From a virus: a DNA stretch of 64,000 bases. Positions within the stretch are counted from its first letter, which is position 1. Every line of letters starts with the position of its first letter. Below are positions 1-64,000 of the stretch, piece after piece. Below the pieces are notes generated by a model. It did not search any database, was not told where the DNA came from, and saw only the letters and a program-made list of their open reading frames with translations. A program made the translations under genes and the position numbers. The stretch covers positions 1-64,000 of IMG/VR virus record IMGVR_UViG_3300007640_000036; one strand, written 5' to 3'.

Positions 1-1
1 T

Positions 2-3000
2 ACACAAGATTTAGATTTAGGTAATACATTAACTATTACTTCAGGTGAAGGAATTGACGCTGTTGTATCTGCAACAGACACTTTAACAATTTCTGCTGAA
101 GAAGCTACTTCATCTAATAAAGGGGTTGCTTCATTTAACGCTACAGACTTTACAGTAACTTCTGGTGCTGTAACTCTAAACGCTGAAAGAGTACAAGACA
201 TTGCTGGTGCAATGTTTAGTAGTAACACAGAAACACTTATTACTGCTACATACCAAGACGCTGATGGAACAATTGATTTAGTTGTTGATAATGATTTATC
301 AAATTACGACAATACTACATCTGCCTTTATAACTGCTTCAAGTTCAGACACTTTAACAAACAAAACATTTGACGCAAATGGAACTGGTAACTCAATTACA
401 AATATTGAAGTTGCAGACTTTGCTGCTGGTGTTTTAGATACCGATTTAGCATCTACATCTGCTTCACATAACACTTTAGTATCTGCTAAAGCTGTTAAAG
501 ATTATGTTGACGCTCAAGTAACTGCTAGTGACCTAGACTTTCAAGCAGATACAGGCGGTTCTTTATCTATTGATTTAGATAGTGAAACTTTATCGTTTAC
601 AGGTGGAACTGGTATTGATACAGTTGGTTCAGGAAATAATGTAACATTTAATATAGACTCAACTGTTGCGACATTAACAGGAACACAAACTTTAACTAAT
701 AAAACTTTAACTTCTCCTGTTATTTCTACAATTTCAAATACAGGAACTGTTACTTTACCAACATCTACAGACACATTAGTTGGTAGAAATACTACTGATA
801 CGTTAACAAATAAAACTATTGATACTGCTAACAACACAATTACTGTTGTTGAGGCAGACATATCTGATTTACAATCTTATATACTTGCTGATAGTACTGA
901 TACTTTACAAAACAAAACAATTAATTTATCAGATAATACTTTAACAGGTACAACAGCACAATTTAATAGTGCTTTATCAGATGGCTCATTTGCTACATTG
1001 GCTGGTACTGAAACATTAACAGGTAAAACAATTAATACTGCAAGTAACACAATTACTGTTGTTGAAGCTGATATTTCAGATTTACAATCGTACATTTTAG
1101 CGGACTCTGCTGATACTTTAGAAAACAAAACTATTGCTTTAGGAAGTAATACAATCTCTGGTTCACTTGCTGAATTTAATAGTGCATTATCAGATGGTTC
1201 TTTTGCTTCATTAGCAGGAACAGAAACATTAACAAATAAAACTTTAACAAGTCCAGTAATTGCTACAATTACAAATGTAGGAACATTAACACTACCTACG
1301 TCAACTGATACACTAGTTGGTAGAGCTACTACTGATACATTAACTAACAAATCTATTAGTTTAACAAATAATACTGTAACAGGTACTCTTGCTGAATTTA
1401 ATACTGCTGTATCAGACGCTACATTAGTTTCTACAACAGGTACAGAAACACTAACTAATAAAACTATTAATAGTGCAAATAACACAATTACAATTACCGA
1501 ATCTGATATTTCTGATTTAGGTGCGTATATTACAGCTTCATCTACAGATACTTTAACAAATAAAACTATTAACGCTTCACAATTAGTAGATAGTTCAGTT
1601 TCAAATGCTAAATTAGCAAACTCTACAGTATCATATGGTGGTATTCAATTATCATTAGGTGGATCAGACGCAACACCAGCTTTTGATTTATCAGACGCAA
1701 CAAATTATCCTACAAGTTCACTAGTTGGTACAATCACAAATGCTCAGTTAGCTGGTTCTATCAGTAATGATAAACTTGCAAACTCATCTATAACTGTTAC
1801 AGATGGAACTACATCAACTGCTACTTCATTAGGTGGAACAATTACATTCTCTGGAACTGCAAACGAAGTAGAAGTATCAGAAAGTTCTGGAACAATAACG
1901 GTTGGTTTACCAGATAACGTAACAATAGGAAATAATTTAGTTGTAACAGGTAATTTAACAGTTTCAGGTTCAACAACAACTGTAAATACAGAAACAATTA
2001 ATTTAGCTGATAACACAATTGTTCTAAACTCAAATGCTACAGGTTCTGCTACAGAAAATGGTGGTATTGAAATAGAACGTGGTGATGATACAAATAAAAC
2101 ATTATTATGGAACGAAACATCAGATAAATGGACTGTTGGTTCTGAAACATTTGTTGCTGGAACATTTGAAGGTGCTTTAACTGGTAACGTAACTGGTAAT
2201 GTAACTGGAGATGTAACTGGAGATGTAACAGGAAATTTAACTGGTGATGTAACTGGTGATGTAACAGGAAATTTAACTGGTAATGTAACTGGTGATGCAA
2301 CAGGTAATGCTGACACAGCTACTGCATTAGCGACTGCTAGAACAATTGGTGGCGTATCATTTGATGGCACAGCAAATATTAATTTACCAGGTGTTAATAC
2401 AACAGGTAACCAAGATACTTCAGGTAACGCTGCAACGGCTACTGCGTTAGAAACTGCTAGAACAATTGCTGGTCAATCATTTGACGGTACTGCTAATATC
2501 ACAATTGCTTCAACAGATTTATCTAACACGTCAAATATTACTTTAAATGACGCAACACAAACTTTAACTAATAAAACTTTAACTAGTCCAGTAATTGCTA
2601 CAATTTCAAATACAGGTACTTTGACATTACCAACAAGTACAGGTACAGTAGCACTTACAAGTGATATTCCTACAAATAATAATCAGTTAACAAATGGTGC
2701 AAGTTATATAACTGCTTCTAGTACAGACACATTAACTAATAAATCTGGTAACATATCACAATGGACAAATGATGCTGGTTACTTAACTTCGTTTACAGAA
2801 ACAAACGACTTAACAGCTTCAGTAACTTGGGCAAATGTACCTGACGCAAATATAACTGAAAGTTCAGTAACGCAACACCAGGCAGCATTAAGTGTTACAG
2901 AATCACAAATTAGTGATTTACAGTCTTACATTACGGCTACAAGTACAGATACATTAACAAATAAAACAATTGACGCTTCTAGTAATACAATATCAAATAT

Positions 3001-3166
3001 TGGAGACAGTCAATTAACAACAGGTATTGACGCTGCTAAGATTTCATCTGGATCAGTAAGTAATACTGAATTTGATTATTTAGATGGTGTTACATCAAGT
3101 ATTCAAACACAAATAGACAACAGAGCAACAAAAGGTTTTGCTATTGCTATGGCAATTGCATTATAA
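2..3166 (+). CDS. Repetitive tail-fibre-like structural protein, 5' end outside the window
   Basis: The reading frame is open from base 2, so the gene starts upstream; 1054 residues are visible. The protein is very rich in Thr, Ser, Asn and Asp and is built from about 13 copies of a TLTNKT-type motif spaced tens of residues apart. A block of four-residue (L/V)TG(N/D) repeats lies at 2177-2308. A segment with GGIEIERG and [15 protein letters not shown] (about 2062-2160) recurs in the second fibre gene at 3868-6366. Such repeats are typical of trimeric beta-rich phage fibres or baseplate-attached structural proteins. The position upstream of the neck genes supports a virion role. Receptor binding is an inference. 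No enzymatic motif is seen. Long antisense frames here are composition artefacts. Confidence 0.75.
2177..2308 (+). repeat. 12-nt tandem repeat inside the fibre gene
   Basis: Eleven consecutive 12-nt units of the form (tta/gta)-aca/act-ggt-(aat/gat) encode the four-residue repeats LTGN, VTGN and VTGD. Because the unit is a multiple of three, gain or loss of units keeps the reading frame. Related shorter stretches occur in the second fibre gene near 5821-5860. Confidence 0.8.
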
Positions 3167-3177
3167 ATATATAAATA
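3162..3177 (+). promoter_or_regulatory. Tandem T4-type late promoters (TATAAATA x2)
   Basis: Two directly abutting TATAAATA octamers (3162-3169 and 3170-3177) overlap the stop of the upstream fibre gene and precede the gene at 3191. The octamer equals the T4 late promoter -10 element read by gp55-RNA polymerase, and gp55 is encoded at 25679-26227. With T4 spacing the starts would be about 3175 and 3183, before a GAGAGAG ribosome binding site. Confidence 0.65.
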
Positions 3178-3190
3178 AGAGAGAGAAAAC

Positions 3191-3523
3191 ATGGCACAAA
3201 ATTTTAGAAGATACACAGCAAGAAACGTTGGAACTTCAGCTACAACAGTATTTACAGCTGACAGTTATGACACAATAATCGGTATAGGATGCGCTAATAT
3301 TACAACGGCTGAAATAAAAGTTGACGTTATATTAAATGACGCTGATTCTTCAAATGACGTGTACCTTGTTAAAGGTGCACCAATTCAAAGTGGTGGTGCT
3401 TTACAAGTAATAGATGGTGGGGCTAAATACGTAGTAAAAAGTGGAGACGTTTTAAAAGTCGTTTCTAATACTGCTAGTTCACTTGATGTTATTGTAAGTA
3501 CAGTAGATGATATTTCAACATAA
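3191..3523 (+). CDS. Small virion-type structural protein (unknown)
   Basis: A 110-residue soluble protein with alternating hydrophobic and polar residues, reading as an all-beta fold (for example DTIIGIGCANI, KVDVILNDAD, YVVKSGDVLKVVS). I do not recognise a named family, but the N-terminus (MAQNFRRYTARNVGTSA) and the beta pattern resemble small capsid- or tail-associated proteins of marine T4-like phages. It has a good GAGAGA-type ribosome binding site and follows a double late promoter, so late expression and a structural role between two fibre genes are likely. Confidence 0.6.
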   Translation: MAQNFRRYTARNVGTSATTVFTADSYDTIIGIGCANITTAEIKVDVILNDADSSNDVYLVKGAPIQSGGALQVIDGGAKYVVKSGDVLKVVSNTASSLDVIVSTVDDIST

Positions 3524-3532
3524 GGAAATTAA

Positions 3533-3787
3533 ATGGCTTATATAGGAAACAACATAGATAGTAGTAAAGTCAGATTTGCTGAAATGAAGGCTACTTCTTT
3601 AGACAAATCAGCAGTACAAACAATTTATTTGAGTGGTGGTGAAGCTGGGGTTAATAATTCACCAGTAGATGCTTTTGGGATTTCTTTAGAACAAGTAATA
3701 ACGGATTGTGAAAATCCAGGTTTCGATATTATTGATATGGGAACAATTGTTGCGGCAGTTGGAATAGTTGATTTTGGTTATATTTAA
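3533..3787 (+). CDS. Small hypothetical structural-region protein
   Basis: An 84-residue protein starting 9 bases after the preceding stop, with AAGGAA as ribosome binding site. The N-terminus (MAYIGNNIDSSKVRFAE) is of a type seen at the start of phage fibre and base proteins. The C-terminal half is hydrophobic (GTIVAAVGIVDFGYI) but has no clear membrane segment. It is co-transcribed with the 110-residue protein upstream. Function unknown; a fibre or connector accessory role is inferred from position only. Confidence 0.5.
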   Translation: MAYIGNNIDSSKVRFAEMKATSLDKSAVQTIYLSGGEAGVNNSPVDAFGISLEQVITDCENPGFDIIDMGTIVAAVGIVDFGYI

Positions 3788-3822
3788 AAATTAAAAACAA
3801 AGGTAGTTAAACAACTTATTAT

Positions 3823-3830
3823 TATAAATA
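3823..3830 (+). promoter_or_regulatory. T4-type late promoter for the second fibre gene
   Basis: A TATAAATA octamer lies in the 80-base gap before the fibre gene at 3868. The predicted start is near 3836, and a GGGAGAGAG ribosome binding site sits just before the ATG. Confidence 0.6.
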
Positions 3831-3867
3831 ATACAAGTTAGTTTGTTAAAAAAGGGAGAGAGCAACA

Positions 3868-6366
3868 ATGCCAACAATTTTACAATTAAGAAGAGGTACT
3901 ACTGCTGAAAACGATGCCTATACAGGTTCAGTCGGTGAATTAACAGTAGATACTACATTAAATAAACTTCGTTTACACGATGGATCTACTGCAGGTGGTG
4001 ACACTATTGGAGATGGATCAGGAAATATTCAAATCGGTGTAACAGGAAATAACGAAATAGATACATCATCAGGAAATCTTACTATAGATTCAGCTGGTGG
4101 TACAGTTACAGTTGATGATAACTTAACAGTATCAGGTAACTTAACAGTATCAGGAACAACTACTACTGTAAACTCAACTACTATTGATGTACAAAATGCT
4201 TTAGTATTTGAAGGTAGTACAAGTGACGATAACGAATTAACTTTAACAGCAGGTGACCCTACTGCTGATAGAACAATTACTCTTCCAGACGCTACTGACA
4301 CATTAGTTGGTAAAGCAACAACAGATACTTTAACAAACAAAACTTTAACAAGTGCTGTATTAAATACAAGTGTTTCAGGTACTGCTATATTAGATGAAGA
4401 CAATATGGCATCTGACTCTGCTACACAACTTGCAACTCAACAATCTATTAAGGCATATGTTGACTCACAAGTTACAGCTCAAGATTTAGATGTTGCTGGT
4501 GATACTGGTACAGCTGCTATTGATTTAGATAGTGAAACATTTACAGTTGCTGGTGGAACTGGTATTAGTACTTCAGGTGCTACAAACACATTAACAATAA
4601 ATTTAGATGACACAGCTGTTTCTGCTGGTGCTTATGGTTCTTCAACTGCAATTCCAACATTTACAGTTGACGCTCAAGGACGATTAACTGCTGCTGGTAC
4701 AGCTGCCATATCTTCAAATATGTCAATTGCTGGTGATAGTGGTACAGACACAATCACAGTTGGTACAGATACTTTCACAATTGCTGGTGGTGCTGGATTA
4801 ACATCAACTGCTACAACAGATACAATTACTTTAAACATTGATAGTACTGTTGCAACATTAACTGGTTCTCAAACACTTACAAACAAAACAATCAATAGTG
4901 CTTCAAACACAATTACAATTACTGAATCTAATATATCAGATTTAGGTTCTTATATTACAGCTAGTTCTACTGAAACATTAACTAATAAAACTATTGATAG
5001 TGCTTCAAACACTTTAACATTAGATTTATCTGAAGGTACTTTAACTGGTACAACAGCACAATTTAATAGTGCATTAAGTGATGGTTCATTTGCTACATTG
5101 GCTGGTACTGAAACATTAACTAATAAAACTTTAACTAGTCCAACAATCACAGGTACAGGTGCTATCGCTGGTACATTTACTGGTGATGTTACAGGTAATG
5201 CCGATACGGCAACTGCATTAGAAACTGCTAGAACAATTGCTGGTCAATCGTTTGATGGTAGCGCTAATATAACAATTGCTTCAACAGATTTATCAAACAC
5301 AAGTGATGTTGTATTATTAACATCAACTCAAACGTTAACAAACAAAACTTTAACCAGTCCTACAATCACAGGTACAGGTGCAATCGCAGGAACATTTACT
5401 GGTAATATTACTGGTGACGTTACAGGTAATGCTGACACAGCAACTACACTTGCAACTGCTAGATCAATTGCTGGTCAATCATTTGATGGTAGTGCTAATA
5501 TTACAATTGCTGCTACAGATTTATCCGACACAGATCAAAGTTTATCTACTACAGATAATGTAACGTTTAATGATTTAACCGTTTCTGGTAATTTAACAGT
5601 AAGTGGTACTACAACATCAGTAAATACAGAAACTATAAATCTTGCTGATAACACTATTACTTTAAATAGTAATGAAGCAGGCACACCATCACAAGACGGT
5701 GGTATAGAGATTGAACGAGGAACATCTACAAATAAAACTTTAGTTTGGAACGAAACAGATGATAAATGGACTGTTGGTTCAGAAACATTTGTAGCAGGAA
5801 CATTTGAAGGTGCCTTAACAGGTAATGTTACAGGTAACGTAACAGGTGATGTTACAGGTAATGCCGATACGGCAACTGCATTAGAAACTGCTAGAACAAT
5901 TGCTGGTCAATCGTTTGATGGTTCAGCAAATATAACTATCGCTTCAACAGATTTATCTAATACGTCAAATATAACTTTAAATGACGCAACACAAACCTTA
6001 ACTAATAAAACATTAACGTCACCTACAATTACAGGTACGGGTACGATTGCTGGTACATTCACAGGTAATATTACTGGAGATGTAACAGGTAACGCTGACA
6101 CAGCAACAACATTAGCAACGGCTAGAACAATCGCTGGTCAGTCATTTGATGGTAGTGCAGACATAACTATTGCTTCAACTGATTTATCAGATACAGCTGA
6201 TATTGCGTTACTGACTGCTACACAGACTTTGACAAACAAAACAATTGCTGCTGGATCAAACACGATTTCAGGCCTTACATCTTCACACTTTGCTAGTGCT
6301 GTTACATTAGTAATTAATGATTCAACTGGATCTGCTGTTAAGACAATTGTTGGTTCTGCAAGTTAA
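3868..6366 (+). CDS. Tail fibre-like protein with Mtd-type N-terminal domain
   Basis: An 832-residue protein. Residues 1-44 (ILQLRRGTTAEN, GELTVDTT, LRLHDGSTAGG) match the N-terminal fold seen in the Bordetella phage major tropism determinant and many phage fibres, where it serves trimerisation or attachment. The rest is Thr/Ser/Asn-rich with seven TLTNKT motifs and repeated blocks containing [12 protein letters not shown]. It shares long near-identical segments with the fibre gene ending at 3166, which points to duplication or recombination between them. It contains an exact in-frame 78-nt direct repeat. It is the last gene before the neck operon and probably belongs to the distal fibre or adsorption apparatus. 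Which fibre part it forms cannot be told from sequence. Confidence 0.75.
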   Translation: MPTILQLRRGTTAENDAYTGSVGELTVDTTLNKLRLHDGSTAGGDTIGDGSGNIQIGVTGNNEIDTSSGNLTIDSAGGTVTVDDNLTVSGNLTVSGTTTTVNSTTIDVQNALVFEGSTSDDNELTLTAGDPTADRTITLPDATDTLVGKATTDTLTNKTLTSAVLNTSVSGTAILDEDNMASDSATQLATQQSIKAYVDSQVTAQDLDVAGDTGTAAIDLDSETFTVAGGTGISTSGATNTLTINLDDTAVSAGAYGSSTAIPTFTVDAQGRLTAAGTAAISSNMSIAGDSGTDTITVGTDTFTIAGGAGLTSTATTDTITLNIDSTVATLTGSQTLTNKTINSASNTITITESNISDLGSYITASSTETLTNKTIDSASNTLTLDLSEGTLTGTTAQFNSALSDGSFATLAGTETLTNKTLTSPTITGTGAIAGTFTGDVTGNADTATALETARTIAGQSFDGSANITIASTDLSNTSDVVLLTSTQTLTNKTLTSPTITGTGAIAGTFTGNITGDVTGNADTATTLATARSIAGQSFDGSANITIAATDLSDTDQSLSTTDNVTFNDLTVSGNLTVSGTTTSVNTETINLADNTITLNSNEAGTPSQDGGIEIERGTSTNKTLVWNETDDKWTVGSETFVAGTFEGALTGNVTGNVTGDVTGNADTATALETARTIAGQSFDGSANITIASTDLSNTSNITLNDATQTLTNKTLTSPTITGTGTIAGTFTGNITGDVTGNADTATTLATARTIAGQSFDGSADITIASTDLSDTADIALLTATQTLTNKTIAAGSNTISGLTSSHFASAVTLVINDSTGSAVKTIVGSAS
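5182..5259 (+). repeat. 78-nt direct repeat, copy 1
   Basis: Bases 5182-5259 are identical to 5845-5922. The offset is 663 nt (221 codons), so recombination between copies would delete or duplicate 221 residues in frame. Confidence 0.85.
5845..5922 (+). repeat. 78-nt direct repeat, copy 2
   Basis: Second exact copy of the segment at 5182-5259, covering the codons for [17 protein letters not shown] and the following TIAGQSFDG. Confidence 0.85.
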
Positions 6367-6432
6367 TAATCAATTAATCTAAACCGATTTTTAGACACAC
6401 CATAATTGCGTCTTTGCAACGCCTAATAATCG

Positions 6433-6440
6433 TATAAATA
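6433..6440 (+). promoter_or_regulatory. T4-type late promoter for the neck/terminase operon
   Basis: A TATAAATA octamer 16 bases before the ATG of gp13. The predicted start (about 6446) gives a short leader containing AAAAGGA as ribosome binding site. It could drive the tightly packed genes 13 to 17. Confidence 0.65.
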
Positions 6441-6456
6441 GTATAAAAGGATTAGT

Positions 6457-7272
6457 ATGGCCAACCCAGCAACAAGAGAAGAATTAAAACAGTACGCTTT
6501 AAGAACATTAGGCAAGCCTGTCATTGAGATAAATGTAGATGACGATCAGGCTGAAGATAGAATAGATGAAGCGTTACAATATTTTGCTCAATATCATTAT
6601 GATGGCGTTGAAAGAACATACCTTAAATATCAAGTAACTCAAGCAGACGTAGATAGAATTAAATCACCTACAGGTGATACTGCGTCAAGTGTTACTAAAA
6701 ATTCAGTTACTACTGCATGGACTGAACAAAATAATTTCATAGTAGTACCAGAAGCTGTATTAGCAGTTACAAGAATATTCCCTCTATCAAATAGAGGTAA
6801 TCAAAATATGTTTGATGTACGATATCAAATGAGATTAAATGATCTATATGATTTTTCATCTACTTCAATTATTCATTATGAAATGGTAATGAAACATTTA
6901 GATTTTTTAGACCACATATTAGTAGGTGAAAAACCTATTAGATTTAATCAATACAATAACAAATTATTTGTAGATATGGATTGGAAAACAGATATATCAG
7001 TAGGTGAGTATCTTGTTATTGAATGTTTTAGAAAATTAGACCCTACGGTTATGACAGACGTTTATAACGACATATACTTAAAAAGATATGTTACTGCATT
7101 ACTTAAAAGACAATGGGGTGCGAATCTATCAAAATTTAATGGTGTTACTATGATTGGTGGTGTAACACTAAATGGTCAACAAATATTTTCAGAAGCTTTA
7201 GAAGATATAAGAAAATTAGAAGAAGAAATAAGAGGCACATACGAAACGCCTGTAACGTATATGATAGGATAA
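6457..7272 (+). CDS. gp13: Neck protein gp13
   Basis: A 271-residue homologue of T4 gp13 (309 residues), which with gp14 forms the neck that seals the filled head and joins it to the tail. The N-terminus carries the hallmark helical segment (REELKQYALRTLGKPVIEIN followed by acidic residues and EALQYFAQYHYDG). The C-terminal part contains LLKRQWGANLSKFNG and LEDIRKLEEEIRG-like helices. It starts 16 bases after a late promoter and is followed by gp14 after 4 bases, the T4 gene order. The identification rests on motif recognition plus synteny. Confidence 0.9.
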   Translation: MANPATREELKQYALRTLGKPVIEINVDDDQAEDRIDEALQYFAQYHYDGVERTYLKYQVTQADVDRIKSPTGDTASSVTKNSVTTAWTEQNNFIVVPEAVLAVTRIFPLSNRGNQNMFDVRYQMRLNDLYDFSSTSIIHYEMVMKHLDFLDHILVGEKPIRFNQYNNKLFVDMDWKTDISVGEYLVIECFRKLDPTVMTDVYNDIYLKRYVTALLKRQWGANLSKFNGVTMIGGVTLNGQQIFSEALEDIRKLEEEIRGTYETPVTYMIG

Positions 7273-7276
7273 AACC

Positions 7277-8077
7277 ATGCCAGTTAATCATTATTTTCAA
7301 GGTGGCAATGGTATAGGAAATGACTCTGAAAAAAGATTACACGAAGATTTAATCATAGAAGGTCTAAAAATTTACGGCCACGATTGTTACTATTTACCAA
7401 GAACACTTGTTAACCACGATTTAGTTTTAGGAGAAGATGTCCTATCTAAATTTGATCAATCATATATGTTAGAAATGTATATTGAAACAACTGAAGGATT
7501 TGCAGGTGAACAAGAATTAGTATCTAAATTTGGTTTAGAAATTAGAGAAGATACAACATTTATGATTTCTAAACGTAGATGGCAAAATCAAGTTGATAGT
7601 ACAGCTACATTAATCAAAACAGGAAGACCAAACGAAGGTGATTTAGTTTATGTACCTTTAATGAACAGTTTTTTTGAAATACAGTTTGTTGAAGACCAAG
7701 AGCCATTTTTTCAATTAGGCAATTTGCCAGTTTATAAATTAAAAACAACTAGATTTGAATATAGTTCAGAAAAATTAAACACTGGTGTGCCAGAAATTGA
7801 CGTTGCTGAAGATAGATTATCTATAGACCAATTACAACATCAATTAACATTAGAAGATGGTGGTGGTATCATGTTAGAGGATTCTGATACTACATTAAAC
7901 ACTATAAACTTCTTATTGACAGAAACACACGAAGATAAAAATCTTGCAACACAAACTAGAGATTATGCTGATAACGCCACGTACAATGCTGACGCTGGGT
8001 TTGATACTGCTAGTACAGGTGATGACATATTAGACTTTACAGAAAGAAACCCTTTCGGAGAGGTTGATGAAACATAA
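7277..8077 (+). CDS. gp14: Neck protein gp14
   Basis: A 266-residue homologue of T4 gp14 (256 residues), the second head-completion/neck protein. Family features are the N-terminal YFQGGNGIG and SEKRLHEDLIIEGLKIYG, and YYLPRTLVNHDLVLGED further on. The stop overlaps the start of gp15 by one base, implying translational coupling. The C-terminus is acidic and probably flexible. It acts late, after DNA packaging, at the portal vertex. Confidence 0.9.
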   Translation: MPVNHYFQGGNGIGNDSEKRLHEDLIIEGLKIYGHDCYYLPRTLVNHDLVLGEDVLSKFDQSYMLEMYIETTEGFAGEQELVSKFGLEIREDTTFMISKRRWQNQVDSTATLIKTGRPNEGDLVYVPLMNSFFEIQFVEDQEPFFQLGNLPVYKLKTTRFEYSSEKLNTGVPEIDVAEDRLSIDQLQHQLTLEDGGGIMLEDSDTTLNTINFLLTETHEDKNLATQTRDYADNATYNADAGFDTASTGDDILDFTERNPFGEVDET

Positions 8078-8835
8078 TGTTTGGAAAACAATTTTACCAC
8101 GAATCATTAAGAAAAATTGTTGTATCATTTGGTACAATATTCAATAACATTATCATTGTAAGAAAAGATGGTGATGGTGGTACAATACAAAGATTAAAAG
8201 TACCTCTTGCATATTCGCCTAAAGAAAAGTTTTTAACAAGATTAGAACAACAACCTAATTTAGATCAAAGAGAAATGGCAATGTCATTACCTCGTATGGG
8301 TTTTGAAATTGCTGGTTTGTCTTATGACTCATCTCGTAAGTTACAAAGAGTTGGTAAGTTTAAAAATGTAAATACTTCAGACGCAACTAAACAATATTAT
8401 CAATACAATCCTGTACCTTACAATTTGTCATTTAACTTATATTCATTTACAGCAACTGCTGAAGATGGTCTATGTATTATAGAACAAATACTACCATACT
8501 TTCAACCAGACTATACAGTTACAGTAAATGCAATACCAAGTATGGGTATAAAAAGAGATGTACCGATAACACTAAATAGTGTTGATTATCAGGATACATA
8601 TGATGGTTCATTTACACAAAGAAGAGCTGTAAACTATACATTAAACTTTACAGCAAAAACTTATCTATATGGCCCTATATATTCTAGTAAAGTTATTAAA
8701 ACTGCTCAAACAGATTTATATAACGACACAGGCACTAGTGCAGAAAAAGAAGAAAGAATTGTTGTAGTTCCTAATCCGACAACTGCTGACGCTGATGATG
8801 ATTTTGGATTTACAACAACTATAACGAATTATTAA
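8077..8835 (+). CDS. gp15: Tail completion and sheath stabiliser protein gp15
   Basis: A 252-residue homologue of T4 gp15 (272 residues), which caps the tail tube and sheath and docks the tail to the neck. The N-terminus (MFGKQFYHESLRKIVVSFG) and the central YNPVPYNLSFNLYSFT segment are characteristic. A conserved beta-rich stretch (VNYTLNFTAKTYLYGP) follows. It sits between gp14 and the terminase genes, as in T4. The short tail EERIVVVPNPTT resembles other marine homologues. Confidence 0.9.
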   Translation: MFGKQFYHESLRKIVVSFGTIFNNIIIVRKDGDGGTIQRLKVPLAYSPKEKFLTRLEQQPNLDQREMAMSLPRMGFEIAGLSYDSSRKLQRVGKFKNVNTSDATKQYYQYNPVPYNLSFNLYSFTATAEDGLCIIEQILPYFQPDYTVTVNAIPSMGIKRDVPITLNSVDYQDTYDGSFTQRRAVNYTLNFTAKTYLYGPIYSSKVIKTAQTDLYNDTGTSAEKEERIVVVPNPTTADADDDFGFTTTITNY

Positions 8836-8837
8836 TT

Positions 8838-9311
8838 ATGACTATAGATGAAAAAATAAACGAAGCTCTTGGTATCTCTAACGAGAAAATACTAACTAAA
8901 GCTGTTGTCAAAAAAGAATATACACCTCCTGTACCTAGGTTAGAAGATAAAAATAAAGAAGATGTGGACAATGATTACAAGTATAGTAGAGAAAACTATT
9001 ACAATCTTATAGAACGAGGCCAAGACGCAATTCAAGGCATACTTGATATTGCAAACGAAAGTCAACACCCTAGAGCATACGAAGTTGCAGGTAACTTAAT
9101 TAAACAAGTTGCTGACACAGTTGATAAGTTACAAGACTTGCAAGGTAAATTAAAAAATCTAAAAGACGTTCCAAATAAAACATCTACAAATATTAAACAA
9201 GCATTATTTGTTGGTTCTTCAGCAGAGTTACATAAAATGTTAAAGAATAAAAATAAAGATATTGAAAGTGAAGAAGACAAAGATTTTAAAAAGGTAAATC
9301 CTAATGACTGA
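8838..9311 (+). CDS. gp16: Terminase small subunit gp16
   Basis: A 157-residue protein, close to T4 gp16 (164 residues). It forms a ring that stimulates the gp17 packaging motor and helps recognise DNA. The central helices (YYNLIERGQDAIQGILDIA and PRAYEVAGNLIKQVADTVDK) form the coiled-coil oligomerisation core of the family. The C-terminus is strongly charged. The gene overlaps gp17 by 8 bases, so the two subunits are translationally coupled. Confidence 0.88.
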   Translation: MTIDEKINEALGISNEKILTKAVVKKEYTPPVPRLEDKNKEDVDNDYKYSRENYYNLIERGQDAIQGILDIANESQHPRAYEVAGNLIKQVADTVDKLQDLQGKLKNLKDVPNKTSTNIKQALFVGSSAELHKMLKNKNKDIESEEDKDFKKVNPND

Positions 9312-10935
9312 AGCATATCTAGGTAACCCTAACCTATATAAAGCAAATCTACAACAAAGTTACACCGAAGATCAAGTAAGAGAGATTGCAAAGTGCATGG
9401 ATGATCCTATACACTTTATAAAAACATATACTAGAATTGTAAATATTGATGAAGGTCTAGTACCTTTTAATATGTATGGTTTTCAGGAAAAAATGGTTAA
9501 GACATTCCATGAAAATCGTTTTTCTATTTGTAAACTACCAAGACAGTCAGGTAAGTCAACAACAATTATTGCATATCTATTACATCAAGTTATATTTAAC
9601 GATAATATAAATGTGGCCATACTTGCCAACAAAAGTTCTACTGCTAGAGATTTATTAGGTAGACTTCAACTTGCATATGAAAACTTACCTAAATGGTTAC
9701 AACAAGGTGTCTTAAACTGGAACAAAGGTTCACTTGAATTAGAAAACGGTTCAAAGATACTTGCAGCTGCAACATCAAGTTCCGCTATTCGAGGTGGTTC
9801 ATTTAATATCATATTCCTTGATGAGTTTGCTTTCATACCTAATAACATATCTGAGCAATTTTTTAGTTCAGTATATCCTACAATTTCTTCTGGTAAATCT
9901 TCTAAAGTTATGATTGTATCTACACCACATGGTATGAATATGTTTTATAAACTGTGGAATGACGCAATACATGGAAGAAACGATTATAAACCTATTGAAG
10001 TACATTGGTCAGAGGTACCTGGTAGAGATGATAAGTGGAAAGAAGAAACAATTAGAAACACAAGTGAGGCACAATTTGCTACAGAGTTTGAGTGTGAGTT
10101 TGTAGGTTCAGTAGATACATTAATCAATCCATCTAAATTACGAAACTTATCACACAATACACCACTAGTATCTAACGAAGGTTTAGATATGTACGAAAGA
10201 GCAGAAAAAGGTAAAGATTATGTTATGACAGTTGACGTAGCACGTGGTACTGTAAGAGATTATTCTGCCTTTACTGTATTTGATGTAACACAAATGCCAT
10301 ATAAGTTGGTTGCAAAATTTAGAGATAACGAAATTAAACCTATATTATTTCCTCATACTATTGAGAAAGTCGCAAGAGCATATAACAATGCTCATATATG
10401 TGTTGAAGTAAATGATCTAGGACATCAAATAGCAGACGCTTTACAGTTTGAATTAGAATACACAAACTTATTAATGTGTATGATGAAAGGTAGAGCAGGT
10501 CAGATATTAGGTGGTGGTTTCAGTAAAAGAGGTACGCAATTAGGTGTACGTATGACCAAACAAGTAAAACGTATAGGTTGTTCTAACTTAAAATCATTGT
10601 TAGAAGGCGACAAGATATTGATAAATGATTTTCATACAATACAAGAGTTATCAACATTTGTAAGAAGAGGATCAGGTTGGCAAGCAGAGGAAGGTTCTAA
10701 TGACGATTTAGTTATGTGTTGCGTTATATTTGCATGGATAACAAATCAAAGATATTTCAAAGAAATGACAGACCAAGATGTACGTGCTAGAATGTATGAA
10801 GAACAACAAAACGCAATAGAACAAGATATGGCACCCTTTGGTTTCATGGACAATGGTATGGAAGAAGAATATCAACAAGATGATAGTGGCGAAGTATGGC
10901 GGCCAGTTACCGTACGAAAAGGTGAGATATTATAA
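9304..10935 (+). CDS. gp17: Terminase large subunit gp17 (packaging ATPase/nuclease)
   Basis: A 543-residue packaging motor (T4 gp17 is 610). The N-terminal ATPase has an atypical Walker A at residues 80-86 (RQSGKST) and a Walker B ending in D173-E174 (IIFLDEFAF). The C-terminal RNase H-like nuclease has its acidic residues at D311 (MTVDVARG), E368/D371 (VEVNDLG) and D467/D468 (NDDLVM). It pumps DNA through the gp20 portal and cuts concatemers at headful length. It is preceded by gp16 and followed by gp18 after a gap with its own late promoter. All catalytic positions appear intact. Confidence 0.96.
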   Translation: MTEAYLGNPNLYKANLQQSYTEDQVREIAKCMDDPIHFIKTYTRIVNIDEGLVPFNMYGFQEKMVKTFHENRFSICKLPRQSGKSTTIIAYLLHQVIFNDNINVAILANKSSTARDLLGRLQLAYENLPKWLQQGVLNWNKGSLELENGSKILAAATSSSAIRGGSFNIIFLDEFAFIPNNISEQFFSSVYPTISSGKSSKVMIVSTPHGMNMFYKLWNDAIHGRNDYKPIEVHWSEVPGRDDKWKEETIRNTSEAQFATEFECEFVGSVDTLINPSKLRNLSHNTPLVSNEGLDMYERAEKGKDYVMTVDVARGTVRDYSAFTVFDVTQMPYKLVAKFRDNEIKPILFPHTIEKVARAYNNAHICVEVNDLGHQIADALQFELEYTNLLMCMMKGRAGQILGGGFSKRGTQLGVRMTKQVKRIGCSNLKSLLEGDKILINDFHTIQELSTFVRRGSGWQAEEGSNDDLVMCCVIFAWITNQRYFKEMTDQDVRARMYEEQQNAIEQDMAPFGFMDNGMEEEYQQDDSGEVWRPVTVRKGEIL

Positions 10936-10938
10936 ATA
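10931..10938 (+). promoter_or_regulatory. T4-type late promoter for the sheath/tube operon
   Basis: A TATAAATA octamer overlapping the gp17 stop codon. The predicted start near 10944 gives a leader of about 43 bases with an AGAGGAG ribosome binding site before gp18. Confidence 0.65.
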
Positions 10939-10986
10939 TAAACGAGATTAATGATACCTATTAGCTAATAAGAGGAGAACAAACAT

Positions 10987-12912
10987 ATGGCATTTCAAGT
11001 TTCACCAGGTGTTCTCGTACAAGAGAGGGATTTAACAAACGTAATCCCAGCAGTGGCAACTACGATCGGTGCCGTTGCAGGACAATTCAATCAAGGACCT
11101 ATGGACGAAGTTACGTCTATTAGTTCGGAGAAAGAATTAGTAGAAACGTTTGGTAAACCTGACTCTACAAACTTTGAATTTTGGTTTAGTGCTGCAAGTT
11201 TCTTGCAATACTCATCAAGTTTAAGGGTAGTACGAGCTGCAAACACTTCAAGTGTTAACGCTGTTGTATCTGGATCAGCATTAAGAATTAAGAACACAGA
11301 TCATTATCAAAACGGTGACGGAAGTACAGGACCTTATAACGATGGTTCGGCTAACGTTGGCGAATGGGCTGCAAGAACAGCAGGCGCATGGGGTAATAAC
11401 TTAAAAGTTTCAGTATGTCCGAGTGCAACGGCATATGAAACAGTAAATAAAACAACAACAAATGACGCTTCAACAGCAGTTGGAGATACAACTATCGTAT
11501 TAACTTCAGGAACTGATTTTAATGTAGGTGATATTGTAAACTTCGGCGAGTCAGGTGGACATGAATATAGAGTTACAGATGTTTCAACAGACACTTTAAC
11601 TTTTGTAAGACATCCATCAGGCACAGGCGGACTACACACAGCTGTTGCAAACGGTTCACAAGTAAGAAGAAGATGGCAATACTACGATCTAGTAGATAAA
11701 GCGCCAGGAACATCAACATACGCTTCTAATAGAAGTGGTGTAAATGACGAAATGCACATAGTAGTCGTTGATGAAGACGGTGGTATTACAGGTACTGCTG
11801 GTGAAGTTTTAGAAGTTTATGATTCAGTATCAAAAGGATCAGACGCTAAAACAGCACAAGGCGATACTAACTACTACGTTGACGTACTTTACAACCAATC
11901 AGAATACATCTATTGGATGGATCACGTTGCGACAGGAACAAATTGGGGTAGTGCAGTTGCAGGAATAACATTTACTGCTCTGTCAGCACCTTTTACTAGA
12001 TCACTTATAGATGGTGCAGATGGTTCAACAGTAAGTACTGCTGAATTAAAAGCTGCTTACGAAAAATACAATGACGCTGATACTGTAGATGTTAACTTAA
12101 TCATCGCTGGTAAAGGTGACGCTACACACATTGATAACTTAATTACAATCGCTGAAAACAGAAAAGACGCAATAGTATTTGTTTCTCCTGAAAGAACGGA
12201 TGTAGTTAATGTTTCAAATAGTACTACTCAAACAACTAACGTAAAAAGTTTCTTTGACAGTATTAGATCATCATCATACGTTGTATTTGATAGTGGTTAC
12301 AAATATACATACGACAAATATAATGACGTATTCAGATATGTTCCTTTAAATGGTGACATTGCTGGATTAGCTGCAAGAACAGACTTAATCGCAGACTCAT
12401 GGTTCTCACCTGCTGGTTTCAACAGAGGAGTAATTAGAGGTGCAGTTAAACTTGCTTACAATCCAACACAAGGACAAAGAGATGAATTGTACAGAGCGAG
12501 AGTAAACCCAGTTGTAACATTACCAGGACAAGGTACTTTATTGTTTGGTGATAAAACTGGATTATCAACGCCGAGTGCTTTTGATAGAATAAACGTAAGA
12601 AGATTGTTTATTACTTTGGAGAAGGCAATATCAACAGCTTCTAAATTTCAACTATTTGAATTTAATGACGAGTTTACAAGAGCTCAATTTAGAAACATAG
12701 TTGAACCATTCCTAAGAGATGTACAAGGTAGAAGGGGTGTTACAGACTTTAGAGTAGTTTGTGATTCTTCTAATAACACTGCTAATGTCATTGATAGTAA
12801 TGAGTTTAGAGCTGATATATTTGTTAAACCAAATAGATCAATCAACTTTATACAACTACAATTCGTTGCGACACGATCAGGCGCCGCATTTGAAGAAGTG
12901 GTAGGAGGATAA
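10987..12912 (+). CDS. gp18: Tail sheath protein gp18
   Basis: A 641-residue contractile sheath subunit (T4 gp18 is 659). The N-terminus (FQVSPGVLVQERDLTNVIPA) and the C-terminal domain (NVRRLFITLEKAISTASKF, ending RSINFIQLQFVATRSGAAFE) are the conserved polymerising ends of the family. The middle, for example residues about 150-330, is the variable outer region. It surrounds the gp19 tube and contracts on infection. It has a strong ribosome binding site, fitting high late expression, and is followed by the tube gene after 4 bases. Confidence 0.95.
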   Translation: MAFQVSPGVLVQERDLTNVIPAVATTIGAVAGQFNQGPMDEVTSISSEKELVETFGKPDSTNFEFWFSAASFLQYSSSLRVVRAANTSSVNAVVSGSALRIKNTDHYQNGDGSTGPYNDGSANVGEWAARTAGAWGNNLKVSVCPSATAYETVNKTTTNDASTAVGDTTIVLTSGTDFNVGDIVNFGESGGHEYRVTDVSTDTLTFVRHPSGTGGLHTAVANGSQVRRRWQYYDLVDKAPGTSTYASNRSGVNDEMHIVVVDEDGGITGTAGEVLEVYDSVSKGSDAKTAQGDTNYYVDVLYNQSEYIYWMDHVATGTNWGSAVAGITFTALSAPFTRSLIDGADGSTVSTAELKAAYEKYNDADTVDVNLIIAGKGDATHIDNLITIAENRKDAIVFVSPERTDVVNVSNSTTQTTNVKSFFDSIRSSSYVVFDSGYKYTYDKYNDVFRYVPLNGDIAGLAARTDLIADSWFSPAGFNRGVIRGAVKLAYNPTQGQRDELYRARVNPVVTLPGQGTLLFGDKTGLSTPSAFDRINVRRLFITLEKAISTASKFQLFEFNDEFTRAQFRNIVEPFLRDVQGRRGVTDFRVVCDSSNNTANVIDSNEFRADIFVKPNRSINFIQLQFVATRSGAAFEEVVGG

Positions 12913-12916
12913 ACAC

Positions 12917-13444
12917 ATGCCAAATATAAATGACTTTAAAGCTAAGTTAAGAGGCGGTGGAGCTCGTGCCAATCAGTTTAGAGTAACAATGCCTTTTCCT
13001 GGTTTTGCTGCTGTAGGTGGTGAAACAGAAACTATGAGTTTCTTAACTACATCTACATCTTTACCAGGAATGACTGTAACGGAAGTTGCAATACCATTTA
13101 GAGGTAGGGAGTTATATGTTGCAGGTGATAGAACATTTGCTACATGGACTACAACTATTCTAAATGATACTAACTTCTTAATACGTAACGCTTACGAAAG
13201 ATGGTTAAACGGTATCAACAATATGTCAGATAACGAGGGGTTAGTAAATCCTGTTGATTATCAAGTTGACGCATTTGTAGATCAGTTAGACCGAAATGGT
13301 AACGTGATTAAATCATACACATTCAGAGGAATGTTTCCAACAACTCTGGATGATATTGCTCTATCGTATAGTGATAACAACTCCGTAGAGAGTTTTACTG
13401 CTACACATAGATACCAATACTTTGAAACAAACACTACTACTTAA
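12917..13444 (+). CDS. gp19: Tail tube protein gp19
   Basis: A 175-residue tail tube subunit (T4 gp19 is 163). It shows the tube-fold pattern: N-terminal FRVTMPFPGF, a TSTSLPGMTVTEVAIPFRGR strand pair, and WTTTILNDTNFLIRNAYERW. It stacks in hexameric rings inside the gp18 sheath and forms the DNA channel. It shares this pattern with the 208-residue protein at 20253. A weak late-promoter-like TATAAGTA near 13450 lies after it. Confidence 0.93.
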   Translation: MPNINDFKAKLRGGGARANQFRVTMPFPGFAAVGGETETMSFLTTSTSLPGMTVTEVAIPFRGRELYVAGDRTFATWTTTILNDTNFLIRNAYERWLNGINNMSDNEGLVNPVDYQVDAFVDQLDRNGNVIKSYTFRGMFPTTLDDIALSYSDNNSVESFTATHRYQYFETNTTT

Positions 13445-13484
13445 TACCGTTATAAGTATTAATAGTAATAGGAGAAATTAAATT

Positions 13485-15074
13485 ATGGCTGAACTGTTTG
13501 GGTTTAAGATAGAGCGTTTAAAAGACGCTACAACCGATCCAAGACAAAATATAGTTCCACCTCAAGCGGAAGACGGTACACAAACCGTCCCCGCTGGTGG
13601 GTTTTTTGCGTCTTATGGCGGATTTGATGTAACGGCTAGAAACGAGCTAGACTTAATAAGAAGATATAGAGAAGTATCACTTCATCCCGAGTGTGACCTT
13701 GCAATAGAGGATATCATATCTGAAGCAATCGTATCAAATGAAAATCAACAATCTGTACAATTAGATTTAAGTAAAATTGAGTACAGCGAATCTATCAAAA
13801 AGAAAATAAGAGAATCATTCCATGAAGTATTAAAGTTATTAAACTTTGATATAAAAGGCCACGACATCTTTAGAAGATGGTACGTAGATGGTAGATTATA
13901 CTATCATAAAATTATAGACAAAGATAGTCCTAGGCTAGGAATTACAGAATTAAGATATATAGACCCTCGGAAAATCAAAAAGATTAGAGAGGTTAGAAAG
14001 CAAAGAACAGATGGTATGCCTTCTTCATTTGCTTTTGAAAACAAATTCCAAGAATATTATATATTCAACGAAAGAGGAATACACCCGACTGCTACATCTA
14101 ACGCAGGTGGGTTAAGAATAGCACCAGATGCTATTTCGTTTTGTCCGTCTGGTTTAATAGATCAGCAGGCAAATCAAGTTTTATCTTATTTACACAAGGC
14201 AATTAAACCTGTCAATCAATTAAGAATGATTGAAGACGCTGTTGTAATATACAGAATTGCTCGTGCACCAGAAAGAAGAATATTCTATATTGATGTAGGT
14301 AACTTACCTAAAATTAAGGCTGAACAATATTTAAGAGATGTTATGGCTAGATATAGAAACAAACTTGTATATGACGCAAGTACAGGTGAAATTAAAGACG
14401 ATAGAAATCAGATGAGTATGTTAGAAGACTTTTGGTTACCTCGTAGAGAAGGTGGGAGAGGAACTGAAATTACTACATTACCTGGTGGTCAAAACTTAGG
14501 TGAAATACAAGATATAGAATACTTCCAAAAGAAACTATATCGTTCTCTTAATATACCAATTAGTAGATTAGAAGGTGGTCAAGGATTTAATCTAGGTCGT
14601 GCAGCTGAAATTAGTAGAGATGAAGTTAAGTTTACTAAATTTGTAGGCAGACTACGTAAAAAATTCTGTATGCTTTTCCATGATCTATTAAAAACACAAT
14701 TAATATTAAAAGGTGTTATTGCTCCAGAAGAATGGGACAGTATGCAAGGCGATATTACATATTCTTTCTTACAAGATGGTTACTTTGCTGAATTAAAACA
14801 CAGCGAAATGATGAGAGAAAGAGTTATGCTCGCTCAACAACTAGAAGGGTATGTTGGTAGATATTTCTCTAATGAGTATATACGAACCAAGATATTAAAA
14901 CAAAATGAAACAGAAATTGATGAAATTGATAAACAAATTAAAGAAGAAGGTTCTGAAGGACAAGCCGAAGAAGTCCCAGCCATCACGCCTAAAAAAGAAA
15001 CGAATGGCAGTAAAGAAAAAGAACCAACATTAAAACCAAAAGAAGGAGAAAAAGATGTCGGAAGAAGTAATTAG
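13485..15074 (+). CDS. gp20: Portal vertex protein gp20
   Basis: A 529-residue portal (T4 gp20 is 524). Hallmarks are HPECDLAIEDIISEAIV, LRYIDPRKIKKIREV, YRIARAPERRIFYIDVGNLP, DEVKFTKFVGRLRKKF and the YSFLQDGYFAELKHSEM segment. It forms the dodecameric ring that nucleates prohead assembly and through which gp17 pumps DNA. The C-terminus is charged (KEEGSEGQAEEVPAITPKKE) and overlaps the next small gene by 20 bases. A strong AGGAG ribosome binding site precedes the ATG. Confidence 0.96.
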   Translation: MAELFGFKIERLKDATTDPRQNIVPPQAEDGTQTVPAGGFFASYGGFDVTARNELDLIRRYREVSLHPECDLAIEDIISEAIVSNENQQSVQLDLSKIEYSESIKKKIRESFHEVLKLLNFDIKGHDIFRRWYVDGRLYYHKIIDKDSPRLGITELRYIDPRKIKKIREVRKQRTDGMPSSFAFENKFQEYYIFNERGIHPTATSNAGGLRIAPDAISFCPSGLIDQQANQVLSYLHKAIKPVNQLRMIEDAVVIYRIARAPERRIFYIDVGNLPKIKAEQYLRDVMARYRNKLVYDASTGEIKDDRNQMSMLEDFWLPRREGGRGTEITTLPGGQNLGEIQDIEYFQKKLYRSLNIPISRLEGGQGFNLGRAAEISRDEVKFTKFVGRLRKKFCMLFHDLLKTQLILKGVIAPEEWDSMQGDITYSFLQDGYFAELKHSEMMRERVMLAQQLEGYVGRYFSNEYIRTKILKQNETEIDEIDKQIKEEGSEGQAEEVPAITPKKETNGSKEKEPTLKPKEGEKDVGRSN

Positions 15075-15213
15075 ATATGGTGCTGGTGGCGTTCCTTACG
15101 TAAAGAAAACAGAAGCACCTAAGGAAGAAGTTAAAGAAGAAGTAATATCTGAAATTTTAACAAAGAATCCTAACAAAGAAAAAAAATCTGAAACTACTAA
15201 AGAAAAAAAGTAA
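15055..15213 (+). CDS. Small charged protein between portal and prohead core genes
   Basis: A 52-residue, Lys/Glu-rich open frame beginning inside the end of gp20 with a very good AAGGAG ribosome binding site seven bases upstream. The N-terminus reads MSEEVIRYGAGGVPYVKK; the rest is a low-complexity charged helix with an ISE sequence that fits the gp21 cleavage consensus. No family is recognised. The place between gp20 and the core genes suggests a small prohead core component, but this is inference. The upstream-overlapping start and strong ribosome binding site argue that it is a real gene. Confidence 0.55.
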   Translation: MSEEVIRYGAGGVPYVKKTEAPKEEVKEEVISEILTKNPNKEKKSETTKEKK

Positions 15214-15218
15214 TAGGA

Positions 15219-15226
15219 GATAAATA
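15219..15226 (+). promoter_or_regulatory. Late-promoter-like GATAAATA, 5 bases before a start codon
   Basis: A one-mismatch version of the late octamer. With T4 spacing, transcription would begin on the A of the ATG at 15232. It also overlaps a normal TAGGAG ribosome binding site, so it may be chance here. Confidence 0.3.
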
Positions 15227-15231
15227 ATATT

Positions 15232-15486
15232 ATGAGTAAAGAAAATTTAAACAAGTTTGTTAATTCACTACAACAAGGTGACGCTAAACAGGCAGGAGAT
15301 GACTTAAAAAATGCTCTTGCAGATAAAGTTAGTGCAGCCTTAGATGACGCTAAAGTTGATGTGGCAAAGTCAGTATTTACAGGACAACAAGGCGCAGACG
15401 CTCCAGAAGCGAATGTGTTTAGTGGTAATGATATAAGTGCTGAAACTCCTGCACCAGAGGTAGCTAGTGATGAAGTGGCTCAGTAA
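15232..15486 (+). CDS. gp67: Prohead core protein gp67-like
   Basis: An 84-residue protein matching the small prohead core protein gp67 of T4 (80 residues) in size, place and pattern. The N-terminal helix (NLNKFVNSLQQGDAKQAGDD) is followed by a second one (LADKVSAALDDAKVDVAKSVF), similar to the ARKLFAEAMAARTIDLIKEE region of T4 gp67, and then an acidic C-terminus. Core proteins fill the prohead and are destroyed by the gp21 protease. The T4-like order 20-67-(68)-21-22-23 supports the call. Confidence 0.75.
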   Translation: MSKENLNKFVNSLQQGDAKQAGDDLKNALADKVSAALDDAKVDVAKSVFTGQQGADAPEANVFSGNDISAETPAPEVASDEVAQ

Positions 15487-15724
15487 TTTTATCAAAGATA
15501 ATATAACTGAAGGCAACGATTATAAGCGTACTAGACAGTACAACAAACTCACGCCTAAAATGAAGCGTGCTGTAGATATGATATTCAGAGCTGCTGATAA
15601 AGACGCAGATGTAATATCTAATTTTGAAAAAAATGTCAATACAGCTGCAAAACAATTTGGTGTAAGTAAACAAGATTTAATGACGTATTTTGATAAAGAA
15701 ACGTTAACAATTTTAAGGAGATAG
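15470..15724 (+). CDS. Possible gp68-position prohead protein (unknown)
   Basis: An 84-residue protein lying where T4 carries gene 68. It is helical and basic (KLTPKMKRAVDMIFRAADKD, then FEKNVNTAAKQFGVSKQDLM), the latter resembling a small helix-turn-helix or helical hairpin. I see no clear similarity to T4 gp68 (141 residues), so only the position supports that identity. The ATG at 15470 is preferred over the in-frame GTG at 15467. It overlaps the gp67-like gene by 17 bases, implying coupling. Confidence 0.55.
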   Translation: MKWLSNFIKDNITEGNDYKRTRQYNKLTPKMKRAVDMIFRAADKDADVISNFEKNVNTAAKQFGVSKQDLMTYFDKETLTILRR

Positions 15725-15726
15725 AA

Positions 15727-15978
15727 ATGGGAACATTTATAATAAAAGGAACCGCTATTGAAGGTACATTGACTGATAATTCAATCGACAATTCACCTTT
15801 TGTAAGAGTAGTTGCTACTGCTGCTACAAATACTATTACAGTAAAAGATGGCAGTACTACTTTAGGTACAACTTTATTACATTCTGCTGGCGATGAAATT
15901 ACGATAGAAAAACATCCTAAACATACAATTTCATCAAGTGATGATATAAGTGCTACTGCTGTAGGCGTAGGACACTAA
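15727..15978 (+). CDS. Small beta-rich virion protein (unknown)
   Basis: An 83-residue Thr-rich protein with short beta strands (FIIKGTAIEGTL, FVRVVATAATNTITVKDG, AGDEITIEKHPKHTI). The KDG-turn and strand pattern resembles small capsid or baseplate add-on proteins in marine T4-like phages. It follows the preceding stop by 2 bases and has an AAGGAG ribosome binding site. Its place within the prohead gene run suggests a head decoration or structural role; unproven. Confidence 0.55.
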   Translation: MGTFIIKGTAIEGTLTDNSIDNSPFVRVVATAATNTITVKDGSTTLGTTLLHSAGDEITIEKHPKHTISSSDDISATAVGVGH

Positions 15979-15979
15979 C

Positions 15980-16372
15980 ATGGCTGATACAGTATCTACA
16001 CAAACATTAACAGATACGACAGGCGTAAAGTTTGCCGTTAAGATGACTAACTTTTCTGACGGTACAGGTGAAACTTTAGTTAAAAAAGTTGACGCTAGCG
16101 AAACAACTTTTATGACTGAAGACGGTAATCGTAAAATATCAAAAATCTTTTATTCAATAAACACTGCTAATCCTAAATCAGCAGTTGAATTGATATGGGA
16201 TGGTACAGATAATGCAACGGCAGTTTTGTTGTCTGGTCAAGGTTTTTGGGACTTACGTGCCGATGGAAACGAGATTTTAAACAACGCAACAACACCTACA
16301 GGTGATGTTTTGCTTTCTACAAAAAACTTTGCAAACGGTGATAATTATACGATTTTAGTGGTTTTCAGATAG
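15980..16372 (+). CDS. Small virion structural protein (unknown)
   Basis: A 130-residue protein with a mainly beta pattern (GVKFAVKMTNFSDG, AVELIWDGTDNATAVLLSGQ, NYTILVVFR at the end). It starts 1 base after the upstream 83-residue gene, so the two are probably one translational unit and functionally linked. No named family is recognised. The conserved-looking KISKIFYSINTANPKSAVEL segment and the place before the protease suggest a head-associated structural protein. Confidence 0.55.
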   Translation: MADTVSTQTLTDTTGVKFAVKMTNFSDGTGETLVKKVDASETTFMTEDGNRKISKIFYSINTANPKSAVELIWDGTDNATAVLLSGQGFWDLRADGNEILNNATTPTGDVLLSTKNFANGDNYTILVVFR

Positions 16373-16379
16373 CAATTTG

Positions 16380-16387
16380 TATAAATA
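16380..16387 (+). promoter_or_regulatory. T4-type late promoter for gp21
   Basis: A TATAAATA octamer in the 42-base gap before the protease gene. The predicted start is near 16393, leaving a leader with GAGATAG before the ATG at 16415. Confidence 0.6.
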
Positions 16388-16414
16388 TTAGAGAGAAATT
16401 AGAGATAGATACAA

Positions 16415-17059
16415 ATGAAGTTAATTACCGAAGAAATATCAAACGCAGAATATATCGTAGAAGAAAAAAATGGTAAAAGAAATTATTCCATTAAAGGTAT
16501 ATTCATGCAATCAGACGTTAAGAATAGGAATGGAAGAATCTATCCTAAAGAAATCTTACAAAAAGAAGTTGTAAGATACAATAGAGAGTTCATCAATAAA
16601 AGCAGAGCATTCGGCGAACTTGGTCATCCTGATGGCCCGACAGTAAATTTAGAAAGAGTTTCGCATATGATTAAGGCTTTGTATCCAGAAGGCGCAAATT
16701 TTATAGGTGAAGCACGAGTTTTAGATACCCCATATGGAAAAATAGTGAAAAGTTTAATTGACGAGGGTGCAAAATTAGGTGTTTCAAGTAGAGGAATGGG
16801 TACACTTGCAAATGTAGGTGGTGCCAATGTAGTTAAAGACGATTTTTACCTTGCGACCGCGGCTGATATAGTCGCAGACCCAAGTGCTCCAGACGCTTTC
16901 GTAGAAGGCATTATGGAAGGCAAAGAGTGGGTTTGGAATAATGGGATTTTGAAAGAGCAAGAAGTAAACGAATTAAAGTTACAAGTAGAAAGTAAAGAGA
17001 GAATGGCAAGAGCAGAAAAGAATGCTCAAGTATTCGAATCTTTTCTTAAAAAACTGTAA
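16415..17059 (+). CDS. gp21: Prohead core protease gp21
   Basis: A 214-residue serine protease (T4 gp21 is 212) of the herpesvirus-protease-like family. The catalytic His is H71 in GELGHPDG and the nucleophile lies in GVSSRG (S124/S125). DVKNRNGRIYPKEIL near residue 35 is another family hallmark. It is packed in the prohead core, then activated to cleave scaffold, capsid and internal proteins after (I/L)-x-E. Its presence matters for the proteins from 51 kb onward, whose N-termini fit this cleavage rule. It is followed by gp22 and gp23, as in T4. Confidence 0.95.
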   Translation: MKLITEEISNAEYIVEEKNGKRNYSIKGIFMQSDVKNRNGRIYPKEILQKEVVRYNREFINKSRAFGELGHPDGPTVNLERVSHMIKALYPEGANFIGEARVLDTPYGKIVKSLIDEGAKLGVSSRGMGTLANVGGANVVKDDFYLATAADIVADPSAPDAFVEGIMEGKEWVWNNGILKEQEVNELKLQVESKERMARAEKNAQVFESFLKKL

Positions 17060-17062
17060 TTT

Positions 17063-17070
17063 TATAAATA
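17063..17070 (+). promoter_or_regulatory. T4-type late promoter for scaffold and capsid genes
   Basis: A TATAAATA octamer just after the gp21 stop, about 75 bases before the gp22 ATG. The leader contains a GAGGAGAT ribosome binding site. Confidence 0.6.
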
Positions 17071-17144
17071 GTAATTGACTCATTCCGAGAGGATTGGTGC
17101 ATTTATTTTACAACAACAAGAAAAACTATTGAGGAGATAGAACG

Positions 17145-18479
17145 ATGGCTGACAATACTGTGGCAGATTTGCCAACAAAAAATGCAGCTCCAGCTGAACC
17201 AGCAAAGTCGTTACAGGCAACTGTACAACAAGTGATGAATAAAGCAATCACTTCACCGACTGACGCAAAAGTAGATTTCGCACAAGGGGTTAACCACATT
17301 ACAGGTGACCCACATCAAAAAAGTGCAGGTACAGCGGACGCAATGCCTACTCTCTCTGCTGAAAAAGAGCCTAAAAAAGATATTCAGGCTACTTACGAAG
17401 CTGATGAGAAAAAGGACGAAAAAGAAAAAGAAGATATGAAAGAAGCAGAACACTCTAAAGATGATGAGAAGAAAAAAGAAGATGTGAAAGAGGGTGAAAT
17501 GCCAGCTGGTCTTAAAAAATACCTAGATAAAAAGGATGATAAAGAAGACGAGAAAAAAGAAGAAAAAGAAGACAAGAAAGACGTTAAAGAAGCTGAAGAC
17601 AAAGAAGACGTTAAAGAATCTGAGTCAAAAGAAGATGAAAAGAAAAAAGAAGAGTCTTATGATGACAAGAAAAAAGACGTTAAAGAAGCAGAAGAAAAAG
17701 AAGATGAAAAAGAAGTGAAAAAAGAAATGTCTGCTAAAGATAAAGTAAAAGACATGGATATGAAAGAAGACGTTGCTGCTCTAACTGATGGTGAAGAACT
17801 ATCGGAAGAGTTTAAACAAAAAGCTTCTACTATATTTGAAGCTGCTGTTAAAGCAAAACTTGTTGAAGAAATAGAAAATTTAGAGAGCGAATACGAAACT
17901 AAGGTTAATGAGAAAGTTGAAGAAACTAAATCAGAAATCGTAGAAAAAGTTGACGCTTACCTAAACTATGTTGTCGAGGAGTGGATGAAAGAAAACGAAT
18001 TGGCAATAGAAAAAGGTTTAAGAGCTGAGATTACTGAAGATTTTATCGGTGGTCTTAAATCTTTATTTGAATCTCACTACATCAATGTTCCACAAGAGAA
18101 GTATGATGTGATTGAGGCTCAGACTGCTGAGATAGAGAAGTTAAAAGAAGAAGTTAACCAAACTATTGAGAAAAACGTTGAGTTAAATCAGGCAATCGGT
18201 CAACACGTAAGAGCAGATATTATCAATGATGTATCATCTGATCTTGCTGAAACTGAATCTGAAAAACTTAAAGGTTTAGCAGAAAGTATTGAATACAAAG
18301 ACGCTGACAGTTTTAGAACAAGTATAGAAACATTAAAAAATTCTTACTTCCCTAAAACAAAAGCGAGTGATAACGAATCTAATGAAGTAGCAGAAAACAA
18401 TGCTGGCTCTATGAATGAGTCAATGGCTGCATATACTGCTGCAATTAGTAAATCAAAGAAAAACCCATACGTAAAGTAA
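17145..18479 (+). CDS. gp22: Prohead scaffold protein gp22
   Basis: A 444-residue major core (scaffold) protein, far longer than T4 gp22 (269). Residues about 75-205 form an extremely Lys/Glu/Asp-rich low-complexity segment. The rest is alpha-helical and coiled-coil-prone (FEAAVKAKLVEEIENLESEY; EKLKEEVNQTIEKNVELNQA). A conserved region around LNYVVEEWMKENELAIEKGL identifies the family. It assembles the prohead core under the gp23 shell and is then degraded by gp21. Position directly before gp23 supports the call. The expanded charged insert is unusual and may be prone to repeat-length change. Confidence 0.88.
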   Translation: MADNTVADLPTKNAAPAEPAKSLQATVQQVMNKAITSPTDAKVDFAQGVNHITGDPHQKSAGTADAMPTLSAEKEPKKDIQATYEADEKKDEKEKEDMKEAEHSKDDEKKKEDVKEGEMPAGLKKYLDKKDDKEDEKKEEKEDKKDVKEAEDKEDVKESESKEDEKKKEESYDDKKKDVKEAEEKEDEKEVKKEMSAKDKVKDMDMKEDVAALTDGEELSEEFKQKASTIFEAAVKAKLVEEIENLESEYETKVNEKVEETKSEIVEKVDAYLNYVVEEWMKENELAIEKGLRAEITEDFIGGLKSLFESHYINVPQEKYDVIEAQTAEIEKLKEEVNQTIEKNVELNQAIGQHVRADIINDVSSDLAETESEKLKGLAESIEYKDADSFRTSIETLKNSYFPKTKASDNESNEVAENNAGSMNESMAAYTAAISKSKKNPYVK

Positions 18480-18518
18480 GGGTTAGTTAATTAACTAAAA
18501 AGAAGGAGAGATAGAAAA

Positions 18519-19895
18519 ATGTTTTTATCTGAATCAATGCAAAACAAGTGGCAGCCCGTTTTAGACCATCCTGATCTTCCTGAGGTCAAAGATAGTTATA
18601 AAAGAGCCGTTACTTCAATGATATTAGAGAACCAAGAAAAGTCGCTTAAAGAAGACGCTGCTTTCTTATCAGAAGCTGCGCCAACTAACGCAACAGGTTC
18701 TTCAATACAAAACTGGAATCCTATTTTAATTAGCTTAGTAAGAAGAGCAATGCCTAACCTTATCGCATACGATATCGCTGGTGTTCAACCTATGTCAGGC
18801 CCAACTGGTCTGATCTTCGCAATGAGAAGCAGATATGCCTCTCAAAGTGGTGGTGAAGCTCTTTTTGACGAAGCTGATACAGACTTTAGTGGTAGAAATG
18901 CTGCTGGATCATCTGTAAATGCTAAAACAGGCCCAGCACAAACTGGTGAAAACCCAGCTGTTCTTAATGACTCAATCGGTACTTCTACTGGTTACACAAC
19001 TGGTACTGGTATGACTACTGACTATGCTGAAGCACTAGGTGATGCTTCCACTAACGCATTTGCTGAAATGGCATTCTCAATTGAGAAGTCAACGGTAACT
19101 GCGAAAAGCAGAGCATTAAAGGCTGAGTACACTATGGAATTAGCACAGGACCTTAAAGCAATTCACGGCTTAGACGCTGAAACTGAATTGTCTAACATAT
19201 TATCTGCTGAAATCTTAGCTGAGATCAACAGAGAAGTAGTTAGAACAGTTTATAGAACTGCTGAAGTAGGTGCTGCTGATAATGACAACTCACACGCTGC
19301 AATTAACACAACAACTGCTGGTATATTTGACCTTGACACAGACTCTAATGGTAGATGGTCTGTTGAAAGATTCAAAGGTCTTATGTTCCAACTAGAGAGA
19401 GATGCAAACACAATCGCTCAGAGAACCAGAAGAGGAAAAGGTAACATGATTATCTGTTCTTCAGATGTTGCCTCTGCATTACAAATGGCGGGTGTTTTGG
19501 ATTACACTCCTGCATTAAACAACAACTTAAACATTGACGATACTGGTAATACTTTTGCTGGTGTATTAAATGGTAAGTACAAAGTTTACATTGACCCATA
19601 TGCTGCTAACATGGCAAGCAATGCGTCACCTACTAAACAGTACTACGTTGTTGGTTACAAAGGAACTTCTCCATACGACGCTGGTTTATTCTATTGTCCG
19701 TATGTACCTCTACAAATGGTTAGAGCAGTAGGTCAGGATAACTTCCAACCGAAAATCGGTTTCAAAACTAGATACGGTATGGTTGCTAATCCATTTGCTG
19801 GTGCTTCTGCGTCAGGAAATATTACTGCTGACGGTGTTGGTGCAATCAACGCTAACAGATACTACAGACGTGTTCAAGTTACGAACATCATGTAA
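18519..19895 (+). CDS. gp23: Major capsid protein gp23
   Basis: A 458-residue major capsid protein with a HK97-type fold (T4 gp23 is 521). The N-terminal 52 residues are a delta-domain propeptide ending in FLSE, followed by AAPTN, which fits gp21 cleavage after E52. Conserved stretches include NWNPILISLVRRAMPNLIAYDI, GVQPMSGPTGLIFAMRSRY, AEYTMELAQDLKAIHGLDAE and RTRRGKGNMIICSSDVASAL, each read in segments. It ends with YRRVQVTNIM. A strong GGAGAG ribosome binding site precedes it and an intrinsic terminator follows, fitting very high late expression. Confidence 0.97.
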   Translation: MFLSESMQNKWQPVLDHPDLPEVKDSYKRAVTSMILENQEKSLKEDAAFLSEAAPTNATGSSIQNWNPILISLVRRAMPNLIAYDIAGVQPMSGPTGLIFAMRSRYASQSGGEALFDEADTDFSGRNAAGSSVNAKTGPAQTGENPAVLNDSIGTSTGYTTGTGMTTDYAEALGDASTNAFAEMAFSIEKSTVTAKSRALKAEYTMELAQDLKAIHGLDAETELSNILSAEILAEINREVVRTVYRTAEVGAADNDNSHAAINTTTAGIFDLDTDSNGRWSVERFKGLMFQLERDANTIAQRTRRGKGNMIICSSDVASALQMAGVLDYTPALNNNLNIDDTGNTFAGVLNGKYKVYIDPYAANMASNASPTKQYYVVGYKGTSPYDAGLFYCPYVPLQMVRAVGQDNFQPKIGFKTRYGMVANPFAGASASGNITADGVGAINANRYYRRVQVTNIM

Positions 19896-19916
19896 TATTT
19901 GTTGAGAAACAAATTT

Positions 19917-19946
19917 AAGAAGGGCGCTTCGGCGCCCTTTTTTTTT
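19917..19946 (+). terminator. Intrinsic terminator after the capsid gene
   Basis: A GC stem GGGCGC (19922-19927) and GCGCCC (19932-19937), closed by the stable TTCG tetraloop and extended by A-T pairs, is followed by nine T residues. It ends the head gene transcript. Confidence 0.93.
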
Positions 19947-19966
19947 AGCATAAATAAAAGTAGATT

Positions 19967-20248
19967 ATGTTTTATACTGAAAGAATAACAATTTATAAAG
20001 AAATACCCATGTTGAAAAAAACACCATTTAAAGAGCTTCTAGGAATATTAGTAGTAGGTAGTATTATTACGTTATTAGCATTAGGTCTTAATTATTTAAA
20101 TCCTAAGCCAAATGTATTAGAAGAATTAGAAGAAAAAATTAAAAAAGTAGAACAAAAAGAAATTGTTTTAACTGAACCTGAAAAACAACTAGAAAAACAA
20201 GCTACAGAAAAAGAATGGCAAGAAGTAGATAAACAAACAGATAAATAG
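19967..20248 (+). CDS. Small single-span membrane protein (unknown)
   Basis: A 93-residue frame with one hydrophobic segment (LLGILVVGSIITLLALGLNY, about residues 24-43) followed by a Lys/Glu-rich helical tail. The tail is probably cytoplasmic and coiled-coil-like. An internal ATG at 20009 would give 79 residues starting MLKKTPFKE just before the membrane segment and could be the real start; neither start has a clear ribosome binding site. A CATAAATA late-like octamer lies at 19949-19956. Function unknown; a lysis-related or membrane-anchoring role would be a guess. Confidence 0.5.
   Translation: MFYTERITIYKEIPMLKKTPFKELLGILVVGSIITLLALGLNYLNPKPNVLEELEEKIKKVEQKEIVLTEPEKQLEKQATEKEWQEVDKQTDK
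20240..20247 (+). promoter_or_regulatory. Late-promoter-like GATAAATA giving a predicted leaderless start
   Basis: GATAAATA overlaps the stop codon of the upstream gene and ends exactly 5 bases before the ATG at 20253. With T4 late spacing (-13 to -6), the first transcribed base would be the A of the ATG. No ribosome binding site is visible for this gene. Confidence 0.4.
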
Positions 20249-20252
20249 CTGT

Positions 20253-20879
20253 ATGACAGTAACAAACTCATACACTAGACAACCAACTAAACTGGACTAT
20301 GCTAGTCCTACACAGTTTAAGTTTTCTATAATCAAGTTACCTAAAGTAGAATATTTTTGTACTACAGCAAATGTGCCTGGTATTACACTAGGTTCATCAG
20401 CACAAGCTACACCTTTTAAAGATATACCTATACCTGGTGATAAACTAGATTACGATACATTAAACATACAGTTTTTAGTAGATGAAAATTTAGAAAACTA
20501 TAGAGAGATACATGGTTGGATGACTGGTCTTGGATTTCCTAAAGATCATTCACAATTTAGATCATTACAGGCTGCAGGATCAGACAGATATCCTACAACA
20601 ACAAGCGAAACTTACAATAAAGAATTGGGACAAGTTGTAAAACAAACTTCAGATGATGGTGGTTTGTATTCAGACGCTACATTGTTTATATTAACAAGTA
20701 AAAACAATTCAAATATAGAAGTACGTTTTAGAGATATTTACCCAATATCATTATCTGGTTTAGATTACAATCAACAAGCAACAGATGTAAATTACTTAAC
20801 AGCAAGTGTAACGTTTCAATATAAACTTTATGAGTTTGCTAATGTAAGTGGTAGTGACACATTAGAAACAACTACTTAA
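20253..20879 (+). CDS. Tail-tube-fold protein (gp19/gp48/gp54-like)
   Basis: A 208-residue protein with the same pattern as gp19: an N-terminal FKFSIIKLPKVEYF strand, TTANVPGITLGSSAQATPFK, then DTLNIQFLVDENLENYREIHGW, mirroring SLPGMTVTEVAIPF and ILNDTNFLIRNAYERW of the tube protein. T4-like tails use related proteins (gp48, gp54) to start the tube at the baseplate, so a tube initiator, cap or terminator role is plausible. Which of these it is cannot be decided from the sequence. It lies apart from gp18-gp19, between the capsid gene and a radical SAM gene. Confidence 0.6.
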   Translation: MTVTNSYTRQPTKLDYASPTQFKFSIIKLPKVEYFCTTANVPGITLGSSAQATPFKDIPIPGDKLDYDTLNIQFLVDENLENYREIHGWMTGLGFPKDHSQFRSLQAAGSDRYPTTTSETYNKELGQVVKQTSDDGGLYSDATLFILTSKNNSNIEVRFRDIYPISLSGLDYNQQATDVNYLTASVTFQYKLYEFANVSGSDTLETTT

Positions 20880-20898
20880 TTATAACATATATAATATT

Positions 20899-22464
20899 AT
20901 GACAGTACGTGTAAGACCTAGAGATTTAAAACTTCCCGAATATATGACAAGAGGTGGTCCAGGCGACCTATCAATGCCAGGTAACGTCAACACTACAGAA
21001 TGGTGGCGACCTGAAAACATGTCAGAGCTTGGCAAAAAGAAAGCTGCTGAAAAAGGATCAATAGTAGAACAAGCAAAAAGTAAAGAAATATTTTGGTGTG
21101 GTATACCTTTTACACAATTATATAACGAAATAGATGGTAGATATCAAGCGTGTTGTTTTGCAGAACCTGATAAAGTTAGTACCATAAAAAATACTTCTTT
21201 AAAAGATTGGATGCACAAAAGTGCTTATATGAATGTATTGAGAAAAGAAATGACAACACCTATAAAGGAACAAAAAGATCCTTTAAAATGGACTAAAAAA
21301 CTTTGTACAAGATGTGTTACAGATGAAGAAAAATATGGCAGATCCAGAAGAACAAATTGTTTAAAAATTCACACAAATAATCATTGGTTCTGGGACGACA
21401 TTGAGCACATAGCAGATAGATTTAGAAAAACAGGTGAATATAAACTTGATAGAAGGGTATTAGAAATACAATTAAAGATATATGGCTCAGAGTGTAATTT
21501 AGATTGTTTTATGTGTCTTCATGCTAACTCAACTACAAGAATGAAAGTAGCAGAAAGTGGTGTATGGAACAATGAAATATGGACTGAAGAAAACGCAGGT
21601 GTTGGTATACAAGAATCAAACGAATTAAAATCAAAATATAAATTAGTAGGTAAAAAACTAAAGAAAGTATTAGAAGATAATACTCCAGGTTCTATAGAAC
21701 AAATATTAGAATTAGCACCTTACACACGTAGTATAAAAATTATAGGTGGTGAACCACTTATTATGAAAAGACAATATGAGATGTTACAGGCCTTAATAGA
21801 TAGTGGCGATTCAAAAGAAATTATTATAAAATTTCAAACAAACATGACAAAAATGGCAAGAGGTAAACATAATATGTTTAAGTATATACCCCATTTTAAA
21901 CTTGTAACTATGGTTGGTTCTGTAGATGGTGTAGGTAAAACTATTGAGTATATGAGAAGAAGAACAGATTGGCCTGAACTAGTTGACAATATAGAAAAAA
22001 TCAAAAAATATCCTAATGCAGTTGTAGATTTCAATGGTCTAGTTTCTTTTTTAAGTGTTATGAGATTTTATGAAGTTATAGATTGGTGCAAAGACAATCC
22101 TGTTATAGATCAAATCAATTGGGCTATGTTAGAAAACCCAAAACATTTTGCAGTACATAATTTACCTAAAAAAATAAAAGATGATTTAATAATAAAATAT
22201 TCAAAGTTTCCCGATATTGTAGCTGCATTAGAAAAGAAACCTGATTCAGATGTAAATATACAAGATACATTTCAATACTTGTTGCAACAAGACAGGTACT
22301 ATGTAGGCACTAAATGGGAATCACATTTGTTTGATGTATTTCCTGAACTAGAAGAATTTTACGACCCTAACTATAAGTCACCAAACGAGTTAGATAGAAG
22401 GATGCAAACGGAATTAAAAAAAGGTATTGATAAGGCATATGAAATCCCAGACTTATTAACTTAA
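20899..22464 (+). CDS. Radical SAM enzyme with N-terminal Cys-rich (SPASM-like) domain
   Basis: A 521-residue protein. The radical SAM cluster motif CxxxCxxC is C199-C203-C206 (CNLDCFMC) and the SAM-binding GGEP motif is residues 283-286 (IIGGEPLIM). The N-terminal part holds more cysteines: C67, C85-C86 (QACCF), C136-C139 (CTRC) and C154. Their spacing recalls an auxiliary Fe-S (SPASM/twitch) domain, normally C-terminal to the radical SAM barrel; here it comes first. Such enzymes usually modify peptides or small molecules. No substrate peptide is obvious next door. The C-terminal 200 residues continue the barrel and add a helical tail. Expression may be late. The family assignment is firm; the substrate is unknown. 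Confidence 0.8.
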   Translation: MTVRVRPRDLKLPEYMTRGGPGDLSMPGNVNTTEWWRPENMSELGKKKAAEKGSIVEQAKSKEIFWCGIPFTQLYNEIDGRYQACCFAEPDKVSTIKNTSLKDWMHKSAYMNVLRKEMTTPIKEQKDPLKWTKKLCTRCVTDEEKYGRSRRTNCLKIHTNNHWFWDDIEHIADRFRKTGEYKLDRRVLEIQLKIYGSECNLDCFMCLHANSTTRMKVAESGVWNNEIWTEENAGVGIQESNELKSKYKLVGKKLKKVLEDNTPGSIEQILELAPYTRSIKIIGGEPLIMKRQYEMLQALIDSGDSKEIIIKFQTNMTKMARGKHNMFKYIPHFKLVTMVGSVDGVGKTIEYMRRRTDWPELVDNIEKIKKYPNAVVDFNGLVSFLSVMRFYEVIDWCKDNPVIDQINWAMLENPKHFAVHNLPKKIKDDLIIKYSKFPDIVAALEKKPDSDVNIQDTFQYLLQQDRYYVGTKWESHLFDVFPELEEFYDPNYKSPNELDRRMQTELKKGIDKAYEIPDLLT

Positions 22465-22494
22465 TATATACTATAACAATATAATGGAGATATT

Positions 22495-22923
22495 ATGACA
22501 TTTGACGAACTACAGGCACTCGCCGATGAAGACCTAAAAATAAATGATACTGAACTTGATTTAGAATCATTAAAAACACCACAACTACACAACAAGTATA
22601 TGAAGTTTCATAATCAATATACTAATCTATTGAAGAAGGCTGAGCAAGACTTGGCAAGATTAACAAGAGAAAAATGGGAATACTATACAGGCAAGGCAGA
22701 CCCTAGTGTGTATCAAGTAAAACCTTTTAATTTAAAAATATTAAAACAAGATGTTGACAAATATCTTAAATCAGATGATGAACTTATTAAGTTAGATCAA
22801 AAAGTAACTTATATACAAAGTGTTGTTGACTACCTAGATAGAACAGTTAAGATTATTTCTAATCGTGGTTTTCAAATAAAGAACGCTATAGACTGGCGTA
22901 AGTTTACATCTGGCGTAATCTAA
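22495..22923 (+). CDS. uvsY: Recombination mediator UvsY
   Basis: A 142-residue protein matching T4 UvsY (137), the mediator that loads UvsX recombinase on gp32-covered single strands. The diagnostic segment is DLARLTREKWEYYTGKAD, followed by a helical C-terminal part ending RDNG-like in T4 and NRGFQIKNAIDWRKF here. It is followed after 1 base by uvsW, the typical uvsY-uvsW pair. A GGAGAT ribosome binding site precedes the ATG. Confidence 0.92.
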   Translation: MTFDELQALADEDLKINDTELDLESLKTPQLHNKYMKFHNQYTNLLKKAEQDLARLTREKWEYYTGKADPSVYQVKPFNLKILKQDVDKYLKSDDELIKLDQKVTYIQSVVDYLDRTVKIISNRGFQIKNAIDWRKFTSGVI

Positions 22924-22924
22924 A

Positions 22925-24388
22925 ATGCAAAACATCATAGTTGACAAGGTCAATGACGTGTACCTACGTATTGACGCAGACGCAAGCATCCGTAGAGAGT
23001 TATCAGATTATTTCTCGTTTGAAGTACCTGGTTACAAGTTTACACCTCAATTTCGTAATAGAGTTTGGGATGGTAAAATACGGTTATACTCGTATGCTAC
23101 AGGTCAATTATATGTTGGATTATATCCTTATCTAAAAGACTGGTGTAAGAAGAAAGATGTACATATAGTCGAATCTAGTGAAATCCTTGCACATAGCAAC
23201 GTCACAGCCGCCGATATAGACGGCTTAATCAAGTCTTACGATCTGTCTATCACTCCGAGGGACTATCAAATTAAGGCTTTTAAGTTTGCATTAGAATATG
23301 AAAGAGGTCTAGTTTTATCTCCGACTGCCTCTGGTAAATCACTTATTATATACATGCTTGTCAGGCACTATATGAATATGATAAACAACAATATTCTAAT
23401 CATTGTGCCAACAACATCATTAGTAGAACAATTATACAAAGATTTTAAAGACTATGGTTTTGATGTAGAAACAAATGTCAGTAGAAAATATCATGGTTAT
23501 GATATAGATGAAGATAAACGTATAGTAGTATCAACATGGCAATCACTATACAAAATGCCTAAACAATTTTTTGAAGACTATGGTGCAGTTATAGGTGACG
23601 AGGCACACTTATTTAAGGCTGTATCATTGACAAAGATAATGACTAAACTAACAGATTGTAAATATAGAATAGGTCTTACAGGTACGTTAGATGATAGTAA
23701 AACACACAAGTTAGTATTGACAGGTCTATTTGGTATGGTCAACAAGGTTGTATCTACTTCAGAATTGATTGAAAGAAAACAACTTGCAAATCTAAAAATA
23801 AAATGTCTGAACTTAAAGTATCCTGAAACAGAAGCTAAAAAAGTATATGGTGTAAAATACTTTGAAGAACTAGAATACTTAACTCAAAATAATGCTCGTA
23901 ATAAATACATACGAAATCTAACCTTAGCACTTAATGGTAATACATTGTGTCTATTTCAACTTGTTGAAAAACACGGAGAGATTTTATATAAATTAATTAA
24001 AGAAAAAGTAGACCCAAAGCGAAAAGTGTTTTTCGTTTATGGGGGAACTGAAACAAATGATAGAGAAAAAATCAGAGCCATTACAGAAAAGTCGGATAAC
24101 GCAATTATTATCGCTTCTTTCGGCACCTTTAGCACTGGTATCAATATTCGTAATTTACACAATATTGTTTTTAGTAGCCCTAGTAAATCACCTATAAGAA
24201 TATTACAATCTATAGGACGTGGGCTTCGTGTCGGCGATAAGAAACAGTCTGCTACAGTCTATGATATTTCAGACGACCTTACATACAAAGATAAAAAGAA
24301 CTTCACATTAACACACTTTCAGGAAAGAGTTAACATCTATAATAGAGAAGGCTTTGACTATGAAATACACAGCGTGGATTTAAAATGA
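22925..24388 (+). CDS. uvsW: DNA/RNA helicase UvsW
   Basis: A 487-residue superfamily 2 helicase (T4 UvsW is 502). Motif I is SPTASGKS (K138), motif II is DEAH at residues 225-228 (IGDEAHLF), motif III-like LTGTLDD, and motif VI is QSIGRGLRVGD. The N-terminal domain with PGYKFTPQFRNRVWDGKIRL is specific to the UvsW family. It unwinds R-loops and branched intermediates, switching replication from origin- to recombination-driven. The stop overlaps the next gene by 4 bases (ATGA). Confidence 0.95.
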   Translation: MQNIIVDKVNDVYLRIDADASIRRELSDYFSFEVPGYKFTPQFRNRVWDGKIRLYSYATGQLYVGLYPYLKDWCKKKDVHIVESSEILAHSNVTAADIDGLIKSYDLSITPRDYQIKAFKFALEYERGLVLSPTASGKSLIIYMLVRHYMNMINNNILIIVPTTSLVEQLYKDFKDYGFDVETNVSRKYHGYDIDEDKRIVVSTWQSLYKMPKQFFEDYGAVIGDEAHLFKAVSLTKIMTKLTDCKYRIGLTGTLDDSKTHKLVLTGLFGMVNKVVSTSELIERKQLANLKIKCLNLKYPETEAKKVYGVKYFEELEYLTQNNARNKYIRNLTLALNGNTLCLFQLVEKHGEILYKLIKEKVDPKRKVFFVYGGTETNDREKIRAITEKSDNAIIIASFGTFSTGINIRNLHNIVFSSPSKSPIRILQSIGRGLRVGDKKQSATVYDISDDLTYKDKKNFTLTHFQERVNIYNREGFDYEIHSVDLK

Positions 24389-24846
24389 TTTCAGACGAAG
24401 ACTTTAAGTTTTTATTACAAGAAAGCAATGGCTGTAAAAAGGCATTAGAGATAGGTACAGGTACGGGCAAAAGTTCCGCAGCTTTAAAACTAAATTGTGA
24501 GGTGTACTCCATTGACAGAAACGATATATTTGAATATAATATAGATATAAACAGATTTATATGTGAAAGCAAAGATTATTGGAATGACTATCTACATTAT
24601 GACTTTGATTTTGTTTTCATTGATGGCTCTATAGGTAAAGGTGATTGTGAAGAAATACTTAAACGTACAAAGGACTCTTTTAAAATTGTATTCCATGATT
24701 ACATACCAGGTGAAAAAGATAAGAATACAAACAAAGGTTATTATAATATGAAGGCTTTTAAACAATGTGCTATAGAACAATACGATATAATTCAACATAC
24801 TGGCGGCTCTCATTGTGCCATACTAACGCTTAAGAAAGATAAATAG
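24385..24846 (+). CDS. Class I SAM-dependent methyltransferase-like protein
   Basis: A 153-residue protein with a glycine-rich SAM-binding motif near residue 20 (ALEIGTGTGKSSAAL), an acidic residue after the second strand (VYSIDRND), and DFVFIDGSIGKGD as the motif-IV-like strand, followed by FKIVFHDYIPG. This order matches small Rossmann-fold O-methyltransferases of the type encoded near sugar-modifying genes. The substrate is unknown. It is translationally coupled to uvsW through an ATGA overlap, which may only reflect compaction. Confidence 0.65.
   Translation: MISDEDFKFLLQESNGCKKALEIGTGTGKSSAALKLNCEVYSIDRNDIFEYNIDINRFICESKDYWNDYLHYDFDFVFIDGSIGKGDCEEILKRTKDSFKIVFHDYIPGEKDKNTNKGYYNMKAFKQCAIEQYDIIQHTGGSHCAILTLKKDK
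24838..24845 (+). promoter_or_regulatory. Late-promoter-like GATAAATA giving a predicted leaderless start
   Basis: The same arrangement as at 20240: GATAAATAG overlaps the upstream stop codon, ends 5 bases before the ATG at 24851, and no clear ribosome binding site is present. The repeated exact spacing makes chance less likely. Confidence 0.4.
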
Positions 24847-24850
24847 TTAT

Positions 24851-25318
24851 ATGATTAATCGTACTGAAGATAAACAGGTTAAGATAATCAGACTGGTTTC
24901 TGGAGAGGAAATCTGTTGTAAGTTTCCTTTACATAAAAATCAACTACCTGAAAACTCTAAACTATTAAGGTTACAAGAACCTATGCTAATCAAATACGTA
25001 CCTCGTATTACTGAACAAGGTATATCTGATTATATTGCACTAGTAAAATGGGTTGGTTTTACAGATGAGAAAATAGTTACTATTCCTGTTGATAAAATTA
25101 TTACAATATGCAATGCCACACCAGCATTTACTAAAAGATATAGTGATCTTTCACACTCACTAGAACACGCAAAACAGGCCTTACCAGGATTTATTGAAAG
25201 AGAAATGTCGGAAGAGGAGTTAGATAACGCCGCTTCCAATTATGAGAATGATATAACAAAAGATGATATAAAAGAAGTCGCTGACTTACTTAAAATGCCT
25301 TCAAAGAAGTTGCACTAG
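24851..25318 (+). CDS. Sm-like-looking hypothetical protein (paralogue of 40339-40635)
   Basis: A 155-residue protein. Residues about 10-85 read as a small beta barrel: VKIIRLVSGEEICCKF, then LQEPMLIKYVPR, IALVKWVGFTDEKIVTIPVDK and IITICNATP. The RLVSGEEI start is shared with RLYRLSSGEDVIG of the 98-residue protein at 40339, and both continue with a PMLIKYVP/PFVLIPM strand. The pattern recalls Sm/LSm-type folds, but that is inference. The C-terminal 60 residues are helical and acidic. Homologues appear to be common in marine T4-like phages; the role is unknown. Confidence 0.6.
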   Translation: MINRTEDKQVKIIRLVSGEEICCKFPLHKNQLPENSKLLRLQEPMLIKYVPRITEQGISDYIALVKWVGFTDEKIVTIPVDKIITICNATPAFTKRYSDLSHSLEHAKQALPGFIEREMSEEELDNAASNYENDITKDDIKEVADLLKMPSKKLH

Positions 25319-25391
25319 AGGGTAGCTAGGTATTCTCGGTAACAACCCACATGGGTATTATAACAACAGAATTAGATTATGTCAAGCACCA

Positions 25392-25637
25392 ATGAAGATT
25401 AGATTTTACAAAAGACTAGATGGCATGAGATGGCTGGGTTTCATACTCGCTATGATAGGTGCCTACATACTCTCAAATGCAGACCCTAACACACAATGGG
25501 TGGGTTGGGCAATTGCTACAGTATCCTGTACAATATGGATATACATGGGCATAAAAGATAAAGATATACCTAGAGCATTAATGGAACTTATGTATTTACT
25601 GCTTGCTTTAAGAGCAATATATAACTGGATGATGTGA
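25392..25637 (+). CDS. Small multi-span membrane protein (unknown)
   Basis: An 81-residue protein with about three hydrophobic segments (residues about 14-30, 36-52 and 60-78; for example LGFILAMIGAYILS and WAIATVSCTIWIYMGI). It is short and strongly hydrophobic with basic residues at the N-terminus (KIRFYKRLDG), so the N-terminus is probably cytoplasmic. There is no recognisable ribosome binding site. Function unknown. The pattern is also that of small transporter-like or holin-like proteins, but nothing specific supports lysis. Confidence 0.5.
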   Translation: MKIRFYKRLDGMRWLGFILAMIGAYILSNADPNTQWVGWAIATVSCTIWIYMGIKDKDIPRALMELMYLLLALRAIYNWMM

Positions 25638-25644
25638 TAGGTCC

Positions 25645-25672
25645 TTGACAATAACAAAGAATGTGATATAAT
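25645..25672 (+). promoter_or_regulatory. Host-type promoter for gp55, nearly leaderless
   Basis: A perfect -35 TTGACA (25645-25650) and perfect -10 TATAAT (25667-25672) are separated by 16 bases. The expected start, 6-7 bases downstream, coincides with the ATG at 25679, and no ribosome binding site is visible. Confidence 0.75.
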
Positions 25673-25678
25673 TAAACT

Positions 25679-26227
25679 ATGACTAAAACTAGAAAAAGAT
25701 CAGCACATTATGTAGATAACAAAAAGTTTCTACAGGCGATGATAGAGTATAAGGATAAGTGTGATAAGGCAGAAAAAAGAAAAAGAAAAGCACCACCTGT
25801 CACTAATTACATAGGTGAATGTTTTTTAAAGATTGCGAATCACTTATCTTACAGACCTAATTTTATTAACTATACATTTAGAGATGATATGATTTCTGAT
25901 GGTATAGAAAACTGTTTACAATATCTTAAAAACTTTAATCCTGCAAAGTCTAATAATCCTTTTGCTTACTTTACGCAAATAATATATTATGCTTTTATTA
26001 GAAGAATACAGAAAGAGAAAAAACAAACTAATATTAAATATAAAATGATAGAACAAGGAGGTATAGATGAATTTTCTGTACTACCTGGTGATACAAACAA
26101 CGATTACAAAAACCAGTTTTTAGAATTTTTAAGAAAGAATAAACCATCAACTGAAGAACCACAAAAGAACGAAATTAAAATAAAGAAAAGAAAAAAAAGA
26201 ACCTATACAAGTGTTTTAGACGTATAA
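25679..26227 (+). CDS. gp55: Late-transcription sigma factor gp55
   Basis: A 182-residue homologue of T4 gp55 (185), the minimal sigma factor that directs host RNA polymerase to late promoters. Matching segments are YVDNKKFLQAMIEYKDK (T4 YVNNKELLQAIIDWK), MISDGIENCLQYLKNF (T4 MIADGIEASIKGLHNF) and NPFAYFTQIIYYAFIRRIQK (T4 [20 protein letters not shown]). The C-terminal part is Lys-rich. Its presence explains the TATAAATA octamers before structural genes. The stop overlaps the gp47 start. An early promoter directly precedes it, as expected for a regulator needed before late expression. Confidence 0.95.
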   Translation: MTKTRKRSAHYVDNKKFLQAMIEYKDKCDKAEKRKRKAPPVTNYIGECFLKIANHLSYRPNFINYTFRDDMISDGIENCLQYLKNFNPAKSNNPFAYFTQIIYYAFIRRIQKEKKQTNIKYKMIEQGGIDEFSVLPGDTNNDYKNQFLEFLRKNKPSTEEPQKNEIKIKKRKKRTYTSVLDV

Positions 26228-27294
26228 TGAAGATCGCACTATTGAATGATACACACTTCGGTGTTCGTAATGACAGCGAAGCGTTTAGAAAATATCAGCT
26301 TAGATTTTATAATGAAATCTTTTTTCCATACCTAAAAGAAAACAATATTAATACATTGGTACATTTAGGTGATGTTGTAGATAGAAGAAAGTTTATTAAC
26401 TTTCAAACTGCTTCTATTTTTAGAGAACAATTTTGGGATAGATTATATAAAGAAAAGATTGATACACATATCATTATAGGTAACCACGATACCTATTTTA
26501 AAAATACAAACAACGTAAATGCTATAGAAAATCTATACTCATCATTTGATAAAGTACACGAACCATTTATCTATACTAAATCAACTGTTGTAGAGTTTGA
26601 TGGTACACCTATATTATTTGTACCTTGGATTTGTGATGACAACTACGATCACTCTATGGAAACGTTAAGAACAGCAAAAGCAGAAATTGTAATGGGCCAT
26701 TTAGAAGTCAAAGGTGTAGAAATGCAAAATGGCGTAATCAATGAACACGGTTTATCAAAATCAGATTTTAGTAGATATGATAGAGTAATATCAGGACACT
26801 TTCATAAACATACAGATGATGGTCAGATACACTACAATGGTGCTCAATATGAGATGACATGGTCAGATTACCAAGACCCTAAAGGTTTTCATATCTTTGA
26901 TACAGAAACAAGAGAAATAGAAAGAGTTATTAACCCTCTAACTATACACAAAAAGATAATATATGATGATAAAAAACATGACTATAAAAATTTTGACATA
27001 CAACCATACAACGAACACTTTATTAAATTAATCGTTTTACAGAAAACAGATAACGAGCTATTTGACAAATTTGTAGAAAGGTTGTATAATGAGATAAGTG
27101 TACATGATTTAAATATTGTAGAGGATTATTCTGATATTAAAGCTAGCGTAAGAGAAGACATATTAGAAATGGGCGAAGATACAGTTACATTCCTAAATAA
27201 TTATGTAGATCAATTAGAAACAGATATAAACAAAACAAAGTTAAAGGAATACTTAAAGTCAATTTACATAGAAGCTAACGACAACAACGTATGA
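26227..27294 (+). CDS. gp47: Recombination nuclease subunit gp47 (Mre11/SbcD-like)
   Basis: A 355-residue metallophosphoesterase (T4 gp47 is 339). Metal-binding motifs are in order: NDTHFG (residues 7-12), GDVVDR (about 48-53), GNHDT (about 88-92), then MGHLEV and SGHFHKH near residues 157 and 190. With gp46 it forms the Mre11-Rad50-type complex that resects DNA ends for recombination-dependent replication. It overlaps gp46 by 4 bases (ATGA), indicating coupled synthesis of the two subunits. Confidence 0.95.
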   Translation: MKIALLNDTHFGVRNDSEAFRKYQLRFYNEIFFPYLKENNINTLVHLGDVVDRRKFINFQTASIFREQFWDRLYKEKIDTHIIIGNHDTYFKNTNNVNAIENLYSSFDKVHEPFIYTKSTVVEFDGTPILFVPWICDDNYDHSMETLRTAKAEIVMGHLEVKGVEMQNGVINEHGLSKSDFSRYDRVISGHFHKHTDDGQIHYNGAQYEMTWSDYQDPKGFHIFDTETREIERVINPLTIHKKIIYDDKKHDYKNFDIQPYNEHFIKLIVLQKTDNELFDKFVERLYNEISVHDLNIVEDYSDIKASVREDILEMGEDTVTFLNNYVDQLETDINKTKLKEYLKSIYIEANDNNV

Positions 27295-29003
27295 TATATT
27301 TTAAAAAATTAAGATGGCGTAACTTTCTATCTACAGGTAATCAATTTATAGAAGTAGATTTAAGAAAGGCACCATCAACATTAATTATTGGTATGAACGG
27401 TGCAGGTAAATCAACTTTACTTGACGCATTATGTTTTGCTTTGTTTAATCGTGCCTTTAGAGATATAAAGAAAGAACAACTTGTAAATACTATCAATCAA
27501 AATGATTGTGAAATAGAAGTAGAATTTGAAACAAGCAACAAACAATACAAAGTAGTAAGAGGTATTAAACCTAATAAGTTTGAAGTTTATTGTAATGACG
27601 TATTGTTAAACCAAGACGCTTCTAATTTAGATTATCAAAATGCTTTAGAACAAACCATTTTAAAATGTAACTATCGTGCTTTCTGCCAGGTGGTCATCCT
27701 TGGATCAACATCATACGAACCATTTATGCACTTACGAGCAAGATATAGACGAGAGGTTGTAGAAGAAATATTAGACATAAGAGTATTCTCACATATGGAT
27801 TTATTGTTAAGACAGAAACAAGGTGAGTTAAGTAAGGCTGTTATTGATGTAAAACATAGATATGATTTGATGACAGAAAAATACGAATTACAAAAGGCTC
27901 ATTTTGAACAAATACAAAATAGAGATAATACAGATATAGAAGACCGTAGAAAACAACTAAAAGAAAACGAGCAAAGTAATTATGAATATAATCAAAAGTT
28001 ACAAACACTAAACGAAAAAATTATATCCACAAAAGCAGAGATATGGGGTAGTGAAAAAGTACTTAAAAAAGAAAAAGAATTAGATAAGTTAGAAACAAAG
28101 ATAGAACATAATTTAGAAACACATAAAAAAGATGTTAGTTTTTTTGAAACAAATGACAACTGTCCTACGTGTACACAACCTATCAATGAAAGATTCAAAC
28201 AAACAAAAATTTACGAAGGTAGAAAAAAGATTAGCGAACTAGAAGACGGATTGCAGAAACTAACGGCCGAGATGGGGAAAACACAAGAACAAATTAAACA
28301 ATACAAAGCAGTAGAAAAAAGATTAAATGATTTAGATATATCTGTTGCAAAAGTAAATACATCCATTTCAGAAATCAATAGACACTCAAATAGATTAGAT
28401 ACAGAAATTGCTAAATTTGAAAATGCTGATACTAATACAAACGTTATACAAAAAGAATTAGAACAAATAAAAGAAGACTTAAAATTAGTAAACGTAGAAA
28501 AACAAAAGGCTGTAGAAGAAAAAAAATATATTGATATTGCTAGAGAAATATTAAATGACACAGGTGTTAAGGCAAACATTATTAAGAAGTATCTGCCAAT
28601 AATGAATAATTTAATTAATAAGTACTTACAATCTATGGACTTCTTTGTTAACTTTGAACTAGATGAAGAATTTAACGAAACAATAAAAAGTAGATATAGA
28701 GATACGTTTAATTATAATAGTTTTAGTGAAGGTGAGAAATTAAGAATAGACCTTGCGTTATTATTTACATGGCGTACAATTGCTAAAATGAAAAATAGTA
28801 CAAATACAAATCTATTAATACTAGATGAAATATTTGATAGTAGTTTAGATGGTCAAGGTACCGAAGACTTCTTTAAAATACTTAAAACATTAACAAATGA
28901 AAATACATTTATTATATCTCACAAAGGCGATATACTATTTGATAAATTTACAAATATAATTAAGTTTGAAAAATACAAAAACTTTACAAGGATAGCAGCA
29001 TGA
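27291..29003 (+). CDS. gp46: Recombination nuclease ATPase gp46 (Rad50/SbcC-like)
   Basis: A 570-residue SMC-type ATPase (T4 gp46 is 560). The Walker A is GMNGAGKS with K40. The central region is long coiled coil interrupted by a zinc hook CPTC (C291 and C294). The ABC signature is SFSEGEKLRIDLAL, and the Walker B ends at D512-E513 (LLILDEIFDS). It dimerises at the hook, tethers DNA ends and drives gp47 nuclease. It is coupled to gp47 upstream, and its stop overlaps the deformylase start by 4 bases. Confidence 0.96.
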   Translation: MIYFKKLRWRNFLSTGNQFIEVDLRKAPSTLIIGMNGAGKSTLLDALCFALFNRAFRDIKKEQLVNTINQNDCEIEVEFETSNKQYKVVRGIKPNKFEVYCNDVLLNQDASNLDYQNALEQTILKCNYRAFCQVVILGSTSYEPFMHLRARYRREVVEEILDIRVFSHMDLLLRQKQGELSKAVIDVKHRYDLMTEKYELQKAHFEQIQNRDNTDIEDRRKQLKENEQSNYEYNQKLQTLNEKIISTKAEIWGSEKVLKKEKELDKLETKIEHNLETHKKDVSFFETNDNCPTCTQPINERFKQTKIYEGRKKISELEDGLQKLTAEMGKTQEQIKQYKAVEKRLNDLDISVAKVNTSISEINRHSNRLDTEIAKFENADTNTNVIQKELEQIKEDLKLVNVEKQKAVEEKKYIDIAREILNDTGVKANIIKKYLPIMNNLINKYLQSMDFFVNFELDEEFNETIKSRYRDTFNYNSFSEGEKLRIDLALLFTWRTIAKMKNSTNTNLLILDEIFDSSLDGQGTEDFFKILKTLTNENTFIISHKGDILFDKFTNIIKFEKYKNFTRIAA

Positions 29004-29548
29004 TATACACATTGTTACCACCAACAGCACCAGAGGTACTATCATCAATAGCACCGTTTGATATAGACACATTTAAAAAACAAGAAAAGATAAGTGTTAC
29101 AGAATTTTGTAACAACATGTTTGAAACAATGAAAAACTATGGTGGTATAGGTCTATCAGCAAATCAAGTAGGCAAACCATATCGTATGTTTGTAATGGGT
29201 GATAATTTAAATATAAACAAAGGTCAGAAATGGGTATGTATCAATCCTGAAATTACAGACATGAGTAAAGAAACGATTAGATACAAAGAAGGTTGTTTAA
29301 CTTTTCCTTTCTTATTTTTAGATATAGAAAGACCACAAAAAATAAAAGTTAAATACTTAAATGAACAACTAGAAACAGTAGAAGAACATTTTGATGGCAT
29401 TGTAAGTAGATGTTATCAACACGAATTAGACCATATGCAAGGAACAGTATTTACAGAATTAGTTAGTAAATTAAAATTAAATATGGCTCTAAAAAAGAGA
29501 GATAAAGAAATAAAAAGGGTTACAAAGTTATGGAAAGAAAAATCTTAA
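29000..29548 (+). CDS. def: Peptide deformylase
   Basis: A 182-residue metallohydrolase that removes the formyl group from nascent peptides. All three motifs are present: GIGLSANQVG (residues 49-58), EGCLTFP (metal ligand C99) and HELDH (H141, E142, H145). It is somewhat longer than the shortest viral deformylases because of a C-terminal helical tail rich in Lys. Marine phages often carry this enzyme, thought to keep up with heavy phage protein synthesis at the host ribosome. It continues the gp47-gp46 run by an ATGA overlap. Confidence 0.95.
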   Translation: MIYTLLPPTAPEVLSSIAPFDIDTFKKQEKISVTEFCNNMFETMKNYGGIGLSANQVGKPYRMFVMGDNLNINKGQKWVCINPEITDMSKETIRYKEGCLTFPFLFLDIERPQKIKVKYLNEQLETVEEHFDGIVSRCYQHELDHMQGTVFTELVSKLKLNMALKKRDKEIKRVTKLWKEKS

Positions 29549-30171
29549 AACAATTAGACCTACCTGAATATACACAACCACTTAATAGTGTTATAGAGTT
29601 TTTAGATAACTTAACGTATTCAGCAGTAAAAACAAAATACAACGCAAAAGGTAATTGGGATGCTGTATCAATCAGAGGATATAGTGACGATATAGGTAAC
29701 ATTTTAAAACCAGGTGTTCTAAAATCAGATGTAAAACCAGCAGAATTAAGATGGACTAAACTATATGAAGAACCTTTTTTATTACCTTTAAAAGAAATAC
29801 TATCACATATACCAGCAGAGTTTGAACGTGTAAGAATTATGCGATTAAAAGCAGGTACAGATATTAAGAAACATACAGATAAGGTAGATAAAGAAATTAA
29901 AGCAGGTAAAATTGTTAGATTACATGTACCATTAAGAACAAACGAACATGTACATTTTTACCTATGGGAAGGCAAGAAACAAAATCATTATAATTTAGAT
30001 GTTGGTAAATACTACTATGTAGATGTATCTAAAGCACATGCCGTACAAAATAAAGCAATTTTTGATAGACTACATTTAGTAGTAGATTGTTATAATAATC
30101 CTAGATTAGAAAACTTACTAAAACAAGGAGATGAAGTAGAAGATGATATTTGCAGTCCCATCGGATTTTGA
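29530..30171 (+). CDS. 2OG-Fe(II) oxygenase, aspartyl/asparaginyl hydroxylase-like
   Basis: A 213-residue cupin-fold dioxygenase. Iron ligands are probably H115 (KKHTDKVD) and H170 (SKAHAVQN), with D117 close to the first. Basic residues for 2-oxoglutarate lie in KIVRLHVPLRTNEHV (R130/R136) and FDRLHLVVD (R180). The order HxD - RLHVPL - H - RLHL is that of the aspartyl/asparaginyl beta-hydroxylase family. The target may be a protein; it is unknown. The gene overlaps both neighbours (19 and 29 bases), tying it to the deformylase and the GNAT-like gene. Confidence 0.8.
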   Translation: MERKILKQLDLPEYTQPLNSVIEFLDNLTYSAVKTKYNAKGNWDAVSIRGYSDDIGNILKPGVLKSDVKPAELRWTKLYEEPFLLPLKEILSHIPAEFERVRIMRLKAGTDIKKHTDKVDKEIKAGKIVRLHVPLRTNEHVHFYLWEGKKQNHYNLDVGKYYYVDVSKAHAVQNKAIFDRLHLVVDCYNNPRLENLLKQGDEVEDDICSPIGF

Positions 30172-30577
30172 TAAAGTAAAATCTATATTCTATAGTCACA
30201 AAAAGTGGTTTCCTCATGTACGTACAGACTACATGAAGCGTATGATCGCTAATAAAAAACTAATTTTAGAAGACGGCATACTTATAACATTTCATCATTG
30301 TAAAAGAAAACAAAAGATAGGTGATGTACAATTAACAGTAGGCGATACTGTATTACACCAGATTGCGTCAGATACGCCTGGCTCTGGTAATGCTCAATCA
30401 ATTCTCAATAACTTCTTTGAATACTGCCCAAAAGACGTATTTTTATCAGTAAGAGCTGACAACTTGACAGCCAACAAGTTTTATGTTAAAATGAATATGA
30501 AATTAATCGGGACAACAAGTTGGGCAAAAGGCACAATCCCTGGTAACGTATATGTCAAACGCAAAAGAAGTAATTAA
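30143..30577 (+). CDS. GNAT-like acetyltransferase fold protein
   Basis: A 144-residue protein. The C-terminal part (VFLSVRADNLTANKFYVKMN followed by MKLIGTTSW) is typical of GNAT N-acetyltransferases, where N..A..FY...GF forms the end of the acyl-CoA site. The preceding GDVQLTVGDTVLHQIAS and PGSGNAQSILNNFFEY fit the central strands and the CoA-binding helix. The usual Q/RxxGxG/A loop is degenerate (SGNAQ), so activity is uncertain. It overlaps the oxygenase before it and the methyltransferase after it. Confidence 0.65.
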   Translation: MIFAVPSDFDKVKSIFYSHKKWFPHVRTDYMKRMIANKKLILEDGILITFHHCKRKQKIGDVQLTVGDTVLHQIASDTPGSGNAQSILNNFFEYCPKDVFLSVRADNLTANKFYVKMNMKLIGTTSWAKGTIPGNVYVKRKRSN

Positions 30578-31631
30578 AGACTGGAAAGAAAACAAAGGAT
30601 TCCCATACTATCCTGAAGATAGAAAATGGCGTGATGATGAGTTTAATAAACTTACGTCATTTAATAGAGATACCTTATTAGATACAAAGAATAAAATCAT
30701 AGGTCAATCAACACATGGTTTAACACTTGCATGGTCGTATATGCACCACGCATGGTCAATCAAATGTGGTAAGATGAAGACACCTATGGAGATATGGGAA
30801 GATGAAGAACATTTAGAAAAAGGTATTAACAAGATACTTACAGGTACTTTCTTCACAAAACGAGAAGCACACAAAATTACAGATTCAGATATGAGAGCTA
30901 TGTTAAGAAGATATAGTGGTACTCAAATGGTTTCTAATTTCAGACCTACAGCAGCCGCAACTTTATATGATATATTTGTAGAAAAAGATAGTCCACTAGA
31001 GGGTACAGAAGCAGGTACAGTTTGGGATCCTAGTATGGGTTATGGTGGTCGTTTAATGGGTGCAATTGCAGCTGGGGTAAATTACATAGGCACAGACCCT
31101 TGTGTTCCTACATACGCAGGTTTAGAAAAGATAAGAGATGATTATGGACACTCTCACAAAAAATATACATTATTAAAACAAGGATCAGAAACGTTTGTAC
31201 CTGATATGAATAGTTTAGATTTTGTATTTACATCACCACCTTATTTAGGACATGAACAATATGGTGATGAAGAAGAACAATCATTTAATAAATTCCCACA
31301 ACAAGATCAATGGCGTGATGGTTTCTTATTGCAAACTATTAAGAACGCATACACAGGTTTAAAACCAGGTAAATATGCAGGTTTCAATGTTGCAAATGTA
31401 AAATCATATAAGACCTTTGAAGAAGATACCTACGATTGTATGGTTGAGGCAGGTTTTGAAGATATACAAGTTTGGTGGTTATCTTTATCAACTCAACAAG
31501 GTACGAAGATACAATCTACACTAGAAGGCACAGAATCAGAAAAGAAACAATCACAGAATTATATAGGACGATTCGCAAGACCAGACATTCCAGGTAGAAA
31601 ATACGAGCCAATCTTCATAGGACGTAAGTAA
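30552..31631 (+). CDS. DNA methyltransferase (N4-cytosine/N6-adenine type, TSPPY)
   Basis: A 359-residue protein. The catalytic motif IV is TSPPY at residues 227-231 and the SAM-binding motif I is DPSMGYGGRLMGA starting at D159. Motif IV lying after motif I places it in the alpha/gamma-like order; (D/N/S)PPY enzymes methylate an exocyclic amino group of A or C. The segment with a SWRDGF-like QWRDGFLLQTIKNAYTGLKP and the last residues RKYEPIFIGRK are shared in outline with the paralogue at 43900. No restriction enzyme is adjacent, so an orphan modification enzyme protecting phage DNA is likely. Confidence 0.8.
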   Translation: MSNAKEVIKDWKENKGFPYYPEDRKWRDDEFNKLTSFNRDTLLDTKNKIIGQSTHGLTLAWSYMHHAWSIKCGKMKTPMEIWEDEEHLEKGINKILTGTFFTKREAHKITDSDMRAMLRRYSGTQMVSNFRPTAAATLYDIFVEKDSPLEGTEAGTVWDPSMGYGGRLMGAIAAGVNYIGTDPCVPTYAGLEKIRDDYGHSHKKYTLLKQGSETFVPDMNSLDFVFTSPPYLGHEQYGDEEEQSFNKFPQQDQWRDGFLLQTIKNAYTGLKPGKYAGFNVANVKSYKTFEEDTYDCMVEAGFEDIQVWWLSLSTQQGTKIQSTLEGTESEKKQSQNYIGRFARPDIPGRKYEPIFIGRK

Positions 31632-31691
31632 ATTCCAAATTGTTCTCGTTTTGTTCTCATTTATACCACGTATTTACTAGGTTTTTAACGC

Positions 31692-31720
31692 TTGACTTTT
31701 AAAGCGTTTTAGTATAGCAT
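31692..31720 (+). promoter_or_regulatory. Promoter before the peptidase/vWA gene, overlapping an inverted repeat
   Basis: CGCTTGACTTTT contains a -35 TTGACT (31692-31697); TAGCAT lies 17 bases on (31715-31720). The same -35 context and TAGCATA recur at 33880-33908 before the partner ATPase. The -35 sits inside an inverted repeat AACGCTT/AAGCGTT (31687-31693 and 31702-31708) followed by T residues, which may also act as a weak terminator for the upstream transcript. Confidence 0.55.
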
Positions 31721-31731
31721 AAGTGTATATT

Positions 31732-33861
31732 ATGACAAAAAACACTATGAAAAATAAATCGCAACTTGCAAAGTTGCTTGCTACTGAAAATATTGAAGTA
31801 CAAGAAAACCAAGTACAAACTGCTTCGTTTGATGTAGTCAATAGAATATTAACAATCCCTATTTTTAAAGAAGAACAAAAAAGTAAACATGTTTATGACA
31901 TGTTAGTAGGACACGAAGTATCCCATGCTTTATATACACCATCTGATTCATGGAAAGAGATGTCAAAAAGAACTAAAGAATTTAAGTCATTTGTTAACGT
32001 TATTGAAGACGCTAGAATTGACAAGTTAATACAAAAGAAATATCCTGGTCTTGTTGATGACTACTTAAAAGGTTTTGATAAGATGTACAAGGATAACTTC
32101 TTTGGCACTAAAGGTAAAGATATTATGACTTATGCGTTGATTGATAAAATCAACCTATACTATAAGTCTTCAAAAAGATTAGATTTTAAATTTACTAACA
32201 AAGAAAAAATATTAGTTGACGCTGTTGATAAATGTAAAAGTTTTGATGACGTGTGTAAACTTGCTGAAGATATACTTGGTTATTGTAAAGATGAATTAAA
32301 GAAGAAACCTGAATTACAAAAAGTTTACAAACAAGATCCATCAGGTAAAAAAGGTGATGAGTCAGAAACCGATAGTAATGATTCAGATAAAACTACAGAC
32401 GAAAAATTAGATGAATGGTTAGATAAAAAATCAGAGTCAGATGACGCTGATGAGAAGGCAAAGAAAAAAGAATCAAATCAAACTGGTGGTAACGGTGCTG
32501 GGTTACCTGACAATACACCTACAGAATTGAGAGCATTAACTGCTGACAATTATGAAAATTCAGTTAAGGGTATTACAGACGAATCTGCTCATACTAGATG
32601 TTATGCTGAACTACCTAAAGTTGATCTTAAAAAATTAATTATTCCTTATAACAAGTTTATTAGAGATATTATGGTTTACGATAAACAACATCATAATACA
32701 GAATATGATAAACAACAAATCAATAAGGCAAAAGTTAGAACTCAAAAATTTATTAAAGAGTCTTCTAATGTTGTTAATTTTTTAGTTAAAGAATTTGAGA
32801 TGAAAAAAAATGCTAAGTTATATGCTCGTGCTTCACAGGATAAAACAGGTATTATTGATCCTCTAAAATTACATAGTTACAAATATGCTGAAGATATATT
32901 TAAAAAGATTACAACTGTGCCTAATCAAAAAAATCACGGTATGATTTTATTACTTGATTGGTCTGGTTCAATGCAAAAACATATTCTACCTACCGTAGAA
33001 CAATTATTGAACTTAACTTTATTCTGTAAAAAGATTAATATACCTTTTTCAGTTTATGCGTTTATGAATAATCATAGAGAAACCAAAGATGACTATACTA
33101 AATCTGGTTTTTCTGTAACTAATAAAACTATTCAACCAGACGCTTCTACAAAACTTGTACAATTGTTTTCACATAAACAATCAAAAGTTGATTATATGAG
33201 ATGTGCTACTATATTACATAGGGCTGCAATGTACTTTGGTGACTACGGTGGATGGAGAAGAAATTATAATGAAGATGAATCAGTACCTTCTATTTCAGGT
33301 GACTACTACCTATCATCTACACCTCTTAATGAATCACTTGTGGGTATGGATCACATAATTAAAAAGTTTAAAAAAGATTACAATACTGATAAATTATCAC
33401 TTGTTACTTTAACAGATGGTGCTTCTAATTCAATGAATAGACTAGGTCAAGGTGACTTATACTTAAAACTAAACGGCAAATATCAAATGGCTGGTAGTTA
33501 CTATATGGATAAAAAAGATTTTACAAGTGTTATGTTAAGATACTTAAAAAAGAAATACGATTTACAAACTATCGGTTTCTATCTAGTTTCAAAATATAGA
33601 GAACTACAATACCAATTGAGAGTACCTTACAATAAAGAGATATTGGCTAGAAAAATGTTTACTAAAGATAAATTTATCGCTGATTATGATACTGCTTATG
33701 ATGTTTACTTTTATGTTAACTCTGGCACTAGAGTTGCTAACCAAGTATTCGAATCAGATTCAACTGATAAGAGAACTTTAAAAAAGATGTTTATGTCGGG
33801 AATGAAAAAACGAATCAATTCCAGAGTATTATTACAAAACTTTATCAAAAGGATCGCATAA
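31732..33861 (+). CDS. Metallopeptidase-vWA fusion (CobT-like partner of an AAA+ ATPase)
   Basis: A 709-residue protein. The N-terminal part has a zinc-peptidase motif HEVSHAL (H61, E62, H65) with a downstream acidic residue in NVIEDARID. An acidic, Ser-rich linker follows at about 200-260. The C-terminal part is a von Willebrand A domain with MIDAS motif DWSGS (D409, S411, S413) and later TDGAS. This architecture resembles CobT-type proteins that work with MoxR/CobS ATPases, and the AAA+ partner follows at 33943. Marine T4-like phages often carry such a pair, annotated as cobalt-chelatase-like, but cobalamin synthesis is not implied. I chose the ATG at 31732 over an in-frame GTG at 31723. 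Confidence 0.8.
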   Translation: MTKNTMKNKSQLAKLLATENIEVQENQVQTASFDVVNRILTIPIFKEEQKSKHVYDMLVGHEVSHALYTPSDSWKEMSKRTKEFKSFVNVIEDARIDKLIQKKYPGLVDDYLKGFDKMYKDNFFGTKGKDIMTYALIDKINLYYKSSKRLDFKFTNKEKILVDAVDKCKSFDDVCKLAEDILGYCKDELKKKPELQKVYKQDPSGKKGDESETDSNDSDKTTDEKLDEWLDKKSESDDADEKAKKKESNQTGGNGAGLPDNTPTELRALTADNYENSVKGITDESAHTRCYAELPKVDLKKLIIPYNKFIRDIMVYDKQHHNTEYDKQQINKAKVRTQKFIKESSNVVNFLVKEFEMKKNAKLYARASQDKTGIIDPLKLHSYKYAEDIFKKITTVPNQKNHGMILLLDWSGSMQKHILPTVEQLLNLTLFCKKINIPFSVYAFMNNHRETKDDYTKSGFSVTNKTIQPDASTKLVQLFSHKQSKVDYMRCATILHRAAMYFGDYGGWRRNYNEDESVPSISGDYYLSSTPLNESLVGMDHIIKKFKKDYNTDKLSLVTLTDGASNSMNRLGQGDLYLKLNGKYQMAGSYYMDKKDFTSVMLRYLKKKYDLQTIGFYLVSKYRELQYQLRVPYNKEILARKMFTKDKFIADYDTAYDVYFYVNSGTRVANQVFESDSTDKRTLKKMFMSGMKKRINSRVLLQNFIKRIA

Positions 33862-33879
33862 ATAAAGGGTTTTTTTCGC

Positions 33880-33908
33880 TTGACTTTTACCCCAAAAAAT
33901 GATAGCAT
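33880..33908 (+). promoter_or_regulatory. Promoter before the AAA+ ATPase gene
   Basis: CGCTTGACTTTT with -35 TTGACT (33880-33885), a 17-base spacer and TAGCAT (33903-33908). It closely copies the promoter of the upstream peptidase/vWA gene, suggesting the pair is co-regulated from separate but matched promoters. A late-like CATAAATA lies at 33857-33864. Confidence 0.55.
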
Positions 33909-33942
33909 ATATGTATAACTTAAATATGAAAGGACTTATATT

Positions 33943-35145
33943 ATGATTGAGTTAAATAAAACACAAAAAACTGTATTGAAAGTATTAAAAGATACTTACA
34001 ATAAAGATACGGTGACTAGGGCAGAGATTAATGCTCTTGTTAAAAAGAAGGTTATCAAAAATCCTTCTTGGTTGAAATCAGACAAGTACAAAGTTGACAG
34101 AGGAGTTTATACTCTTAATGTTGACTCTATGGATGATACAACCACAGTTGATACAACTGATACTAAAATTTCCAATGATACAAAGGCTGCTTACATTGTG
34201 TCTTCATTGACCGACAATGTTGTACCTGCTAAGGATACAGACTTTGTTAACTTTGGTAATTACGCTGATATTAAAAATATCGTAAAATCTAAAAAGTTTT
34301 ATCCTGCGTTTATTACAGGACTTTCTGGTAATGGTAAGACACTTGCTGTTACACAGGCATGTGCTGAATCAAAACGTGAAATGATTAGATGTAATATTAC
34401 GATTGAAACCGATGAGGACGATTTACTTGGTGGTTACAGACTAAAAGATGGTCAGACCGTATGGCAAAATGGTCCTGTTATTGAGGCGATGGAGAGAGGC
34501 GCTGTTCTTTTACTTGATGAGATTGACCTTGCAAGTAATAAGATTATGTGTTTACAACCTATCCTTGAAGGTTCGGGTGTTTATGTTAAAAAGATAAACA
34601 AGTTTGTTAAACCTAAACTTGGCTTTAATGTGATTGCAACTGCTAACACTAAAGGTCAAGGTAGTGATGACGGTAAGTTTATCGGTACTAATGTTCTTAA
34701 CGAGGCATTCCTTGAAAGATTTCCAGTTACATTTGAACAACAATATCCTTCTGCCAAAGTAGAAGAAAAAATTGTTGCTCAGAAACTTGTAAGTGCTGGC
34801 AAAAAAGATGACAAGTTTGCTCATAATCTAGTTACTTGGGCTGACGTTATAAGAAAAACTTATAATGATGGCGGCGTTGATGAGATTATAAGTACCAGAA
34901 GACTTGTCCATATTGCAGAAGCATATGGTATCTTTAAAAATAAAATGAAGGCAATCGCTGTTTGTACTAATAGATTTGATGATGATACTAAAACATCATT
35001 TGTTGATCTATATTCAAAAGTAGATAGTGGTGCTTCAGTAGACCAAATTCTTGCTGATAAGAAGGCAGCCGAAGAGGCAGAGATATTATCAGAAAAGAAA
35101 TCCGATGATAGTGAGGAAGATAGTGAAGATGACTTTTCTGTCTAA
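33943..35145 (+). CDS. MoxR/CobS-type AAA+ ATPase
   Basis: A 400-residue ATPase. Walker A is SGNGKT (K132), Walker B is LLLDEIDLA (D192, E193), and a sensor-like ATANTKGQG follows with FLERFPVTFEQQYP. The first 100 residues form a small helical domain (NKTQKTVLKVLKDTYNKDT) not needed for ATP binding. The C-terminus is acidic. The order fits MoxR/CobS proteins, which remodel partners carrying a vWA domain with a MIDAS site; such a partner is encoded immediately upstream. The cellular target is unknown. Confidence 0.85.
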   Translation: MIELNKTQKTVLKVLKDTYNKDTVTRAEINALVKKKVIKNPSWLKSDKYKVDRGVYTLNVDSMDDTTTVDTTDTKISNDTKAAYIVSSLTDNVVPAKDTDFVNFGNYADIKNIVKSKKFYPAFITGLSGNGKTLAVTQACAESKREMIRCNITIETDEDDLLGGYRLKDGQTVWQNGPVIEAMERGAVLLLDEIDLASNKIMCLQPILEGSGVYVKKINKFVKPKLGFNVIATANTKGQGSDDGKFIGTNVLNEAFLERFPVTFEQQYPSAKVEEKIVAQKLVSAGKKDDKFAHNLVTWADVIRKTYNDGGVDEIISTRRLVHIAEAYGIFKNKMKAIAVCTNRFDDDTKTSFVDLYSKVDSGASVDQILADKKAAEEAEILSEKKSDDSEEDSEDDFSV

Positions 35146-35167
35146 ATCTATCCATAGTGTAAGTCCG

Positions 35168-35191
35168 CTTGTGGGGGTTGTGCCCCACAAG
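35168..35191 (+). terminator. Hairpin after the AAA+ gene, possible terminator
   Basis: A perfect nine-pair stem CTTGTGGGG (35168-35176) with CCCCACAAG (35183-35191) around a six-base loop. Only a short T-rich sequence follows, so it may be a terminator of modest strength or an mRNA-stabilising end. Confidence 0.55.
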
Positions 35192-35213
35192 TTAACTTTA
35201 AACAAGGAAAGTA

Positions 35214-35543
35214 ATGACAAATTTTAAAGATAATAGTGGTTTAGAAGAATACAAACCAAAAATGTCACAAGAAGAACGTGATGAAAAAATGAAAAAGTTT
35301 TTAGCAAAGGGTGGAAAAATTGAAAAATTAAAACCAGGATACCCTATTAGTGTAGGTAGTTTAGATAAAAGTAAAAAACCAAGATACACAAAAGAAGATG
35401 TTTCTAAAGGACTTGCTGTTGGTAAAACAGCTAGACCTAATTATGATACATATAAAAAAGGATCATACCACGACTTTGATGTTGGTGGTGATAACCCACC
35501 AGTATGGGAAAAACAACCAAAAAATGAGATGGGAGGTAAATAG
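35214..35543 (+). CDS. Small charged hypothetical protein
   Basis: A 109-residue hydrophilic protein rich in Lys, Gly and Pro, without predicted membrane segments. The middle (KPGYPISVGSLDKSKKPRY) and the end (YHDFDVGGDNPPVWEKQPKN) look disordered. It has an AAGGAAAG ribosome binding site and is followed after 3 bases by the bS21 gene. No family is recognised. Shared transcription with bS21 hints at a translation-related or nucleic-acid-binding role, which is only a guess. Confidence 0.55.
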   Translation: MTNFKDNSGLEEYKPKMSQEERDEKMKKFLAKGGKIEKLKPGYPISVGSLDKSKKPRYTKEDVSKGLAVGKTARPNYDTYKKGSYHDFDVGGDNPPVWEKQPKNEMGGK

Positions 35544-35546
35544 ATA

Positions 35547-35789
35547 ATGGCCATTACAGTAGAAGTAAGAGGTGGCAATTTAGAGAAGGCTATGCGTGTT
35601 CTTAAAAAGAAAGTACAAAAGGCAGGGATTGTTAAAGATTTAAGATCAAAACAATATTTTTCTAAACCATCAGAAATAAAACGTGAAAAAGCAAAAGAAC
35701 GTTCTAAAACAATCAGAAAAGCTCAAAAAGCAAATGATGAGATGTTAGGTTACAAGTACGTAAAAGGAGTTAAAGTTAAGAAAATTTAA
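35547..35789 (+). CDS. rpsU: Ribosomal protein bS21
   Basis: An 80-residue homologue of bacterial ribosomal protein bS21 (about 70 residues). The N-terminus ITVEVRGGNLEKAMRVLKKK matches the conserved bS21 start, followed by the basic helix REKAKERSKTIRKAQK. bS21 sits on the 30S platform next to the anti-Shine-Dalgarno end of 16S rRNA and influences start-site choice. Phage copies have been reported in marine phages and could bias host ribosomes towards phage mRNA. Many genes in this window lack clear Shine-Dalgarno sequences, which makes that idea attractive but unproven. Confidence 0.9.
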   Translation: MAITVEVRGGNLEKAMRVLKKKVQKAGIVKDLRSKQYFSKPSEIKREKAKERSKTIRKAQKANDEMLGYKYVKGVKVKKI

Positions 35790-35901
35790 GAATTTCTATG
35801 CCGTCTGTGTTGTATATATATTATTACTACGAGGCAATTCATAAGACCTAGTAGGGGTATAGAAAAAGGTAGAGAAATCTACCGAAAAAACGGTGATCTT
35901 T

Positions 35902-35934
35902 GCCAGTTTAACTCCGTGACAAAAGGAAACTGGC
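35902..35934 (+). terminator. Hairpin between bS21 and hsp20
   Basis: Perfect eight-pair arms GCCAGTTT (35902-35909) and AAACTGGC (35927-35934) enclose a 17-base loop. A smaller ACCG/CGGT hairpin precedes it at 35881-35894. No T-run follows. It lies just before the hsp20 promoter and could end the bS21 transcript or stabilise its 3' end. The rest of the 35790-36026 gap holds the promoter and leader listed separately. Confidence 0.4.
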
Positions 35935-35936
35935 GC

Positions 35937-35966
35937 TTGAAATTATATAAATAATTATTATATAAT
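35937..35966 (+). promoter_or_regulatory. Overlapping host-type and late promoters for hsp20
   Basis: -35 TTGAAA (35937-35942) and -10 TATAAT (35961-35966) are separated by 18 bases. A perfect late octamer TATAAATA (35946-35953) lies between them. The gene may therefore be read both early and late, giving leaders of about 55-68 bases. Confidence 0.55.
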
Positions 35967-35999
35967 ACTAGACAATGCCTTATAGGGTTGTCAGAAAAT

Positions 36000-36025
36000 T
36001 AACTTTGCTTAACAATAGGAGGTTA
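36000..36025 (+). promoter_or_regulatory. ROSE-like RNA thermometer candidate covering the hsp20 ribosome binding site
   Basis: Bases 36000-36009 (UAACUUUGCU) can pair with 36017-36025 (AGGAGGUUA) around a seven-base loop: nine pairs including two G-U, with G36007 left as a bulge. A UUGCU opposite an AGGA Shine-Dalgarno with an unpaired or non-canonical G is the hallmark of ROSE thermometers in small heat-shock gene leaders. The hairpin covers the whole AGGAGG and ends one base before the ATG. A second hairpin (GACAA/TTGTC, 35971-35992) lies upstream, as in multi-hairpin ROSE leaders. Confidence 0.6.
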
Positions 36026-36026
36026 C

Positions 36027-36482
36027 ATGACCAATAAAGCACTATCAATTTTCAATCAATTAAGACCACTAACTGTAGGATTTGACGATACGTTCAGACA
36101 TTTTGAATCAATGTTTGACCATCAATTAGATCATATATCAACTACAGCTTTTCCACACTATAATATAGTTAAGATGGATAAGAATAAGTACGATATTCAA
36201 ATCGCACTTGCTGGTTATAACAAAAAAGATATAGACATAAGCCTTGAGGAAGGTGTACTATCTGTTGAGTCTAAAAAAGTAGATGACAAGAAAACAGAAA
36301 AGGTAGACTCTGGAGGTGAAATCTTACATAAAGGTATCGCTAAAAGATACTTTAAGAAGTCTTTTACAATCGCTGATGACGTTAAGGTTACAGGCGCTGA
36401 ATTAAAGGACGGACTATTAAGAGTGTCTTTAGAAAGAGTTGTTCCAGAACATAAAAAACCTAGAACTATCTCAATCAAATAA
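36027..36482 (+). CDS. Small heat-shock protein (Hsp20/IbpA-like)
   Basis: A 151-residue alpha-crystallin-domain chaperone. The N-terminus LSIFNQLRPLTVGFDDTF resembles IbpA. The core domain runs from about HYNIVKMDKNKYDIQIALAG to GLLRVSLERVVPE, with the conserved ELKDGLLRV turn, and the C-terminal ISI is the oligomer-contact I-x-I motif. Hsp20 holds unfolding proteins; several marine T4-like phages encode one, possibly to aid capsid or scaffold assembly. The leader carries a possible RNA thermometer. A hairpin and late promoter follow. Confidence 0.93.
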   Translation: MTNKALSIFNQLRPLTVGFDDTFRHFESMFDHQLDHISTTAFPHYNIVKMDKNKYDIQIALAGYNKKDIDISLEEGVLSVESKKVDDKKTEKVDSGGEILHKGIAKRYFKKSFTIADDVKVTGAELKDGLLRVSLERVVPEHKKPRTISIK

Positions 36483-36490
36483 AAAACCAA

Positions 36491-36521
36491 TACGTGCTAT
36501 GTTTTAAACGCATAGCACGTA
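36491..36521 (+). terminator. Strong hairpin after hsp20
   Basis: A perfect 11-pair stem TACGTGCTATG (36491-36501) with CATAGCACGTA (36511-36521) and a nine-base loop. There is no T-run after it; instead the right arm merges into a late promoter. It may be a terminator or an mRNA 3'-end stabiliser. Confidence 0.5.
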
Positions 36522-36527
36522 TAAATA
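36520..36527 (+). promoter_or_regulatory. T4-type late promoter before a small basic protein gene
   Basis: TATAAATA shares its first two bases with the hairpin right arm. The predicted start near 36533 would begin a structured leader before the ATG at 36609. Confidence 0.6.
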
Positions 36528-36532
36528 CTTAA

Positions 36533-36608
36533 TATCGTTCAACTCAAATGAGTCGGAAGTAGGCACGTGCCGAAGGAACGCACCTAACTAAAAAAAAAAG
36601 GAGGGTGT
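36533..36608 (+). promoter_or_regulatory. Structured 5' leader of the small basic protein gene
   Basis: An outer stem CGTTC (36536-36540)/GAACG (36576-36580) encloses hairpin ACTC/GAGT (36542-36553) and palindrome GGCACGTGCC (36562-36571), giving a possible three-way junction. An alternative stem TCGG/CCGA (36553-36556 with 36570-36573) competes with part of it. An A-run and AAAGGAGGG ribosome binding site follow. I do not recognise an RNA family. Confidence 0.4.
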
Positions 36609-36764
36609 ATGAATTTCAAGTGGGATCTAACAAAGTTTATTAAAGAGGCAAGAGCAAAAAAATCTGCAACTGCTATTTTAAGAAAAAGATCAAAAGATTC
36701 AATTGCTAGACCAAAAGCAACTAAAAATATCACATCAAAAGATTCTCGTTTACAAGGTATATAG
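36609..36764 (+). CDS. Small basic protein with capsid-targeting-like start
   Basis: A 51-residue protein with an excellent AAAGGAGGG ribosome binding site and a late promoter upstream. The N-terminal 13 residues (MNFKWDLTKFIKE) end in F-I-K-E followed by A, close to FIAE-A in the T4 capsid-targeting sequence and matching the gp21 (I/L)-x-E rule. Cleavage would leave 38 residues that are very basic (ARAKKSATAILRKRSKDSI and on). T4 internal head proteins are likewise small, basic and processed. No family is recognised; the internal protein idea is inference. Confidence 0.6.
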   Translation: MNFKWDLTKFIKEARAKKSATAILRKRSKDSIARPKATKNITSKDSRLQGI

Positions 36765-36768
36765 GATA

Positions 36769-36797
36769 TTGACAAATTGACGTGAATAGTATATAAT
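36769..36797 (+). promoter_or_regulatory. Consensus host-type promoter for the peroxiredoxin gene
   Basis: Perfect TTGACA (36769-36774), 17-base spacer, perfect TATAAT (36792-36797). It is followed by a leader with AAGGAG ahead of the ATG at 36823. Confidence 0.85.
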
Positions 36798-36822
36798 GTA
36801 ATTATTATAAGGAGAAAATATT

Positions 36823-37347
36823 ATGAAAAAAGGTGATAGAGTACCAGAAGTAAATTTTAGAGTAAGATCGCTAGGCGAATGGACAGATACAAATACGAAT
36901 ACGTATTTTAAAGATAAGAGAGTTATACTGTTTTCATTACCAGGCGCTTTTACTCCTACATGTTCAACTCAACAATTACCAGGATACGAAAAATTATATA
37001 GTGTGTTTAAACAACACAATATTGATGACATATATTGTATGTCAGTAAATGATTCGTTTGTTATGAATGCCTGGGCACAAAATCAAAAACTAGAAAACGT
37101 TAAAGTAATACCTGATGGTAATGGTGACTTTACAGACGCAATGGATATGCTTGTAGAGAAAACTGTTATAGGTTTTGGTATGAGATCATGGAGATATGCT
37201 ATGATTGTAAACAATGGTGTAATAGAAGAAATGTTTGTAGAACCTGGTAAAGGTAACAATACATCAGGAGACCCTTATGAGGAATCTACTCCTGAAAAAG
37301 TTTTAAAATATCTACAAGCAAGTAGGCTTGACTCAAACGCAATTTAG
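36823..37347 (+). CDS. Peroxiredoxin (Prx5/AhpC-TSA type)
   Basis: A 174-residue thiol peroxidase. The active site is PGAFTPTCSTQQLPGY with the peroxidatic Cys at C47 and T44 in the conserved T-x-x-C. The partner Arg is probably in MRSWRYAMIV, about residue 127. The fold and SVNDSFVMNAWAQNQ segment fit the Prx5 subfamily. It reduces hydrogen peroxide or organic peroxides and may protect the infected cell. It is driven by a consensus early promoter. A promoter for the next gene lies in its 3' end. Confidence 0.93.
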   Translation: MKKGDRVPEVNFRVRSLGEWTDTNTNTYFKDKRVILFSLPGAFTPTCSTQQLPGYEKLYSVFKQHNIDDIYCMSVNDSFVMNAWAQNQKLENVKVIPDGNGDFTDAMDMLVEKTVIGFGMRSWRYAMIVNNGVIEEMFVEPGKGNNTSGDPYEESTPEKVLKYLQASRLDSNAI

Positions 37348-37356
37348 TGATATAAT
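37328..37356 (+). promoter_or_regulatory. Host-type promoter for the DUF3310/clamp operon, nearly leaderless
   Basis: TTGACT (37328-37333), inside the end of the peroxiredoxin gene, 17-base spacer, TATAAT (37351-37356). The expected start falls on or beside the ATG at 37363, and no ribosome binding site is visible. Confidence 0.7.
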
Positions 37357-37362
37357 AATATT

Positions 37363-37626
37363 ATGAAATACAATGAGGATAAAATCTTAAAAGAGATTAA
37401 AGAGTACATTGAGTCCACATACGGACAACATTACTCGTCTGGTAAAGATGGTATCCAAACTTTAGATTTATTAAAGTCTATTGGAATTAAAAGTGATTTT
37501 TGTCAGGCAAATGCAATTAAGTATTTGTCAAGGTATGGCAGAAAAAGTGGTTATAATCGTAAAGACTTGCTTAAAGCATTACATTATGTTATACTATTAT
37601 TAAATAATGATAAGGATAAGAAATGA
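37363..37626 (+). CDS. DUF3310 family protein
   Basis: An 87-residue protein of the DUF3310 (SaV-type) family common in phages. It shows YYxxG-like QHYSSGKDGIQTLDLLKSIG, then FCQANAIKYLSRYGRKSGYN and RKDLLKALHYVILLLNN, the usual order of a conserved NAIKYL(x)R helix followed by a DLxKAxxY helix. The biochemical role is not established; it is sometimes annotated as nucleotide kinase-like. It overlaps the sliding clamp start by 4 bases and so leads the replication operon 45-44-62-regA. Confidence 0.8.
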   Translation: MKYNEDKILKEIKEYIESTYGQHYSSGKDGIQTLDLLKSIGIKSDFCQANAIKYLSRYGRKSGYNRKDLLKALHYVILLLNNDKDKK

Positions 37627-38288
37627 AAATAAGTGATAATACAATTAGTATATTAAGAAATTTTAGTGATATAAATGCTAATATACTATTTAAACCTGGT
37701 AAGAAACTATCTACAGTTTCTACAATGAAAAACATTATGGCAGAAGCCAATGTTGAAGATGAGTTTGAAACTGAATTTGGTGTATATGATTTGCCAGAGT
37801 TTTTAAGAGCATTAGATTCTTTTACACAACCTGTATTGAATTTTAATGGTTCTGCAAACCTAAAAATACAAGATGAGAAGACATCTTTATCAGCAAGATA
37901 TGCTTTTGCTGAAAAATCTACATTGAGATATCCTTCTAAATCTATAACAATGCCAGACAAAACAGTATCGTTCTCATTGAACAATGCTGATTATGAGTCT
38001 GTTAAAAAATTATATACTAATTTAAGTCTACCTGATATTGCATTTAAAGGTGAAGATGGTAAGATTAAGTTAGTTGCATTAGATAAGAAGAATAGCAACT
38101 CTAACGAATCGTCTATTATTGTAGGCGAAACTGATATAGAGTTTACTGCATATATCAAGGCCGAGAATATGAAGATTATTCCTGGTGATTATGATGTTGC
38201 ATTATCAAAGGCAAAGATTGCTCACTTCATAAACAAAAAGGTACAAGTACAATACTGGATCGCTTTAGAAGCTGACTCAACATTTTAA
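37623..38288 (+). CDS. gp45: Sliding clamp gp45
   Basis: A 221-residue clamp (T4 gp45 is 228). Matches are MKISDNTISILRNFSDINANILFKPG read in parts, EFLRALDSF and the C-terminal VQYWIALEADSTF, equivalent to the end of T4 gp45. It forms a trimeric ring tethering gp43 polymerase and also activates late transcription through gp55-polymerase. It is followed by the loader gp44 after 9 bases, the T4 order. Confidence 0.95.
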   Translation: MKISDNTISILRNFSDINANILFKPGKKLSTVSTMKNIMAEANVEDEFETEFGVYDLPEFLRALDSFTQPVLNFNGSANLKIQDEKTSLSARYAFAEKSTLRYPSKSITMPDKTVSFSLNNADYESVKKLYTNLSLPDIAFKGEDGKIKLVALDKKNSNSNESSIIVGETDIEFTAYIKAENMKIIPGDYDVALSKAKIAHFINKKVQVQYWIALEADSTF

Positions 38289-38300
38289 GGTTGTTATATG
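38284..38300 (+). promoter_or_regulatory. Possible RegA binding site at the gp44 start
   Basis: The initiation region reads TTTTAAGGTTGTTATATG. The UUGUUA just before AUG is close to the core of RNAs selected for T4 RegA binding (UUGUUAUG, from memory). A RegA homologue is encoded at 39895. Confidence 0.35.
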
Positions 38301-39242
38301 TCAGATTTTCTATGGGTTGAAAAATACCGTCCTAAAAAAATATCAGAATGTATCTTAACTGAAGATTTAAAGAATACCTTTAGTAAGTTTCTAATACAAA
38401 AAGAAATTCCTAATCTTCTCCTTTCAGGCACAGCAGGTACGGGTAAGACAACAGTTGCTCGTGCCTTGTGTGAAGAACTAGGTGCTGATTATTTAATCAT
38501 CAATGGTTCAGATGAAGGTAGACATATTGATACTTTACGTACCACAATCAAAAACTTCGCCTCTAGTGTATCACTAGAAGGTGGTTCTAATCATAAAGTT
38601 GTTATTATAGACGAGGCAGATTATATGAATGCTGATAGTGTTCAACCTGCGTTGCGTAATTTCATTGAAACGTTTTACAAGAATTGTAGATTTATATTTA
38701 CTTGTAATTTCAAAAACAAAATCATACCTGCATTACATAGTCGTTGTACAGTTATTGATTTTCGTATTACTAATGGTCAGAAAGTAAAAACTGCTACTGC
38801 ATTTCTTAAAAGACTAGGTGATGTATTGAAGGCAGAGAATATAGAGTTTGATAACAAAGTACTTGCTGAACTAATACAAAGACACTATCCAGACTTTAGA
38901 AGAACGATAAACGAATTACAAAGATATTCTGTAAGAGGTAAGATAGATAGTGGTATACTTGTATCTATGTCAGAAATCAATAATAAACAATTGATTTCAT
39001 TTCTAAAAGAGAAAAGGTTCGGTGATATGAGAAAATGGGTTGTTCAAAACCTTGATAAAGATCCATCTTCTTTGTTTACTGGTATCTATGATATTCTATA
39101 TAAACATCTACAACCTCAATCTATCCCTGCAGCCGTTCTAACAATTGCTGATTATCAATATAAATCAGCCTTTGTGGCAGACCATGAGATAAATATGGTT
39201 GCGTGCCTAACACAAATCATGGCAGAATGTAAATTTAAATAG
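38298..39242 (+). CDS. gp44: Clamp loader large subunit gp44
   Basis: A 314-residue AAA+ ATPase (T4 gp44 is 319). Features are WVEKYRPKKISECIL at the start, Walker A GTAGTGKT (K50), Walker B IIDEADYMN, the sensor 1 region FTCNFKNKIIPALHSRC with the arginine-finger-like SRC, and a C-terminal collar domain. With gp62 it opens gp45 and places it at primer ends. Unlike T4, the gp62 gene is separated from it by a small protein gene and a tRNA. Confidence 0.96.
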   Translation: MSDFLWVEKYRPKKISECILTEDLKNTFSKFLIQKEIPNLLLSGTAGTGKTTVARALCEELGADYLIINGSDEGRHIDTLRTTIKNFASSVSLEGGSNHKVVIIDEADYMNADSVQPALRNFIETFYKNCRFIFTCNFKNKIIPALHSRCTVIDFRITNGQKVKTATAFLKRLGDVLKAENIEFDNKVLAELIQRHYPDFRRTINELQRYSVRGKIDSGILVSMSEINNKQLISFLKEKRFGDMRKWVVQNLDKDPSSLFTGIYDILYKHLQPQSIPAAVLTIADYQYKSAFVADHEINMVACLTQIMAECKFK

Positions 39243-39250
39243 AGGATGAA

Positions 39251-39406
39251 ATGGCAAGAAGAACATTTTTTAGAACTTTGATAGTGAAGTTAAGAATGTG
39301 GTATGCTGATATAAGAGGTCATCACGGTAAGAGATGGGATTATGAACCAGGCGATTACTATATGGGTTCTCATAAAGGTCATAAGAAACACGAAAGAAAA
39401 CACTAA
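39251..39406 (+). CDS. Small basic His-rich protein
   Basis: A 51-residue frame 8 bases after gp44, too short for standard gene calls. It is strongly basic and ends in a His/Lys-rich tail (MGSHKGHKKHERKH). The N-terminal helix RRTFFRTLIVKLRMWYADIRG is amphipathic. A GAGGATGA sequence upstream may serve as ribosome binding site. No family is recognised. Nucleic-acid binding is possible from charge only. It sits immediately before the tRNA gene. Confidence 0.5.
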   Translation: MARRTFFRTLIVKLRMWYADIRGHHGKRWDYEPGDYYMGSHKGHKKHERKH

Positions 39407-39412
39407 CAATGG

Positions 39413-39488
39413 GCCGCTTTAGCTCAGTTGGTAGAGCAACTGATTTGTAATCAGTAGGTCCGCGGTTCAAATCCGTGAAGCGGCACCA
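39413..39488 (+). tRNA. tRNA-Thr (anticodon UGU)
   Basis: A complete 76-base cloverleaf. Acceptor stem GCCGCTT (39413-39419) pairs with AAGCGGC (39478-39484), followed by discriminator A and an encoded CCA. The D-arm is AGCTCAGTTGGTAGAGC, the anticodon stem ACTGA/TCAGT holds loop TTTGTAA with anticodon TGT, and the T-arm contains GGTTCAAATC. It reads ACA codons, which are very frequent in the Thr-rich fibre genes of this phage. Confidence 0.97.
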
Positions 39489-39499
39489 GAAATTATATT

Positions 39500-39898
39500 A
39501 TGATAGAATACAAATTATCTGATTATCTCAATGCACTTAACTGGACAAAAGTTAATTTGCTAGACGGAGATGATCTCACTTGGGAAAAGAAGTACCCACC
39601 ATACGTAATAAATCGTTGTTTATCACAGCATGTTGACGCTATAATGATGGCAAATGAGATGAATTTTCATCACGGCCTCACCAAACGTTTACAGTTTCAT
39701 TTTCTACTAAATAGTATTCGTAAGAGAAAGAGGTTTGGTGGTAAGTGGACTACAACTACTAAATCAAAAAATTTAGAGTATGTAAAAGAATATTATGGTT
39801 ATAGCAATGCAAAAGCAAAGGTAGCCCTTGACATACTGGATAAGAAACAATTGAATCTTATTAAGGAAAAACTTGATAAGGGTGGGAGAAAAAAATGA
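39500..39898 (+). CDS. gp62: Clamp loader small subunit gp62
   Basis: A 132-residue protein, shorter than T4 gp62 (187). The N-terminus (YKLSDYLNALNWTKVNLLD) and the central helical part (INRCLSQHVDAIMMANEMN, LTKRLQFHFLLNSIRKRKRF) are characteristic. One copy joins four gp44 subunits. The shortened length seems common in marine relatives. The stop overlaps regA by 4 bases (ATGA). Confidence 0.92.
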   Translation: MIEYKLSDYLNALNWTKVNLLDGDDLTWEKKYPPYVINRCLSQHVDAIMMANEMNFHHGLTKRLQFHFLLNSIRKRKRFGGKWTTTTKSKNLEYVKEYYGYSNAKAKVALDILDKKQLNLIKEKLDKGGRKK

Positions 39899-40329
39899 GT
39901 GACGAGAATTTTAATTGGTCACCTGAGCAGATGTTAGAGGTTACACTCAAACAGCCAGATGACTTTCTAAAGATTAGGGAAACCTTGTCCCGAATAGGTG
40001 TTGCAAGTCGTAAAGATAAAACTTTATTTCAAAGTTGTCACATACTACATAAACAAGGTAAATATTACATAGTACATTTCAAAGAACTTTTTGCTTTAGA
40101 TGGTAAGAAAGCTACATTAGTTGAGAATGATATTCAAAGACGTAACACAATATCAGTTTTATTACAAGATTGGAATTTATTATCTATAGTCAAATCAGAG
40201 GCTGCTGAAAACAAAGCACCTTTATCACAAATCAAAATTATTGCTTTCAAAGAAAAAAACGAATGGAATTTGCAAGCAAAATATAACATCGGCAAGAAAC
40301 AACCAACTGAAGAAAACAAAACTGAATAG
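39895..40329 (+). CDS. regA: Translational repressor RegA
   Basis: A 144-residue homologue of T4 RegA (122). Shared segments are LEVTLKQPDDFLKIRETLSR, DKTLFQSCHILHKQGKYYIV, HFKELFALDGKKA and KIIAFKEKNEWNLQAKYNIG. It has a short N-terminal extension (SDENFNWSPEQM) and an acidic tail. RegA binds AU-rich initiation regions of early mRNAs, including those of clamp and polymerase genes, and shuts down their translation. It sits between gp62 and gp43, as in T4, with one extra gene between it and gp43. Confidence 0.95.
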   Translation: MSDENFNWSPEQMLEVTLKQPDDFLKIRETLSRIGVASRKDKTLFQSCHILHKQGKYYIVHFKELFALDGKKATLVENDIQRRNTISVLLQDWNLLSIVKSEAAENKAPLSQIKIIAFKEKNEWNLQAKYNIGKKQPTEENKTE

Positions 40330-40338
40330 GAGTATATT

Positions 40339-40635
40339 ATGATTAGACTATACAGACTCTCATCTGGAGAGGACGTAATAGGTACGCCACAAGAAAGTGA
40401 TAGAGCAGATCACTTGGCAATAAAGAAACCTTTTGTATTAATACCAATGCAAGGACAACCAGGCAAACCTATGCAAATAGGATTTCATCCATACATACCA
40501 TACACAAAGGATGAAGTTATACATATCAAAGAGGCAAATATAATTACTGACACTACACCAGATGATAATATGATTGGTGCATATCAACAAAATACAGGTC
40601 AGATAGTTACACCTAAAGCAAAAATTATCACATAG
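40339..40635 (+). CDS. Sm-like-looking hypothetical protein (paralogue of 24851-25318)
   Basis: A 98-residue protein with the pattern IRLYRLSSGEDVIGTPQES, LAIKKPFVLIPM and DEVIHIKEANIITDTTP. The start and the following strand resemble the 155-residue protein at 24851, suggesting a small paralogous family. A GGAG ribosome binding site precedes the ATG. The beta-barrel reading recalls Sm/LSm proteins, but I cannot confirm RNA binding. It lies between regA and the polymerase. Confidence 0.55.
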   Translation: MIRLYRLSSGEDVIGTPQESDRADHLAIKKPFVLIPMQGQPGKPMQIGFHPYIPYTKDEVIHIKEANIITDTTPDDNMIGAYQQNTGQIVTPKAKIIT

Positions 40636-40637
40636 TA

Positions 40638-40666
40638 TTGACTTTTAAAATCAATCGTGTTATAAT
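40638..40666 (+). promoter_or_regulatory. Host-type promoter for DNA polymerase, nearly leaderless
   Basis: TTGACT (40638-40643), 17-base spacer, perfect TATAAT (40661-40666). The expected start at 40672-40674 coincides with the ATG of gp43, and no ribosome binding site is seen. Confidence 0.75.
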
Positions 40667-40671
40667 AAGAT

Positions 40672-43173
40672 ATGAATTTGGCGAGTAGTTTTTATACAAA
40701 TGTTGTAGAGCATAAAGGTAAACTTCTTATTAGAGGTGTCAATAATGGGCAATCTTATTTAAGTCGTATCAATTATAGTCCTACACTATACCTACCTACA
40801 AAAGAAGAATCAAAATATAAAACTTTAGATGGTACTAATCTAAAAGCAAAACGATTTGATTCTATATCAAAAGCAAAACATTTCTATAGTGAGTATGCAC
40901 CTATACCAGAGTATAAAATCTTTGGTATGAATAGATACAACTATCAATACATCGCTGACGAATACAAAGGCGAGATGAAGTGGAACAAAGACTACATTAA
41001 GATATTCACACTTGATATAGAAACCGAGTGTGAAGGTGGCTTTCCCGATCCAGATACTGCAAAAGAAACGATTATTTGTATCACTATAAAAAATCACAGC
41101 AATAAACAGATTATCACATGGGGTACAGGTGACTTCATTTCTAAAAAGACAAATGTAACTTATGTAAAATGTCAAAATGAAAAGCACATGTTGCTAGAGT
41201 TTCTAAAATTCTGGTGTAAGAATCATCCTGATATTCTAACAGGTTGGAATGTAAAGTTTTTTGATATGCCTTATCTTATGAATCGTATGAGATATATCTT
41301 TGATAATGATACAATCAATAAAATGTCACCATGGAATTATGTCAACGCAGATAGAATACAACTTGGTAATAAAAGCAATCAAATATGGAATATACTAGGT
41401 GTATCTGTACTAGATTATTTTGATCTGTATAAAAAGTTTACATATGTCCGACAAGAAAGTTATAAACTTAATTACATTGCTAAGGTAGAACTAGGCGAAC
41501 AGAAATTAGATAACCCATATGAAACGTTTAAAGATTTCTATACAAAAGATTATCAAAGGTTTGTAGAGTACAATATACAAGACGTAGAACTTGTTGATAG
41601 ACTCGAAGACAAAATGAAACTGATTGAGTTATGCCTGACTATGGCATATGATTACAAGGTAAACTATACAGATGTTTATTCACAAGTAAGGTGTTGGGAT
41701 ACAATCATCTATAATCATTTACTTACAAAAAATATTCAAATACCACCTAGAGAAGATCAGATTAAGGACACACAATACGAAGGTGCATATGTAAAAGATC
41801 CACAACTAGGTTTGCATAACTGGATTGTTTCGTTTGATTTAAACAGTTTGTATCCACACTTAATTATGCAATACAATATTAGTCCTGAAATGTTTGTAGG
41901 TACAGAACCTAAAGCAGTAGGTGTAGAAAATTTTTTAGATGAAAGATTAAATCTCAAATGGGCAAAAGATCGTAATGTGACTATTGCACCAAACGGTGCC
42001 ATGTTTAAAAGAGATAAACAAGGTTTCTTACCTGAACTTATGGAGAAGATGTACACCGAACGTGTAGTATATAAGAAGAAGGCAATTGAAGCCAAGAAAG
42101 AATATCAAAAGACAAAAGACCCAATCTATTCAAACGAGATTTCTCGTTGTCACAATATACAGATGGCAAAAAAGATTTCACTTAACTCTGCTTATGGTGC
42201 TATTGGCAATCAATATTTCAGATACTTTGATGTAAAACAGGCAGAGGCAATTACACTAGGTGGCCAGTTATCTATTCGTTGGATAGAACGTGACGTAAAT
42301 AAATTTATGAACAAGTTGCTAGGCACAGATAATAAAAACTATGTTGTGGCGTCTGATACAGATTCAATCTATCTAAAATTAGATACACTTGTTGAAAAAG
42401 TTTGCAAAGGTAAATCAACAAAACAAATAGTTGACTTTTTAGATAAAGCAGCTGAAGAAAAAATACAAAAAGTTATTGATAGTAGTTTTGAAAATCTTGC
42501 AAAATATGTAAATGCTTATCAACAAAAAATGATTATGAAACGAGAAGCAATTGCTAACAAAGGTATATGGGTTGCTAAAAAACGATATATGATGAATGTA
42601 TTTGATGAAGAAGGTGTCAAATATGATATACCTAAACTAAAGATTATGGGCGTAGAAGCAGTTAAGTCATCCACACCTGAAGTATGTAGAGGTAAGATTA
42701 AGGATGCTATTCGTGTAATTATGAATGACAGCGAAGACGCTCTAATAAAATTCGTAAATGACTTCAAAGAAGTCTTTATGACACTCTCGCCAGAGGAGGT
42801 TGCCTTTCCTAGAAGTTGTAATAATCTCAACAAATACATTGACAGCAATTCAATTTATAAGAAAGGCACACCTATACATGTCAAAGGTGCATTGATATAT
42901 AATCATAATATTAGTAAACACAAACTAGGTATGAAATATCCTTATATACAAGATGGCGATAAAATTAAATTCTTAATGTTAAAACAACCTAATACAGTTA
43001 AAGATACAGTTATATCTTTCTCTACAAAAATACCATATGAGTTTGAATTACACAAGTACGTAGATTACGATACACAATTTCAAAAAACATTTACTGATCC
43101 GTTGAGATTTATACTTGACTCGATAGGGTGGAAGTTAGAACGTGAGGCCACACTTGAAAGTTTCTTTGAATGA
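40672..43173 (+). CDS. gp43: DNA polymerase gp43 (family B)
   Basis: An 833-residue replicative polymerase (T4 gp43 is 898). Exonuclease motif Exo I is LDIETE with D115 and E117. Polymerase motif A is FDLNSLYPHLI (D389), motif B is KKISLNSAYGAIGN and motif C is ASDTDSIYL (D562, D564). The thumb region continues to the C-terminus with ATLESFF, probably the clamp-binding tail. It copies the phage genome with gp45. Its promoter overlaps the start, so the mRNA may lack a leader; AU-rich sequence there could also be a RegA target. Confidence 0.97.
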   Translation: MNLASSFYTNVVEHKGKLLIRGVNNGQSYLSRINYSPTLYLPTKEESKYKTLDGTNLKAKRFDSISKAKHFYSEYAPIPEYKIFGMNRYNYQYIADEYKGEMKWNKDYIKIFTLDIETECEGGFPDPDTAKETIICITIKNHSNKQIITWGTGDFISKKTNVTYVKCQNEKHMLLEFLKFWCKNHPDILTGWNVKFFDMPYLMNRMRYIFDNDTINKMSPWNYVNADRIQLGNKSNQIWNILGVSVLDYFDLYKKFTYVRQESYKLNYIAKVELGEQKLDNPYETFKDFYTKDYQRFVEYNIQDVELVDRLEDKMKLIELCLTMAYDYKVNYTDVYSQVRCWDTIIYNHLLTKNIQIPPREDQIKDTQYEGAYVKDPQLGLHNWIVSFDLNSLYPHLIMQYNISPEMFVGTEPKAVGVENFLDERLNLKWAKDRNVTIAPNGAMFKRDKQGFLPELMEKMYTERVVYKKKAIEAKKEYQKTKDPIYSNEISRCHNIQMAKKISLNSAYGAIGNQYFRYFDVKQAEAITLGGQLSIRWIERDVNKFMNKLLGTDNKNYVVASDTDSIYLKLDTLVEKVCKGKSTKQIVDFLDKAAEEKIQKVIDSSFENLAKYVNAYQQKMIMKREAIANKGIWVAKKRYMMNVFDEEGVKYDIPKLKIMGVEAVKSSTPEVCRGKIKDAIRVIMNDSEDALIKFVNDFKEVFMTLSPEEVAFPRSCNNLNKYIDSNSIYKKGTPIHVKGALIYNHNISKHKLGMKYPYIQDGDKIKFLMLKQPNTVKDTVISFSTKIPYEFELHKYVDYDTQFQKTFTDPLRFILDSIGWKLEREATLESFFE

Positions 43174-43313
43174 TAGATTTTTTTCTAGTTATGGTTATGG
43201 CACATTGGGGTTACGCAACAGGAGGCATACTTGCAATTAAAACTGATTGGAGTATTCCTAGATTTTTAATTATTATATTATTGATATGGACATTGATAAA
43301 AAGTATAGTGTAA
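43170..43313 (+). CDS. Small two-span membrane protein
   Basis: A 47-residue frame starting in the polymerase stop (ATGA overlap) and running 28 bases into the next gene. It has two hydrophobic stretches (FFLVMVMAHWGYATGGILAI and FLIIILLIWTLIKSIV). The tight overlap with both neighbours fits a real, translationally coupled microprotein. No family is recognised. Confidence 0.45.
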   Translation: MIDFFLVMVMAHWGYATGGILAIKTDWSIPRFLIIILLIWTLIKSIV

Positions 43314-43825
43314 TATACGCTGACCCACCATGGTCTTTTAAAACATATTCAAACAAGGGTAAAGATAGAAGTCCTGAAAAACATTACAATGTTATGAACT
43401 TTAAAGACATATGTAATTTACCTGTAAATAATATAGCAAATGATAATTCAGTATTATTAATGTGGGTAATTGACCCTATGTTAGATAAGGCCTTTGAAGT
43501 GATTAATGCTTGGGGGTTTAAATACAAAACTGTAGCCTTTACGTGGGCAAAGACAAATAAAAAATCTGAAGGTTTTTTCACAGGTCTAGGTTATTGGACT
43601 AGAGGTAATCCTGAAATGTGTTTACTTGCAACAAAGGGCAAACCTAAAAGACTATCAAAAAGTGTGCCACAACTAGTTGTAGAAAAACGTAGAGAACATA
43701 GTAGAAAACCAGATATAATGTACAATCATATAGAGAACTTATTGGAGGGACCTTATATAGAACTATTTGCTAGAACGCAAAGAAGTGGTTGGGATAGTTG
43801 GGGAAATCAAACAGATAAGTTTTAA
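43286..43825 (+). CDS. MT-A70 family adenine methyltransferase
   Basis: A 179-residue enzyme with the catalytic DPPW motif at residues 13-16 (VIYADPPWSFKTY). Later conserved segments are LMWVIDPMLDKAFEVINAWG, FTWAKTNK, GYWTRGNPEMCLLATKGKP and the C-terminal YIELFARTQRSGWDSWGNQ, all typical of MT-A70 proteins. These transfer methyl to N6 of adenine in DNA or RNA. It lies beside a second methyltransferase, so modification of phage DNA, perhaps against restriction, is likely. Confidence 0.9.
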   Translation: MDIDKKYSVIYADPPWSFKTYSNKGKDRSPEKHYNVMNFKDICNLPVNNIANDNSVLLMWVIDPMLDKAFEVINAWGFKYKTVAFTWAKTNKKSEGFFTGLGYWTRGNPEMCLLATKGKPKRLSKSVPQLVVEKRREHSRKPDIMYNHIENLLEGPYIELFARTQRSGWDSWGNQTDKF

Positions 43826-43826
43826 T

Positions 43827-43919
43827 ATGCAATTGACAATAGCAATAGTATGTGTTATAATGATATATGGATTTATATATTGGATGCTAAGAAAGTGGAA
43901 TGATGAACTACCTAAGTAA
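43827..43919 (+). CDS. Possible single-span micro-membrane protein
   Basis: A 30-residue frame immediately after the MT-A70 stop: a hydrophobic helix (LTIAIVCVIMIYGFIYWML) followed by a charged end (RKWNDELPK). It overlaps the next start by 20 bases. The same DNA contains a consensus-like promoter (43833-43861), so the frame could be incidental. Confidence 0.35.
   Translation: MQLTIAIVCVIMIYGFIYWMLRKWNDELPK
43833..43861 (+). promoter_or_regulatory. Host-type promoter for the methyltransferase/radical SAM genes
   Basis: TTGACA (43833-43838), 17-base spacer, TATAAT (43856-43861); both hexamers are perfect. The start would be near 43868, ahead of the ATG at 43900. Confidence 0.7.
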
Positions 43920-45162
43920 ATACGCAGACGAAAATAGATTACCTATAATGGATCAACAGACCTTTGAAACGGTCACTAACGATATAGGTAAAGAAAAATT
44001 TAGGCTAGACCTTGCAGAATATATTGCAGAATACAGACCAACGTTTCCTCTAAAGAAGATTTCATACGAAGCAATGCGTCAGGCATTTAAGTCTTTACAA
44101 AAACAAGATGTATGGGAGTTTGTAAAACCTATAGAACTATTAGAAAAAAATGTAAAAGAAAAATATGATGATTACAAATATAATTTTAAAGATAATGGTC
44201 TAGGTATCATAGACGCACCATCTAATTTCAATGACATATCAAATTACTTTCATCAACATTTAAGATTGAATTGTGGTAGTTTTGGTTTCAAAGCACCTAT
44301 AGATGTATGGGAGCAGGGTACAGCAAAAGATATATGGCGTTGTCTAGGTCCTATATGGCGTGGTATCAATGGTATGAAACCTGTTGAAGTAGATAACAAA
44401 ATAGAATTAAGAGGTGGTAGATTAGATGATAAGAGTTACATGTCAGCGTTTAGATTAGGTACATATATTGCAACACAATTTAAACCTAATGTAGCAAAGA
44501 CAATCTATCAGATGACAAATGCTAAAAGAGTATTAGATACATCATGTGGATGGGGCGATAGACTTGCAGGTTTCTTTACTAGTGACGCTGAAGAATATAT
44601 CGGCTGTGATCCTAATCCCAATACTTACAAACAATATTTAAAACAAGTAGAAACATATAATAGTTTCTTATCTAAACCTAAAAAGGTAACTATCTATAAC
44701 TGTGGTGCTGAAGACTTACCATGGGATAAAATTGATAATATAGATTGTGCATTTACAAGTCCACCATACTTTTCTACAGAAAGGTATAACGAGGGTGGTG
44801 AAAAAGAAGAAAATCAATCATGGCATAAGTTTGATGAATATTCTAAATGGCGTGATGACTTCTATCTACCTGTTGCTCAAAAGAGTTTTGAGAGATCAAA
44901 GCATATGTTTGTAAACATTATGGATCCTAATATAAAAAACAAAAGATATTATAGTAGTGATGAACTTGTTGATAGTTTAAAAGATAACTTTGTAGGTCAG
45001 ATAGGTATGAGGATTATGCAACGACCTAAATCAGATAAACTATTTGAAAGTGACGAAGAAAAAGCAGAGTTTATGAATAGAATATATATTGAAAACGTAT
45101 GGTGTTTTTCAAAAGAAAAATTAGATTACTTTAGGCACAGTAGAAGGGCAACATTATTTTGA
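43900..45162 (+). CDS. DNA methyltransferase (TSPPY type)
   Basis: A 420-residue protein with SAM-binding motif LDTSCGWGDRLAGFF and catalytic TSPPY at residues 286-290. It shares its outline with the 359-residue protein at 30552 (helical N-terminal part, motif I, TSPPY, then a WRDxF segment), so the two are probably paralogues with different specificities. The first 200 residues may be the target recognition part. The start may be either of two adjacent ATG codons (43900 or 43903). Its stop overlaps the TTG start of the radical SAM gene. Confidence 0.8.
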   Translation: MMNYLSKYADENRLPIMDQQTFETVTNDIGKEKFRLDLAEYIAEYRPTFPLKKISYEAMRQAFKSLQKQDVWEFVKPIELLEKNVKEKYDDYKYNFKDNGLGIIDAPSNFNDISNYFHQHLRLNCGSFGFKAPIDVWEQGTAKDIWRCLGPIWRGINGMKPVEVDNKIELRGGRLDDKSYMSAFRLGTYIATQFKPNVAKTIYQMTNAKRVLDTSCGWGDRLAGFFTSDAEEYIGCDPNPNTYKQYLKQVETYNSFLSKPKKVTIYNCGAEDLPWDKIDNIDCAFTSPPYFSTERYNEGGEKEENQSWHKFDEYSKWRDDFYLPVAQKSFERSKHMFVNIMDPNIKNKRYYSSDELVDSLKDNFVGQIGMRIMQRPKSDKLFESDEEKAEFMNRIYIENVWCFSKEKLDYFRHSRRATLF

Positions 45163-45830
45163 TAGAAATAGCAGATATAAATTTAACAAACTTATGTAAC
45201 GCTAGATGTCCACAATGTCAAAGAACATCGCCACATGGTTTACATACAGCTATGAAATTACCATTAACAACTTGGTCGTTGTTAGATTTTAAAAACTATT
45301 TTCCTAAAAATACTTTAGATGATATGAAAGAATATAGTTTTTGTGGCACATATGGTGATCCTTTGATGGCAAAAGATTTAGAGTCAATTGTATATTACAT
45401 AATGGATAATTCAAATGCAAAAGTTATAATTACTACAAATGGTAGTATTCGTAAAGATGATTTCTATATAAGATTAGGAAAATATTGTGGTAGAAGATTA
45501 TCAATGGTTATAGATGTAGATGGTGTAGATGAACAAATGCACCAGAAGTATAGACGAGGTACATCATTAAAAAAATCATTATCTGCTTTAAAAGCATTAT
45601 CTACTACAAATGCTATTCCTTTATCACAAACCGTTTTGTTTAAACATAATGAAAATTATGATAGACAAATAAAAAATCTAGCACTTAAAAATGGTTCTCA
45701 CAATCATGTATCGTATCCATCAGATAGATTTGATTTCTTACATGGTGATTTAAATACATTTAATTTTACAAATGAAGATGGTGAACATGAAATATTAGAG
45801 AGGGCTGTACATGTCAAAAATTATATGTAA
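45159..45830 (+). CDS. Radical SAM core enzyme lacking its own SPASM domain
   Basis: A 223-residue radical SAM domain. The iron-sulphur motif CxxxCxxC appears as CNARCPQC near residues 13-20. CGTYGDPLMAKDLESIVYYI replaces the GGEP region, and VIITTNGS and MVIDVDGVDE follow as barrel strands. The start codon is probably TTG at 45159, because no ATG lies before the cluster motif; it overlaps the upstream stop. The protein ends early and a separate short gene supplies a SPASM-like domain. The substrate is unknown; SPASM enzymes usually modify peptides. Confidence 0.8.
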   Translation: MIEIADINLTNLCNARCPQCQRTSPHGLHTAMKLPLTTWSLLDFKNYFPKNTLDDMKEYSFCGTYGDPLMAKDLESIVYYIMDNSNAKVIITTNGSIRKDDFYIRLGKYCGRRLSMVIDVDGVDEQMHQKYRRGTSLKKSLSALKALSTTNAIPLSQTVLFKHNENYDRQIKNLALKNGSHNHVSYPSDRFDFLHGDLNTFNFTNEDGEHEILERAVHVKNYM

Positions 45831-46107
45831 ATGGAAAGAATTAAAAAGATGTATGATTAATCCTGATGGTCAAGTCTTTCAATGTTGTTATCTAAAAGAA
45901 GATTTTCCAACAAATCATTTTAGAACTGATTGGGCAAATGATCCAGTAATAAGTAAATACAATTTTGATGAAAATAACTTAAAGAATCATACGTTGAAAA
46001 ACATATTAAATAATGAATGGTTTACTAAAATTTTGCCAGATAGTTGGAAGAATCCTGATACAGCACCTGTTGCTTGTCAGATCAATTGTAAGGTTAATGA
46101 CGCTTGA
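45811..46107 (+). CDS. Stand-alone SPASM-like iron-sulphur domain
   Basis: A 98-residue protein with CKWKELKRCMINPDGQVFQC followed by a second C, matching the start of a SPASM domain (C, then C-x-NPDG-x-V-x-CC), and two late cysteines (ACQINC). Normally this domain is fused to the C-terminus of a radical SAM enzyme. Here it is a separate frame (+1) overlapping the radical SAM gene by 20 bases, with an AGAGAGG ribosome binding site. It could be a split enzyme, a frameshift product, or a recent break in one gene. Confidence 0.75.
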   Translation: MSKIICKWKELKRCMINPDGQVFQCCYLKEDFPTNHFRTDWANDPVISKYNFDENNLKNHTLKNILNNEWFTKILPDSWKNPDTAPVACQINCKVNDA

Positions 46108-46131
46108 CAATAAACACAAATATGATATAAT
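46104..46131 (+). promoter_or_regulatory. Host-type promoter for uvsX
   Basis: Perfect TTGACA (46104-46109) and TATAAT (46126-46131), 16-base spacer, after a CGC that recurs before other -35 boxes here. Confidence 0.8.
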
Positions 46132-46141
46132 AGATACAATT

Positions 46142-46167
46142 AAGGAGAATTAATAAGGAGAATTAAT
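46142..46167 (+). repeat. Tandem 13-nt duplication containing the uvsX ribosome binding site
   Basis: The sequence AAGGAGAATTAAT occurs twice in a row (46142-46154 and 46155-46167), directly before the ATG of uvsX. The second copy has the best spacing to the start codon. Confidence 0.85.
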
Positions 46168-47187
46168 ATGAGTGATTTTTTAAAAGACATAATAAAAGAA
46201 ACTGGTAATGAATATGCCACACTAGTAAGTGAAGGTGTAGAAGCAGGTGACGTTGATTCATTTATTGACACAGGTTCTCACGCCCTAAATGCTTTACTAT
46301 CAGGATCAATCTATGGTGGTATGCCATCAAATAAAATTACAGCAATTGCAGGTGAAGCTGCAACAGGTAAAACTTTCTTTGCATTAGGAATAGTAAAAGC
46401 ATTTTTAGAAAAAAACAAAGACGCAGGTGTGATTTACTTTGAATCAGAAAGTGCCTTAACAAAAGAATTAGTTGAAAGTCGTGGTATAGACAGTAGCAGA
46501 ATGGTTATTGTACCAGTTGCCACAGTACAAGAGTTTAGACATCAATCAATTAAAGTGATTGACAAATATATAGAACAAGACGAGAAAAGTAAAAAACCTA
46601 TTATGTTTGTTTTAGATAGTTTAGGAATGTTATCTACTACAAAAGAAATGGAAGATACTGCCGAAGGTAAAGAAACAAGAGATATGACTAGATCGCAGAT
46701 TGTAAAAGCTGCATTTAGAGTATTAACTTTAAAACTTGGCAAAGCAAAAGTACCTATGATTATGACCAATCATACATATGATGTAATTGGTTCTATGTTT
46801 CCTCAAAAGGAGATGGGTGGTGGCTCTGGCCTTAAATACGCTGCAAGTAATATAGTATATCTATCTAAACGTAAAGAGAAAGATGGCAAAGAAATCATTG
46901 GTAATATTATTCATTGTAAAAATTACAAGTCAAGGTTGACAAAAGAAAATGCTATAATTGATGTAAGATTAACATACAAAGATGGCCTTGATAAGTACTA
47001 TGGGTTATTAGAACTTGCTATCAAACATAACATATTTAAATCAGTATCAACAAGAATAGAACTACCTGATGGATCAAAACAATATGCTAAAACTATCAAT
47101 AATGAACCTGATAAATTCTTTACTAAAGATGTTCTCGCTCAAATTGACGAGGCAGCCAAAAAAGAATTCCTCTATGGCACAGAATAG
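46168..47187 (+). CDS. uvsX: Recombinase UvsX (RecA-like)
   Basis: A 339-residue RecA-family recombinase (T4 UvsX is 391). Walker A is GEAATGKT (residues 62-69), Walker B-like [11 protein letters not shown], and the DNA-binding loop region contains [20 protein letters not shown] and [12 protein letters not shown]. It forms filaments on single-stranded DNA and starts recombination-dependent replication with UvsY, gp46 and gp47. It has a consensus promoter and a duplicated ribosome binding site. Confidence 0.95.
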
Positions 47188-47461
47188 ATACGTCTTTGCT
47201 CAACGTGATGTTGATGATTATAGTTATATAAAGATTGTAGAGGGCCCTTATAAAGACATCATATACACATATGGTCATGTAAAGTTTGCCTCGGAAGAAA
47301 ATGCTCAAGGTGAGTTGCCTTTAAAGTTTGATTATGATATTAAGAAGAATCCTAATGATGTTGATACTACAAGTGAAGATTTTAGAAATTACATAGGTGA
47401 TATATTAATAGAGGTCGTAGAAAAACAATTAGAGAATGGTCAAATTAAGTTTCAAAAGTGA
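47174..47461 (+). CDS. Small hypothetical protein between uvsX and gp41
   Basis: A 95-residue acidic protein ([20 protein letters not shown], then [19 protein letters not shown]). I chose the ATG at 47174, 14 bases inside the uvsX end, over an in-frame ATG at 47069, which would add residues that only reflect the uvsX shadow. The position after uvsX is typical of a conserved small unknown in marine T4-like phages. No enzymatic motif is seen. It overlaps the following oxygenase gene by 26 bases. Confidence 0.6.
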
Positions 47462-48002
47462 TTACATATGTACATATAAAAATGTACTTAAAAAGGATCA
47501 ATGTCAACACCTTATAGATAAGTTTGAAGATTCGCAACATCAACAATCCAAAACAAATTTAAAAGGTCATATGTCATTTACAGAAATTAATCTTAACATG
47601 TTTTCAGACTGGAAAGAGTATTCAGATTTAATCTTTCCTAAATTAAGACAGGTTGTTGACAAATATGTAAAAGATGTTAATATAGACTCATTAAAACAAT
47701 GGCCAGAAAAGTTTGGCTTTGAACAGATAAGATTTAAGAAGTATGAACCTAACAATGAAGATGAATTCCAAACACATGTAGATGTGACTAACTATAATAG
47801 TGCTAGAAGATTTTTAGTTTTTTTTATGTATTTAAATAACAATGATGGCGGCGAAACAACATTTCCTGATTATGATATATCAGTTAAACCAGAGGCAGGT
47901 AAGGTGCTCGTATTCCCACCATTGTGGACATTTAGACACGCAGGACAGAAACCAATCAATCAACCAAAGTATATTATAGGGAGTTATCTACATTATGTTT
48001 GA
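47436..48002 (+). CDS. 2OG-Fe(II) oxygenase, prolyl 4-hydroxylase-like
   Basis: A 188-residue dioxygenase with the iron triad H114, D116 (THVDVTNY) and H168 (FRHAGQKP), and K178 as the probable 2-oxoglutarate contact. GGETTFPDYDISVKPEAGKV and VLVFPPLW are the family core strands. Marine T4-like phages often carry this gene type, but the substrate is unknown. It overlaps both its neighbour upstream and the gp41 helicase gene downstream (8 bases), placing it inside the replication run. Confidence 0.88.
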   Translation: MVKLSFKSDYICTYKNVLKKDQCQHLIDKFEDSQHQQSKTNLKGHMSFTEINLNMFSDWKEYSDLIFPKLRQVVDKYVKDVNIDSLKQWPEKFGFEQIRFKKYEPNNEDEFQTHVDVTNYNSARRFLVFFMYLNNNDGGETTFPDYDISVKPEAGKVLVFPPLWTFRHAGQKPINQPKYIIGSYLHYV

Positions 48003-49377
48003 GAAGACACTTTTATCCAACCTAGTCTTTAACGAAGACTTTACAAGAAAAACATTACCATTTATTAAACCTGACTTCTTTAGAAATAGAGATGAGGTTA
48101 CTATATTTAATATCATAAGTGATTTTGTTGTCAAGTATAATAATCTCCCTACAAAAGAAGCAATTGAAATTGAATTGTCAAACGATAAGACTCTTACCGA
48201 AGACGAATTTAAAAATACAAAATTATTATTAAACAGTTTACAACATGAAGAAGTTGAACAACAATGGTTGTTAGATACAACAGAAAAGTTTTGTAAAGAT
48301 CGTGCTGTGTATAATGCAGTATTACAAGGTATCAAAATCATAGATGGTAAAGATAAGAAACATACACCAGAAGCGATACCTAGTATCCTATCAGAAGCGC
48401 TTGGCGTTTCGTTTGATAGACATATAGGGCATGATTATCTAAATCAGGCAGAGGACCGATTTGAATATTACCATAGAACTGAAGCAAGATTAAAGTTTGA
48501 TCTTTCATACTTCAATAGAATTACAAAAGGTGGCCTACCACCTAAAACTTTAAACATTGCTCTTGCAGGCACAGGTGTTGGTAAATCTTTGTTTATGTGT
48601 CATGTTGCAAGTAGTGTTATATCGGAAGGTAAAAATGTATTGTATATAACTTTAGAAATGGCTGAAGAACGTATCGCAGAAAGGATTGACGCTAACTTAT
48701 TAGATGTAACTATTGATGATCTTTATGAAATGCCAAAAGAAATATACGATAATAAAACATCTAAAATGCAAAACAAAACCAATGGTCAATTAATTATCAA
48801 AGAATATCCTACGGCGTCTGCTCACGCAGGTCATTTTAAATCTTTGCTAGATGAACTTGCCCTAAAGAAAGCATTTAAACCTGATTTAATATTCATTGAT
48901 TATTTGAATATATGTACTAGTAGTAGATTTAAAGGTGGCAATATTAACTCCTATACTATGGTTAAATCTATCGCTGAAGAATTAAGAGGTCTTGCAGTAC
49001 AATATAATGTACCTATTGTATCTGCTACACAAACAACTAGAACTGGTTATCTATCAAGTGACGTAGGACTTGAAGATACTTCAGAATCATTTGGTCTTCC
49101 TGCAACTGCTGACTTTATGTTTGCTCTAATATCAAATGAAGAATTAGAAGAACTAGGTCAAATCAAAGTTAAACAATTAAAGAATCGTTATAATGATCCT
49201 GCTGTCAATCGTGCATTTATAATAGGTGTAGATAGAAGTAAGATGAGATTGTATGATGTAGAACAATCTGCTCAACAGATTGTAGATAGTAACCAAGAAA
49301 GTAAGGAGAAGATTGAAAAACCATCAGGCCCACAATCTGCTGAGGTTTATGATAAATTTTCGGATTTTAAAATATGA
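47995..49377 (+). CDS. gp41: Replicative helicase gp41 (DnaB-like)
   Basis: A 460-residue helicase (T4 gp41 is 475). Walker A is GTGVGKSL (K197), Walker B LIFIDYLNIC, and PIVSATQTTRTGY plus VKQLKNRYNDP are RecA-fold family motifs. An N-terminal helical domain (about residues 1-120) links to the primase. It unwinds DNA at the fork on the lagging strand. Its stop overlaps the next start by 4 bases. No gp61 primase is seen in this window. Confidence 0.95.
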   Translation: MFEKTLLSNLVFNEDFTRKTLPFIKPDFFRNRDEVTIFNIISDFVVKYNNLPTKEAIEIELSNDKTLTEDEFKNTKLLLNSLQHEEVEQQWLLDTTEKFCKDRAVYNAVLQGIKIIDGKDKKHTPEAIPSILSEALGVSFDRHIGHDYLNQAEDRFEYYHRTEARLKFDLSYFNRITKGGLPPKTLNIALAGTGVGKSLFMCHVASSVISEGKNVLYITLEMAEERIAERIDANLLDVTIDDLYEMPKEIYDNKTSKMQNKTNGQLIIKEYPTASAHAGHFKSLLDELALKKAFKPDLIFIDYLNICTSSRFKGGNINSYTMVKSIAEELRGLAVQYNVPIVSATQTTRTGYLSSDVGLEDTSESFGLPATADFMFALISNEELEELGQIKVKQLKNRYNDPAVNRAFIIGVDRSKMRLYDVEQSAQQIVDSNQESKEKIEKPSGPQSAEVYDKFSDFKI

Positions 49378-49658
49378 GAAAAAGAAAACCATCAATATAC
49401 TATAAAACTGAAATGGTCAAAGTAAAAAATGAAATACTTTGGCGTTGCGTTGAAATGCCTAGTAAACTTGTGTTAAAAGAGTCTTTCTTTGAGGAAGATG
49501 TTAAGCAGTTAACAAAGTTTCAGAATAAATCCAAAACGTTTGGCATATTCGGGTTCCCACCTTTCTTTGATTGTAGAGGTGAAAAAGAGAAGATGTTAGA
49601 TCAAGGTAAAACAAATTATAATTCTCCTGCTAGAACTAGAGGTAGAAGCCGTGCATAA
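49374..49658 (+). CDS. Small basic hypothetical protein after gp41
   Basis: A 94-residue protein coupled to gp41 by an ATGA overlap. It is basic at both ends (RKRKPSIYYKTEMVKVKNE and PARTRGRSRA). The middle has a hydrophobic Phe-rich patch (FGIFGFPPFFDCRGEKE). Its fixed place after gp41 suggests a replication accessory role, but no family is recognised. Confidence 0.55.
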   Translation: MRKRKPSIYYKTEMVKVKNEILWRCVEMPSKLVLKESFFEEDVKQLTKFQNKSKTFGIFGFPPFFDCRGEKEKMLDQGKTNYNSPARTRGRSRA

Positions 49659-49661
49659 ATA
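49654..49661 (+). promoter_or_regulatory. Late-promoter-like CATAAATA giving a predicted leaderless start
   Basis: CATAAATA overlaps the upstream stop and ends 5 bases before the ATG at 49667, the same geometry as at 20240 and 24838. No ribosome binding site is present. Confidence 0.4.
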
Positions 49662-49666
49662 TATGT

Positions 49667-50905
49667 ATGGCAATTCTAAATGGTATTAACGTAAAAGACG
49701 CTGAATTTACAGCAATGCAGGAGAAGGCTACTGCCGCTATCTGTAAGCAATCATTTCAAAATAATAAAAAATTTAATTCAGTAAAAGATATAGTTAACGA
49801 TAAAGATACCGTAAAAGAACTAAAAGAAATATTTGTTAAAGACAAAAAACAATTATTTCATTACAAGATACCCTTTTCACAAAAGATAGAAAAAAACTGG
49901 TTTGAAACTTTTGTTAAACAAAACGAAAGAATATTAAGAGAGTTTTCTAACGCAAAATTTACCGTCTTTGATAGAGATGATAAAGATGGTTTTATGATGT
50001 GGTTTATGAAAACGATTAGAGATTATTTTAGCATATCAAATAAAGACTCATACAATCCTGCTGATATATGGTTGATTGATAAAAAAGAAGTCAATAGACA
50101 AATCATATTAAAAGAAATAGAAGGACCTAAAGGCACACAAACTATAGAAGAACTTAATCAGATAATGAGAAAGTTATACAAAGAAAGAAAAGTTATAGGT
50201 CTTTCTTTAAAATTAATTTCAGGCAATCAAGCAAAGTACCAAGAAGTTAATTTAGATGATAAGTTTTTTAAAGCAGTAGAAAATAAAAAAGGTGAGTTTG
50301 ATTACAAACTTTTAAAAGTTAAGTTTGATCTATCTACATATGGTATAAAAAAGAATGCTGGTTTTACAACACAAGATTCTGTATTGACTTTAGGTATTAG
50401 AGGTACAGAAATAGCAAAGTTTCAAGTTAAAGGCAATACAACATCAAGGTTATCTAATTTAAAAATAGAAGGTACGGGTAAAGGTGAGGCTGCAAGATTA
50501 GGTAAGGCACCTTTAGAACTAGTTAGAAAATTAACTGCTGGCAAACCATACAGATCACAATTTTTAAATGACGCAAAAAAAGAACCACAAGATATAAGTG
50601 ACTTTAATAAACAAGCAAAGATGTGGCAAGTTATGTACGAAGAATTTGTTACAAATATGAAACAAAAAGGCATACCTATAGAAACAAAGATCATGCCTAA
50701 AGATTTTACAAAGAATATGAGAATAGCATTTGAGGGTAGAACACCTTGGATTGCTAATAACAAACTACTACAATTACGATTCCTACACATGGTTTCAAAG
50801 TTTAAAAAAGATGAGATCCATGAGTATATGACAGATTTAATCTTCTTATGCCAGAAGATAGGACGTAGTGTATTTCCTTTCGGGCCGTTCGGCAAACTTT
50901 ATTAG
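49667..50905 (+). CDS. Hypothetical protein, 412 residues
   Basis: A soluble protein of mixed alpha/beta composition, Lys-rich, without recognisable motifs. Segments such as NPADIWLIDKKEVNRQIILKE, IGLSLKLISGNQAKYQEVNL and ELVRKLTAGKPYRSQFLNDA suggest a globular protein; NPADIW and SLK in this order are also seen in some nuclease- or restriction-like phage proteins, but this is weak. A late-like octamer sits at its start. The next gene has its own promoter. Function unknown. Confidence 0.6.
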   Translation: MAILNGINVKDAEFTAMQEKATAAICKQSFQNNKKFNSVKDIVNDKDTVKELKEIFVKDKKQLFHYKIPFSQKIEKNWFETFVKQNERILREFSNAKFTVFDRDDKDGFMMWFMKTIRDYFSISNKDSYNPADIWLIDKKEVNRQIILKEIEGPKGTQTIEELNQIMRKLYKERKVIGLSLKLISGNQAKYQEVNLDDKFFKAVENKKGEFDYKLLKVKFDLSTYGIKKNAGFTTQDSVLTLGIRGTEIAKFQVKGNTTSRLSNLKIEGTGKGEAARLGKAPLELVRKLTAGKPYRSQFLNDAKKEPQDISDFNKQAKMWQVMYEEFVTNMKQKGIPIETKIMPKDFTKNMRIAFEGRTPWIANNKLLQLRFLHMVSKFKKDEIHEYMTDLIFLCQKIGRSVFPFGPFGKLY

Positions 50906-50913
50906 TATAAATA
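50906..50913 (+). promoter_or_regulatory. T4-type late promoter upstream of the late accessory region
   Basis: A TATAAATA octamer overlapping the end of the 412-residue gene. About 50 bases later a host-type promoter follows. The region may be expressed both early and late. Confidence 0.55.
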
Positions 50914-50958
50914 GTCTAGTAAGTAGTGATTTATTAATGGGATATAGTGATTTTTCGC

Positions 50959-50987
50959 TTGACAAAGGCGTAATTTTTTGATATAAT
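50959..50987 (+). promoter_or_regulatory. Consensus host-type promoter before the 51 kb operon
   Basis: Perfect TTGACA (50959-50964), 17-base spacer and perfect TATAAT (50982-50987), with CGC before the -35. A GGGAGAAAA ribosome binding site follows before the ATG at 51006. Confidence 0.8.
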
Positions 50988-51005
50988 GGGAATAGTGGGA
51001 GAAAA

Positions 51006-52229
51006 ATGTATAGTTTTAAACAATATCTTAATGAGGCAAAAAATACTCATTTAGAACATTTAGAAGACGAAATTATTAATAACGGTTACCAAGGTGGCCT
51101 TAACGCAGTAGAATTTCTTAAATCATTAAGAAATATGCTAGTAGGTTCATCACGTAGAAAATTAAACGTATCCGTTAAATGGGATGGTGCACCAGCAGTA
51201 TTCTGTGGTATCAATCCTGAAAACGGCAAATTCTTTGTTGGATCAAAATCAGTATTCAACGTAACTCCTAAAATCAATTACACACAAGCAGATATAAGAA
51301 GAAATCACTCTGGTGGTTTAGTAGATAAATTATCAATCTGTTTAAAAGAATTACCTAAACTTGGTATACGAGGTGTTGTACAAGGTGACTTGTTATTTAC
51401 ATCAGGAGATATTAAGTCGGTATCTATACGAGGTGAAGATGCTATCGCATTTACACCAAACACTATAACATATGCTGTTCCAGAAAATACTGACCTTGCT
51501 AAAAGAATTAAAAGAGCTAAGTTAGGCATTATCTTTCACACTACTTACAATGGCCGAAAGATGTCTAACCTAAAAGCAAGCTTTGGCGTCAATGTAAATC
51601 GTTTTACAAAGACGCCAGCAGTATTCTTTGATGACGCAAGTTACAAAGACTCATCTGGTGTTGCTACATTTACAACTGCTGAAAGTGATCAGTACGATAA
51701 TATGTTAAGAATGGCAATGGGATCAATTTCAAAAGGTAAAGTTATTTTAGATTTGTTAAAAAGACAAACAAATATGTTATCAGTTGGTGCAAGATTAAAG
51801 ATTTTCTTCAATACAAAAATAAGAGAAGGTCAAACTATTAGTAATGTAAAAGGATTACAATCAGATTTTAGAAAGTACTATGCTTCAGTTTTAGATGATG
51901 AGATGTCAAGTAAAAAAACAGAAGCTGCAAAAAGTAAATACAAAACAATAAGAGATGATGGTTTAAAATTTATTGATAGATATGATAATGAAATATATTT
52001 TGCAATTGCAAGTTATGTAACTTTACAAAAAGTTAAAAATTATCTTGTAAGTAAAATGAATCAAATTAAATCAATAGGAACTTTTTTACAAAAAGGTAAT
52101 GGATTTGAAGTAACAAATCCAGAAGGTTATGTTGCTGTAGATAGAATGGGCAACGCCGTTAAATTAGTAGATAGATTAGAGTTTAGTACAGCAAACTTTA
52201 CATTAGCAAAGAATTGGATTAAAGGATAA
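51006..52229 (+). CDS. Ligase-like nucleotidyltransferase candidate with capsid-targeting-like start
   Basis: A 407-residue protein. Residues 58-61 are KWDG (VSVKWDGAPAVFCG), matching the lysine motif I (KxDG) of DNA/RNA ligases and capping enzymes. VVQGDLLF (about 124-131) could be motif III, and EGYVAVDRMGNAVKLV (E373-G374, K386) fits motifs IV and V. The N-terminal ten residues (MYSFKQYLNE) end in L-N-E followed by A, fitting the capsid-targeting/gp21 cleavage pattern. A family of such unknowns is common in marine T4-like phages (I believe DUF6267). Ligase activity is inference. Confidence 0.65.
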   Translation: MYSFKQYLNEAKNTHLEHLEDEIINNGYQGGLNAVEFLKSLRNMLVGSSRRKLNVSVKWDGAPAVFCGINPENGKFFVGSKSVFNVTPKINYTQADIRRNHSGGLVDKLSICLKELPKLGIRGVVQGDLLFTSGDIKSVSIRGEDAIAFTPNTITYAVPENTDLAKRIKRAKLGIIFHTTYNGRKMSNLKASFGVNVNRFTKTPAVFFDDASYKDSSGVATFTTAESDQYDNMLRMAMGSISKGKVILDLLKRQTNMLSVGARLKIFFNTKIREGQTISNVKGLQSDFRKYYASVLDDEMSSKKTEAAKSKYKTIRDDGLKFIDRYDNEIYFAIASYVTLQKVKNYLVSKMNQIKSIGTFLQKGNGFEVTNPEGYVAVDRMGNAVKLVDRLEFSTANFTLAKNWIKG

Positions 52230-53584
52230 TGGCAAATTTTAGAAAAGACACACAAGAATTTGGACCTAGAGGCCACGATAAAACGGTCTTTGAAGTACCA
52301 ATGATAGCAACAAATGACGGTAATGTTGTAACACAAACAAATCCATTTCCTGTTACAATATCAAGTATCAGTCAATCAAGCTCAGCAGAAACTAATACAG
52401 ACGCTTTTGGTAGACAAAGAATATCATCACCACTAACACTATTTGATTCCTCACATAGATTTTCTGATAATGATTTATGGAATGAAGATATTACAGGTGA
52501 CGCTTCATCAACCTTTCAAATAAATGAGGGTCTAGTAGATTTAACAGTTGGCGATAATGCTAATGATGAAATTATTAGAGAAACAAAAAAAGTAATGACT
52601 TATCAACCTGGTAAATCATTGTTAATTTTAAATTCTTTTGTATTTAATGCTGCTAAAACTGGATTAAGACAAAGAATAGGATATTTTGGAACAGACAATG
52701 GTATCTATTTAGAACAAGATGGTACAGATGTTTATATAGTAGAAAGAAGTAAAGTATCAGGTTCAGTTGTAGAAAGTAAAATTGCTCAAGCAGATTGGAA
52801 TGTAGATAAATTAGATGGCACAGGTACAACAGGCTATACTTTAGATTTAACAAAAGCACAAATTCAATATATAGATTTAGAATGGTTAGGTATAGGAACC
52901 GTAAGAGTAGGTTTTGTTATTAATGGTAGATTTGTAGTTGCTCACGCTTTTCATCACGCAAATTTAGTAACAGGAACATATATTACTACAGCTTCTTTAC
53001 CTTTAAGAATAGAAATTAAACAACAGACAGAATTGGGTGACAGCACCACAGCAACACTAAAACAAGTTTGTTCTAGTGTTATGAGTGAAGGTGGTTATCA
53101 ATTAAGAGGTTTACAACAAGCAGTTGGTACAGTAATTACTTCTCCTTATGAATTAACTACTGCTGGTACTTTTTATCCTGTTGTTTCTATACGATTAAAG
53201 TCAACAAGATTAGACGCAGCTGCTATTCTTACTGCTTTATCTATTTTAGGAACAGGAAATGGTATTTTTTATAATTGGCAAGTCGCAGCTGGAGGAACAG
53301 TTACAACAAGTTGGACTTCAGCTGGCACTAATTCATCTGTTGAATATTCAATTTCAGGAACAGCTTATACACTAGGTACAGGTAGAATATTAGCTAGTGG
53401 TTTTATGGCTTCTAATAATCAATCTAGTGCAGCTACTAATATTCTTAAAGAAGCGTTATTTAAATTTCAATTAGAAAGAAATACATTTACGGGTGTAGCA
53501 GAACCTATAACTCTTTTAATGTCTAGTGGTACTGATACGCAAGATGTGTATGCTTCTATGGATTGGGAAGAAATTAGTAGATAA
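52229..53584 (+). CDS. Virion-type structural protein (unknown)
   Basis: A 451-residue protein with a beta-rich pattern (TVRVGFVINGRFVVAHAFHH, PLRIEIKQQTELGDSTTATL). The N-terminus includes FGRQRISSPLTLFDSSHRF. The style is that of large fibre- or capsid-surface proteins of marine phages. It starts one base within the preceding stop (TAATG) and ends the same way into the kinase gene, so it belongs to the operon of the capsid-targeted-type proteins although it lacks that leader. Exact structural role unknown. Confidence 0.6.
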   Translation: MANFRKDTQEFGPRGHDKTVFEVPMIATNDGNVVTQTNPFPVTISSISQSSSAETNTDAFGRQRISSPLTLFDSSHRFSDNDLWNEDITGDASSTFQINEGLVDLTVGDNANDEIIRETKKVMTYQPGKSLLILNSFVFNAAKTGLRQRIGYFGTDNGIYLEQDGTDVYIVERSKVSGSVVESKIAQADWNVDKLDGTGTTGYTLDLTKAQIQYIDLEWLGIGTVRVGFVINGRFVVAHAFHHANLVTGTYITTASLPLRIEIKQQTELGDSTTATLKQVCSSVMSEGGYQLRGLQQAVGTVITSPYELTTAGTFYPVVSIRLKSTRLDAAAILTALSILGTGNGIFYNWQVAAGGTVTTSWTSAGTNSSVEYSISGTAYTLGTGRILASGFMASNNQSSAATNILKEALFKFQLERNTFTGVAEPITLLMSSGTDTQDVYASMDWEEISR

Positions 53585-54171
53585 TGAAAAGTTTTAGAGA
53601 TTTTATATTTGAACAATTAGGTAGAATGAGAATTATTATGTTAGGTGGACCTGGTTCAGGTAAATCAACCTATACAGAATACTTAATTAAACACTTTGAT
53701 ATTACACATATCTATCCAGGCGGTATGTTAAGAAAAGAAATTGAAAAAGGTTCAGAAATAGGACAGATTGCAAAAGATATAGTATCAAAAGGTGAGTTTG
53801 TTCCTAATCAAATAGTATTAGATTTAATTAGTAAAAAAGTTGAAGAAAGTCCTAAAGGTTATGTACTTGATGGATGGCCAAGATATATGCAACAAGTTGA
53901 AGATATGGAAAAAGCAGAAATAGGTTATGACTATGCAGTATTTTTAGATGTAAGTACCGAAGAAGTAATGAGAAGATTACTTGCAAGAGGTAGAGCAGAT
54001 GATACGAAAGAGATTATAGGTAATAGAATAGAATTATATAAAAAAGAAACAGGTCCTGTAATAGAATATTTAAGAAAGAAACCAGGATTTTTAGAAATAA
54101 AAGCAGAGGGTGGTACACCTGAAGATACTGCTAACGAAATTATAAGAAGAATAGAAAATGAAAGTAAATAG
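53584..54171 (+). CDS. Adenylate kinase-like enzyme with N-terminal leader
   Basis: A 195-residue kinase. The P-loop is GGPGSGKS (residues 21-28), the AMP-binding part is GGMLRKEIEKG, the DGWPR motif is residues 96-100, and a LID-side RGRADDT follows. Bacterial adenylate kinases begin with MRIILLGAPG; here the equivalent MRIIMLGGPG starts at residue 15, so the first 14 residues are an extra leader. The leader reads MKSFRDFIFE followed by Q, fitting capsid targeting and gp21 (I-x-E) cleavage. Trimming would leave an almost standard adenylate kinase, perhaps active in the newly infected cell. Confidence 0.85.
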   Translation: MKSFRDFIFEQLGRMRIIMLGGPGSGKSTYTEYLIKHFDITHIYPGGMLRKEIEKGSEIGQIAKDIVSKGEFVPNQIVLDLISKKVEESPKGYVLDGWPRYMQQVEDMEKAEIGYDYAVFLDVSTEEVMRRLLARGRADDTKEIIGNRIELYKKETGPVIEYLRKKPGFLEIKAEGGTPEDTANEIIRRIENESK

Positions 54172-54847
54172 TTTTATACAACATTTAGCAGAGGGTGTTT
54201 ACGACCCAGGAATATTTAAAGCATTTTTTCTTGCTGGTGGTCCTGGTTCAGGTAAAACATTTGTTACTCAAAGTACATTTTCAGGTACAGGATTAAAAGT
54301 TGTAAATTCTGATACATCATTTGAAAGAAATTTAAAACAAGCAAACTTATCTTTAAGTATGCCAGATGAAGAAACATATTTTAGAAACATTTTACGAAAT
54401 GCAGCCAAAAGAACTGCTATCTCACAGTTAAATAAATATGTAGAAGGAAGACTTGGTTTAGTAGTTGATAGCACAGGAAGAGATTATGATATGATTGCCA
54501 GACAACACAGTATGCTAAAGCAAATGGGTTATGATTGTTATATGGTATTTGTAAATACAACGTTAGATGTAGCGTTAGCAAGAAACGCTAGACGTGAAAG
54601 AACTATTCCTGAATATATTACAAAGTCAAGTTGGGAAGGTGTGCAAAATAACATTGGTAAATTTCAAAGACTATTTGGTTTAAATAATTTTTTAGTTGTA
54701 GATAACAATAAGTCTGATTTAGAACTTGTTACACTCACAATGAATAGAGTTGGTAAAATGGTAAGAAGATTTATGAGAACACCTGTACAAAATTATATTG
54801 CAAAACAATGGATGAAAAAAGAATTAGAGGCACGTAAAAGAATATGA
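54158..54847 (+). CDS. P-loop kinase (zeta-toxin/AAA-like) with capsid-targeting-like start
   Basis: A 229-residue protein with P-loop GGPGSGKT (K33), and acidic/hydrophobic strands VVDSTGRDYDMIARQ and YDCYMVFVNTTLDVALARN, typical of zeta-toxin-like or polynucleotide-kinase-like phosphotransferases. The start MKVNSFIQHLAE followed by G fits the (I/L)-x-E cleavage rule. Target unknown: a nucleotide, RNA or protein. It overlaps both neighbours by 4 or more bases in the same operon. Confidence 0.7.
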   Translation: MKVNSFIQHLAEGVYDPGIFKAFFLAGGPGSGKTFVTQSTFSGTGLKVVNSDTSFERNLKQANLSLSMPDEETYFRNILRNAAKRTAISQLNKYVEGRLGLVVDSTGRDYDMIARQHSMLKQMGYDCYMVFVNTTLDVALARNARRERTIPEYITKSSWEGVQNNIGKFQRLFGLNNFLVVDNNKSDLELVTLTMNRVGKMVRRFMRTPVQNYIAKQWMKKELEARKRI

Positions 54848-57633
54848 GATTTAAAGATTTTTTAAAAGAGTCTATAATTGACATACCAAGACAAACGTAT
54901 GCAAAAGGTGTATTTGATAAAGCAGATACTCCTAATCCAGTATTAAAACCATCAGTAAAAAAATTAGTATTAGATGGTATAAAGACATTTGAGAAATTTG
55001 GTAAAGTAGTTAAGTATACCTTAATTGGTTCAATACTTACAAAACAATATAGAGCTGATGCAGACCTTGACATTAATATCTTATTTAATATACCTGGTTC
55101 AAAAGAAGAACAAGAAAAGGTACATGATGAGATTAGAGAATATCAAGGACAGATAAATGGTAAAAATATACCAGGCACACAGCATCCTATCAACTACTTT
55201 TCCATCATAGATCCTGTAACATTTAATAAGGCAAGGGACATGGCTGATGGTACTTTTGATATCGACTCTAACAAGTGGATCAAAAAACCAGAACCTGGCA
55301 CCTTTGAACCTGAAAAATACGTTACGGATTTTCAGAAGCGTGTTTCTGAAATAGATGTTGTTAAAGGTGAACTTATACGAGATATGATTGATTATGAGGA
55401 ACTAAAAGACTTAACAGGTAACGACATAAAAAACTTGTCAAGTTTAGTTTCTAAAAAGTTAGACGAAATTAAATCTTCTATTAACACTCTAATTGATATT
55501 GGTGACAAAACTATTGCAGACCGAAAGGATGCTTTTAGTACAGATATGTCACCAGACGAAATCAGAAAGTTTGGTGTAAAGAACCGACTTCCCAAAAATG
55601 TGATTTATAAAATGTTAGAAAAGTATCATTATCTCAAATTTTTCAAAAAGTTGAAAGAGATTATGGAAGACGGTAAAATATCACCAGACGAACTGAAATC
55701 ATTATCAAAAATAAAAGAGGCCAAGGGTAGATCAATTGCATTTACCTTTGGCCGATTTAATCCACCTACAATAGGACACGAAAAACTTATTAACAAAGTG
55801 GCACAACAAAGAACAGATGATTACAGAATTTATTTAAGTAAATCTGAAGACACATCTAAAAACCCATTGAATGCTAGAGTTAAGTTAGCAACAATGAAAC
55901 AAATGTTTCCTAGACATAGCAGAAACATACTACTTAATCCATCAAACATGATATTGGATATTGTAACTGATTTACATAAAAGAGGTTACTCAAACATAAC
56001 GATGGTTGCAGGTAGTGATAGAGTAAGAGAATTTGATACTATCTTAAAAAAATATAACGGCGTTAAGAGCCGTCATGGTCTATATGACTTTGATAGTATA
56101 TCTGTAGCTTCAGCAGGAGAAAGAGATCCTGACGCTGAAGGTGCTACGGGAATGAGTGCTAGTAAAATGAGAGCGGCTGCAAAATCAAAAGACTTTGCAA
56201 GTTTCAAAAAAGGACTGCCGTCTGGTTTTGCTAACTCAAAAAATGCACAAGACTTATTTAGAAATGTAAGAAAAGGAATGATGTTAGCGGCTTCGTTTGA
56301 CGCTGATAGTGCATTTAGATTTAAACCATTTATAACTGCCTCAACAAAAGAGGAGTTAGATAAAATGACATTAAGGGACAAATATATTTCAGAGCATTTA
56401 TATGATGTAGGAGATATAGTTGACGATATGGAGAATAATGTAACTGGTGTCATTGTAAGAAGAGGAACAAACTATGTTACCTTGGAAGACGAGGAGATGA
56501 GCCTACACAAATGTTGGTTATATAATATTATGGAAACTCCTGTCTATTCAATTAAGTTGGAGAAACGATCAATGAACTTAAAAGAGAAAAGAAAATTAGC
56601 GTATGATAAAGAAACAGATCAACCTAAAAAATACGTTGCAGGATTATCAGACAAAGAGAAAAAGGCACATGATAGACACCTAGAAAAACAAGGTAAAAAA
56701 TCAGATAGTGACAAGTCTGCTTATAAACAATCACCTGCTGACAAAGTAGCAAAAACAAAACCTAGTAAACATACAAAACGTTTCAAACAAATGTATGGAG
56801 AATTGAAGACAAAATCAGAAAAAGAACCTCAACATAGAGGTAATGAATTTAATACAGATGGTATACCAGAAGCCTATGAAATAGGACATGATTGGGCAAA
56901 ATATACATCTTCAATAACACCAGGCGAAAAACACTACAATCCTAAGTATCAAGGCGGTTCTTATAGTCCAAGTAAACATAGTGATAATTTAATTAATGTT
57001 AACGCAAGTAAGGATATAAGCATGACAGATAATAAAAAAGTTGAGCTAAAAGATATAGAAGAATGGGCAAGTAAAGAAGAAACTATTAATAAATATAAGG
57101 AAAGATATGGGGAAGAGTGGCAATCTAAAATTGAAGAAACATACAATAAAATGTTCAATAAAGTGATTGACACCAACACAAATATGCAAGAAGGAAGAAT
57201 GAAGGATATCGCAATAGACCTTAAATCTAAGGACGAAGGCGGATTAGATCCAGAGGAATTTCAAAGAAAGTACAACAAATCTAAAGCAGAAATGAGAAAA
57301 GATTTAGGTGCTACTGAAGGCTTTAAGTTAACGTTTAAAGACTTTATGAAAGAAGAAGCAGACGAGTGGGGAATTTTCCCATCACAAATTACAGAAGCAG
57401 AACATCAAGGTAAAAAAGTTACTTTGAACAAACCTGTTAGAGGTGGTTCTAAAAAGTTTTATGTTTACACAAAAGGACCTAACGACAACATAGTCAAAGT
57501 ATCATTTGGTGATCCTAATATGGAAATTAAAAGAGATAATCCTGCAAGAAGAAGAAGCTTCAGAGCAAGACATAACTGTGATAATCCAGGACCTAAATGG
57601 AAAGCAAGATATTGGAGTTGCAAAAAATGGTAA
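54844..57633 (+). CDS. Multidomain protein with two nucleotidyltransferase domains and putative cleavage sites
   Basis: A 929-residue protein. Residues 1-9 (MRFKDFLKE) form a capsid-targeting-like leader. Residues about 58-80 (LIGSILTKQYRADADLDINI) match the GS...DxD motif of Pol-beta-type nucleotidyltransferases. Residues 303-312 (GRFNPPTIGH) and 438-443 (SASKMR) match the HxGH and ISSTxxR-type motifs of NMN/cytidylyltransferases. A Lys-rich linker follows. A second leader-like TFKDFMKE lies at 830-837 and ITE at 849-851, before a basic Cys-containing module (RRSFRARHNCDNPGP, RYWSCKKW). gp21 could release the parts. Enzymatic substrates are unknown. Confidence 0.75.
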   Translation: MRFKDFLKESIIDIPRQTYAKGVFDKADTPNPVLKPSVKKLVLDGIKTFEKFGKVVKYTLIGSILTKQYRADADLDINILFNIPGSKEEQEKVHDEIREYQGQINGKNIPGTQHPINYFSIIDPVTFNKARDMADGTFDIDSNKWIKKPEPGTFEPEKYVTDFQKRVSEIDVVKGELIRDMIDYEELKDLTGNDIKNLSSLVSKKLDEIKSSINTLIDIGDKTIADRKDAFSTDMSPDEIRKFGVKNRLPKNVIYKMLEKYHYLKFFKKLKEIMEDGKISPDELKSLSKIKEAKGRSIAFTFGRFNPPTIGHEKLINKVAQQRTDDYRIYLSKSEDTSKNPLNARVKLATMKQMFPRHSRNILLNPSNMILDIVTDLHKRGYSNITMVAGSDRVREFDTILKKYNGVKSRHGLYDFDSISVASAGERDPDAEGATGMSASKMRAAAKSKDFASFKKGLPSGFANSKNAQDLFRNVRKGMMLAASFDADSAFRFKPFITASTKEELDKMTLRDKYISEHLYDVGDIVDDMENNVTGVIVRRGTNYVTLEDEEMSLHKCWLYNIMETPVYSIKLEKRSMNLKEKRKLAYDKETDQPKKYVAGLSDKEKKAHDRHLEKQGKKSDSDKSAYKQSPADKVAKTKPSKHTKRFKQMYGELKTKSEKEPQHRGNEFNTDGIPEAYEIGHDWAKYTSSITPGEKHYNPKYQGGSYSPSKHSDNLINVNASKDISMTDNKKVELKDIEEWASKEETINKYKERYGEEWQSKIEETYNKMFNKVIDTNTNMQEGRMKDIAIDLKSKDEGGLDPEEFQRKYNKSKAEMRKDLGATEGFKLTFKDFMKEEADEWGIFPSQITEAEHQGKKVTLNKPVRGGSKKFYVYTKGPNDNIVKVSFGDPNMEIKRDNPARRRSFRARHNCDNPGPKWKARYWSCKKW

Positions 57634-58580
57634 CAAGATATAGAAGTGGATGGGATTACGAATCTCTAAATGAGTTTACAACTGTTTACGTTGCTAGATG
57701 GAGAGGTAAAGACGGTAAAAGATATGCGTCACCTTTTAAAACAAAAGACTCTGCTGAAAAGAGAGCAAAAGAATTAAGAACACAAGGTAATTCTGAAGTA
57801 TCCGTTACACAAGATACGTTAAAGGGAAATATTAAGTGGGCAAAAGATAACGGACCTGATATAAAAGGAATGCAAAAAGAAGAAAAGTTTGAGTGTCCTA
57901 AATGTAAAGGTAAAGGTTGTGACCATTGTGGTGGCAAAGGTTATCATATGAAAGAAAATGTTGGTGATTTTTATCAAAGTAAAATGACACCTCAACAAAT
58001 TCAGAATATAAAGAAGACTTGGCAAGGTAAGAAAGCTTCAGACGTTACACCTGCTGTTAAGGCAATGATTAAACGATTAGATATACCTACACAGTTGGCA
58101 ATTAGACAGGCAAACATACCTCATATTTCAAAATTAGTAGAGGACGCTTCTAAAGACGCTGAGAATATGGCGAAATTGAGAACACGTCAAATGTCATTAC
58201 AAACTAAATTAAAAGATTTAGATCCAGGTGAACCTAAAGACAAAACACCTATGGCTATAACTAAAAATGATATAGAGACCATACAAATGAAAATGGATCA
58301 GTTAAGAAGTAAAATGAAAAAAGAACAAGTACACCCAGCAAAATCTCTTATTGAAGCGATTACTGCTGTAAAAAACAAAGCAGAAAAAACAGGTATGCCT
58401 TATTCTATCTTAAAGAAAGTTTACGATAGAGGTATGGCTGCATGGAAAGGTGGTCATAGACCAGGCACTACACCTCAACAATGGGCTATGGCAAGAGTTA
58501 ACAGTTTCGTAACTAAATCATCTGGTACTTGGGGTAAAGCAGATAAAGATTTAGCAGCGAAAGTAAGGAGCAAAAAGTAA
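57627..58580 (+). CDS. Zinc-ribbon protein with C-terminal DUF5824-like domain
   Basis: A 317-residue protein. Residues 90-101 hold four cysteines in the pattern C-x2-C-x4-C-x2-C (CPKCKGKGCDHCGGKGYH), like a DnaJ-type zinc finger. The C-terminal MPYSILKKVYDRGMAAWKGG followed by HRPGTTPQQWAMARVNSFVT is a domain I associate with marine phage proteins (DUF5824). I chose ATG 57627, with GGAG at about 57615, over an upstream in-frame ATG at 57597. A leader-like SLNE occurs at residues 13-16. Function unknown; a virion or head-linked role is suggested by its neighbours. Confidence 0.65.
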   Translation: MVTRYRSGWDYESLNEFTTVYVARWRGKDGKRYASPFKTKDSAEKRAKELRTQGNSEVSVTQDTLKGNIKWAKDNGPDIKGMQKEEKFECPKCKGKGCDHCGGKGYHMKENVGDFYQSKMTPQQIQNIKKTWQGKKASDVTPAVKAMIKRLDIPTQLAIRQANIPHISKLVEDASKDAENMAKLRTRQMSLQTKLKDLDPGEPKDKTPMAITKNDIETIQMKMDQLRSKMKKEQVHPAKSLIEAITAVKNKAEKTGMPYSILKKVYDRGMAAWKGGHRPGTTPQQWAMARVNSFVTKSSGTWGKADKDLAAKVRSKK

Positions 58581-59212
58581 TGAACAAAAAATATTTTGAT
58601 ACAAGAAAAGATAGCTTAGAGGATAAGATTAATACAATTGCTTCTGAACAAGCTGCTATTTCAAAACCAGTATCAGACGTAAAATTATCAGTAGAAAAGA
58701 AATACTTTGAAAGTAAAAAAGGATCACTAGAAGATGTAGCAAGTAAACTTGTTGAAAGTAAATTAGATCCAGTAAACAAAGACGCTGTTAAGAAAAAGTT
58801 TGATGATAGAAAAGATAAAGACATTGACAACGATGGCGATACAGATTCATCTGATAAGTATCTACATAAAAGAAGAAAAGCAATTTCAAAAGCAACAAGT
58901 GAAGAAGTTGAACCTTGTGGATTAACTGCTGAAGCGTGTTGGGATTCTCATAAACAACAAGGTTACAAAATGAAAGGTGGCAAACGTGTCCCTAATTGTG
59001 TACCTAAAAATGAAGCAGTAAATCAGGACGATCATGGTGAGAAAATCAACCAAGATAAAAAAGACGCTGCTATGAAGAAGACAGATCAAAAGAAACCATT
59101 TGACAAGTTAAGACAAGAAACTAAACTAGTTAGACTTGGGAACAATGGTAAGACAGATACAGGTCAAAAAGCTGCAGTTATAGACCTTGAACCGTCAGCA
59201 AAACCTATCTAG
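58580..59212 (+). CDS. Hypothetical protein with repeat and EF-hand-like loop
   Basis: A 210-residue charged protein. Two similar segments, NKKYFDTRKDSLEDKI and EKKYFESKKGSLEDVA, form an internal repeat. DKDIDNDGDTDSSDKYLHKR is a calcium-binding dockerin/EF-hand-like DxDxDG loop, seen in other marine phage virion proteins. A Cys-containing segment (CGLTAEACWDSHKQQGY) follows. It overlaps the previous stop (TAATG). Function unknown; the calcium loop could stabilise a virion protein. Confidence 0.6.
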   Translation: MNKKYFDTRKDSLEDKINTIASEQAAISKPVSDVKLSVEKKYFESKKGSLEDVASKLVESKLDPVNKDAVKKKFDDRKDKDIDNDGDTDSSDKYLHKRRKAISKATSEEVEPCGLTAEACWDSHKQQGYKMKGGKRVPNCVPKNEAVNQDDHGEKINQDKKDAAMKKTDQKKPFDKLRQETKLVRLGNNGKTDTGQKAAVIDLEPSAKPI

Positions 59213-59229
59213 TTGCGACATTTTGTCAA

Positions 59230-59261
59230 TTGACAAAAGCACTATTATATGATAGTATAAT
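59230..59261 (+). promoter_or_regulatory. Possible host-type promoter before the HAD gene
   Basis: Perfect TTGACA (59230-59235) and TATAAT (59256-59261), but the 20-base spacer is long, so strength is doubtful. TAAGGA follows as ribosome binding site. Confidence 0.45.
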
Positions 59262-59278
59262 AGTATAAGGAAAACACT

Positions 59279-59773
59279 ATGACTAAACCTATCATATATT
59301 GCGATATGGATGGAGTACTTGCAGATTTTAAAACAGGTGCTCAAAAAACAACTGGTATGTCCATTAACAAATGGATGAATATACCATCTTCAAAAGAAAA
59401 ATGGGGATTGATTAAATCTAAAAAAGACTTTTGGTCAACTCTTCCTTGGATGCCTGGTGGCAAACAACTCTGGTCTTACTTATCAAAATTTGATCCACAT
59501 ATACTATCAGCATACGTAGAAGAGTCGTTTGATCCTAACTGTATTCCTGGCAAAACTGAATGGCTAAGAAGAAATGCTGGAATGTCAAATCGTTCAAAAA
59601 TCAATCTAGTACGAAGAAAAGAAAAGAAACTCTTTGCCAAAAGAGGTAATCCTGCTATCTTAATTGATGACTATGAAAAAAACATAAGAGAATTTACACA
59701 AGCAGGTGGTACTGGTATTCATCACACAAACACATCAAATACTATATCTAAACTTAAAAAACTAGGTTTTTAA
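59279..59773 (+). CDS. HAD-family phosphatase (5'(3')-deoxyribonucleotidase-like)
   Basis: A 164-residue HAD enzyme with motif I DMDGVLADF at residues 9-17, the HILSAYVEES strand in the place of motif II, a Lys/Arg-rich region (KINLVRRKEKKLF) and motif III/IV ILIDDYEKNIREF. It resembles phage and bacterial 5'(3')-nucleotidases that dephosphorylate nucleoside monophosphates. It may balance nucleotide pools during infection, together with the adenylate kinase-like enzyme upstream. The next gene follows after a late promoter. Confidence 0.85.
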   Translation: MTKPIIYCDMDGVLADFKTGAQKTTGMSINKWMNIPSSKEKWGLIKSKKDFWSTLPWMPGGKQLWSYLSKFDPHILSAYVEESFDPNCIPGKTEWLRRNAGMSNRSKINLVRRKEKKLFAKRGNPAILIDDYEKNIREFTQAGGTGIHHTNTSNTISKLKKLGF

Positions 59774-59776
59774 TCT

Positions 59777-59784
59777 TATAAATA
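59777..59784 (+). promoter_or_regulatory. T4-type late promoter for virion-type genes
   Basis: A TATAAATA octamer just after the HAD gene, with predicted start near 59790 and an AAGGAGAG ribosome binding site before the ATG at 59824. Confidence 0.6.
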
Positions 59785-59823
59785 GTACTGTTATATAACA
59801 ATTACTAATTTAAGGAGAGATAT

Positions 59824-60381
59824 ATGTCTTTATGGGGAAACGATATAAAGCCTAAAAATCTTACAGACGAAGAAAAAAAAGAAGTCTATGCAACCGCTCA
59901 AGGTTGGGTAAGAGAAGCAGGCTCAGTATTATCAGGTAATGATAATCCAAATGCAGATCCAGAAGTATTAGTAGCAATCGGCGGATTAGCTACAAATATG
60001 GGTTCAGCAAATATTACTGAAATAGAATTTGTAACAACATCAATCGGTGCAGGTGCTGGTGGAAACATTGACGTTAGAGTAAGATTTAACGAAAGAGTTG
60101 ACATTACAGGAACTCCACAAGTAACAGTAACTAACGACCAAACAGGTAGTGGTACTGATGCTACATTTACAGCAGATTATAATTCTGGTACAGGATCAAA
60201 CGAAATTGTATTCAGAGCAACTTATGCAGCTGCAGATGGTGGTATTGCTGAGAATGATGTATTATCAATTGGATCTAATGCAGTGGCACTTAACGGTGGT
60301 ACTATTAAAGATGCTGGTACAACAACAAACTCTACAATTACAAACGCTGCTCAAACAGGTACATTAACTGTTTCAGCATAA
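59824..60381 (+). CDS. Virion structural protein with Ig-like/adhesion-type domain
   Basis: A 185-residue protein. The N-terminus SLWGNDIKPKNLTDEEKKEV and the following YATAQGWVREAGS are typical of a small structural protein in marine T4-like phages. The remainder is a beta-sandwich-like domain (NIDVRVRFNERVDITGTPQV, EIVFRATYAAADGGIAENDV), resembling bacterial Ig-like or SwmB-type repeats. It may decorate the head or tail surface. A late promoter and a strong terminator bracket it as its own unit. Confidence 0.7.
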   Translation: MSLWGNDIKPKNLTDEEKKEVYATAQGWVREAGSVLSGNDNPNADPEVLVAIGGLATNMGSANITEIEFVTTSIGAGAGGNIDVRVRFNERVDITGTPQVTVTNDQTGSGTDATFTADYNSGTGSNEIVFRATYAAADGGIAENDVLSIGSNAVALNGGTIKDAGTTTNSTITNAAQTGTLTVSA

Positions 60382-60391
60382 TAACAAAATC

Positions 60392-60420
60392 ATATAAGGG
60401 TGCTTAAAGTGCCCTTATAT
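60392..60420 (+). terminator. Intrinsic terminator-like hairpin
   Basis: Nine perfect pairs ATATAAGGG (60392-60400)/CCCTTATAT (60412-60420), extended inwards by weaker pairs. It ends the transcript of the gene at 59824. The following T content is modest. Confidence 0.7.
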
Positions 60421-60492
60421 ATACTATATGAACAAATTGATCTAGGCAAATACCTAGAGTAGCATTCCCGAAAGGGTTAACAGGAGAAAAAA

Positions 60493-60951
60493 ATGGCAGA
60501 CAAAAAAATAACGGCATTGACCGATTTAGGTGACTCGTTGGCATCAGCTGACTTGTTTCACGTAGTGGATGACCCAGCAGGGACACCAATCAATAAAAAA
60601 ATATCAGCAGAAAATGTGTTTAACAATATACCTTCTTGGTTAGGTTTATCACAAGATTCACAATTAATAACTGCTGACGCTTCATCACAGGTTGCAAACG
60701 TAACTTCAGCAATAACTGAAATCAACGCTACTTCAGCAACTGGTGCAATATCATTAGCAGATGGTTCTGATGGACAAATTAAGATTTTTATTAATACATC
60801 AACAAGTGGTACAAATGACGTAGTAATTCAACCAACTAACTTGCGTGGGGGTACTACTATTACTTTGAATGCTCAAGGTGAAACAGTTGTATGTATATTT
60901 AAAAATTCAAACTGGAATGTAATCGGCGGACATGGTTTCGCAATTGCGTAA
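60493..60951 (+). CDS. Small virion structural protein (fibre-like)
   Basis: A 152-residue protein with a fibre-style N-terminus (KITALTDLGDSLASADLFHV, ending in VDDPAGTP) that many phage tail-fibre-like proteins share. A beta-rich C-terminal part (GETVVCIFKNSNWNVIGGHG) follows. A GGAGAAAA ribosome binding site precedes it. It probably belongs to the virion surface; exact location unknown. Confidence 0.6.
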   Translation: MADKKITALTDLGDSLASADLFHVVDDPAGTPINKKISAENVFNNIPSWLGLSQDSQLITADASSQVANVTSAITEINATSATGAISLADGSDGQIKIFINTSTSGTNDVVIQPTNLRGGTTITLNAQGETVVCIFKNSNWNVIGGHGFAIA

Positions 60952-60968
60952 TATATTAGGAGATTATT

Positions 60969-61283
60969 ATGGGAATAACAACACAAACGTTAATGAAAGA
61001 GAAATTTGCTCTTCAAAAAACGTTTAATGAATTGAACAATAGAATAAAGACTATTGAAAAAGATTTATCAGTAATGAAAGCAAATATGAGTGCTGTTCAT
61101 GGTGCCTTACAACAAGTTGAAAAACTTATACAATATGATGACAACTATGGTAAAAAAGAAGCAGAGATAATTCATAGTAGAGAAAAAAAAGTGCCACCAC
61201 TTGAATCAGGCCCAGTTGAAAAACCTTCTTTAGATATAAAAACTAAGGAAGAACCTCAACAATTAAATGAGGGTGATAAATGA
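60969..61283 (+). CDS. Coiled-coil hypothetical protein
   Basis: A 104-residue protein. The first 60 residues form a continuous heptad-like helix (FALQKTFNELNNRIKTIEKD, then VMKANMSAVHGALQQVEKLI), and the rest is a charged, Pro-containing tail. It has an AGGAG ribosome binding site. It overlaps the next small gene by 4 bases. No specific family; oligomerisation or a chaperone-like role is possible. Confidence 0.55.
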   Translation: MGITTQTLMKEKFALQKTFNELNNRIKTIEKDLSVMKANMSAVHGALQQVEKLIQYDDNYGKKEAEIIHSREKKVPPLESGPVEKPSLDIKTKEEPQQLNEGDK

Positions 61284-61447
61284 AAGAAGATAGGGATAGC
61301 TTTATAGAGGATCTTGCTGACAATACACCAAATGAAGCTCAGTTTGATAAGTTAAAAGAAGCTGAAGTACATGACGCTGAAGAAGACCTGGTAGCAGGTA
61401 AAACTTATAAGAAATTAAAAGACGAAGTAAAACGAGGAGAAAAATGA
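61280..61447 (+). CDS. Small acidic hypothetical protein
   Basis: A 55-residue frame joined to both neighbours by ATGA overlaps (61280-61283 and 61444-61447), which supports it as a real gene although it is short. It is highly charged (DRDSFIEDLADNTPNEAQF, EVHDAEEDLVAGKTYKKLK) and probably helical. The residues before the last stop include GAGGAGA, the ribosome binding site of the next gene. Function unknown. Confidence 0.55.
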   Translation: MKEDRDSFIEDLADNTPNEAQFDKLKEAEVHDAEEDLVAGKTYKKLKDEVKRGEK

Positions 61448-61875
61448 AAACATTTAAACAACACATAAAAGAAGGCGGAACTATGGGCGTTGGAACACCT
61501 CATCAATCTTCAGTAGAAGATGGATCAATGGGTGCTCACAATATACATGAACCTGCAATCTTACAAAGAGTGAATGCTTTTGTTGGATCTATTGCTGATA
61601 AAGAGTATATACAGCCTGAGGCTGCTCTATCTCAATTAGAAACTAGATTAAGAACAATTGGTGTTCAGTTAAAAGACTCAATAACAATTAATGATAAAAA
61701 AGGTAACTTTGAAAGTGCTTTAGTATTTAATGGTGGTCGTTTTGGTAAAGATACCGACGGCTCTGACATAAATGATGATGGAATTAGTCATAAAGTTGGC
61801 AAAGAGTTAAAACTAAAAGGTAGATACGAAACACTAGAGAACGGCGCTGTTAAAGTTTATGCAGAGCTTGGCTAA
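61444..61875 (+). CDS. Hypothetical protein with capsid-targeting-like start
   Basis: A 143-residue protein. The start MKTFKQHIKE followed by G resembles the T4 leader MKTYQEFIAE in length and positions (MKT-aromatic, then I-x-E). The body has a helical part (EPAILQRVNAFVGSIADKEY) and beta strands with a GGRFGKDTDGSDINDDGIS acidic loop. No enzyme motif is seen. The gp21 rule would remove the first ten residues. Confidence 0.6.
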   Translation: MKTFKQHIKEGGTMGVGTPHQSSVEDGSMGAHNIHEPAILQRVNAFVGSIADKEYIQPEAALSQLETRLRTIGVQLKDSITINDKKGNFESALVFNGGRFGKDTDGSDINDDGISHKVGKELKLKGRYETLENGAVKVYAELG

Positions 61876-62237
61876 TGTTTGATAAGATAACAAAGAAGAA
61901 TTGGTTATTTTACGCCATAAAAAACTACAATGTTCCTAATTTAGATAGTGAACAGGAGTTTTATGAAGATGTGAAAAGATTTAAGTATCTTAAACGTTTA
62001 TTTCGTAAATACAAAACCACAGGTGAACTGAAAACTAGATTAGTATTAAATCATATCATAGTATTGACAAATGTTTTTGGTAATGAGGCTGCGGCTACAT
62101 TATTATTATTTAAGATTGAAAGAGAGTATTGGTCTGTACTAAAAACTTTCTTACAATATTTAAATGTAGTAAGTGAAGACGAGTTGCCAAATGTGAAAGT
62201 AAATAAAACTTTGTTATCAAGTTTGGAGAAATTATAA
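61875..62237 (+). CDS. Helical hypothetical protein
   Basis: A 120-residue, mostly helical protein starting one base inside the previous stop (TAATG). Its pattern (NWLFYAIKNYNVPNLDSEQE, FKYLKRLFRKYKTTGELKTR, NVFGNEAAATLLLFKIERE) is one I associate with a conserved unknown in marine T4-like phages (from memory, uncertain). No function is known to me. It overlaps the next gene in the same way, so the block 61280-63641 is one tightly coupled unit. Confidence 0.55.
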   Translation: MFDKITKKNWLFYAIKNYNVPNLDSEQEFYEDVKRFKYLKRLFRKYKTTGELKTRLVLNHIIVLTNVFGNEAAATLLLFKIEREYWSVLKTFLQYLNVVSEDELPNVKVNKTLLSSLEKL

Positions 62238-62827
62238 TGGGAAGAGCAATAGATTTATTAATAACTTATAGAGTAATTAAAATGTTAGTTACTCCTTGGA
62301 AACAACATGACGCTTATAAGTTGGGTATAATTGATGACAATGGTAAAGTATTAAGAAAAGCTAAAACTTTGAAATCAGCAAAAGAAAAAGATTCTTATAC
62401 TATACTACACAGATTTGTATTCAATTTGAAAAGACTACTAGGGTTATTACCTGGTGGTAAATCAAAGTTTGCCTCATACGCAACTGCTTTGGCACTATTG
62501 TTAAAAGAGAATAAAGATATTAACGCTGTAGAATTAGAAAGAGGTTTATATAAACATCTTATTGAAAACGACTTGGTCGCTTATGATGATGATCTAAAAG
62601 AGTCTGTAGGTTTTGATTTTTTACCAGAAGGTAGATTTATAATGATTGACAGATTAGAAGATTTAAATGGCGAACAAACTGCTGATGTAGGTGATGTAGT
62701 ATATACAACTGAAAATCAGAAACCTTTTGATAATCTATTCGGCGTAAACCTATATCATGTTATAAATGAAGATACTAAAAAACAAATTATAGTATCAGAG
62801 GACAACATAGAGAGGGTAAAATTTTAA
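62237..62827 (+). CDS. Hypothetical protein, 196 residues
   Basis: A protein with a helical N-terminal half (IDLLITYRVIKMLVTPWKQH, FNLKRLLGLLPGGKSKFASY) and an acidic beta-type C-terminal half (GDVVYTTENQKPFDNLFGVN, QIIVSEDNIERVKF). Tight TAATG-type overlaps on both sides. The N-terminal hydrophobic region is not long enough for a sure membrane span. Function unknown. It might bind the neighbouring 120-residue protein, but that is only a guess from gene coupling. Confidence 0.55.
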   Translation: MGRAIDLLITYRVIKMLVTPWKQHDAYKLGIIDDNGKVLRKAKTLKSAKEKDSYTILHRFVFNLKRLLGLLPGGKSKFASYATALALLLKENKDINAVELERGLYKHLIENDLVAYDDDLKESVGFDFLPEGRFIMIDRLEDLNGEQTADVGDVVYTTENQKPFDNLFGVNLYHVINEDTKKQIIVSEDNIERVKF

Positions 62828-63429
62828 TGAAAACCTTTAAAGAAATAAGATCAATTATAAGAGAATTTTCTGATAGTCAAATAGACATGTTGGCAAGACA
62901 ATATGCAGGACTAAAAGATAAAACAATCTCAACAGATCAAGCAAATAAATTAAGAAAAATATTTGACAGAATACCTGATAGAGCGCTAGACGCTTTAAGA
63001 AGAAAAAAGATACCTTTTATATCTGGTATGGCATTATCACGTATGGTTAAAAAAGGTATGCCTGTAAAAGAAGACGCACCTGCTAATGCAGTAGGCAATG
63101 GATCAAATCTTGCAATGCCGCCAGCAGTAGAACCTGGTGTACACGTAAAGAAAAAGAAAAAAGATGTAACTAGCTTATTAAGACGTGAAGACTATGATAA
63201 AGTTGAACTAGAAAATTTAATTAATAAGATTGAGTCTAACCAAGACATAGAAGAAAATCAAATTAAACCTATAGTAAACAATATCAAATCAAAAAAAGAA
63301 AAAGGTACATATACTGAAGAATTTGCTATGACAGCATTTAGATATGTTGTAGATAGACAAATAAAATCTACAGTTTCAGAGGATTTTAGAAACAAAGTTG
63401 CTTCAAAATTACTATCAAAGTACGTATGA
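62827..63429 (+). CDS. Hypothetical protein with capsid-targeting-like start
   Basis: A 200-residue protein beginning MKTFKEIRSIIRE followed by F, again M-K-T-aromatic and I-R-E. After the leader come two helical segments (SQIDMLARQYAGLKDKTIST, DRALDALRRKKIPF), a flexible Pro/Gly stretch (APANAVGNGSNLAMPPAVEP) and a basic, helical C-terminal part. The middle stretch is a recurring feature of marine phage structural proteins. Function unknown; a packaged head protein is suggested by the leader. Confidence 0.6.
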   Translation: MKTFKEIRSIIREFSDSQIDMLARQYAGLKDKTISTDQANKLRKIFDRIPDRALDALRRKKIPFISGMALSRMVKKGMPVKEDAPANAVGNGSNLAMPPAVEPGVHVKKKKKDVTSLLRREDYDKVELENLINKIESNQDIEENQIKPIVNNIKSKKEKGTYTEEFAMTAFRYVVDRQIKSTVSEDFRNKVASKLLSKYV

Positions 63430-63641
63430 AAACTTATAAAGAATTAAGAGAGTATATGAGAGGGTTCGCTATAGGACCTGTTGACACATTAAAACCTATG
63501 GCATCCTTAGGCGGTTCTCAATCTTCTCCAGATAGAAGATACACAGCACAATTGCCTCAATTAGCTGCAACAGCAAAAGGGCCAGGGTTAGGAACAATTA
63601 AACCTATGGTCACAGCAAGTAAAAAGAAAGAGAAGAAATAA
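63426..63641 (+). CDS. Small basic protein with capsid-targeting-like start
   Basis: A 71-residue protein starting MKTYKELRE (the first four residues equal the T4 leader MKTY), followed by YMRGFAIGPVDTLKPMASLG and a basic tail (ASKKKEKK). L-R-E at 7-9 fits the gp21 rule. It overlaps the previous stop (ATGA). The small, basic character again recalls T4 internal head proteins. Function unknown. Confidence 0.55.
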   Translation: MKTYKELREYMRGFAIGPVDTLKPMASLGGSQSSPDRRYTAQLPQLAATAKGPGLGTIKPMVTASKKKEKK

Positions 63642-63642
63642 T

Positions 63643-64000
63643 ATGGAATTATTAATCGCATTAGCAATGAAGTTTTGGCAATGGTCATTATTGATATTAT
63701 TTGTAATAATAGGTTTTATTATAAACTTATTAGATAAAAGAAAAAGTAACATAAAATTTAAATATGAAGAAATGCCTCAACTAAAACCTATACCAATTAA
63801 AACAAAAGGTAAAGGATTTTGGAAAGGTATTGCAATGTGGTTATTATCAACAAGAAATTGGGAACTAACAAAGAACTGGAGATATAATATAAATGGTGCC
63901 GAGTATGTAATACCAAAAGGTTTTCAATTTGATGGTGCAAGTATACCTAAATTTTTAAGAACATTTTTTTCACCAGTTGGCGTATTATTAATTGGTGGTC
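63643..64000 (+). CDS. DUF1353-like membrane-anchored protein, 3' end outside the window
   Basis: 119 codons are visible, open at the window end. Residues about 3-31 form a membrane segment (WQWSLLILFVIIGFIINLL is its core). The soluble part contains NWELTKNWRY, EYVIPKGFQFDGASIPKFLR and TFFSPVGVLLIGG, the hallmark of the DUF1353 family (VIPxGFxFDGASIPxxxW). Its function is unknown; such proteins are common in phages. A one-base gap separates it from the preceding gene. Confidence 0.8.
   Translation, partial: MELLIALAMKFWQWSLLILFVIIGFIINLLDKRKSNIKFKYEEMPQLKPIPIKTKGKGFWKGIAMWLLSTRNWELTKNWRYNINGAEYVIPKGFQFDGASIPKFLRTFFSPVGVLLIGG

Follow-up and report, generated by a model that had tools for sequence, protein, structure and literature searches.

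T4-type leaders on unrelated enzymes of a marine T4-like phage: a likely capsid-targeted cargo

Several neighboring genes of a marine T4-like phage encode unrelated proteins that start with the same type of short leader, and we consider it likely (probability about 0.83) that these N-termini are T4-type capsid-targeting propeptides that would deliver enzymes together with the DNA. The label, its grammar, its boundary with the protein bodies, its localization in the genome and the presence of tagged enzymes in virions of relatives are shown. A preliminary description made from the sequence alone had proposed a common address label on unrelated enzymes, and this proposal is supported by motif statistics, the conserved cut site where leader and body meet, orthologues that lack the leader and start at the cut, a T4 control and the virion proteomes of relatives. 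It had also predicted that the enzymes are packaged and injected; packaging is likely and well supported by inference, whereas cleavage and injection are only inferred.

A shared leader confined to N-termini

We used a strict, T4-derived leader rule (^M.{1,5}[FY]..[FYH][IL].E; aromatic residues at -6 and -3, I/L at -2, and E). It matched 5/77 genes of the window, i.e. the entire 64,000-nucleotide stretch analyzed, namely those at 51006, 53584, 54158, 54844 and 61444 (all features given here lie on the + strand), and none of the remaining 72. Shuffled N-termini predicted 0.035 matches, with 0/5000 shuffles reaching five, and the internal motif rate predicted 0.02; a rule from T4 alone, lacking His, matched 3/77 genes compared to 0.016 expected. 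The same five genes were the only strict matches among 214 ORFs of a 165,693-base contig that shares 99.99% identity with the window. Of 67 genes in a T4 control stretch, just IPII and IPIII matched the strict rule; T4 IPI begins with MKTFKEF...ITE. The seven N-termini quoted in the preliminary description were confirmed letter by letter. Five of the six that it counted as leaders pass the strict rule, the sixth (62827) is plausible only, and the looser seventh (63426) remains weak and unproven; it overlooked those of the ORF at 57597-58580 and of a 51-aa ORF at 36609 as well as an internal one in a 929-aa protein.

Across 80 related contigs, the strict leader was found on 120 of 985 ORFs (0.2-0.9 expected), and the leader-bearing ORFs form seven body clusters without mutual similarity, in agreement with the earlier claim of unrelated bodies. 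The motif was confined to N-termini and found on no replication protein; the preliminary description would have been refuted by an equal frequency there, which was examined and not observed. A megablast search of the region against phages gave no match, and a PADLOC search returned only weak, uninformative ones. One could argue that chance or shared gene ancestry accounts for the similarity of the N-termini, given that the motif is short and that the genes adjoin. This explanation is all but excluded by the five matches found versus 0.03 expected, which the shuffles refute as chance, by the dissimilarity of the seven body clusters and by synonymous codon variation at the fixed leader residues.

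The (I/L)-x-E cleavage motif of gp21 closes the propeptide in three families and is lost in one clade of DUF6267 proteins. In the P-loop-kinase family, 31/31 distinct leaders have the cut site precisely at the border between leader and body; they are 8-14 aa long and end in [ILMVF]xE right before G(L/V/I)YD. The site is kept at this border in 19/21 distinct orthologue leaders of the 929-aa protein, and [ILMVF]xE is kept in 28/28 of those of the adenylate kinase. Thus, the protease site is conserved while the rest of the leader varies. Leaderless orthologues begin at the predicted cut, which supports cleavage only indirectly in the absence of peptide-level data. T4 mutational data assign targeting to residues 4 and 7 and processing to residues 8 and 10 (PMC9026906). 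These residues correspond to the positions conserved in the marine leaders, which also fulfill the T4 capsid-targeting criterion (propeptide of ~10-19 aa, key aromatic residues 4 and 7).

The tagged genes and their protein bodies

The first leader, MYSFKQYLNE↓A (51006..51035, strict motif; arrows mark predicted cuts), precedes a DUF6267 protein of 407 aa (51006..52229; PF19782 5e-127; phrog_455). The strict rule is matched by 33 orthologues; the [ILMVF]xE site is missing from 14/24 distinct leaders, many relatives lacking (I/L)-x-E (MFSFKGFxTKE/G), and cyanophage forms carry no leader. The body had been described as ligase-like, for which the KWDG motif is the sole basis, as neither fold nor profile searches returned anything of use: the best ligase match in Foldseek was weak (E 0.31, prob 0.25), and the profile search for a ligase yielded no match. 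A ligase-type nucleotidyltransferase is therefore no more than a possible, unproven guess at the level of the invariant KWDG / KWDGAPA motif. As a side observation, the DUF6267/cytidylyltransferase region of phage S-PM2 is annotated in inconsistent frames.

The earlier identification of an adenylate kinase, a P-loop kinase and a double nucleotidyltransferase held. The adenylate kinase (53584..54171; PF00406 8e-37) has an ADK domain with an intact P-loop, GGPGSGKST, behind the leader MKSFRDFIFE↓Q (53584..53613, strict motif). It is followed by a P-loop kinase of the zeta/PNK type (54158..54847; AAA_33 1.5e-11, Zeta_toxin 1e-9, 1gvn 4e-5) with the leader MKVNSFIQHLAE↓G (54158..54193, strict motif), and long leaders are also present on its orthologues (MKTLKELKSFISE, MKNLKEIREFIKE).

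The 929-aa protein (54844..57633), which starts with MRFKDFLKE↓S (54844..54870, strict motif), combines an MNT/Pol-beta-type nucleotidyltransferase, a NadD/NadM-like adenylyltransferase, a weak DUF5824 match and a C-terminal basic domain. Fold searches matched 8aih/2qjo (NadD/NadM; E ~5e-5, prob 1.0) and 1no5 (prob 0.97), and the catalytic motifs GRFNPPTIGH and GMSASKMR were invariant in the alignment. The protein thus meets the motif and fold criteria of NMN/NaMN adenylyltransferases (NadD/NadM; GxFxPxxxGH and SxSxxR-type), its substrate being undetermined. An internal leader, TFKDFMKE↓E (LTFKDFMKE; 57331..57354), precedes the C-terminal domain, and a second internal site, ITE↓A, lies near 57396. 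This domain is a separate gene in relatives, in some cases with its own N-terminal leader (MKSLKRHILE, MKSLKQFIEE), and non-T4-like phages begin it at MAKYQGR, which is the predicted cut.

A DUF5824 ORF (57597-58580; DUF5824 2e-18) is listed with a start at 57597; a start at 57627 is likely and would give the probable long leader MVTRYRSGWDYESLNE↓FT (57627..57674). Its relatives begin with MVTRYRTSWSEIQEQMNE↓FT, MSRYRTSWEQIREQVNE↓FT and MSKYKTTWTEIRNHLHE↓IQ. The leader MKTFKQHIKE↓G (61444..61473, strict motif, 11 relatives) belongs to a protein of 143 aa (61444-61875) whose function is unknown. The N-terminus MKTFKEIRSIIRE of a 200-aa protein (62827..62865) fails the strict rule and resembles the long leader class of the P-loop-kinase orthologues, which makes it plausible. 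MKTYKELRE on a 71-aa ORF (63426..63452) is a weak candidate, and a search for relatives of this ORF found none. Outside this region, a very basic 51-aa ORF carries the candidate leader MNFKWDLTKFIKE↓A (36609..36647; cut context LTKFIKE↓AR), which satisfies a medium rule only; a late-promoter sequence lies 89 nt upstream, and g126 of S-CRM01 carries the comparable KLTKYIKE.

Head-assembly genes, promoters and virion proteomes of relatives

A gp21-type prohead protease is encoded at 16415..17059 (PF03420 6e-35), confirming the homologue noted previously, followed by a gp22-type scaffold (17145..18479; PF25623 1.5e-70), the presumed docking partner of the leaders. The major capsid protein (18519..19895) has a predicted gp21 site, FLSE↓AAP, after residue 52, and FLSE↓A occurs at the same position in HTVC008M, S-SZBM1, S-CREM2 and S-SCSM1. 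The T4-type late-promoter sequence TATAAATA precedes the first leader gene by 100 nt (50906..50913) and recurs within the cassette region (59777..59784). All 11 of its sites in the window are on the + strand at gene gaps or gene ends, and 9/11 are fully intergenic compared to ~4% intergenic DNA (p ~1e-11) and to 44/424 for other 8-mers of the same composition. Over the whole window the sequence is not over-represented; because only its placement is significant, it serves as supporting evidence alone.

Virion presence was assessed in published proteomes of relatives, in which enzymes of this kind are reported without an explanation. The virion cytidylyltransferase/NMNAT-like protein of S-SM1 (MKKFSAFLNE), S-SZBM1, S-SCSM1 and S-CREM2 carries the leader, and so does a virion kinase of S-CRM01 (MISFDQFLSE). 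All three strict-leader proteins of S-CREM2 (SAM hydrolase, kinase, cytidylyltransferase) were in virions, and its virion SAM hydrolase, kinase and 'Cas9' are all leader-bearing. By the strict rule, 5/7 tagged proteins of three phages with proteomes were detected (p=0.006); a wider rule, defined only after the S-CREM2 data had been seen, gave 6/7 for S-CREM2 (p=0.002; 7e-5 without listed structural and lysis proteins). The medium rule missed significance (7/17, p=0.06) and was set aside as a criterion, since it dilutes the test. Three leader proteins, S-SZBM1_191, S-SZBM1_192 and S-SCSM1_30, went undetected in virions, and no orthologues of the adenylate kinase or P-loop kinase were found in the three proteome-tested phages. 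Published virion presence thus covers the relatives' cytidylyltransferase family, SAM hydrolase and kinases, and not the adenylate kinase, the P-loop kinase or this phage; packaging of these two enzymes and of the DUF6267 protein is inferred from the leader alone. The S-CREM2 authors caution that such enzymes may be contaminants, and one paper doubts true packaging of cyanophage virion enzymes (PMC10665884).

Alternatively, the tagged proteins could be prohead-core or assembly factors that are active or destroyed during head maturation, with nothing useful injected. T4 core proteins are likewise gp21 substrates (PMC9026906), and some small tagged proteins were undetected in virions. We regard this as unlikely because the enzyme bodies retain intact motifs and relatives' mature virions contain tagged enzymes. 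Even less probable is the reading that the leader mediates some other protein contact, for instance with the sliding clamp or with late transcription factors, and that the enzymes act inside the infected cell like ordinary auxiliary metabolic genes, a category to which pelagimyophage adk has been assigned (PMC7029224). In its favor, a sigma70-like promoter read from the sequence (TTGACA-17-TATAAT, 50959..50987; inferred) precedes 51006, where early or middle expression is possible. Against it, the motif is N-terminal only and absent from replication proteins, it ends in a conserved protease site, and tagged proteins are found in virions; a sliding-clamp-type motif was rejected based on the N-terminal restriction and the cut-site conservation.

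Proposed delivery and comparison with known systems

Tagged enzymes occur in particles of related phages; therefore, such viruses probably deliver ready-made enzymes with their DNA. In our working model, N-termini of 8-16 residues would act as capsid-targeting propeptides in late infection, with two aromatics spaced by a single helical turn (F/Y at -6, F/Y/H at -3) docking the proteins on the prohead scaffold core. The protease gp21 would cut after (I/L)-x-E, as in the major capsid protein, leaving mature enzymes in the head that may exit with the DNA and act immediately, ahead of any phage gene expression. The predicted load comprises the adenylate kinase, the zeta/PNK-like P-loop kinase, the nucleotidyltransferase-NadD/NadM-like adenylyltransferase fusion, the DUF6267 protein and small unknowns. 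Docking, cleavage, injection and function are all inferred, as is the most likely use, i.e. nucleotide, NAD and RNA repair or counter-defense at entry.

A bolder reading, for which we see as much reason to doubt as to believe, is that marine T4-like phages of Pelagibacter, Methylophilales and cyanobacteria carry a conserved virion-cargo cassette, in which a modular leader is combined with a varying set of enzymes: nucleotidyltransferases (NMNAT-like and others), adenylate kinases, P-loop kinases, SAM hydrolase, a kinase of the Ser/Thr type and a Cas9-like nuclease. These would be injected ready-made, to repair NAD, nucleotides or RNA and to disarm defense as the phage enters. If true, several presumed auxiliary metabolic genes would instead encode effectors that are injected. 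For adk and the cytidylyltransferase/NMNAT-like genes, the likely role would shift from infection metabolism to delivery upon entry; which proteins abundant ocean phages package would become readable from the leaders in their sequences, and natural leaders could be used to tag proteins for loading into phage heads. The leader is also a candidate packaging signal for the enzymes repeatedly seen, and doubted, in cyanophage virions, for which the relevant sections of the literature searched give none.

The preliminary description knew of no account of such a system; the idea that T4-like phages may generally use the T4 leader to package diverse proteins has already been published (PMC9026906), and no description of the marine enzyme cassette was found in the literature searched. 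Proteins held in the head and then delivered are known from phage P1 (Dar/Ddr). The ejection proteins of giant phage SPN3US are likewise head-held and delivered, and are cleaved by the prohead protease (PMC7411985). Both resemble the cassette in head storage and delivery; a short T4-type leader was not examined there. In cyanophages S-CREM2, S-SZBM1, S-SCSM1, S-SM1 and S-CRM01, the leader is likewise on detected virion enzymes, and four of the five share the cytidylyltransferase/NMNAT-like family with this phage. The closest parallel is T4 itself: leader length, aromatics at T4 residues 4 and 7 and the (I/L)-x-E cut are as in IPI, IPII, IPIII and Alt, and gp21, gp22 and the T4-type late-promoter sequence are present. 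T4 internal proteins are small and variable and inhibit restriction enzymes of the GmrSD type (PMC12373910), whereas the bodies described here are enzymes that are conserved and encoded in a syntenic cassette, one of them a fusion with a second, internal leader. We therefore consider this likely to be a system of the T4 capsid-targeting sequence/internal-protein type in a new form, a conserved marine enzyme cassette.

A leader shared by unrelated proteins

The window, which comprises 64,000 of the 64,504 bases of its IMG/VR record and is 99.99% identical over its whole length to a stretch of a 165,693-base contig, derives from a T4-like relative of Pelagibacter phage HTVC008M; their DUF6267 proteins are 53% identical. 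It encodes a gp21-type protease (16415), a gp22-type scaffold (17145) and a major capsid protein (18519), the last assigned by its gp23-like N-terminus and its place and carrying a leader-type cut site, FLSE↓AAP (arrow, predicted gp21 cut). Elsewhere, adhesin or fibre-like ORFs (1-6400) contain 77-90% repeats, mutual and with the long contig's upstream region, and at 45159-46107 a small Cys-rich ORF follows and overlaps a radical-SAM-like one (CNARCPQC); the pair could represent a split protein.

The preliminary description had proposed a common capsid-targeting leader on unrelated proteins, and the leader sequences it quoted are exact. When an aromatic residue is required at -6, an aromatic residue or His at -3, I/L at -2 and then E (the strict grammar), 5/77 N-termini match (51006, 53584, 54158, 54844 and 61444), compared with a mean of 0.035 in shuffled N-termini (0/5000 shuffles reached 5) and 0.02 predicted from the internal rate; a T4-only rule gave 3 matches versus 0.016 expected. 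Because these five cassette genes are the only strict matches among the 214 ORFs of the long contig, the label is confined to the cassette. As a control, 67 T4 genes yielded IPII and IPIII only; in IPI the targeting part, MKTFKEF, lies far from ITE↓A. A search of 80 related contigs (871 kb) found matches at 120 of 985 N-termini versus 0.9 from shuffles or 0.18 from the internal rate. The leader-bearing bodies there sort into seven clusters that show no similarity to one another (DUF6267, adenylate kinase, P-loop kinase, nucleotidyltransferase, a 143-aa family, a 95-aa family and a 495-aa protein), in support of the proposal.

Further leader-like elements were observed. A 182-aa protein on a comparison contig (L066, 19031) bears tandem leaders (MKRFKSYIIE...MKSFKQHIKE). 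A very basic 51-aa ORF (36609-36764) with a leader-like N-terminus and a late-promoter sequence resembles a small T4 internal protein. The protein at 58580-59212 has two copies of KKYF-x2-(R/K)K-x-SLED, and its relatives start (K)KYFETKSGSLEE or KYLKTKEGSIED; this motif, whose function is unknown, is possibly another core-binding element. Several functionally unrelated leader proteins share a second short module right behind the leader (...LGL.SDGHG..., LNLKSDGHGGWYDSRGEFVAKTEGG, LNLKHIGYGRYADPSGNVTH), namely S-CREM2 7704-10313, which is L089, g128 of comparison sequence L100, SSCSM1_91 (L093) and SSM1_190 (L103); the S-CREM2 'Cas9' protein has both elements.

The predicted cut site and the leader boundary

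Leaders of the P-loop kinase family vary in sequence and length (8-14 residues; MIPFILKE, MKSFEQILSE, MKTLKELKSFISE, MKKTLQEVRDYINE), and (hydrophobic)-x-E stands immediately ahead of G(L/V/I)YD in all 31 distinct ones. The cut site is likewise kept in 28/28 distinct adenylate kinase and 19/21 distinct nucleotidyltransferase leaders. Synonymous codons differ at most of the fixed residues, so the constraint acts on the protein. In T4, leader residues 4 and 7 serve targeting and 8 and 10 processing (PMC9026906), positions matching those conserved in the marine leaders.

Leaderless homologs begin at the predicted cut: S-SZBM1 DUF6267 starts M-AKNTHLEHLED, compared with YLNE↓AKNTHLEHLED. The C-terminal domain that is fused in the 929-aa protein, with an internal leader (LTFKDFMKE) retained, is in some relatives a separate gene with its own N-terminal leader, and in the non-T4-like Aegir and HTVC111P it starts MAKYQGR or MAKYKGR versus ITE↓AEHQGK, again the predicted cut. 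One large DUF6267 clade keeps F4/F7 and has lost the cut site (MFSFKGFxTKE/G). Since aspartate at position 10 of the T4 leader stops cutting without affecting targeting (PMC9026906), this clade could, by analogy, still be packaged.

Leader-bearing enzymes in virions of relatives

In the S-CREM2 virion proteome (PMC10665884), the detected proteins include a SAM hydrolase (MKDFDSFLEE), a kinase (MKRFDAFLTE), a cytidylyltransferase (MKNFSSFLTE), gp13 (MKDLHSFLTE), gp136 (MQTFSMFFSE) and the 'Cas9' protein (RFASFMAE at residues 18-25). The single strict-leader gene among 282 in S-SCSM1 encodes a virion NMNAT-like protein (MKSFLQFLKE); here detection was scored by the 'virion protein' notes in its GenBank record, which mark 48 genes versus 45 named in the paper. 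The detected S-SZBM1 cytidylyltransferase has the leader MRFRQFIIE, that of S-SM1 virions (T4-GC190; PMC3037559) starts MKKFSAFLNE, and among the virion proteins cited in PMC10665884 is the kinase of S-CRM01, which starts MISFDQFLSE amid a run of leader genes.

Across three phages' proteomes, 5/7 strict-leader proteins were detected (p=0.006). A wider rule gave 6/7 for S-CREM2 (p=0.002; p=7e-5 without listed structural and lysis proteins). As this rule was picked after the S-CREM2 data had been seen and a medium rule gave p=0.06, we regard the strict result as the fair one. One of the proteome papers cautions that such enzymes may be contaminants (PMC10665884). DUF6267 of S-SZBM1, leaderless there, was not detected in its virions. 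Packaging of the adenylate kinase and P-loop kinase is inferred, as none of the phages examined offers direct evidence of them in virions; leader cleavage and cargo injection are likewise inferred and were not shown. The proposal of packaged enzymes is well supported by inference.

Small leader proteins adjoin terminase and structural genes in S-SZBM1 (SSZBM1_191/192; L085-L088) and S-SCSM1 (SSCSM1_30; L094), and one such family (SESVNISGDFNGNLY) is common to both phages; neither the two S-SZBM1 proteins nor SSCSM1_30 were detected in virions. In S-PM2 (L117, 4992-6771), the annotated frames of DUF6267 and cytidylyltransferase do not agree, and the latter's listed start falls within DUF6267-like sequence.

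Expression, possible role and relation to T4 internal proteins

The late-promoter sequence TATAAATA heads the cassette at 50906 and recurs at 59777. Its count is not over-represented in the whole window; 9/11 copies are fully intergenic, and all 11 lie 21-100 nt upstream of a gene start. A sigma70-like promoter precedes 51006, so early or middle expression is also possible.

The 929-aa protein combines an MNT/Pol-beta nucleotidyltransferase (invariant GS...DADLDI) with a NadD/NadM-like domain (invariant GRFNPPTIGH and GMSASKMR); its model has a mean pLDDT of 62, so fold matches were interpreted for individual domains only. The P-loop kinase is zeta/PNK-like and the adenylate kinase complete. 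DUF6267 has an invariant KWDG, and fold and profile searches confirmed no fold for it. T4 IPs block restriction enzymes (PMC12373910); by analogy, the cargo, whose substrates are unknown, might act at entry, in counter-defence or in the repair of nucleotides, NAD and RNA.

The open literature searched (subscription papers and preprints were outside the scope) yielded no description of this marine cassette of enzymes, nor of virion enzymes bearing the leader. The preliminary description likewise knew of no account of such a system. A review had already suggested the T4 leader as a possible general route for T4-like phages (PMC9026906). Pelagimyophage adk has been treated as a metabolic gene (PMC7029224). 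In kind, the leader and the use made of it are those of the T4 internal proteins.

Follow-up and report, generated by a model that had tools for sequence, protein, structure and literature searches.

What is done by a 407-amino-acid phage protein for which neither Pfam nor PHROGs records a function? The protein is encoded in the window analyzed here, a stretch of 64,000 nucleotides that forms part of a 64.5-kb virus record (IMG/VR record IMGVR_UViG_3300007640_000036) and that also carries T4-type head genes. Its open reading frame is intact, without an internal stop, and its product belongs to the Pfam family DUF6267 (PF19782; E = 5e-127 in a Pfam search), in agreement with the remark of the original prediction that this family is usually labeled unknown; no NCBIfam model matches it. 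The PHROG 455 profile (764 positions) matches the protein with its first half and a 929-amino-acid protein encoded downstream with its second half. Relatives were found by tblastn in 470 of 50,697 phage records; of these, 455 carry the name Synechococcus, Cyanophage, or Prochlorococcus, and the remainder include phages of Pelagibacter, Methylophilales, Vibrio, Stenotrophomonas, and Xanthomonas; a scan of genome contigs gave 36 loci, mostly on MAG contigs. The best explanation overall, to which a probability of about 55% can be given, is that the protein is an RNA-ligase-like enzyme that is charged at K58 and packaged into the heads of leader-bearing phages.

The original prediction had pointed to KWDG at residues 58 to 61, a GDLLF strand, and EGYV followed by a lysine, in the order of the ligase motifs. 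These residues were located and their conservation was assessed in a long alignment (93 rows; relatives 38 to 78% identical), a short set (44 relatives of about 300 amino acids), and a named set (9 aligned proteins with identity down to 22%), as well as in a combined alignment of 84 rows, consisting of 31 long rows (every third), the 44 short forms, and the 9 named proteins, in which the window protein is counted twice. K58, D60, G61, D128, E373, G374, V376, and K386 are invariant in 93/93 long rows, as are their counterparts in 44/44 short and 9/9 named sequences, and all eight are found in 84/84 rows of the combined alignment; K58 and E373 are the two residues whose conservation the original prediction had singled out for checking. 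K81, Q126, N152, Y156, H178, T179, Y181, H15, and H18 are likewise present in all 84 combined rows, and R390 is kept in 83. Of the 40 lysines of the protein, five (K58, K81, K344, K386, and K402) show no variation across the 93 long rows, and in the short-form reference 4 of 26 lysines are invariant in 44 rows, namely K36 (K58 in the window protein), K59 (K81), K64, and K280 (K386). K58, K81, and K386 are thus the lysines invariant in both, and since K58 is among so few, the KxDG motif is not a chance occurrence.

Motif I reads [VTIS]-K-[WF]-D-G throughout the long alignment (93/93) and K-[WY]-D-G throughout the short set (44/44), and in the AlphaFold2 model of the long form K58 stands at the end of a strand and is followed by DG and then by another strand. 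QGDLLF occupies residues 126 to 131, EGYV residues 373 to 376, and K386 lies within AVKLVDR. The protein departs in two points from what the original prediction described: motif III has GD instead of GE, and motif V has K-x-V instead of K-x-K. At the motif III position, in a register that we infer, an Asp is found in every row, an invariant carboxylate that is Glu in characterized ligases. Motif V takes the form K-L/I-V/I in its six commonest variants (89/93 long and 40/44 short rows), and the second lysine of KxK is missing from the variants listed. The putative ligase equivalents of K81, D128, and Y156 were assigned from motif order, strands, and the ends of aligned ranges and not by residue-level superposition.

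Models were predicted with AlphaFold2 for the long form, using the 93-row alignment (pLDDT 86, pTM 0.78), and for the short form, using the 44 sequences, none of which was in the first alignment (pLDDT 89, pTM 0.84). VIA-align was used to compare the long model with the best 1,000 PDB chains from Foldseek, 997 of which were aligned, and each of the best 50 entries listed was a ligase of the covalent lysine-nucleotidyltransferase superfamily, with the NHEJ-complex entries 9cq6_F and 7lsy_Y counted as ligase IV chains from the residue range; the best 50 listed for the short-form model were again all ligases. When the possibility of a fold unrelated to that of ligases was put to the test, the predicted fold was thus ligase-like in both models, as the original prediction had supposed. 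The top match of the long model was NgrRnl 6vt3 (Z 8.4, with 184 residues aligned at 3.7 Å), with TbREL1 at Z 7.8, Trl1 6n67 at 7.2, T4 Rnl2 at 7.2, T4 Rnl1 at 6.9, and the DNA ligases below the RNA ligases at 5.5 to 6.1, and the short-form model gave Z 8.8 for NgrRnl 6vt1, 8.1 for T4 Rnl1, and 6.8 for tRNA ligase 6n0t, values that were read without an unrelated-model control and that are to be set beside the tool's warning that models lacking a clear match commonly reach Z 7 to 8. The aligned range ends 13 to 14 residues past K386 or K280 and 13 residues past K326 of NgrRnl; for the long model, K386 stands 14 residues before the range end and E373 stands 27 before it, as does E312 on the NgrRnl side, a correspondence of range ends and not a residue superposition. 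E312 and K326 are taken here to be the motif IV and V residues of NgrRnl; the PDB titles name both only as mutated.

Other comparisons were less favorable. Foldseek returned no PDB chain at E < 1e-3 for either model; ligases of DNA and of RNA appear repeatedly among its matches for the long model, and tRNA ligase 6n0v (E 0.018) and DNA ligase III (E 0.027) lead the list for the short-form model, in both cases below significance. Foldseek matches to carbonic anhydrase and CorA were discarded as noise (TM ~0.1, rmsd > 18 Å). Among BFVD matches, the RNA ligase of Agrobacterium phage Atu_ph07 ranked 15th with an E value of 3e-3 and a probability of 0.95, but with a TM of 0.25 at 14 Å, and the 14 matches above it include known family members. 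The profile-profile search that had been suggested as a check failed to find a ligase: hhalign gave a probability below 1% for the family alignment against T4 Rnl2 relatives and no significant match (probability below 1%) for the 84-row alignment against 21 ligase rows, and one insignificant local alignment that paired QGDLLF with VFGEFAG of Rnl2 was given no weight. No Pfam or NCBIfam ligase family matches the protein, searching PDB sequences with the protein by itself gave 0 matches, and a search with the family profile gave 7 chains (best E 0.21), none of them a ligase. Placement of DUF6267 in PF09414 was rejected because neither the window protein (E up to 1) nor the 44 short forms (E up to 0.1) match that family, an Rnl2-type identity was rejected on the hhalign result and on the missing K-x-K of motif V, and placement in PF01068, the ATP-dependent DNA ligases, was rejected because no OB domain follows motif V.

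Given the moderate Z values, the lack of a significant Foldseek match, and the failed profile-profile comparison, the link between DUF6267 and ligases rests on fold and motifs. The fold match carries weight because the two models come from nonoverlapping sequences, because one superfamily fills both lists, and because the invariant residues follow the order of the motifs. The models indicate that DUF6267 very probably has the superfamily fold of the covalent lysine-nucleotidyltransferases, and the best reading of them is a divergent family of these enzymes that is structurally nearest to RNA ligases.

Table 1. Positions of the DUF6267 gene, its predicted functional elements, and associated genes in the window (a slash marks a predicted cleavage site)
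Feature	Positions	Strand	Basis
Prohead protease, T4 gp21 family; would cut the leader	16415..17059	+	PF03420, E = 6e-35
gp22-type scaffold	17145-18479		
DUF6267 protein, predicted RNA-ligase-like covalent nucleotidyltransferase, 407 aa	51006..52229	+	PF19782 match, AlphaFold2 model, VIA-align
Leader codons 1-10 (MYSFKQYLNE), predicted prohead-protease cut after E10 (L-N-E/A)	51006..51035	+	T4 IPII/IPIII register; L/I-x-E rule
Motif I, K58-W-D-G61, predicted nucleotide-accepting lysine	51177..51188	+	84/84; strand-KxDG-strand in model
K81, invariant; comparable to basic residues after motif I in Rnl2 (K54/R55)	51246..51248	+	84/84; equivalence inferred
Motif III equivalent, Q126-G127-D128	51381..51389	+	Q126, D128 84/84; strand 124-132
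N152-x-x-x-Y156, candidate motif IIIa strand	51459..51473	+	84/84; strand 154-159; equivalence inferred
H178-T179-x-Y181, invariant	51537..51548	+	84/84
Helical insert, residues 224-351, much reduced in short forms	51675..52058	+	Model helices; short natural forms ~300 aa
Motif IV, E373-G-Y-V376	52122..52133	+	E373, G374, V376 84/84
Motif V, K386-L-V-D-R390, single lysine and near-invariant Arg	52161..52175	+	K386 84/84, R390 83/84
Adenylate kinase-like gene, leader MKSFRDFIFE	53584..54171	+	PF00406, E = 8e-37; leader scan
P-loop kinase (AAA_33/zeta-like), shifted leader (MKVNSFIQHLAE/G)	54158..54847	+	Profile matches; leader scan
929-aa protein: shifted leader, weak Pol-beta NTase match, HIGH-type cytidylyl/NMN-adenylyltransferase-like domain	54844..57633	+	Profile matches; leader scan

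The packaging-type leader named in the original prediction was also found. The protein starts MYSFKQYLNE/A, in the same register as the MKTYQEFIAE/A of the T4 internal proteins IPII and IPIII. In T4, residues 4 and 7 matter most for targeting and residues 8 and 10 for processing, and gp21 cleaves after L/I-x-E (PMC9026906). With a start shift of -1 to +2 allowed, a leader is present in 5 of 59 window genes (DUF6267, the adenylate kinase, the P-loop kinase, the 929-amino-acid nucleotidyltransferase-like protein, and a small open reading frame at 61444) compared with 52 matches at 16,845 internal positions (p ~1e-6), and the strict form is present in 2/59 against a background of 1/16,845, the 59 genes being hand-picked open reading frames and not an annotation. 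The small open reading frame (61444-61875) starts MKTFKQHIKE/G, very like T4 internal proteins, and has no Pfam or PHROG match.

Cyanophage S-CREM2, with 219 genes, has a virion proteome of 52 proteins (PMC10665884). A first loose leader pattern, found in 6/59 window genes, had 3 of its 7 S-CREM2 carriers in the virion (p = 0.22), and a relaxed pattern had 5 of 12 (p = 0.13), neither of them significant. The strict T4-register leader had 3/3 carriers detected in the virion compared with 49/216 other proteins (p 0.013), a softer pattern 5/6 (p 0.003), and the shifted pattern 5/7 (p 0.009), values that, like the T4-register value for the window, are optimistic because these patterns were set after others had failed and their residue classes were chosen after the leaders had been seen. 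The leader-bearing virion proteins of S-CREM2 include a SAM hydrolase, a kinase, and a cytidylyltransferase. S-CREM2 gp12 (positions 7704-10313 of locus L479), annotated as Cas9, is also listed among the virion proteins in PMC10665884.

Delivery at infection, as the original prediction had it, is supported indirectly by the T4-register leader and by the enrichment of leaders among S-CREM2 virion proteins, but the DUF6267 homolog of S-CREM2, the leaderless gp87, is not among the 52 proteins of that proteome and is encoded ~65 kb from the cytidylyltransferase gene, and the passages of the literature examined report no virion containing a DUF6267 protein. An L/I/F/V-x-E leader occurs in only 56 of the 93 long rows. 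In HTVC008M the corresponding sequence is MYNDLLVE. Because of this count and of the undetected gp87, packaging is predicted for leader-bearing phages only; judged by its leader, the protein of the window phage is somewhat likely to be packaged in the head.

Taken from the predicted fold, the invariant motif residues, the leader, and the gene neighborhood, a mechanism can be proposed in which catalysis, nucleotide, RNA substrate, and packaging are all deduced. DUF6267 is probably a covalent NMP enzyme. Following the roles of the corresponding residues in known ligases, K58 would attack the alpha-phosphate of ATP or another NTP, E373 would hold a metal and K386 a phosphate, and D128 and Y156 would line the nucleotide pocket. 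The lysyl-AMP enzyme would then pass AMP to a 5'-phosphate end and either seal it or hand it on, with RNA as a tentative choice of acceptor at somewhat less than even odds. During head assembly the first ten residues would target the protein into the prohead, where a gp21-type protease would cut after E10, and the enzyme would enter the cell with the phage DNA. Its most likely task would be RNA repair, for example of tRNAs cut by host defense nucleases, beside the leader-bearing kinases and nucleotidyltransferases. Early RNA repair is the first choice, with moderate confidence, on account of the RNA-ligase-nearest fold, the adjoining kinases and nucleotidyltransferases, and the leader.

The genes around DUF6267 bear on one alternative, itself unlikely. 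Here the protein would become adenylylated (or use NAD+) and donate the nucleotide to a protein, cap, or small molecule, and its place would be in NAD+ metabolism, together with an NMN-adenylyltransferase-like partner, and not in end joining. A homolog of the 929-amino-acid gene lies downstream of DUF6267 in 76 of the 81 loci with more than 4 kb of downstream DNA, a count in which matches may involve any part of that gene, just as kinase counts may cross-match between P-loop families. In phage S-PM2 (LN828717), DUF6267 and the HIGH-type, NMN-adenylyltransferase-like domain form one 591-amino-acid protein with the HIGH signature ~30 residues past the motif V lysine. The invariant H15, H18, and H178, for which, as for H178-T179-x-Y181 as a whole, we know of no counterpart among ligase motifs, would also suit such a role. 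The substrate of the partner is itself unproven, however, and annotators label it either cytidylyltransferase or NMNAT; the Pfam matches of the DUF6267 protein include no NAD+-binding ligase domain; and in S-CREM2, whose cytidylyltransferase bears a leader and is in its virion proteome, the two genes are ~65 kb apart.

Several further observations concern this neighborhood. The S-PM2 record NC_006820 (positions 6992-8771 of locus L235) has DUF6267 and the cytidylyltransferase as two genes, and LN828717 (positions 2992-4767 of locus L429) has them as one open reading frame of 591 amino acids. A count of 224 "fused" loci was discarded because the S-PM2 query contained the end of DUF6267. The 929-amino-acid protein has a second leader-like stretch near its C terminus (LTFKDFMKE/E), as if it were a polyprotein processed by the prohead protease. 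Directly upstream of the DUF6267 gene, and adjoining it in 56 of 266 loci, is a gene for a PHROG 1462 protein (49667-50905) that has no Pfam or PDB match and whose NPADIW...GLSLK looks, from its residues, like a possible PD-(D/E)xK nuclease core. A HAD-type 5'-nucleotidase (NT5C, PHROG 2643), a phosphate-handling enzyme, is encoded near the cluster at 59279-59773, and radical-SAM-type C-x3-C-x2-C clusters (CNLDCFMC and CNARCPQC) occur at 20899-22464 and 45159-45830, one of these open reading frames lying among head and tail genes.

A second alternative, also improbable, is that DUF6267 serves marine T4-like phages as their DNA ligase in place of a missing gp30 and seals the nicks of replication or recombination. 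A search for ligase genes covered 17 DUF6267 records, a set outside which S-CREM2 and S-CRM01 lie, and 13 of these, including a 165.7-kb record with an identical copy of the window protein, had no match to PF01068, PF01653, PF09414, or PF09511, as such a replacement would lead one to expect, although this absence counts for little because the records may be fragments and the absence is largely that of one lineage. The other 4 records carry an ATP-dependent DNA ligase, and two of these also carry both Rnl1- and Rnl2-type ligases, which would make RNA sealing by DUF6267 redundant there; DUF6267 is therefore neither a universal gp30 replacement nor limited to phages free of RNA ligases. Of the 11 named phages viewed, 7 have the gene close to uvsX and gp41 in the replication block, but it is placed elsewhere in DLP6, S-SSM7, XaC1, and S-CREM2. 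Moreover, the protein ends 21 residues after K386 and so has no OB or helical C-terminal domain past motif V, its nearest structures are RNA ligases, and a virion leader would be unexpected on a replication enzyme. S-CREM2 gp190 (positions 930-1433 of locus L482) is annotated as a "DNA ligase" but has 167 amino acids, and the label is probably wrong. The remaining alternative, that the ligase-derived fold belongs to a noncatalytic nucleotide-binding or virion assembly protein, fits the moderate Z values, the loss from motif V of its second lysine, and the change from Glu to Asp in motif III, but it is very unlikely because the Lys, Asp, and Gly of motif I, the Glu of motif IV, and the Lys of motif V are invariant in all rows, and a dead enzyme is not expected where catalytic-motif residues never vary.

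Assignment of DUF6267 as an RNA-ligase-like nucleotidyltransferase would give the family a catalytic lysine open to mutation and would make it testable in one step, by labeling with ATP, GTP, or NAD+. If the enzyme is packaged, marine phages would arrive already equipped with an enzyme for nucleic acid or NAD+ repair instead of awaiting its expression, and the family would bear on how these phages meet host nuclease defenses; the likely head packaging of DUF6267 in leader-bearing phages appears to be new. Phages are described as using RNA ligases together with end-processing enzymes to mend cleaved tRNAs, and NadV, NadM, and NadR to restore NAD+ (PMC9503650). A broader and rather doubtful proposal is that marine T4-like phages inject a kit for RNA repair or NAD+ restoration, made up of KxDG, HIGH-type, and possibly Pol-beta-type nucleotidyltransferases and P-loop kinases that travel in the head, each under a cleavable capsid leader, with a new ligase family free of accessory domains as the enzyme that does the joining. 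No publication was found under DUF6267, PF19782, PHROG 455, or T4-GC71 in a search outside which most subscription papers and preprints lay, so that the assignment is not thereby shown to be unpublished.

Among known systems, the nucleotidyltransferase domain of NgrRnl (5cot, 6vt1, and 6vt3) is the best structural match of both models. It has the lysine motif and motifs IV and V in the same order, with a spacing from motif IV to V of 14 compared with 13 in the DUF6267 protein, at ~10% identity. DUF6267 differs from it in the Asp of motif III, the helical insert of the long forms, and the invariant histidines, as well as in being without the N-terminal OB domain that NgrRnl presumably has. The T4 RNA ligases Rnl2 (gp24.1, PF09414) and Rnl1 (PF09511), with Z 6.3 to 8.1 on the nucleotidyltransferase core, share K-x-D/H-G, EGxV, and the motif V lysine with DUF6267. 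In Rnl2 relatives K54 and R55 are invariant and the motif III Glu is E99; K225 and K227 are also invariant, whereas the DUF6267 protein has K-x-V. Unlike both T4 enzymes, the DUF6267 protein of the window has no C-terminal domain and carries a capsid leader. The adenylyltransferase domain of tRNA ligase (Trl1 6n67; 6n0v) matches the models with Z 6.4 to 7.2; in Trl1 this domain is, as we take it, fused to kinase and phosphodiesterase domains, whereas the kinases beside DUF6267 are separate genes.

The T4-GC190 cytidylyltransferase/NMNAT-like virion protein, a HIGH-type enzyme whose domain is unrelated to DUF6267, adjoins DUF6267 in several cyanophages and has a leader in S-SM1, Syn9, and S-RIM8, like the DUF6267 protein of the window. 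In S-SM1 it starts MKKFSAFLNE/A, its gene directly follows and overlaps the DUF6267 gene, and the protein was detected in virions (PMC3037559); NMNAT-like proteins are also reported in several cyanophage virions, with the authors noting possible carry-over (PMC9602691). With the leaders of T4 IPII and IPIII, that of the DUF6267 protein encoded here has in common the aromatic residues 4 and 7, the L/I at 8, the E at 10, and the Ala after the cut, and the window encodes a gp21-type protease; the cargo differs in being a predicted nucleotidyltransferase, and its packaging is here a prediction. Compared with all of these systems, DUF6267 would be an atypical branch of covalent nucleotidyltransferases without accessory domains, an assignment that appears to be new.

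Follow-up and report, generated by a model that had tools for sequence, protein, structure and literature searches.

A 929-residue protein of a marine T4-like phage as a candidate head-targeted precursor of several internal proteins

The window analysed here, a stretch of 64,000 nucleotides (positions 1 to 64,000 of IMG/VR virus record IMGVR_UViG_3300007640_000036), encodes a 929-residue protein at 54844-57633. We favour, as the likelier account though with reservations, that it is targeted to the head as the precursor of several internal proteins, having arisen by fusion of leader-tagged genes and being cut by the gp21-type protease. Because a T4-like tag or cut site stands before each enzyme of the chain, this marine T4-like phage probably packs the chain in its head, cuts it there and delivers it with the DNA.

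In the proposed mechanism the N-terminal leader would work like the T4 capsid targeting sequence (CTS) and direct the chain to the core of the prohead. The gp21-type protease would cut after Glu9, Glu292, Glu851 and perhaps Glu676, to yield a Pol-beta-like nucleotidyltransferase (residues 10-292, 32.5 kDa), an NMNAT/cytidylyltransferase protein (293-676 or 293-851) and a small basic Cys module (852-929, 9.1 kDa). The released products would remain with the DNA and pass into the host. Neighbouring leader-carrying genes probably fused to form the chain, the cut sites being kept by the fusion. We infer packaging, cleavage and injection of the chain, as well as the roles of its enzymes in the host, from the observations that follow.

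Layout and domains of the chain

The open reading frame lies on the + strand, starts with ATG and was confirmed as real; on the opposite strand of the same segment the ORFs of at least 80 amino acids are 100 and 126 residues long. The first-pass annotation had described one chain joining two different nucleotidyltransferases, and the motifs it had described were confirmed: both the Pol-beta-type GSILTKQYRADADLD (residues 62-76, with GS and DxD) and GRFNPPTIGH (303-312) are present, as are the motifs TFKDFMKE (830-837) and ITE (849-851) it had pointed out. The chain runs from a leader through a Pol-beta-like module, an NMNAT/cytidylyltransferase domain, a charged linker and a second leader to a basic Cys module (↓ marks the predicted cut):

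54844..54870, +: leader 1 (residues 1-9, MRFKDFLKE), T4 CTS-like, with the site LKE↓S after residue 9; kept in relatives
54871..55719, +: Pol-beta-like nucleotidyltransferase module (10-292); Pfam below cut-off, weak structure matches
55711..55722, +: internal site IKE↓A, predicted cut between 292 and 293; conservation, pLDDT<50
55720..56343, +: NMNAT/cytidylyltransferase-like domain (about 293-500); PF01467, phrog_395, Foldseek NadM
56401..56541, +: small beta-rich domain (about 520-566); predicted strands 525-564
56623..56823, +: N-terminal half of DUF5824 (594-660), weak; 20.7 bits, cut-off 25
56863..56874, +: candidate site IPE↓A, cut between 676 and 677; conservation, pLDDT<50
57331..57354, +: internal leader TFKDFMKE (830-837); aligned with the beginning of separate module genes
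57388..57399, +: site ITE↓A, cut between 851 and 852; conservation in distinct contexts
57397..57630, +: C module, 78 amino acids, pI 10.4, 9.1 kDa; phrog_7595, composition, alignment

Two Pol-beta Pfam models stayed under their cut-offs (20.0 versus 26.9 and 19.6 versus 21 bits). With a predicted model, nucleotidyltransferases were among the highest-ranking rows of Foldseek and VIA (best E 7.7e-3, best Z 6.8), these matches being weak and standing alongside unrelated rows such as MamM. PADLOC returned no match for the entire chain; its Pol-beta part gave two rows, both weak.

PF01467 (CTP_transf_like) passed narrowly (22 bits, cut-off 21), and the same domain matched phrog_395 (1.8e-71) and, in Foldseek, NadM (1.4e-5). 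TIGH at 309-312 fits TxGH, the signature of NMNAT/cytidylyltransferase-like (PF01467) proteins. The NCBIfam equivalog cut-off for NadR-type NMN adenylyltransferase proper (TIGR01526) was not reached (20 bits versus 341), and a sequence search of this part against the PDB gave no real match. The small beta-rich domain might, at a guess, be KOW/SH3-like. DUF5824 is represented by its N-terminal half, under the cut-off, and the other half lies in the next ORF (67.5 bits). For the fold of the C module a profile search against PDB sequences returned nothing convincing (best E 0.062); its match to DUF5754 was weak (25 of 38 members, best E 6.6e-4).

Predicted cut sites and their conservation

The cut motif of gp21, the T4 prohead protease, is given as L/I-x-E (PMC9026906). 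Four positions of the chain show [LI]xE before A, G or S, namely after residues 9, 292, 676 and 851, and three of the four stand at module starts. The expectation from shuffled sequences was 1.5 such strict sites, and in 12 of 20,000 shuffles the cytidylyltransferase domain and the C module each had a strict site a short way upstream; their number and placement are more than chance. The sites after 292 and 676 are absent from the first-pass annotation. Of the new N-termini it had proposed, 10 and 852 are supported, and 293, perhaps also 677, has to be added. The third, 838, fell: a cut at 837/838 (FMKE↓E) was rejected, relatives having FAEE↓V, FAED↓V or FDEE↓F at this non-conserved position.

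E9, followed by S or A, and E292-A293 are kept in 19/19 aligned relatives; among the 18 near-invariant glutamates of this alignment, E9 and E292 are the only ones that are invariably followed by A, G or S. Leaders of unlike length (MKTFLE, MRFKDFLKE, MKSFKDFNKHINE) end at the same E↓[SA], and where a PAP2-like domain takes the place of the leader, ending in KSFSE, KSLKE or ELLE, it stops there too. Position 676 has E↓[AS] in 16/16 relatives that have the position (three rows are gapped), and P3 is I, L, M or V in 13 of the 16.

At the cytidylyltransferase junction E↓[AGS] was found in all 37 distinct fused contexts, which here and in the counts below are not to be equated with independent events; P3 is Q or T, against the strict motif, in two of them. 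Eleven different octamers precede the domain, each ending at E↓[AG]. Where the C module follows a long upstream part, E↓[AGS] precedes it in 31/31 distinct contexts, and where it stands alone, in 42/43. The exceptions include relatives with a divergent module: no site lies right before it in L145, L146 and L151, and in L157 a degenerate module follows IKN↓V. The 18 contexts in which the cytidylyltransferase is N-terminal comprise one with [LIVM]xE↓[AGS], 10 with E↓E or E↓D, one with E↓K and six without a site.

A head-targeted chain might instead be cut at its N-terminal leader only and act in the host as one fused, multifunctional protein, like uncut polyvalent proteins. The described processing of T4 IPI-III, removal of N-terminal propeptides only, would agree with this, as would the fused relatives that have no site before the C module. 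We nevertheless regard it as unlikely, since the cytidylyltransferase junction keeps E↓A or E↓G in all fused contexts despite differing surroundings, and the four sites of the chain lie inside, or at most two residues from, low-confidence linkers of the predicted model (pLDDT<50; segments 277-294 around 292/293 and 636-696 around 676/677). Moreover, gp21 is described as making several cuts in core proteins and as processing Alt at its two ends (PMC9026906).

Leaders, the head protease and virion proteins

The protease and capsid genes and the other genes with leaders or sites are the following:

16415..17059, +: gp21-type prohead protease encoded in the same genome; Peptidase_S77, 120.9 bits, cut-off 27
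18519..19895, +: major capsid protein gp23 (Gp23, 492 bits), with LSE↓A after residue 52 as likely maturation site
51006..52229, +: DUF6267 protein, leader MYSFKQYLNE↓A
53584..54171, +: adenylate kinase, leader MKSFRDFIFE, no strict site
54158..54847, +: Zeta-toxin/AAA_33-like kinase, leader-like MKVNSFIQHLAE↓G, outside the leader pattern
57597..58580, +: next ORF, C-terminal part of DUF5824 (Pfam match from 253), with LIE↓A after residue 253
61444..61875, +: unknown protein, leader MKTFKQHIKE↓G

T4 ipII and ipIII begin with MKTYQEFIAE↓A, and ipI with MKTFKEF...ITE↓A. One CTS pattern fits MRFKDFLKE as well as ipII and ipIII, and misses ipI; T4 gene vs.7 (cut) was dropped from this comparison. 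The chain carries sequence marks of a T4-type CTS-tagged internal protein, namely the leader pattern, LKE↓S at the leader end and a gp21-type protease in the genome. It shares with the gp21-processed T4 IPI, IPII and IPIII the leader pattern F/Y-x-x-F/Y-L/I-x-E and the L/I-x-E cut motif, and its basic mature C module (78 amino acids) compares with the 76 of mature T4 IPI. Unlike them, it consists of several enzymes or modules, with internal sites and a second leader.

Published virion proteomes contain homologous leader-bearing cytidylyltransferases, gene 140 of S-SZBM1 with MRFRQFIIE↓A and gp154 of S-CREM2 with MKNFSSFLTE↓A; an NMNAT/cytidylyltransferase is also known from virions of S-SCSM1. 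The first two are single-enzyme proteins, unlike the chain, and the consulted parts of the S-SZBM1, S-CREM2 and S-SCSM1 accounts name no leader or protease site for them. NMNAT-like and kinase-like enzymes are reported in cyanophage particles, with no route of entry stated in those parts. In S-CREM2 five of six leader-bearing CDS are virion proteins (p=0.0032) by a pattern fixed after the S-CREM2 leaders had been seen; a looser pattern written earlier gave 5/9 (p=0.037). S-SZBM1 alone did not support the link between leader and virion (1/3, p=0.36, or 1/4, p=0.45; 206/218 genes and 28/30 virion proteins counted, gene 78 and genes 208-218 left out).

These homologues might be mere carry-over of abundant enzymes into virions, which the S-SCSM1 authors allow for and the low cytidylyltransferase peptide counts (2 in S-SZBM1, 3 in S-CREM2) would fit; the chain would then be a multi-domain enzyme of the infected cell, its E↓A conserved as linker or domain-edge residues. 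We find this improbable. The leader follows the same pattern as T4 ipII and ipIII, and this pattern is found in 4/211 called genes, all in one 11-kb cluster, and at 0/672 internal Met. In addition, among 11 named phage records opened of the 25 with the module (one per near-identical group), all four with Peptidase_S77 have a site before the module and none of the seven without it does, a head protease of another family being possible in those seven; there the module homologues have neither leader nor site.

Returning to the gp21-cut precursor, the enzymes found in cyanophage particles would be accounted for by a T4-style leader, which predicts a location in the head for a marine T4-like phage protein that bears it. 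Among T4 relatives at large, the CTS has been suggested as a possible means of packaging a variety of proteins (PMC9026906). A head protease separating the enzymes of one chain would go beyond this, to a polyprotein strategy in a tailed phage. It is possible, if still short of probable, that marine T4-like phages use the head protease as a polyprotein protease, with fused leader-tagged takeover enzymes co-packaged in fixed ratio, separated and injected, and the leader being a general address tag that lets injected enzymes (kinases, SAM hydrolase, Cas9-like protein, NMNAT-like, Pol-beta-like) be recognised from sequence. The open papers searched held no account of such a multi-enzyme leader-tagged chain. 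SPN3US head proteins are packed in the head and cut after Glu, some at several sites (PMC5694885); there propeptides are removed, whereas here joined enzymes would be separated. Polyvalent proteins resemble the chain in carrying several effector-type domains per phage polypeptide, Pol-beta nucleotidyltransferases included, and peptidase processing and a polyprotein analogy have been proposed for them (PMC5512222). As a theme rather than by definition they often embed a peptidase (PMC5512222); the Pfam list for the chain at E up to 1 has no peptidase domain, and its proposed cutter is the separate head protease of the phage.

Fusion of leader-tagged genes

The first-pass annotation had suggested fusion of an ancestral leader-tagged protein or cutting by gp21 into several head proteins. 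Fusion is supported by split relatives and overlapping gene pairs, and cutting would fit most, not all, of the sequence tests. Relatives in which the C module is a separate, leader-started gene, whose absence would have counted against the first-pass annotation, are many (C48C1 among them), and the internal TFKDFMKE aligns with the start of such genes. In 14/34 listed pairs, some from one contig, the cytidylyltransferase stop codon shares its last base with the start of the module gene. Because of these separate genes and overlapping pairs, fusion of an ancestral leader-tagged gene into the chain is strongly supported. A fused chain of 650 residues is also present in Melnitz, a culturable phage of Methylophilales H5P1. 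Split, fused and leaderless relatives show how a polyprotein strategy may evolve.

It is very improbable that translation from an internal start still yields the C module on its own, which would make the fusion incidental: ATG and an upstream gaagg are kept in the fused relatives L108, L010, L117 and L118, but an ATG before the internal leader is not general, since the codon is TTA here and CTA, TTG, GTA or AAA in others.

In the DUF6267 set (55 ORFs with 43 distinct N-termini from 81 loci; ORFs that ran off a contig end or lacked the core motif were excluded) 26 of the 43 N-termini have hydrophobic-x-E near the boundary, only 10 of these followed by A, G or S; 14 have none there and three are leaderless. 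The module homologues of Kolga, CRP-901 and HTVC112P begin with MA, which places Ala at P1'.

The chain and its predicted head-protease sites

The following features of the window are used below.

16415-17059 (+), gp21-type protease
51006-52229 (+), DUF6267 protein
54844-57633 (+), the chain, an uninterrupted ORF of 929 residues

The window's record is a 64,504-base virus contig. The chain protein is also present at 100% in G002, an IMG/VR sequence of 165,693 bases, as are the three window stretches that were looked up there. The window encodes a portal, a scaffold and a major capsid protein of T4 type as well as a Peptidase_S77 prohead protease, and the top named matches to the chain (Methylophilales phage Melnitz, Pelagibacter phage HTVC008M and phage C48C1) all belong to Kyanoviridae.

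Residues 10-292 resemble Pol-beta nucleotidyltransferases, with Pfam scores under the cut-off. The top structural matches of their predicted model (mean pLDDT 74) include spectinomycin adenylyltransferase, MNT antitoxin and minimal nucleotidyltransferases. The best values are E 7.7e-3 in Foldseek and Z 6.8 in VIA, and MamM domains, which are unrelated, also match the model at up to Z 5.5. Residues 293-500 form an NMNAT/cytidylyltransferase-like domain (Foldseek NadM, E 1.4e-5). After residue 500 the pLDDT of the predicted model is below 50 at 587-597, 619-624, 636-696, 702-732, 775-785 and 822-849. The C-terminal order is this stretch with its many low-confidence parts, TFKDFMKE, ITE and a 78-residue basic module (residues 852-929), which has a pI of 10.4 and matches phrog_7595. 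DUF5824 is divided between the chain (56623-56823, a weak match) and the next ORF (57597-58580); HTVC008M gp130, read by eye, holds both kinds of DUF5824 stretch in a single protein.

The T4 protease gp21 is described as cleaving after L/I-x-E (PMC9026906, accessible sections). In the chain this motif precedes A, G or S four times, after residues 9, 292, 676 and 851 (shuffles average 1.5), and 12 of 20,000 shuffles placed strict sites shortly ahead of the cytidylyltransferase domain as well as the module. An alignment of 19 relatives has 18 near-invariant glutamates, of which E9 and E292 alone precede A, G or S in every row. Site 676 reads E↓[AS] (↓, cut) in all 16 rows having the position, and in 13 of these the hydrophobic position P3 is I, L, M or V. 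In the predicted model sites 9, 292 and 676 lie in low-confidence stretches, and site 851 is two residues past one.

Joints across relatives and the split module

Joint contexts were drawn from three named phages and from three IMG/VR scans, in each of which roughly the 80 best loci of a larger number were kept (217 loci in all); the sequences are related and do not count as independent events. Upstream of the cytidylyltransferase, E↓[AGS] was found in 37/37 distinct fused contexts; P3 is L, I, V or M in 35 of them, and they comprise 11 different octamers. Upstream of the module, [LIVM]xE↓[AGS] was present in all 31 distinct contexts whose upstream part exceeds 100 residues, in 42 of 43 stand-alone contexts and in both of those open at a contig end; a loose leader pattern preceded the module in 26/31 and 37/43 of the first two groups. 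Counter-cases are L157, where the module is degenerate and the 851 site is lost as well, and L145, L146 and L151, which carry a different linker. Where the cytidylyltransferase is N-terminal (18 contexts), E↓A occurs in Melnitz only, E↓E or E↓D in 10 and E↓K in one, and six, including HTVC008M, are siteless. Near the boundary, 26 of the 43 distinct DUF6267 N-termini carry hydrophobic-x-E (then A, G or S in 10 and D in 12), 14 do not, and three are leaderless.

Ahead of the Pol-beta domain the boundary shifts while the site is kept: the leader differs in length (MKTFLE, MRFKDFLKE, MKSFKDFNKHINE). In longer relatives a PAP2-like domain takes its place (Pfam 31.4 and 31.8 bits in the two checked, cut-off 27.2), joined to the Pol-beta domain by KSFSE, KSLKE or ELLE, then SIID. 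The ORFs of L088 (1134 aa) and L034 (993 aa) have such an extra PAP2-like phosphatase domain N-terminal to the Pol-beta domain.

The first-pass annotation had suggested, as one possibility, that a separate leader-tagged gene was fused into the chain, and split relatives were indeed found, with the module as a separate gene starting with the leader. The stand-alone module of C48C1 reads MKKFKQYIDE...LTE↓AEYQGKK, and many in IMG/VR start MKTFKEF or similarly. In 14 of 34 listed pairs (e.g. L032, L059, L160) the module gene starts at the last base of the cytidylyltransferase stop codon. Melnitz has cytidylyltransferase and module in a single chain without the Pol-beta part, whereas in HTVC008M they are neighbouring genes. 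These arrangements indicate that the joint has undergone fusion or fission. TFKDFMKE inside the chain is, judged by its sequence, the post-fusion form of a leader; the codon ahead of TFKDF is TTA in the window, and some fused relatives have ATG at this place, preceded by gaagg. The module-less chains L131, L135, L158 and L009 end in K[ST]FKEF (KSFKEF in some), as if the leader were retained as a C-terminal tag.

Peptidase_S77 and virion proteomes

Eleven of 25 module-bearing phage records were compared for site and Peptidase_S77. In all four with Peptidase_S77 a site immediately precedes the module (Melnitz MME↓S, HTVC008M LEE↓A, C48C1 LTE↓A, immuto LDE↓G; all but immuto are listed as Kyanoviridae), whereas none of the seven without Peptidase_S77 has one (Kolga, CRP-901, CRP-2, CRP-6, HTVC106P, HTVC112P, CRP-3). 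The modules of Kolga (MAKYQGR), CRP-901 (MATYKGK) and HTVC112P (MAKYKNK) start with Met-Ala, Ala being the post-cut position of the T4-like forms; those of CRP-2, CRP-6, HTVC106P and CRP-3 start otherwise. An LEE↓D of CRP-6, some distance upstream of the module, was left out of the count. CRP-6 gp55 (L249, 835-1524), from a record without Peptidase_S77, carries the module at the N-terminus of a 229-aa protein. The leaderless DUF6267 protein of S-SZBM1 (gene 141) starts MAKNTHLEHLED, its window counterpart reading LNE↓AKNTHLEHLED; L031, which starts MAKTISFTFGRF, is a similar case. The S-SZBM1 protein and other leaderless DUF6267 proteins (L323, L330, L331) start at the would-be cut point of leader-bearing ones.

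According to the accessible sections of the proteome reports, the cytidylyltransferases of S-SZBM1 (gene 140, two peptides; PMC9146016) and S-CREM2 (gp154, three peptides; PMC10665884) were identified in virions. Their N-termini are MRFRQFIIE↓A and MKNFSSFLTE↓A. In S-CREM2 the leader pattern, which was set after the S-CREM2 leaders were known, marks 6 of 219 CDS, five of them virion proteins (Fisher p 0.0032; 2.4e-4 without structural proteins); an earlier, looser pattern gave 5/9 virion proteins (p 0.037). The five comprise two proteins of unknown function besides a SAM hydrolase, an APH-like kinase and the cytidylyltransferase; the remaining CDS is a 55-residue ORF. In a Cas9-like protein of the virion, the pattern lies at residue 19. 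The S-SZBM1 test gave 1/3 (p 0.36) or 1/4 (p 0.45). The S-SCSM1 virion proteome includes NMNAT, for which adjustment of NAD levels was proposed (PMC9602691, accessible sections). The authors of the S-SCSM1 and S-CREM2 reports considered carried enzymes and allowed other reasons; the accessible sections of both (PMC9602691, PMC10665884) name no targeting signal for these enzymes. S-CREM2 gp6, gp12 and gp14 (SAM hydrolase, Cas9-like, APH-like kinase), reported in virions and bearing the leader or a copy at residue 19, could act as early takeover or counter-defence proteins after injection.

Likeness to T4 internal proteins and proposed packaging

Residues 4 and 7 of the T4 leader are important for targeting, residues 8 and 10 for its processing (PMC9026906, accessible sections), and the leader pattern has the same spacing. 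Among 22 genes read in one T4 stretch it matches only ipII and ipIII, which start MKTYQEFIAE↓A. T4 ipI does not match; it starts MKTFKEF and reaches ITE↓A, the same letters that precede the module in the chain. In G002, 4 of 211 script-called genes bear the pattern, all of them within 51.0-61.9 kb of the window; it marks none of the 672 internal Met. Like the T4 internal proteins, the small basic module would suit packed DNA.

We infer that the window's chain is packaged, cleaved and injected: the leader would likely draw it into the prohead, gp21 would likely cut it during core digestion, and the products would likely remain with the DNA. Two related ideas are already published: packaging of varied proteins by T4-like phages by way of the targeting sequence (PMC9026906), and possible processing of multidomain phage proteins by embedded peptidases (PMC5512222). 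The open papers found on capsid targeting, prohead proteases and phage polyproteins (PMC9026906, PMC5512222 and PMC3012670) do not, in their accessible sections, describe an enzyme chain that has both a leader and head-protease sites at the joints; on this evidence the combination is new. Directly upstream of the chain, in one gene run (53584-54847), two kinases have leader-like starts, one an adenylate kinase and the other zeta-toxin-like.
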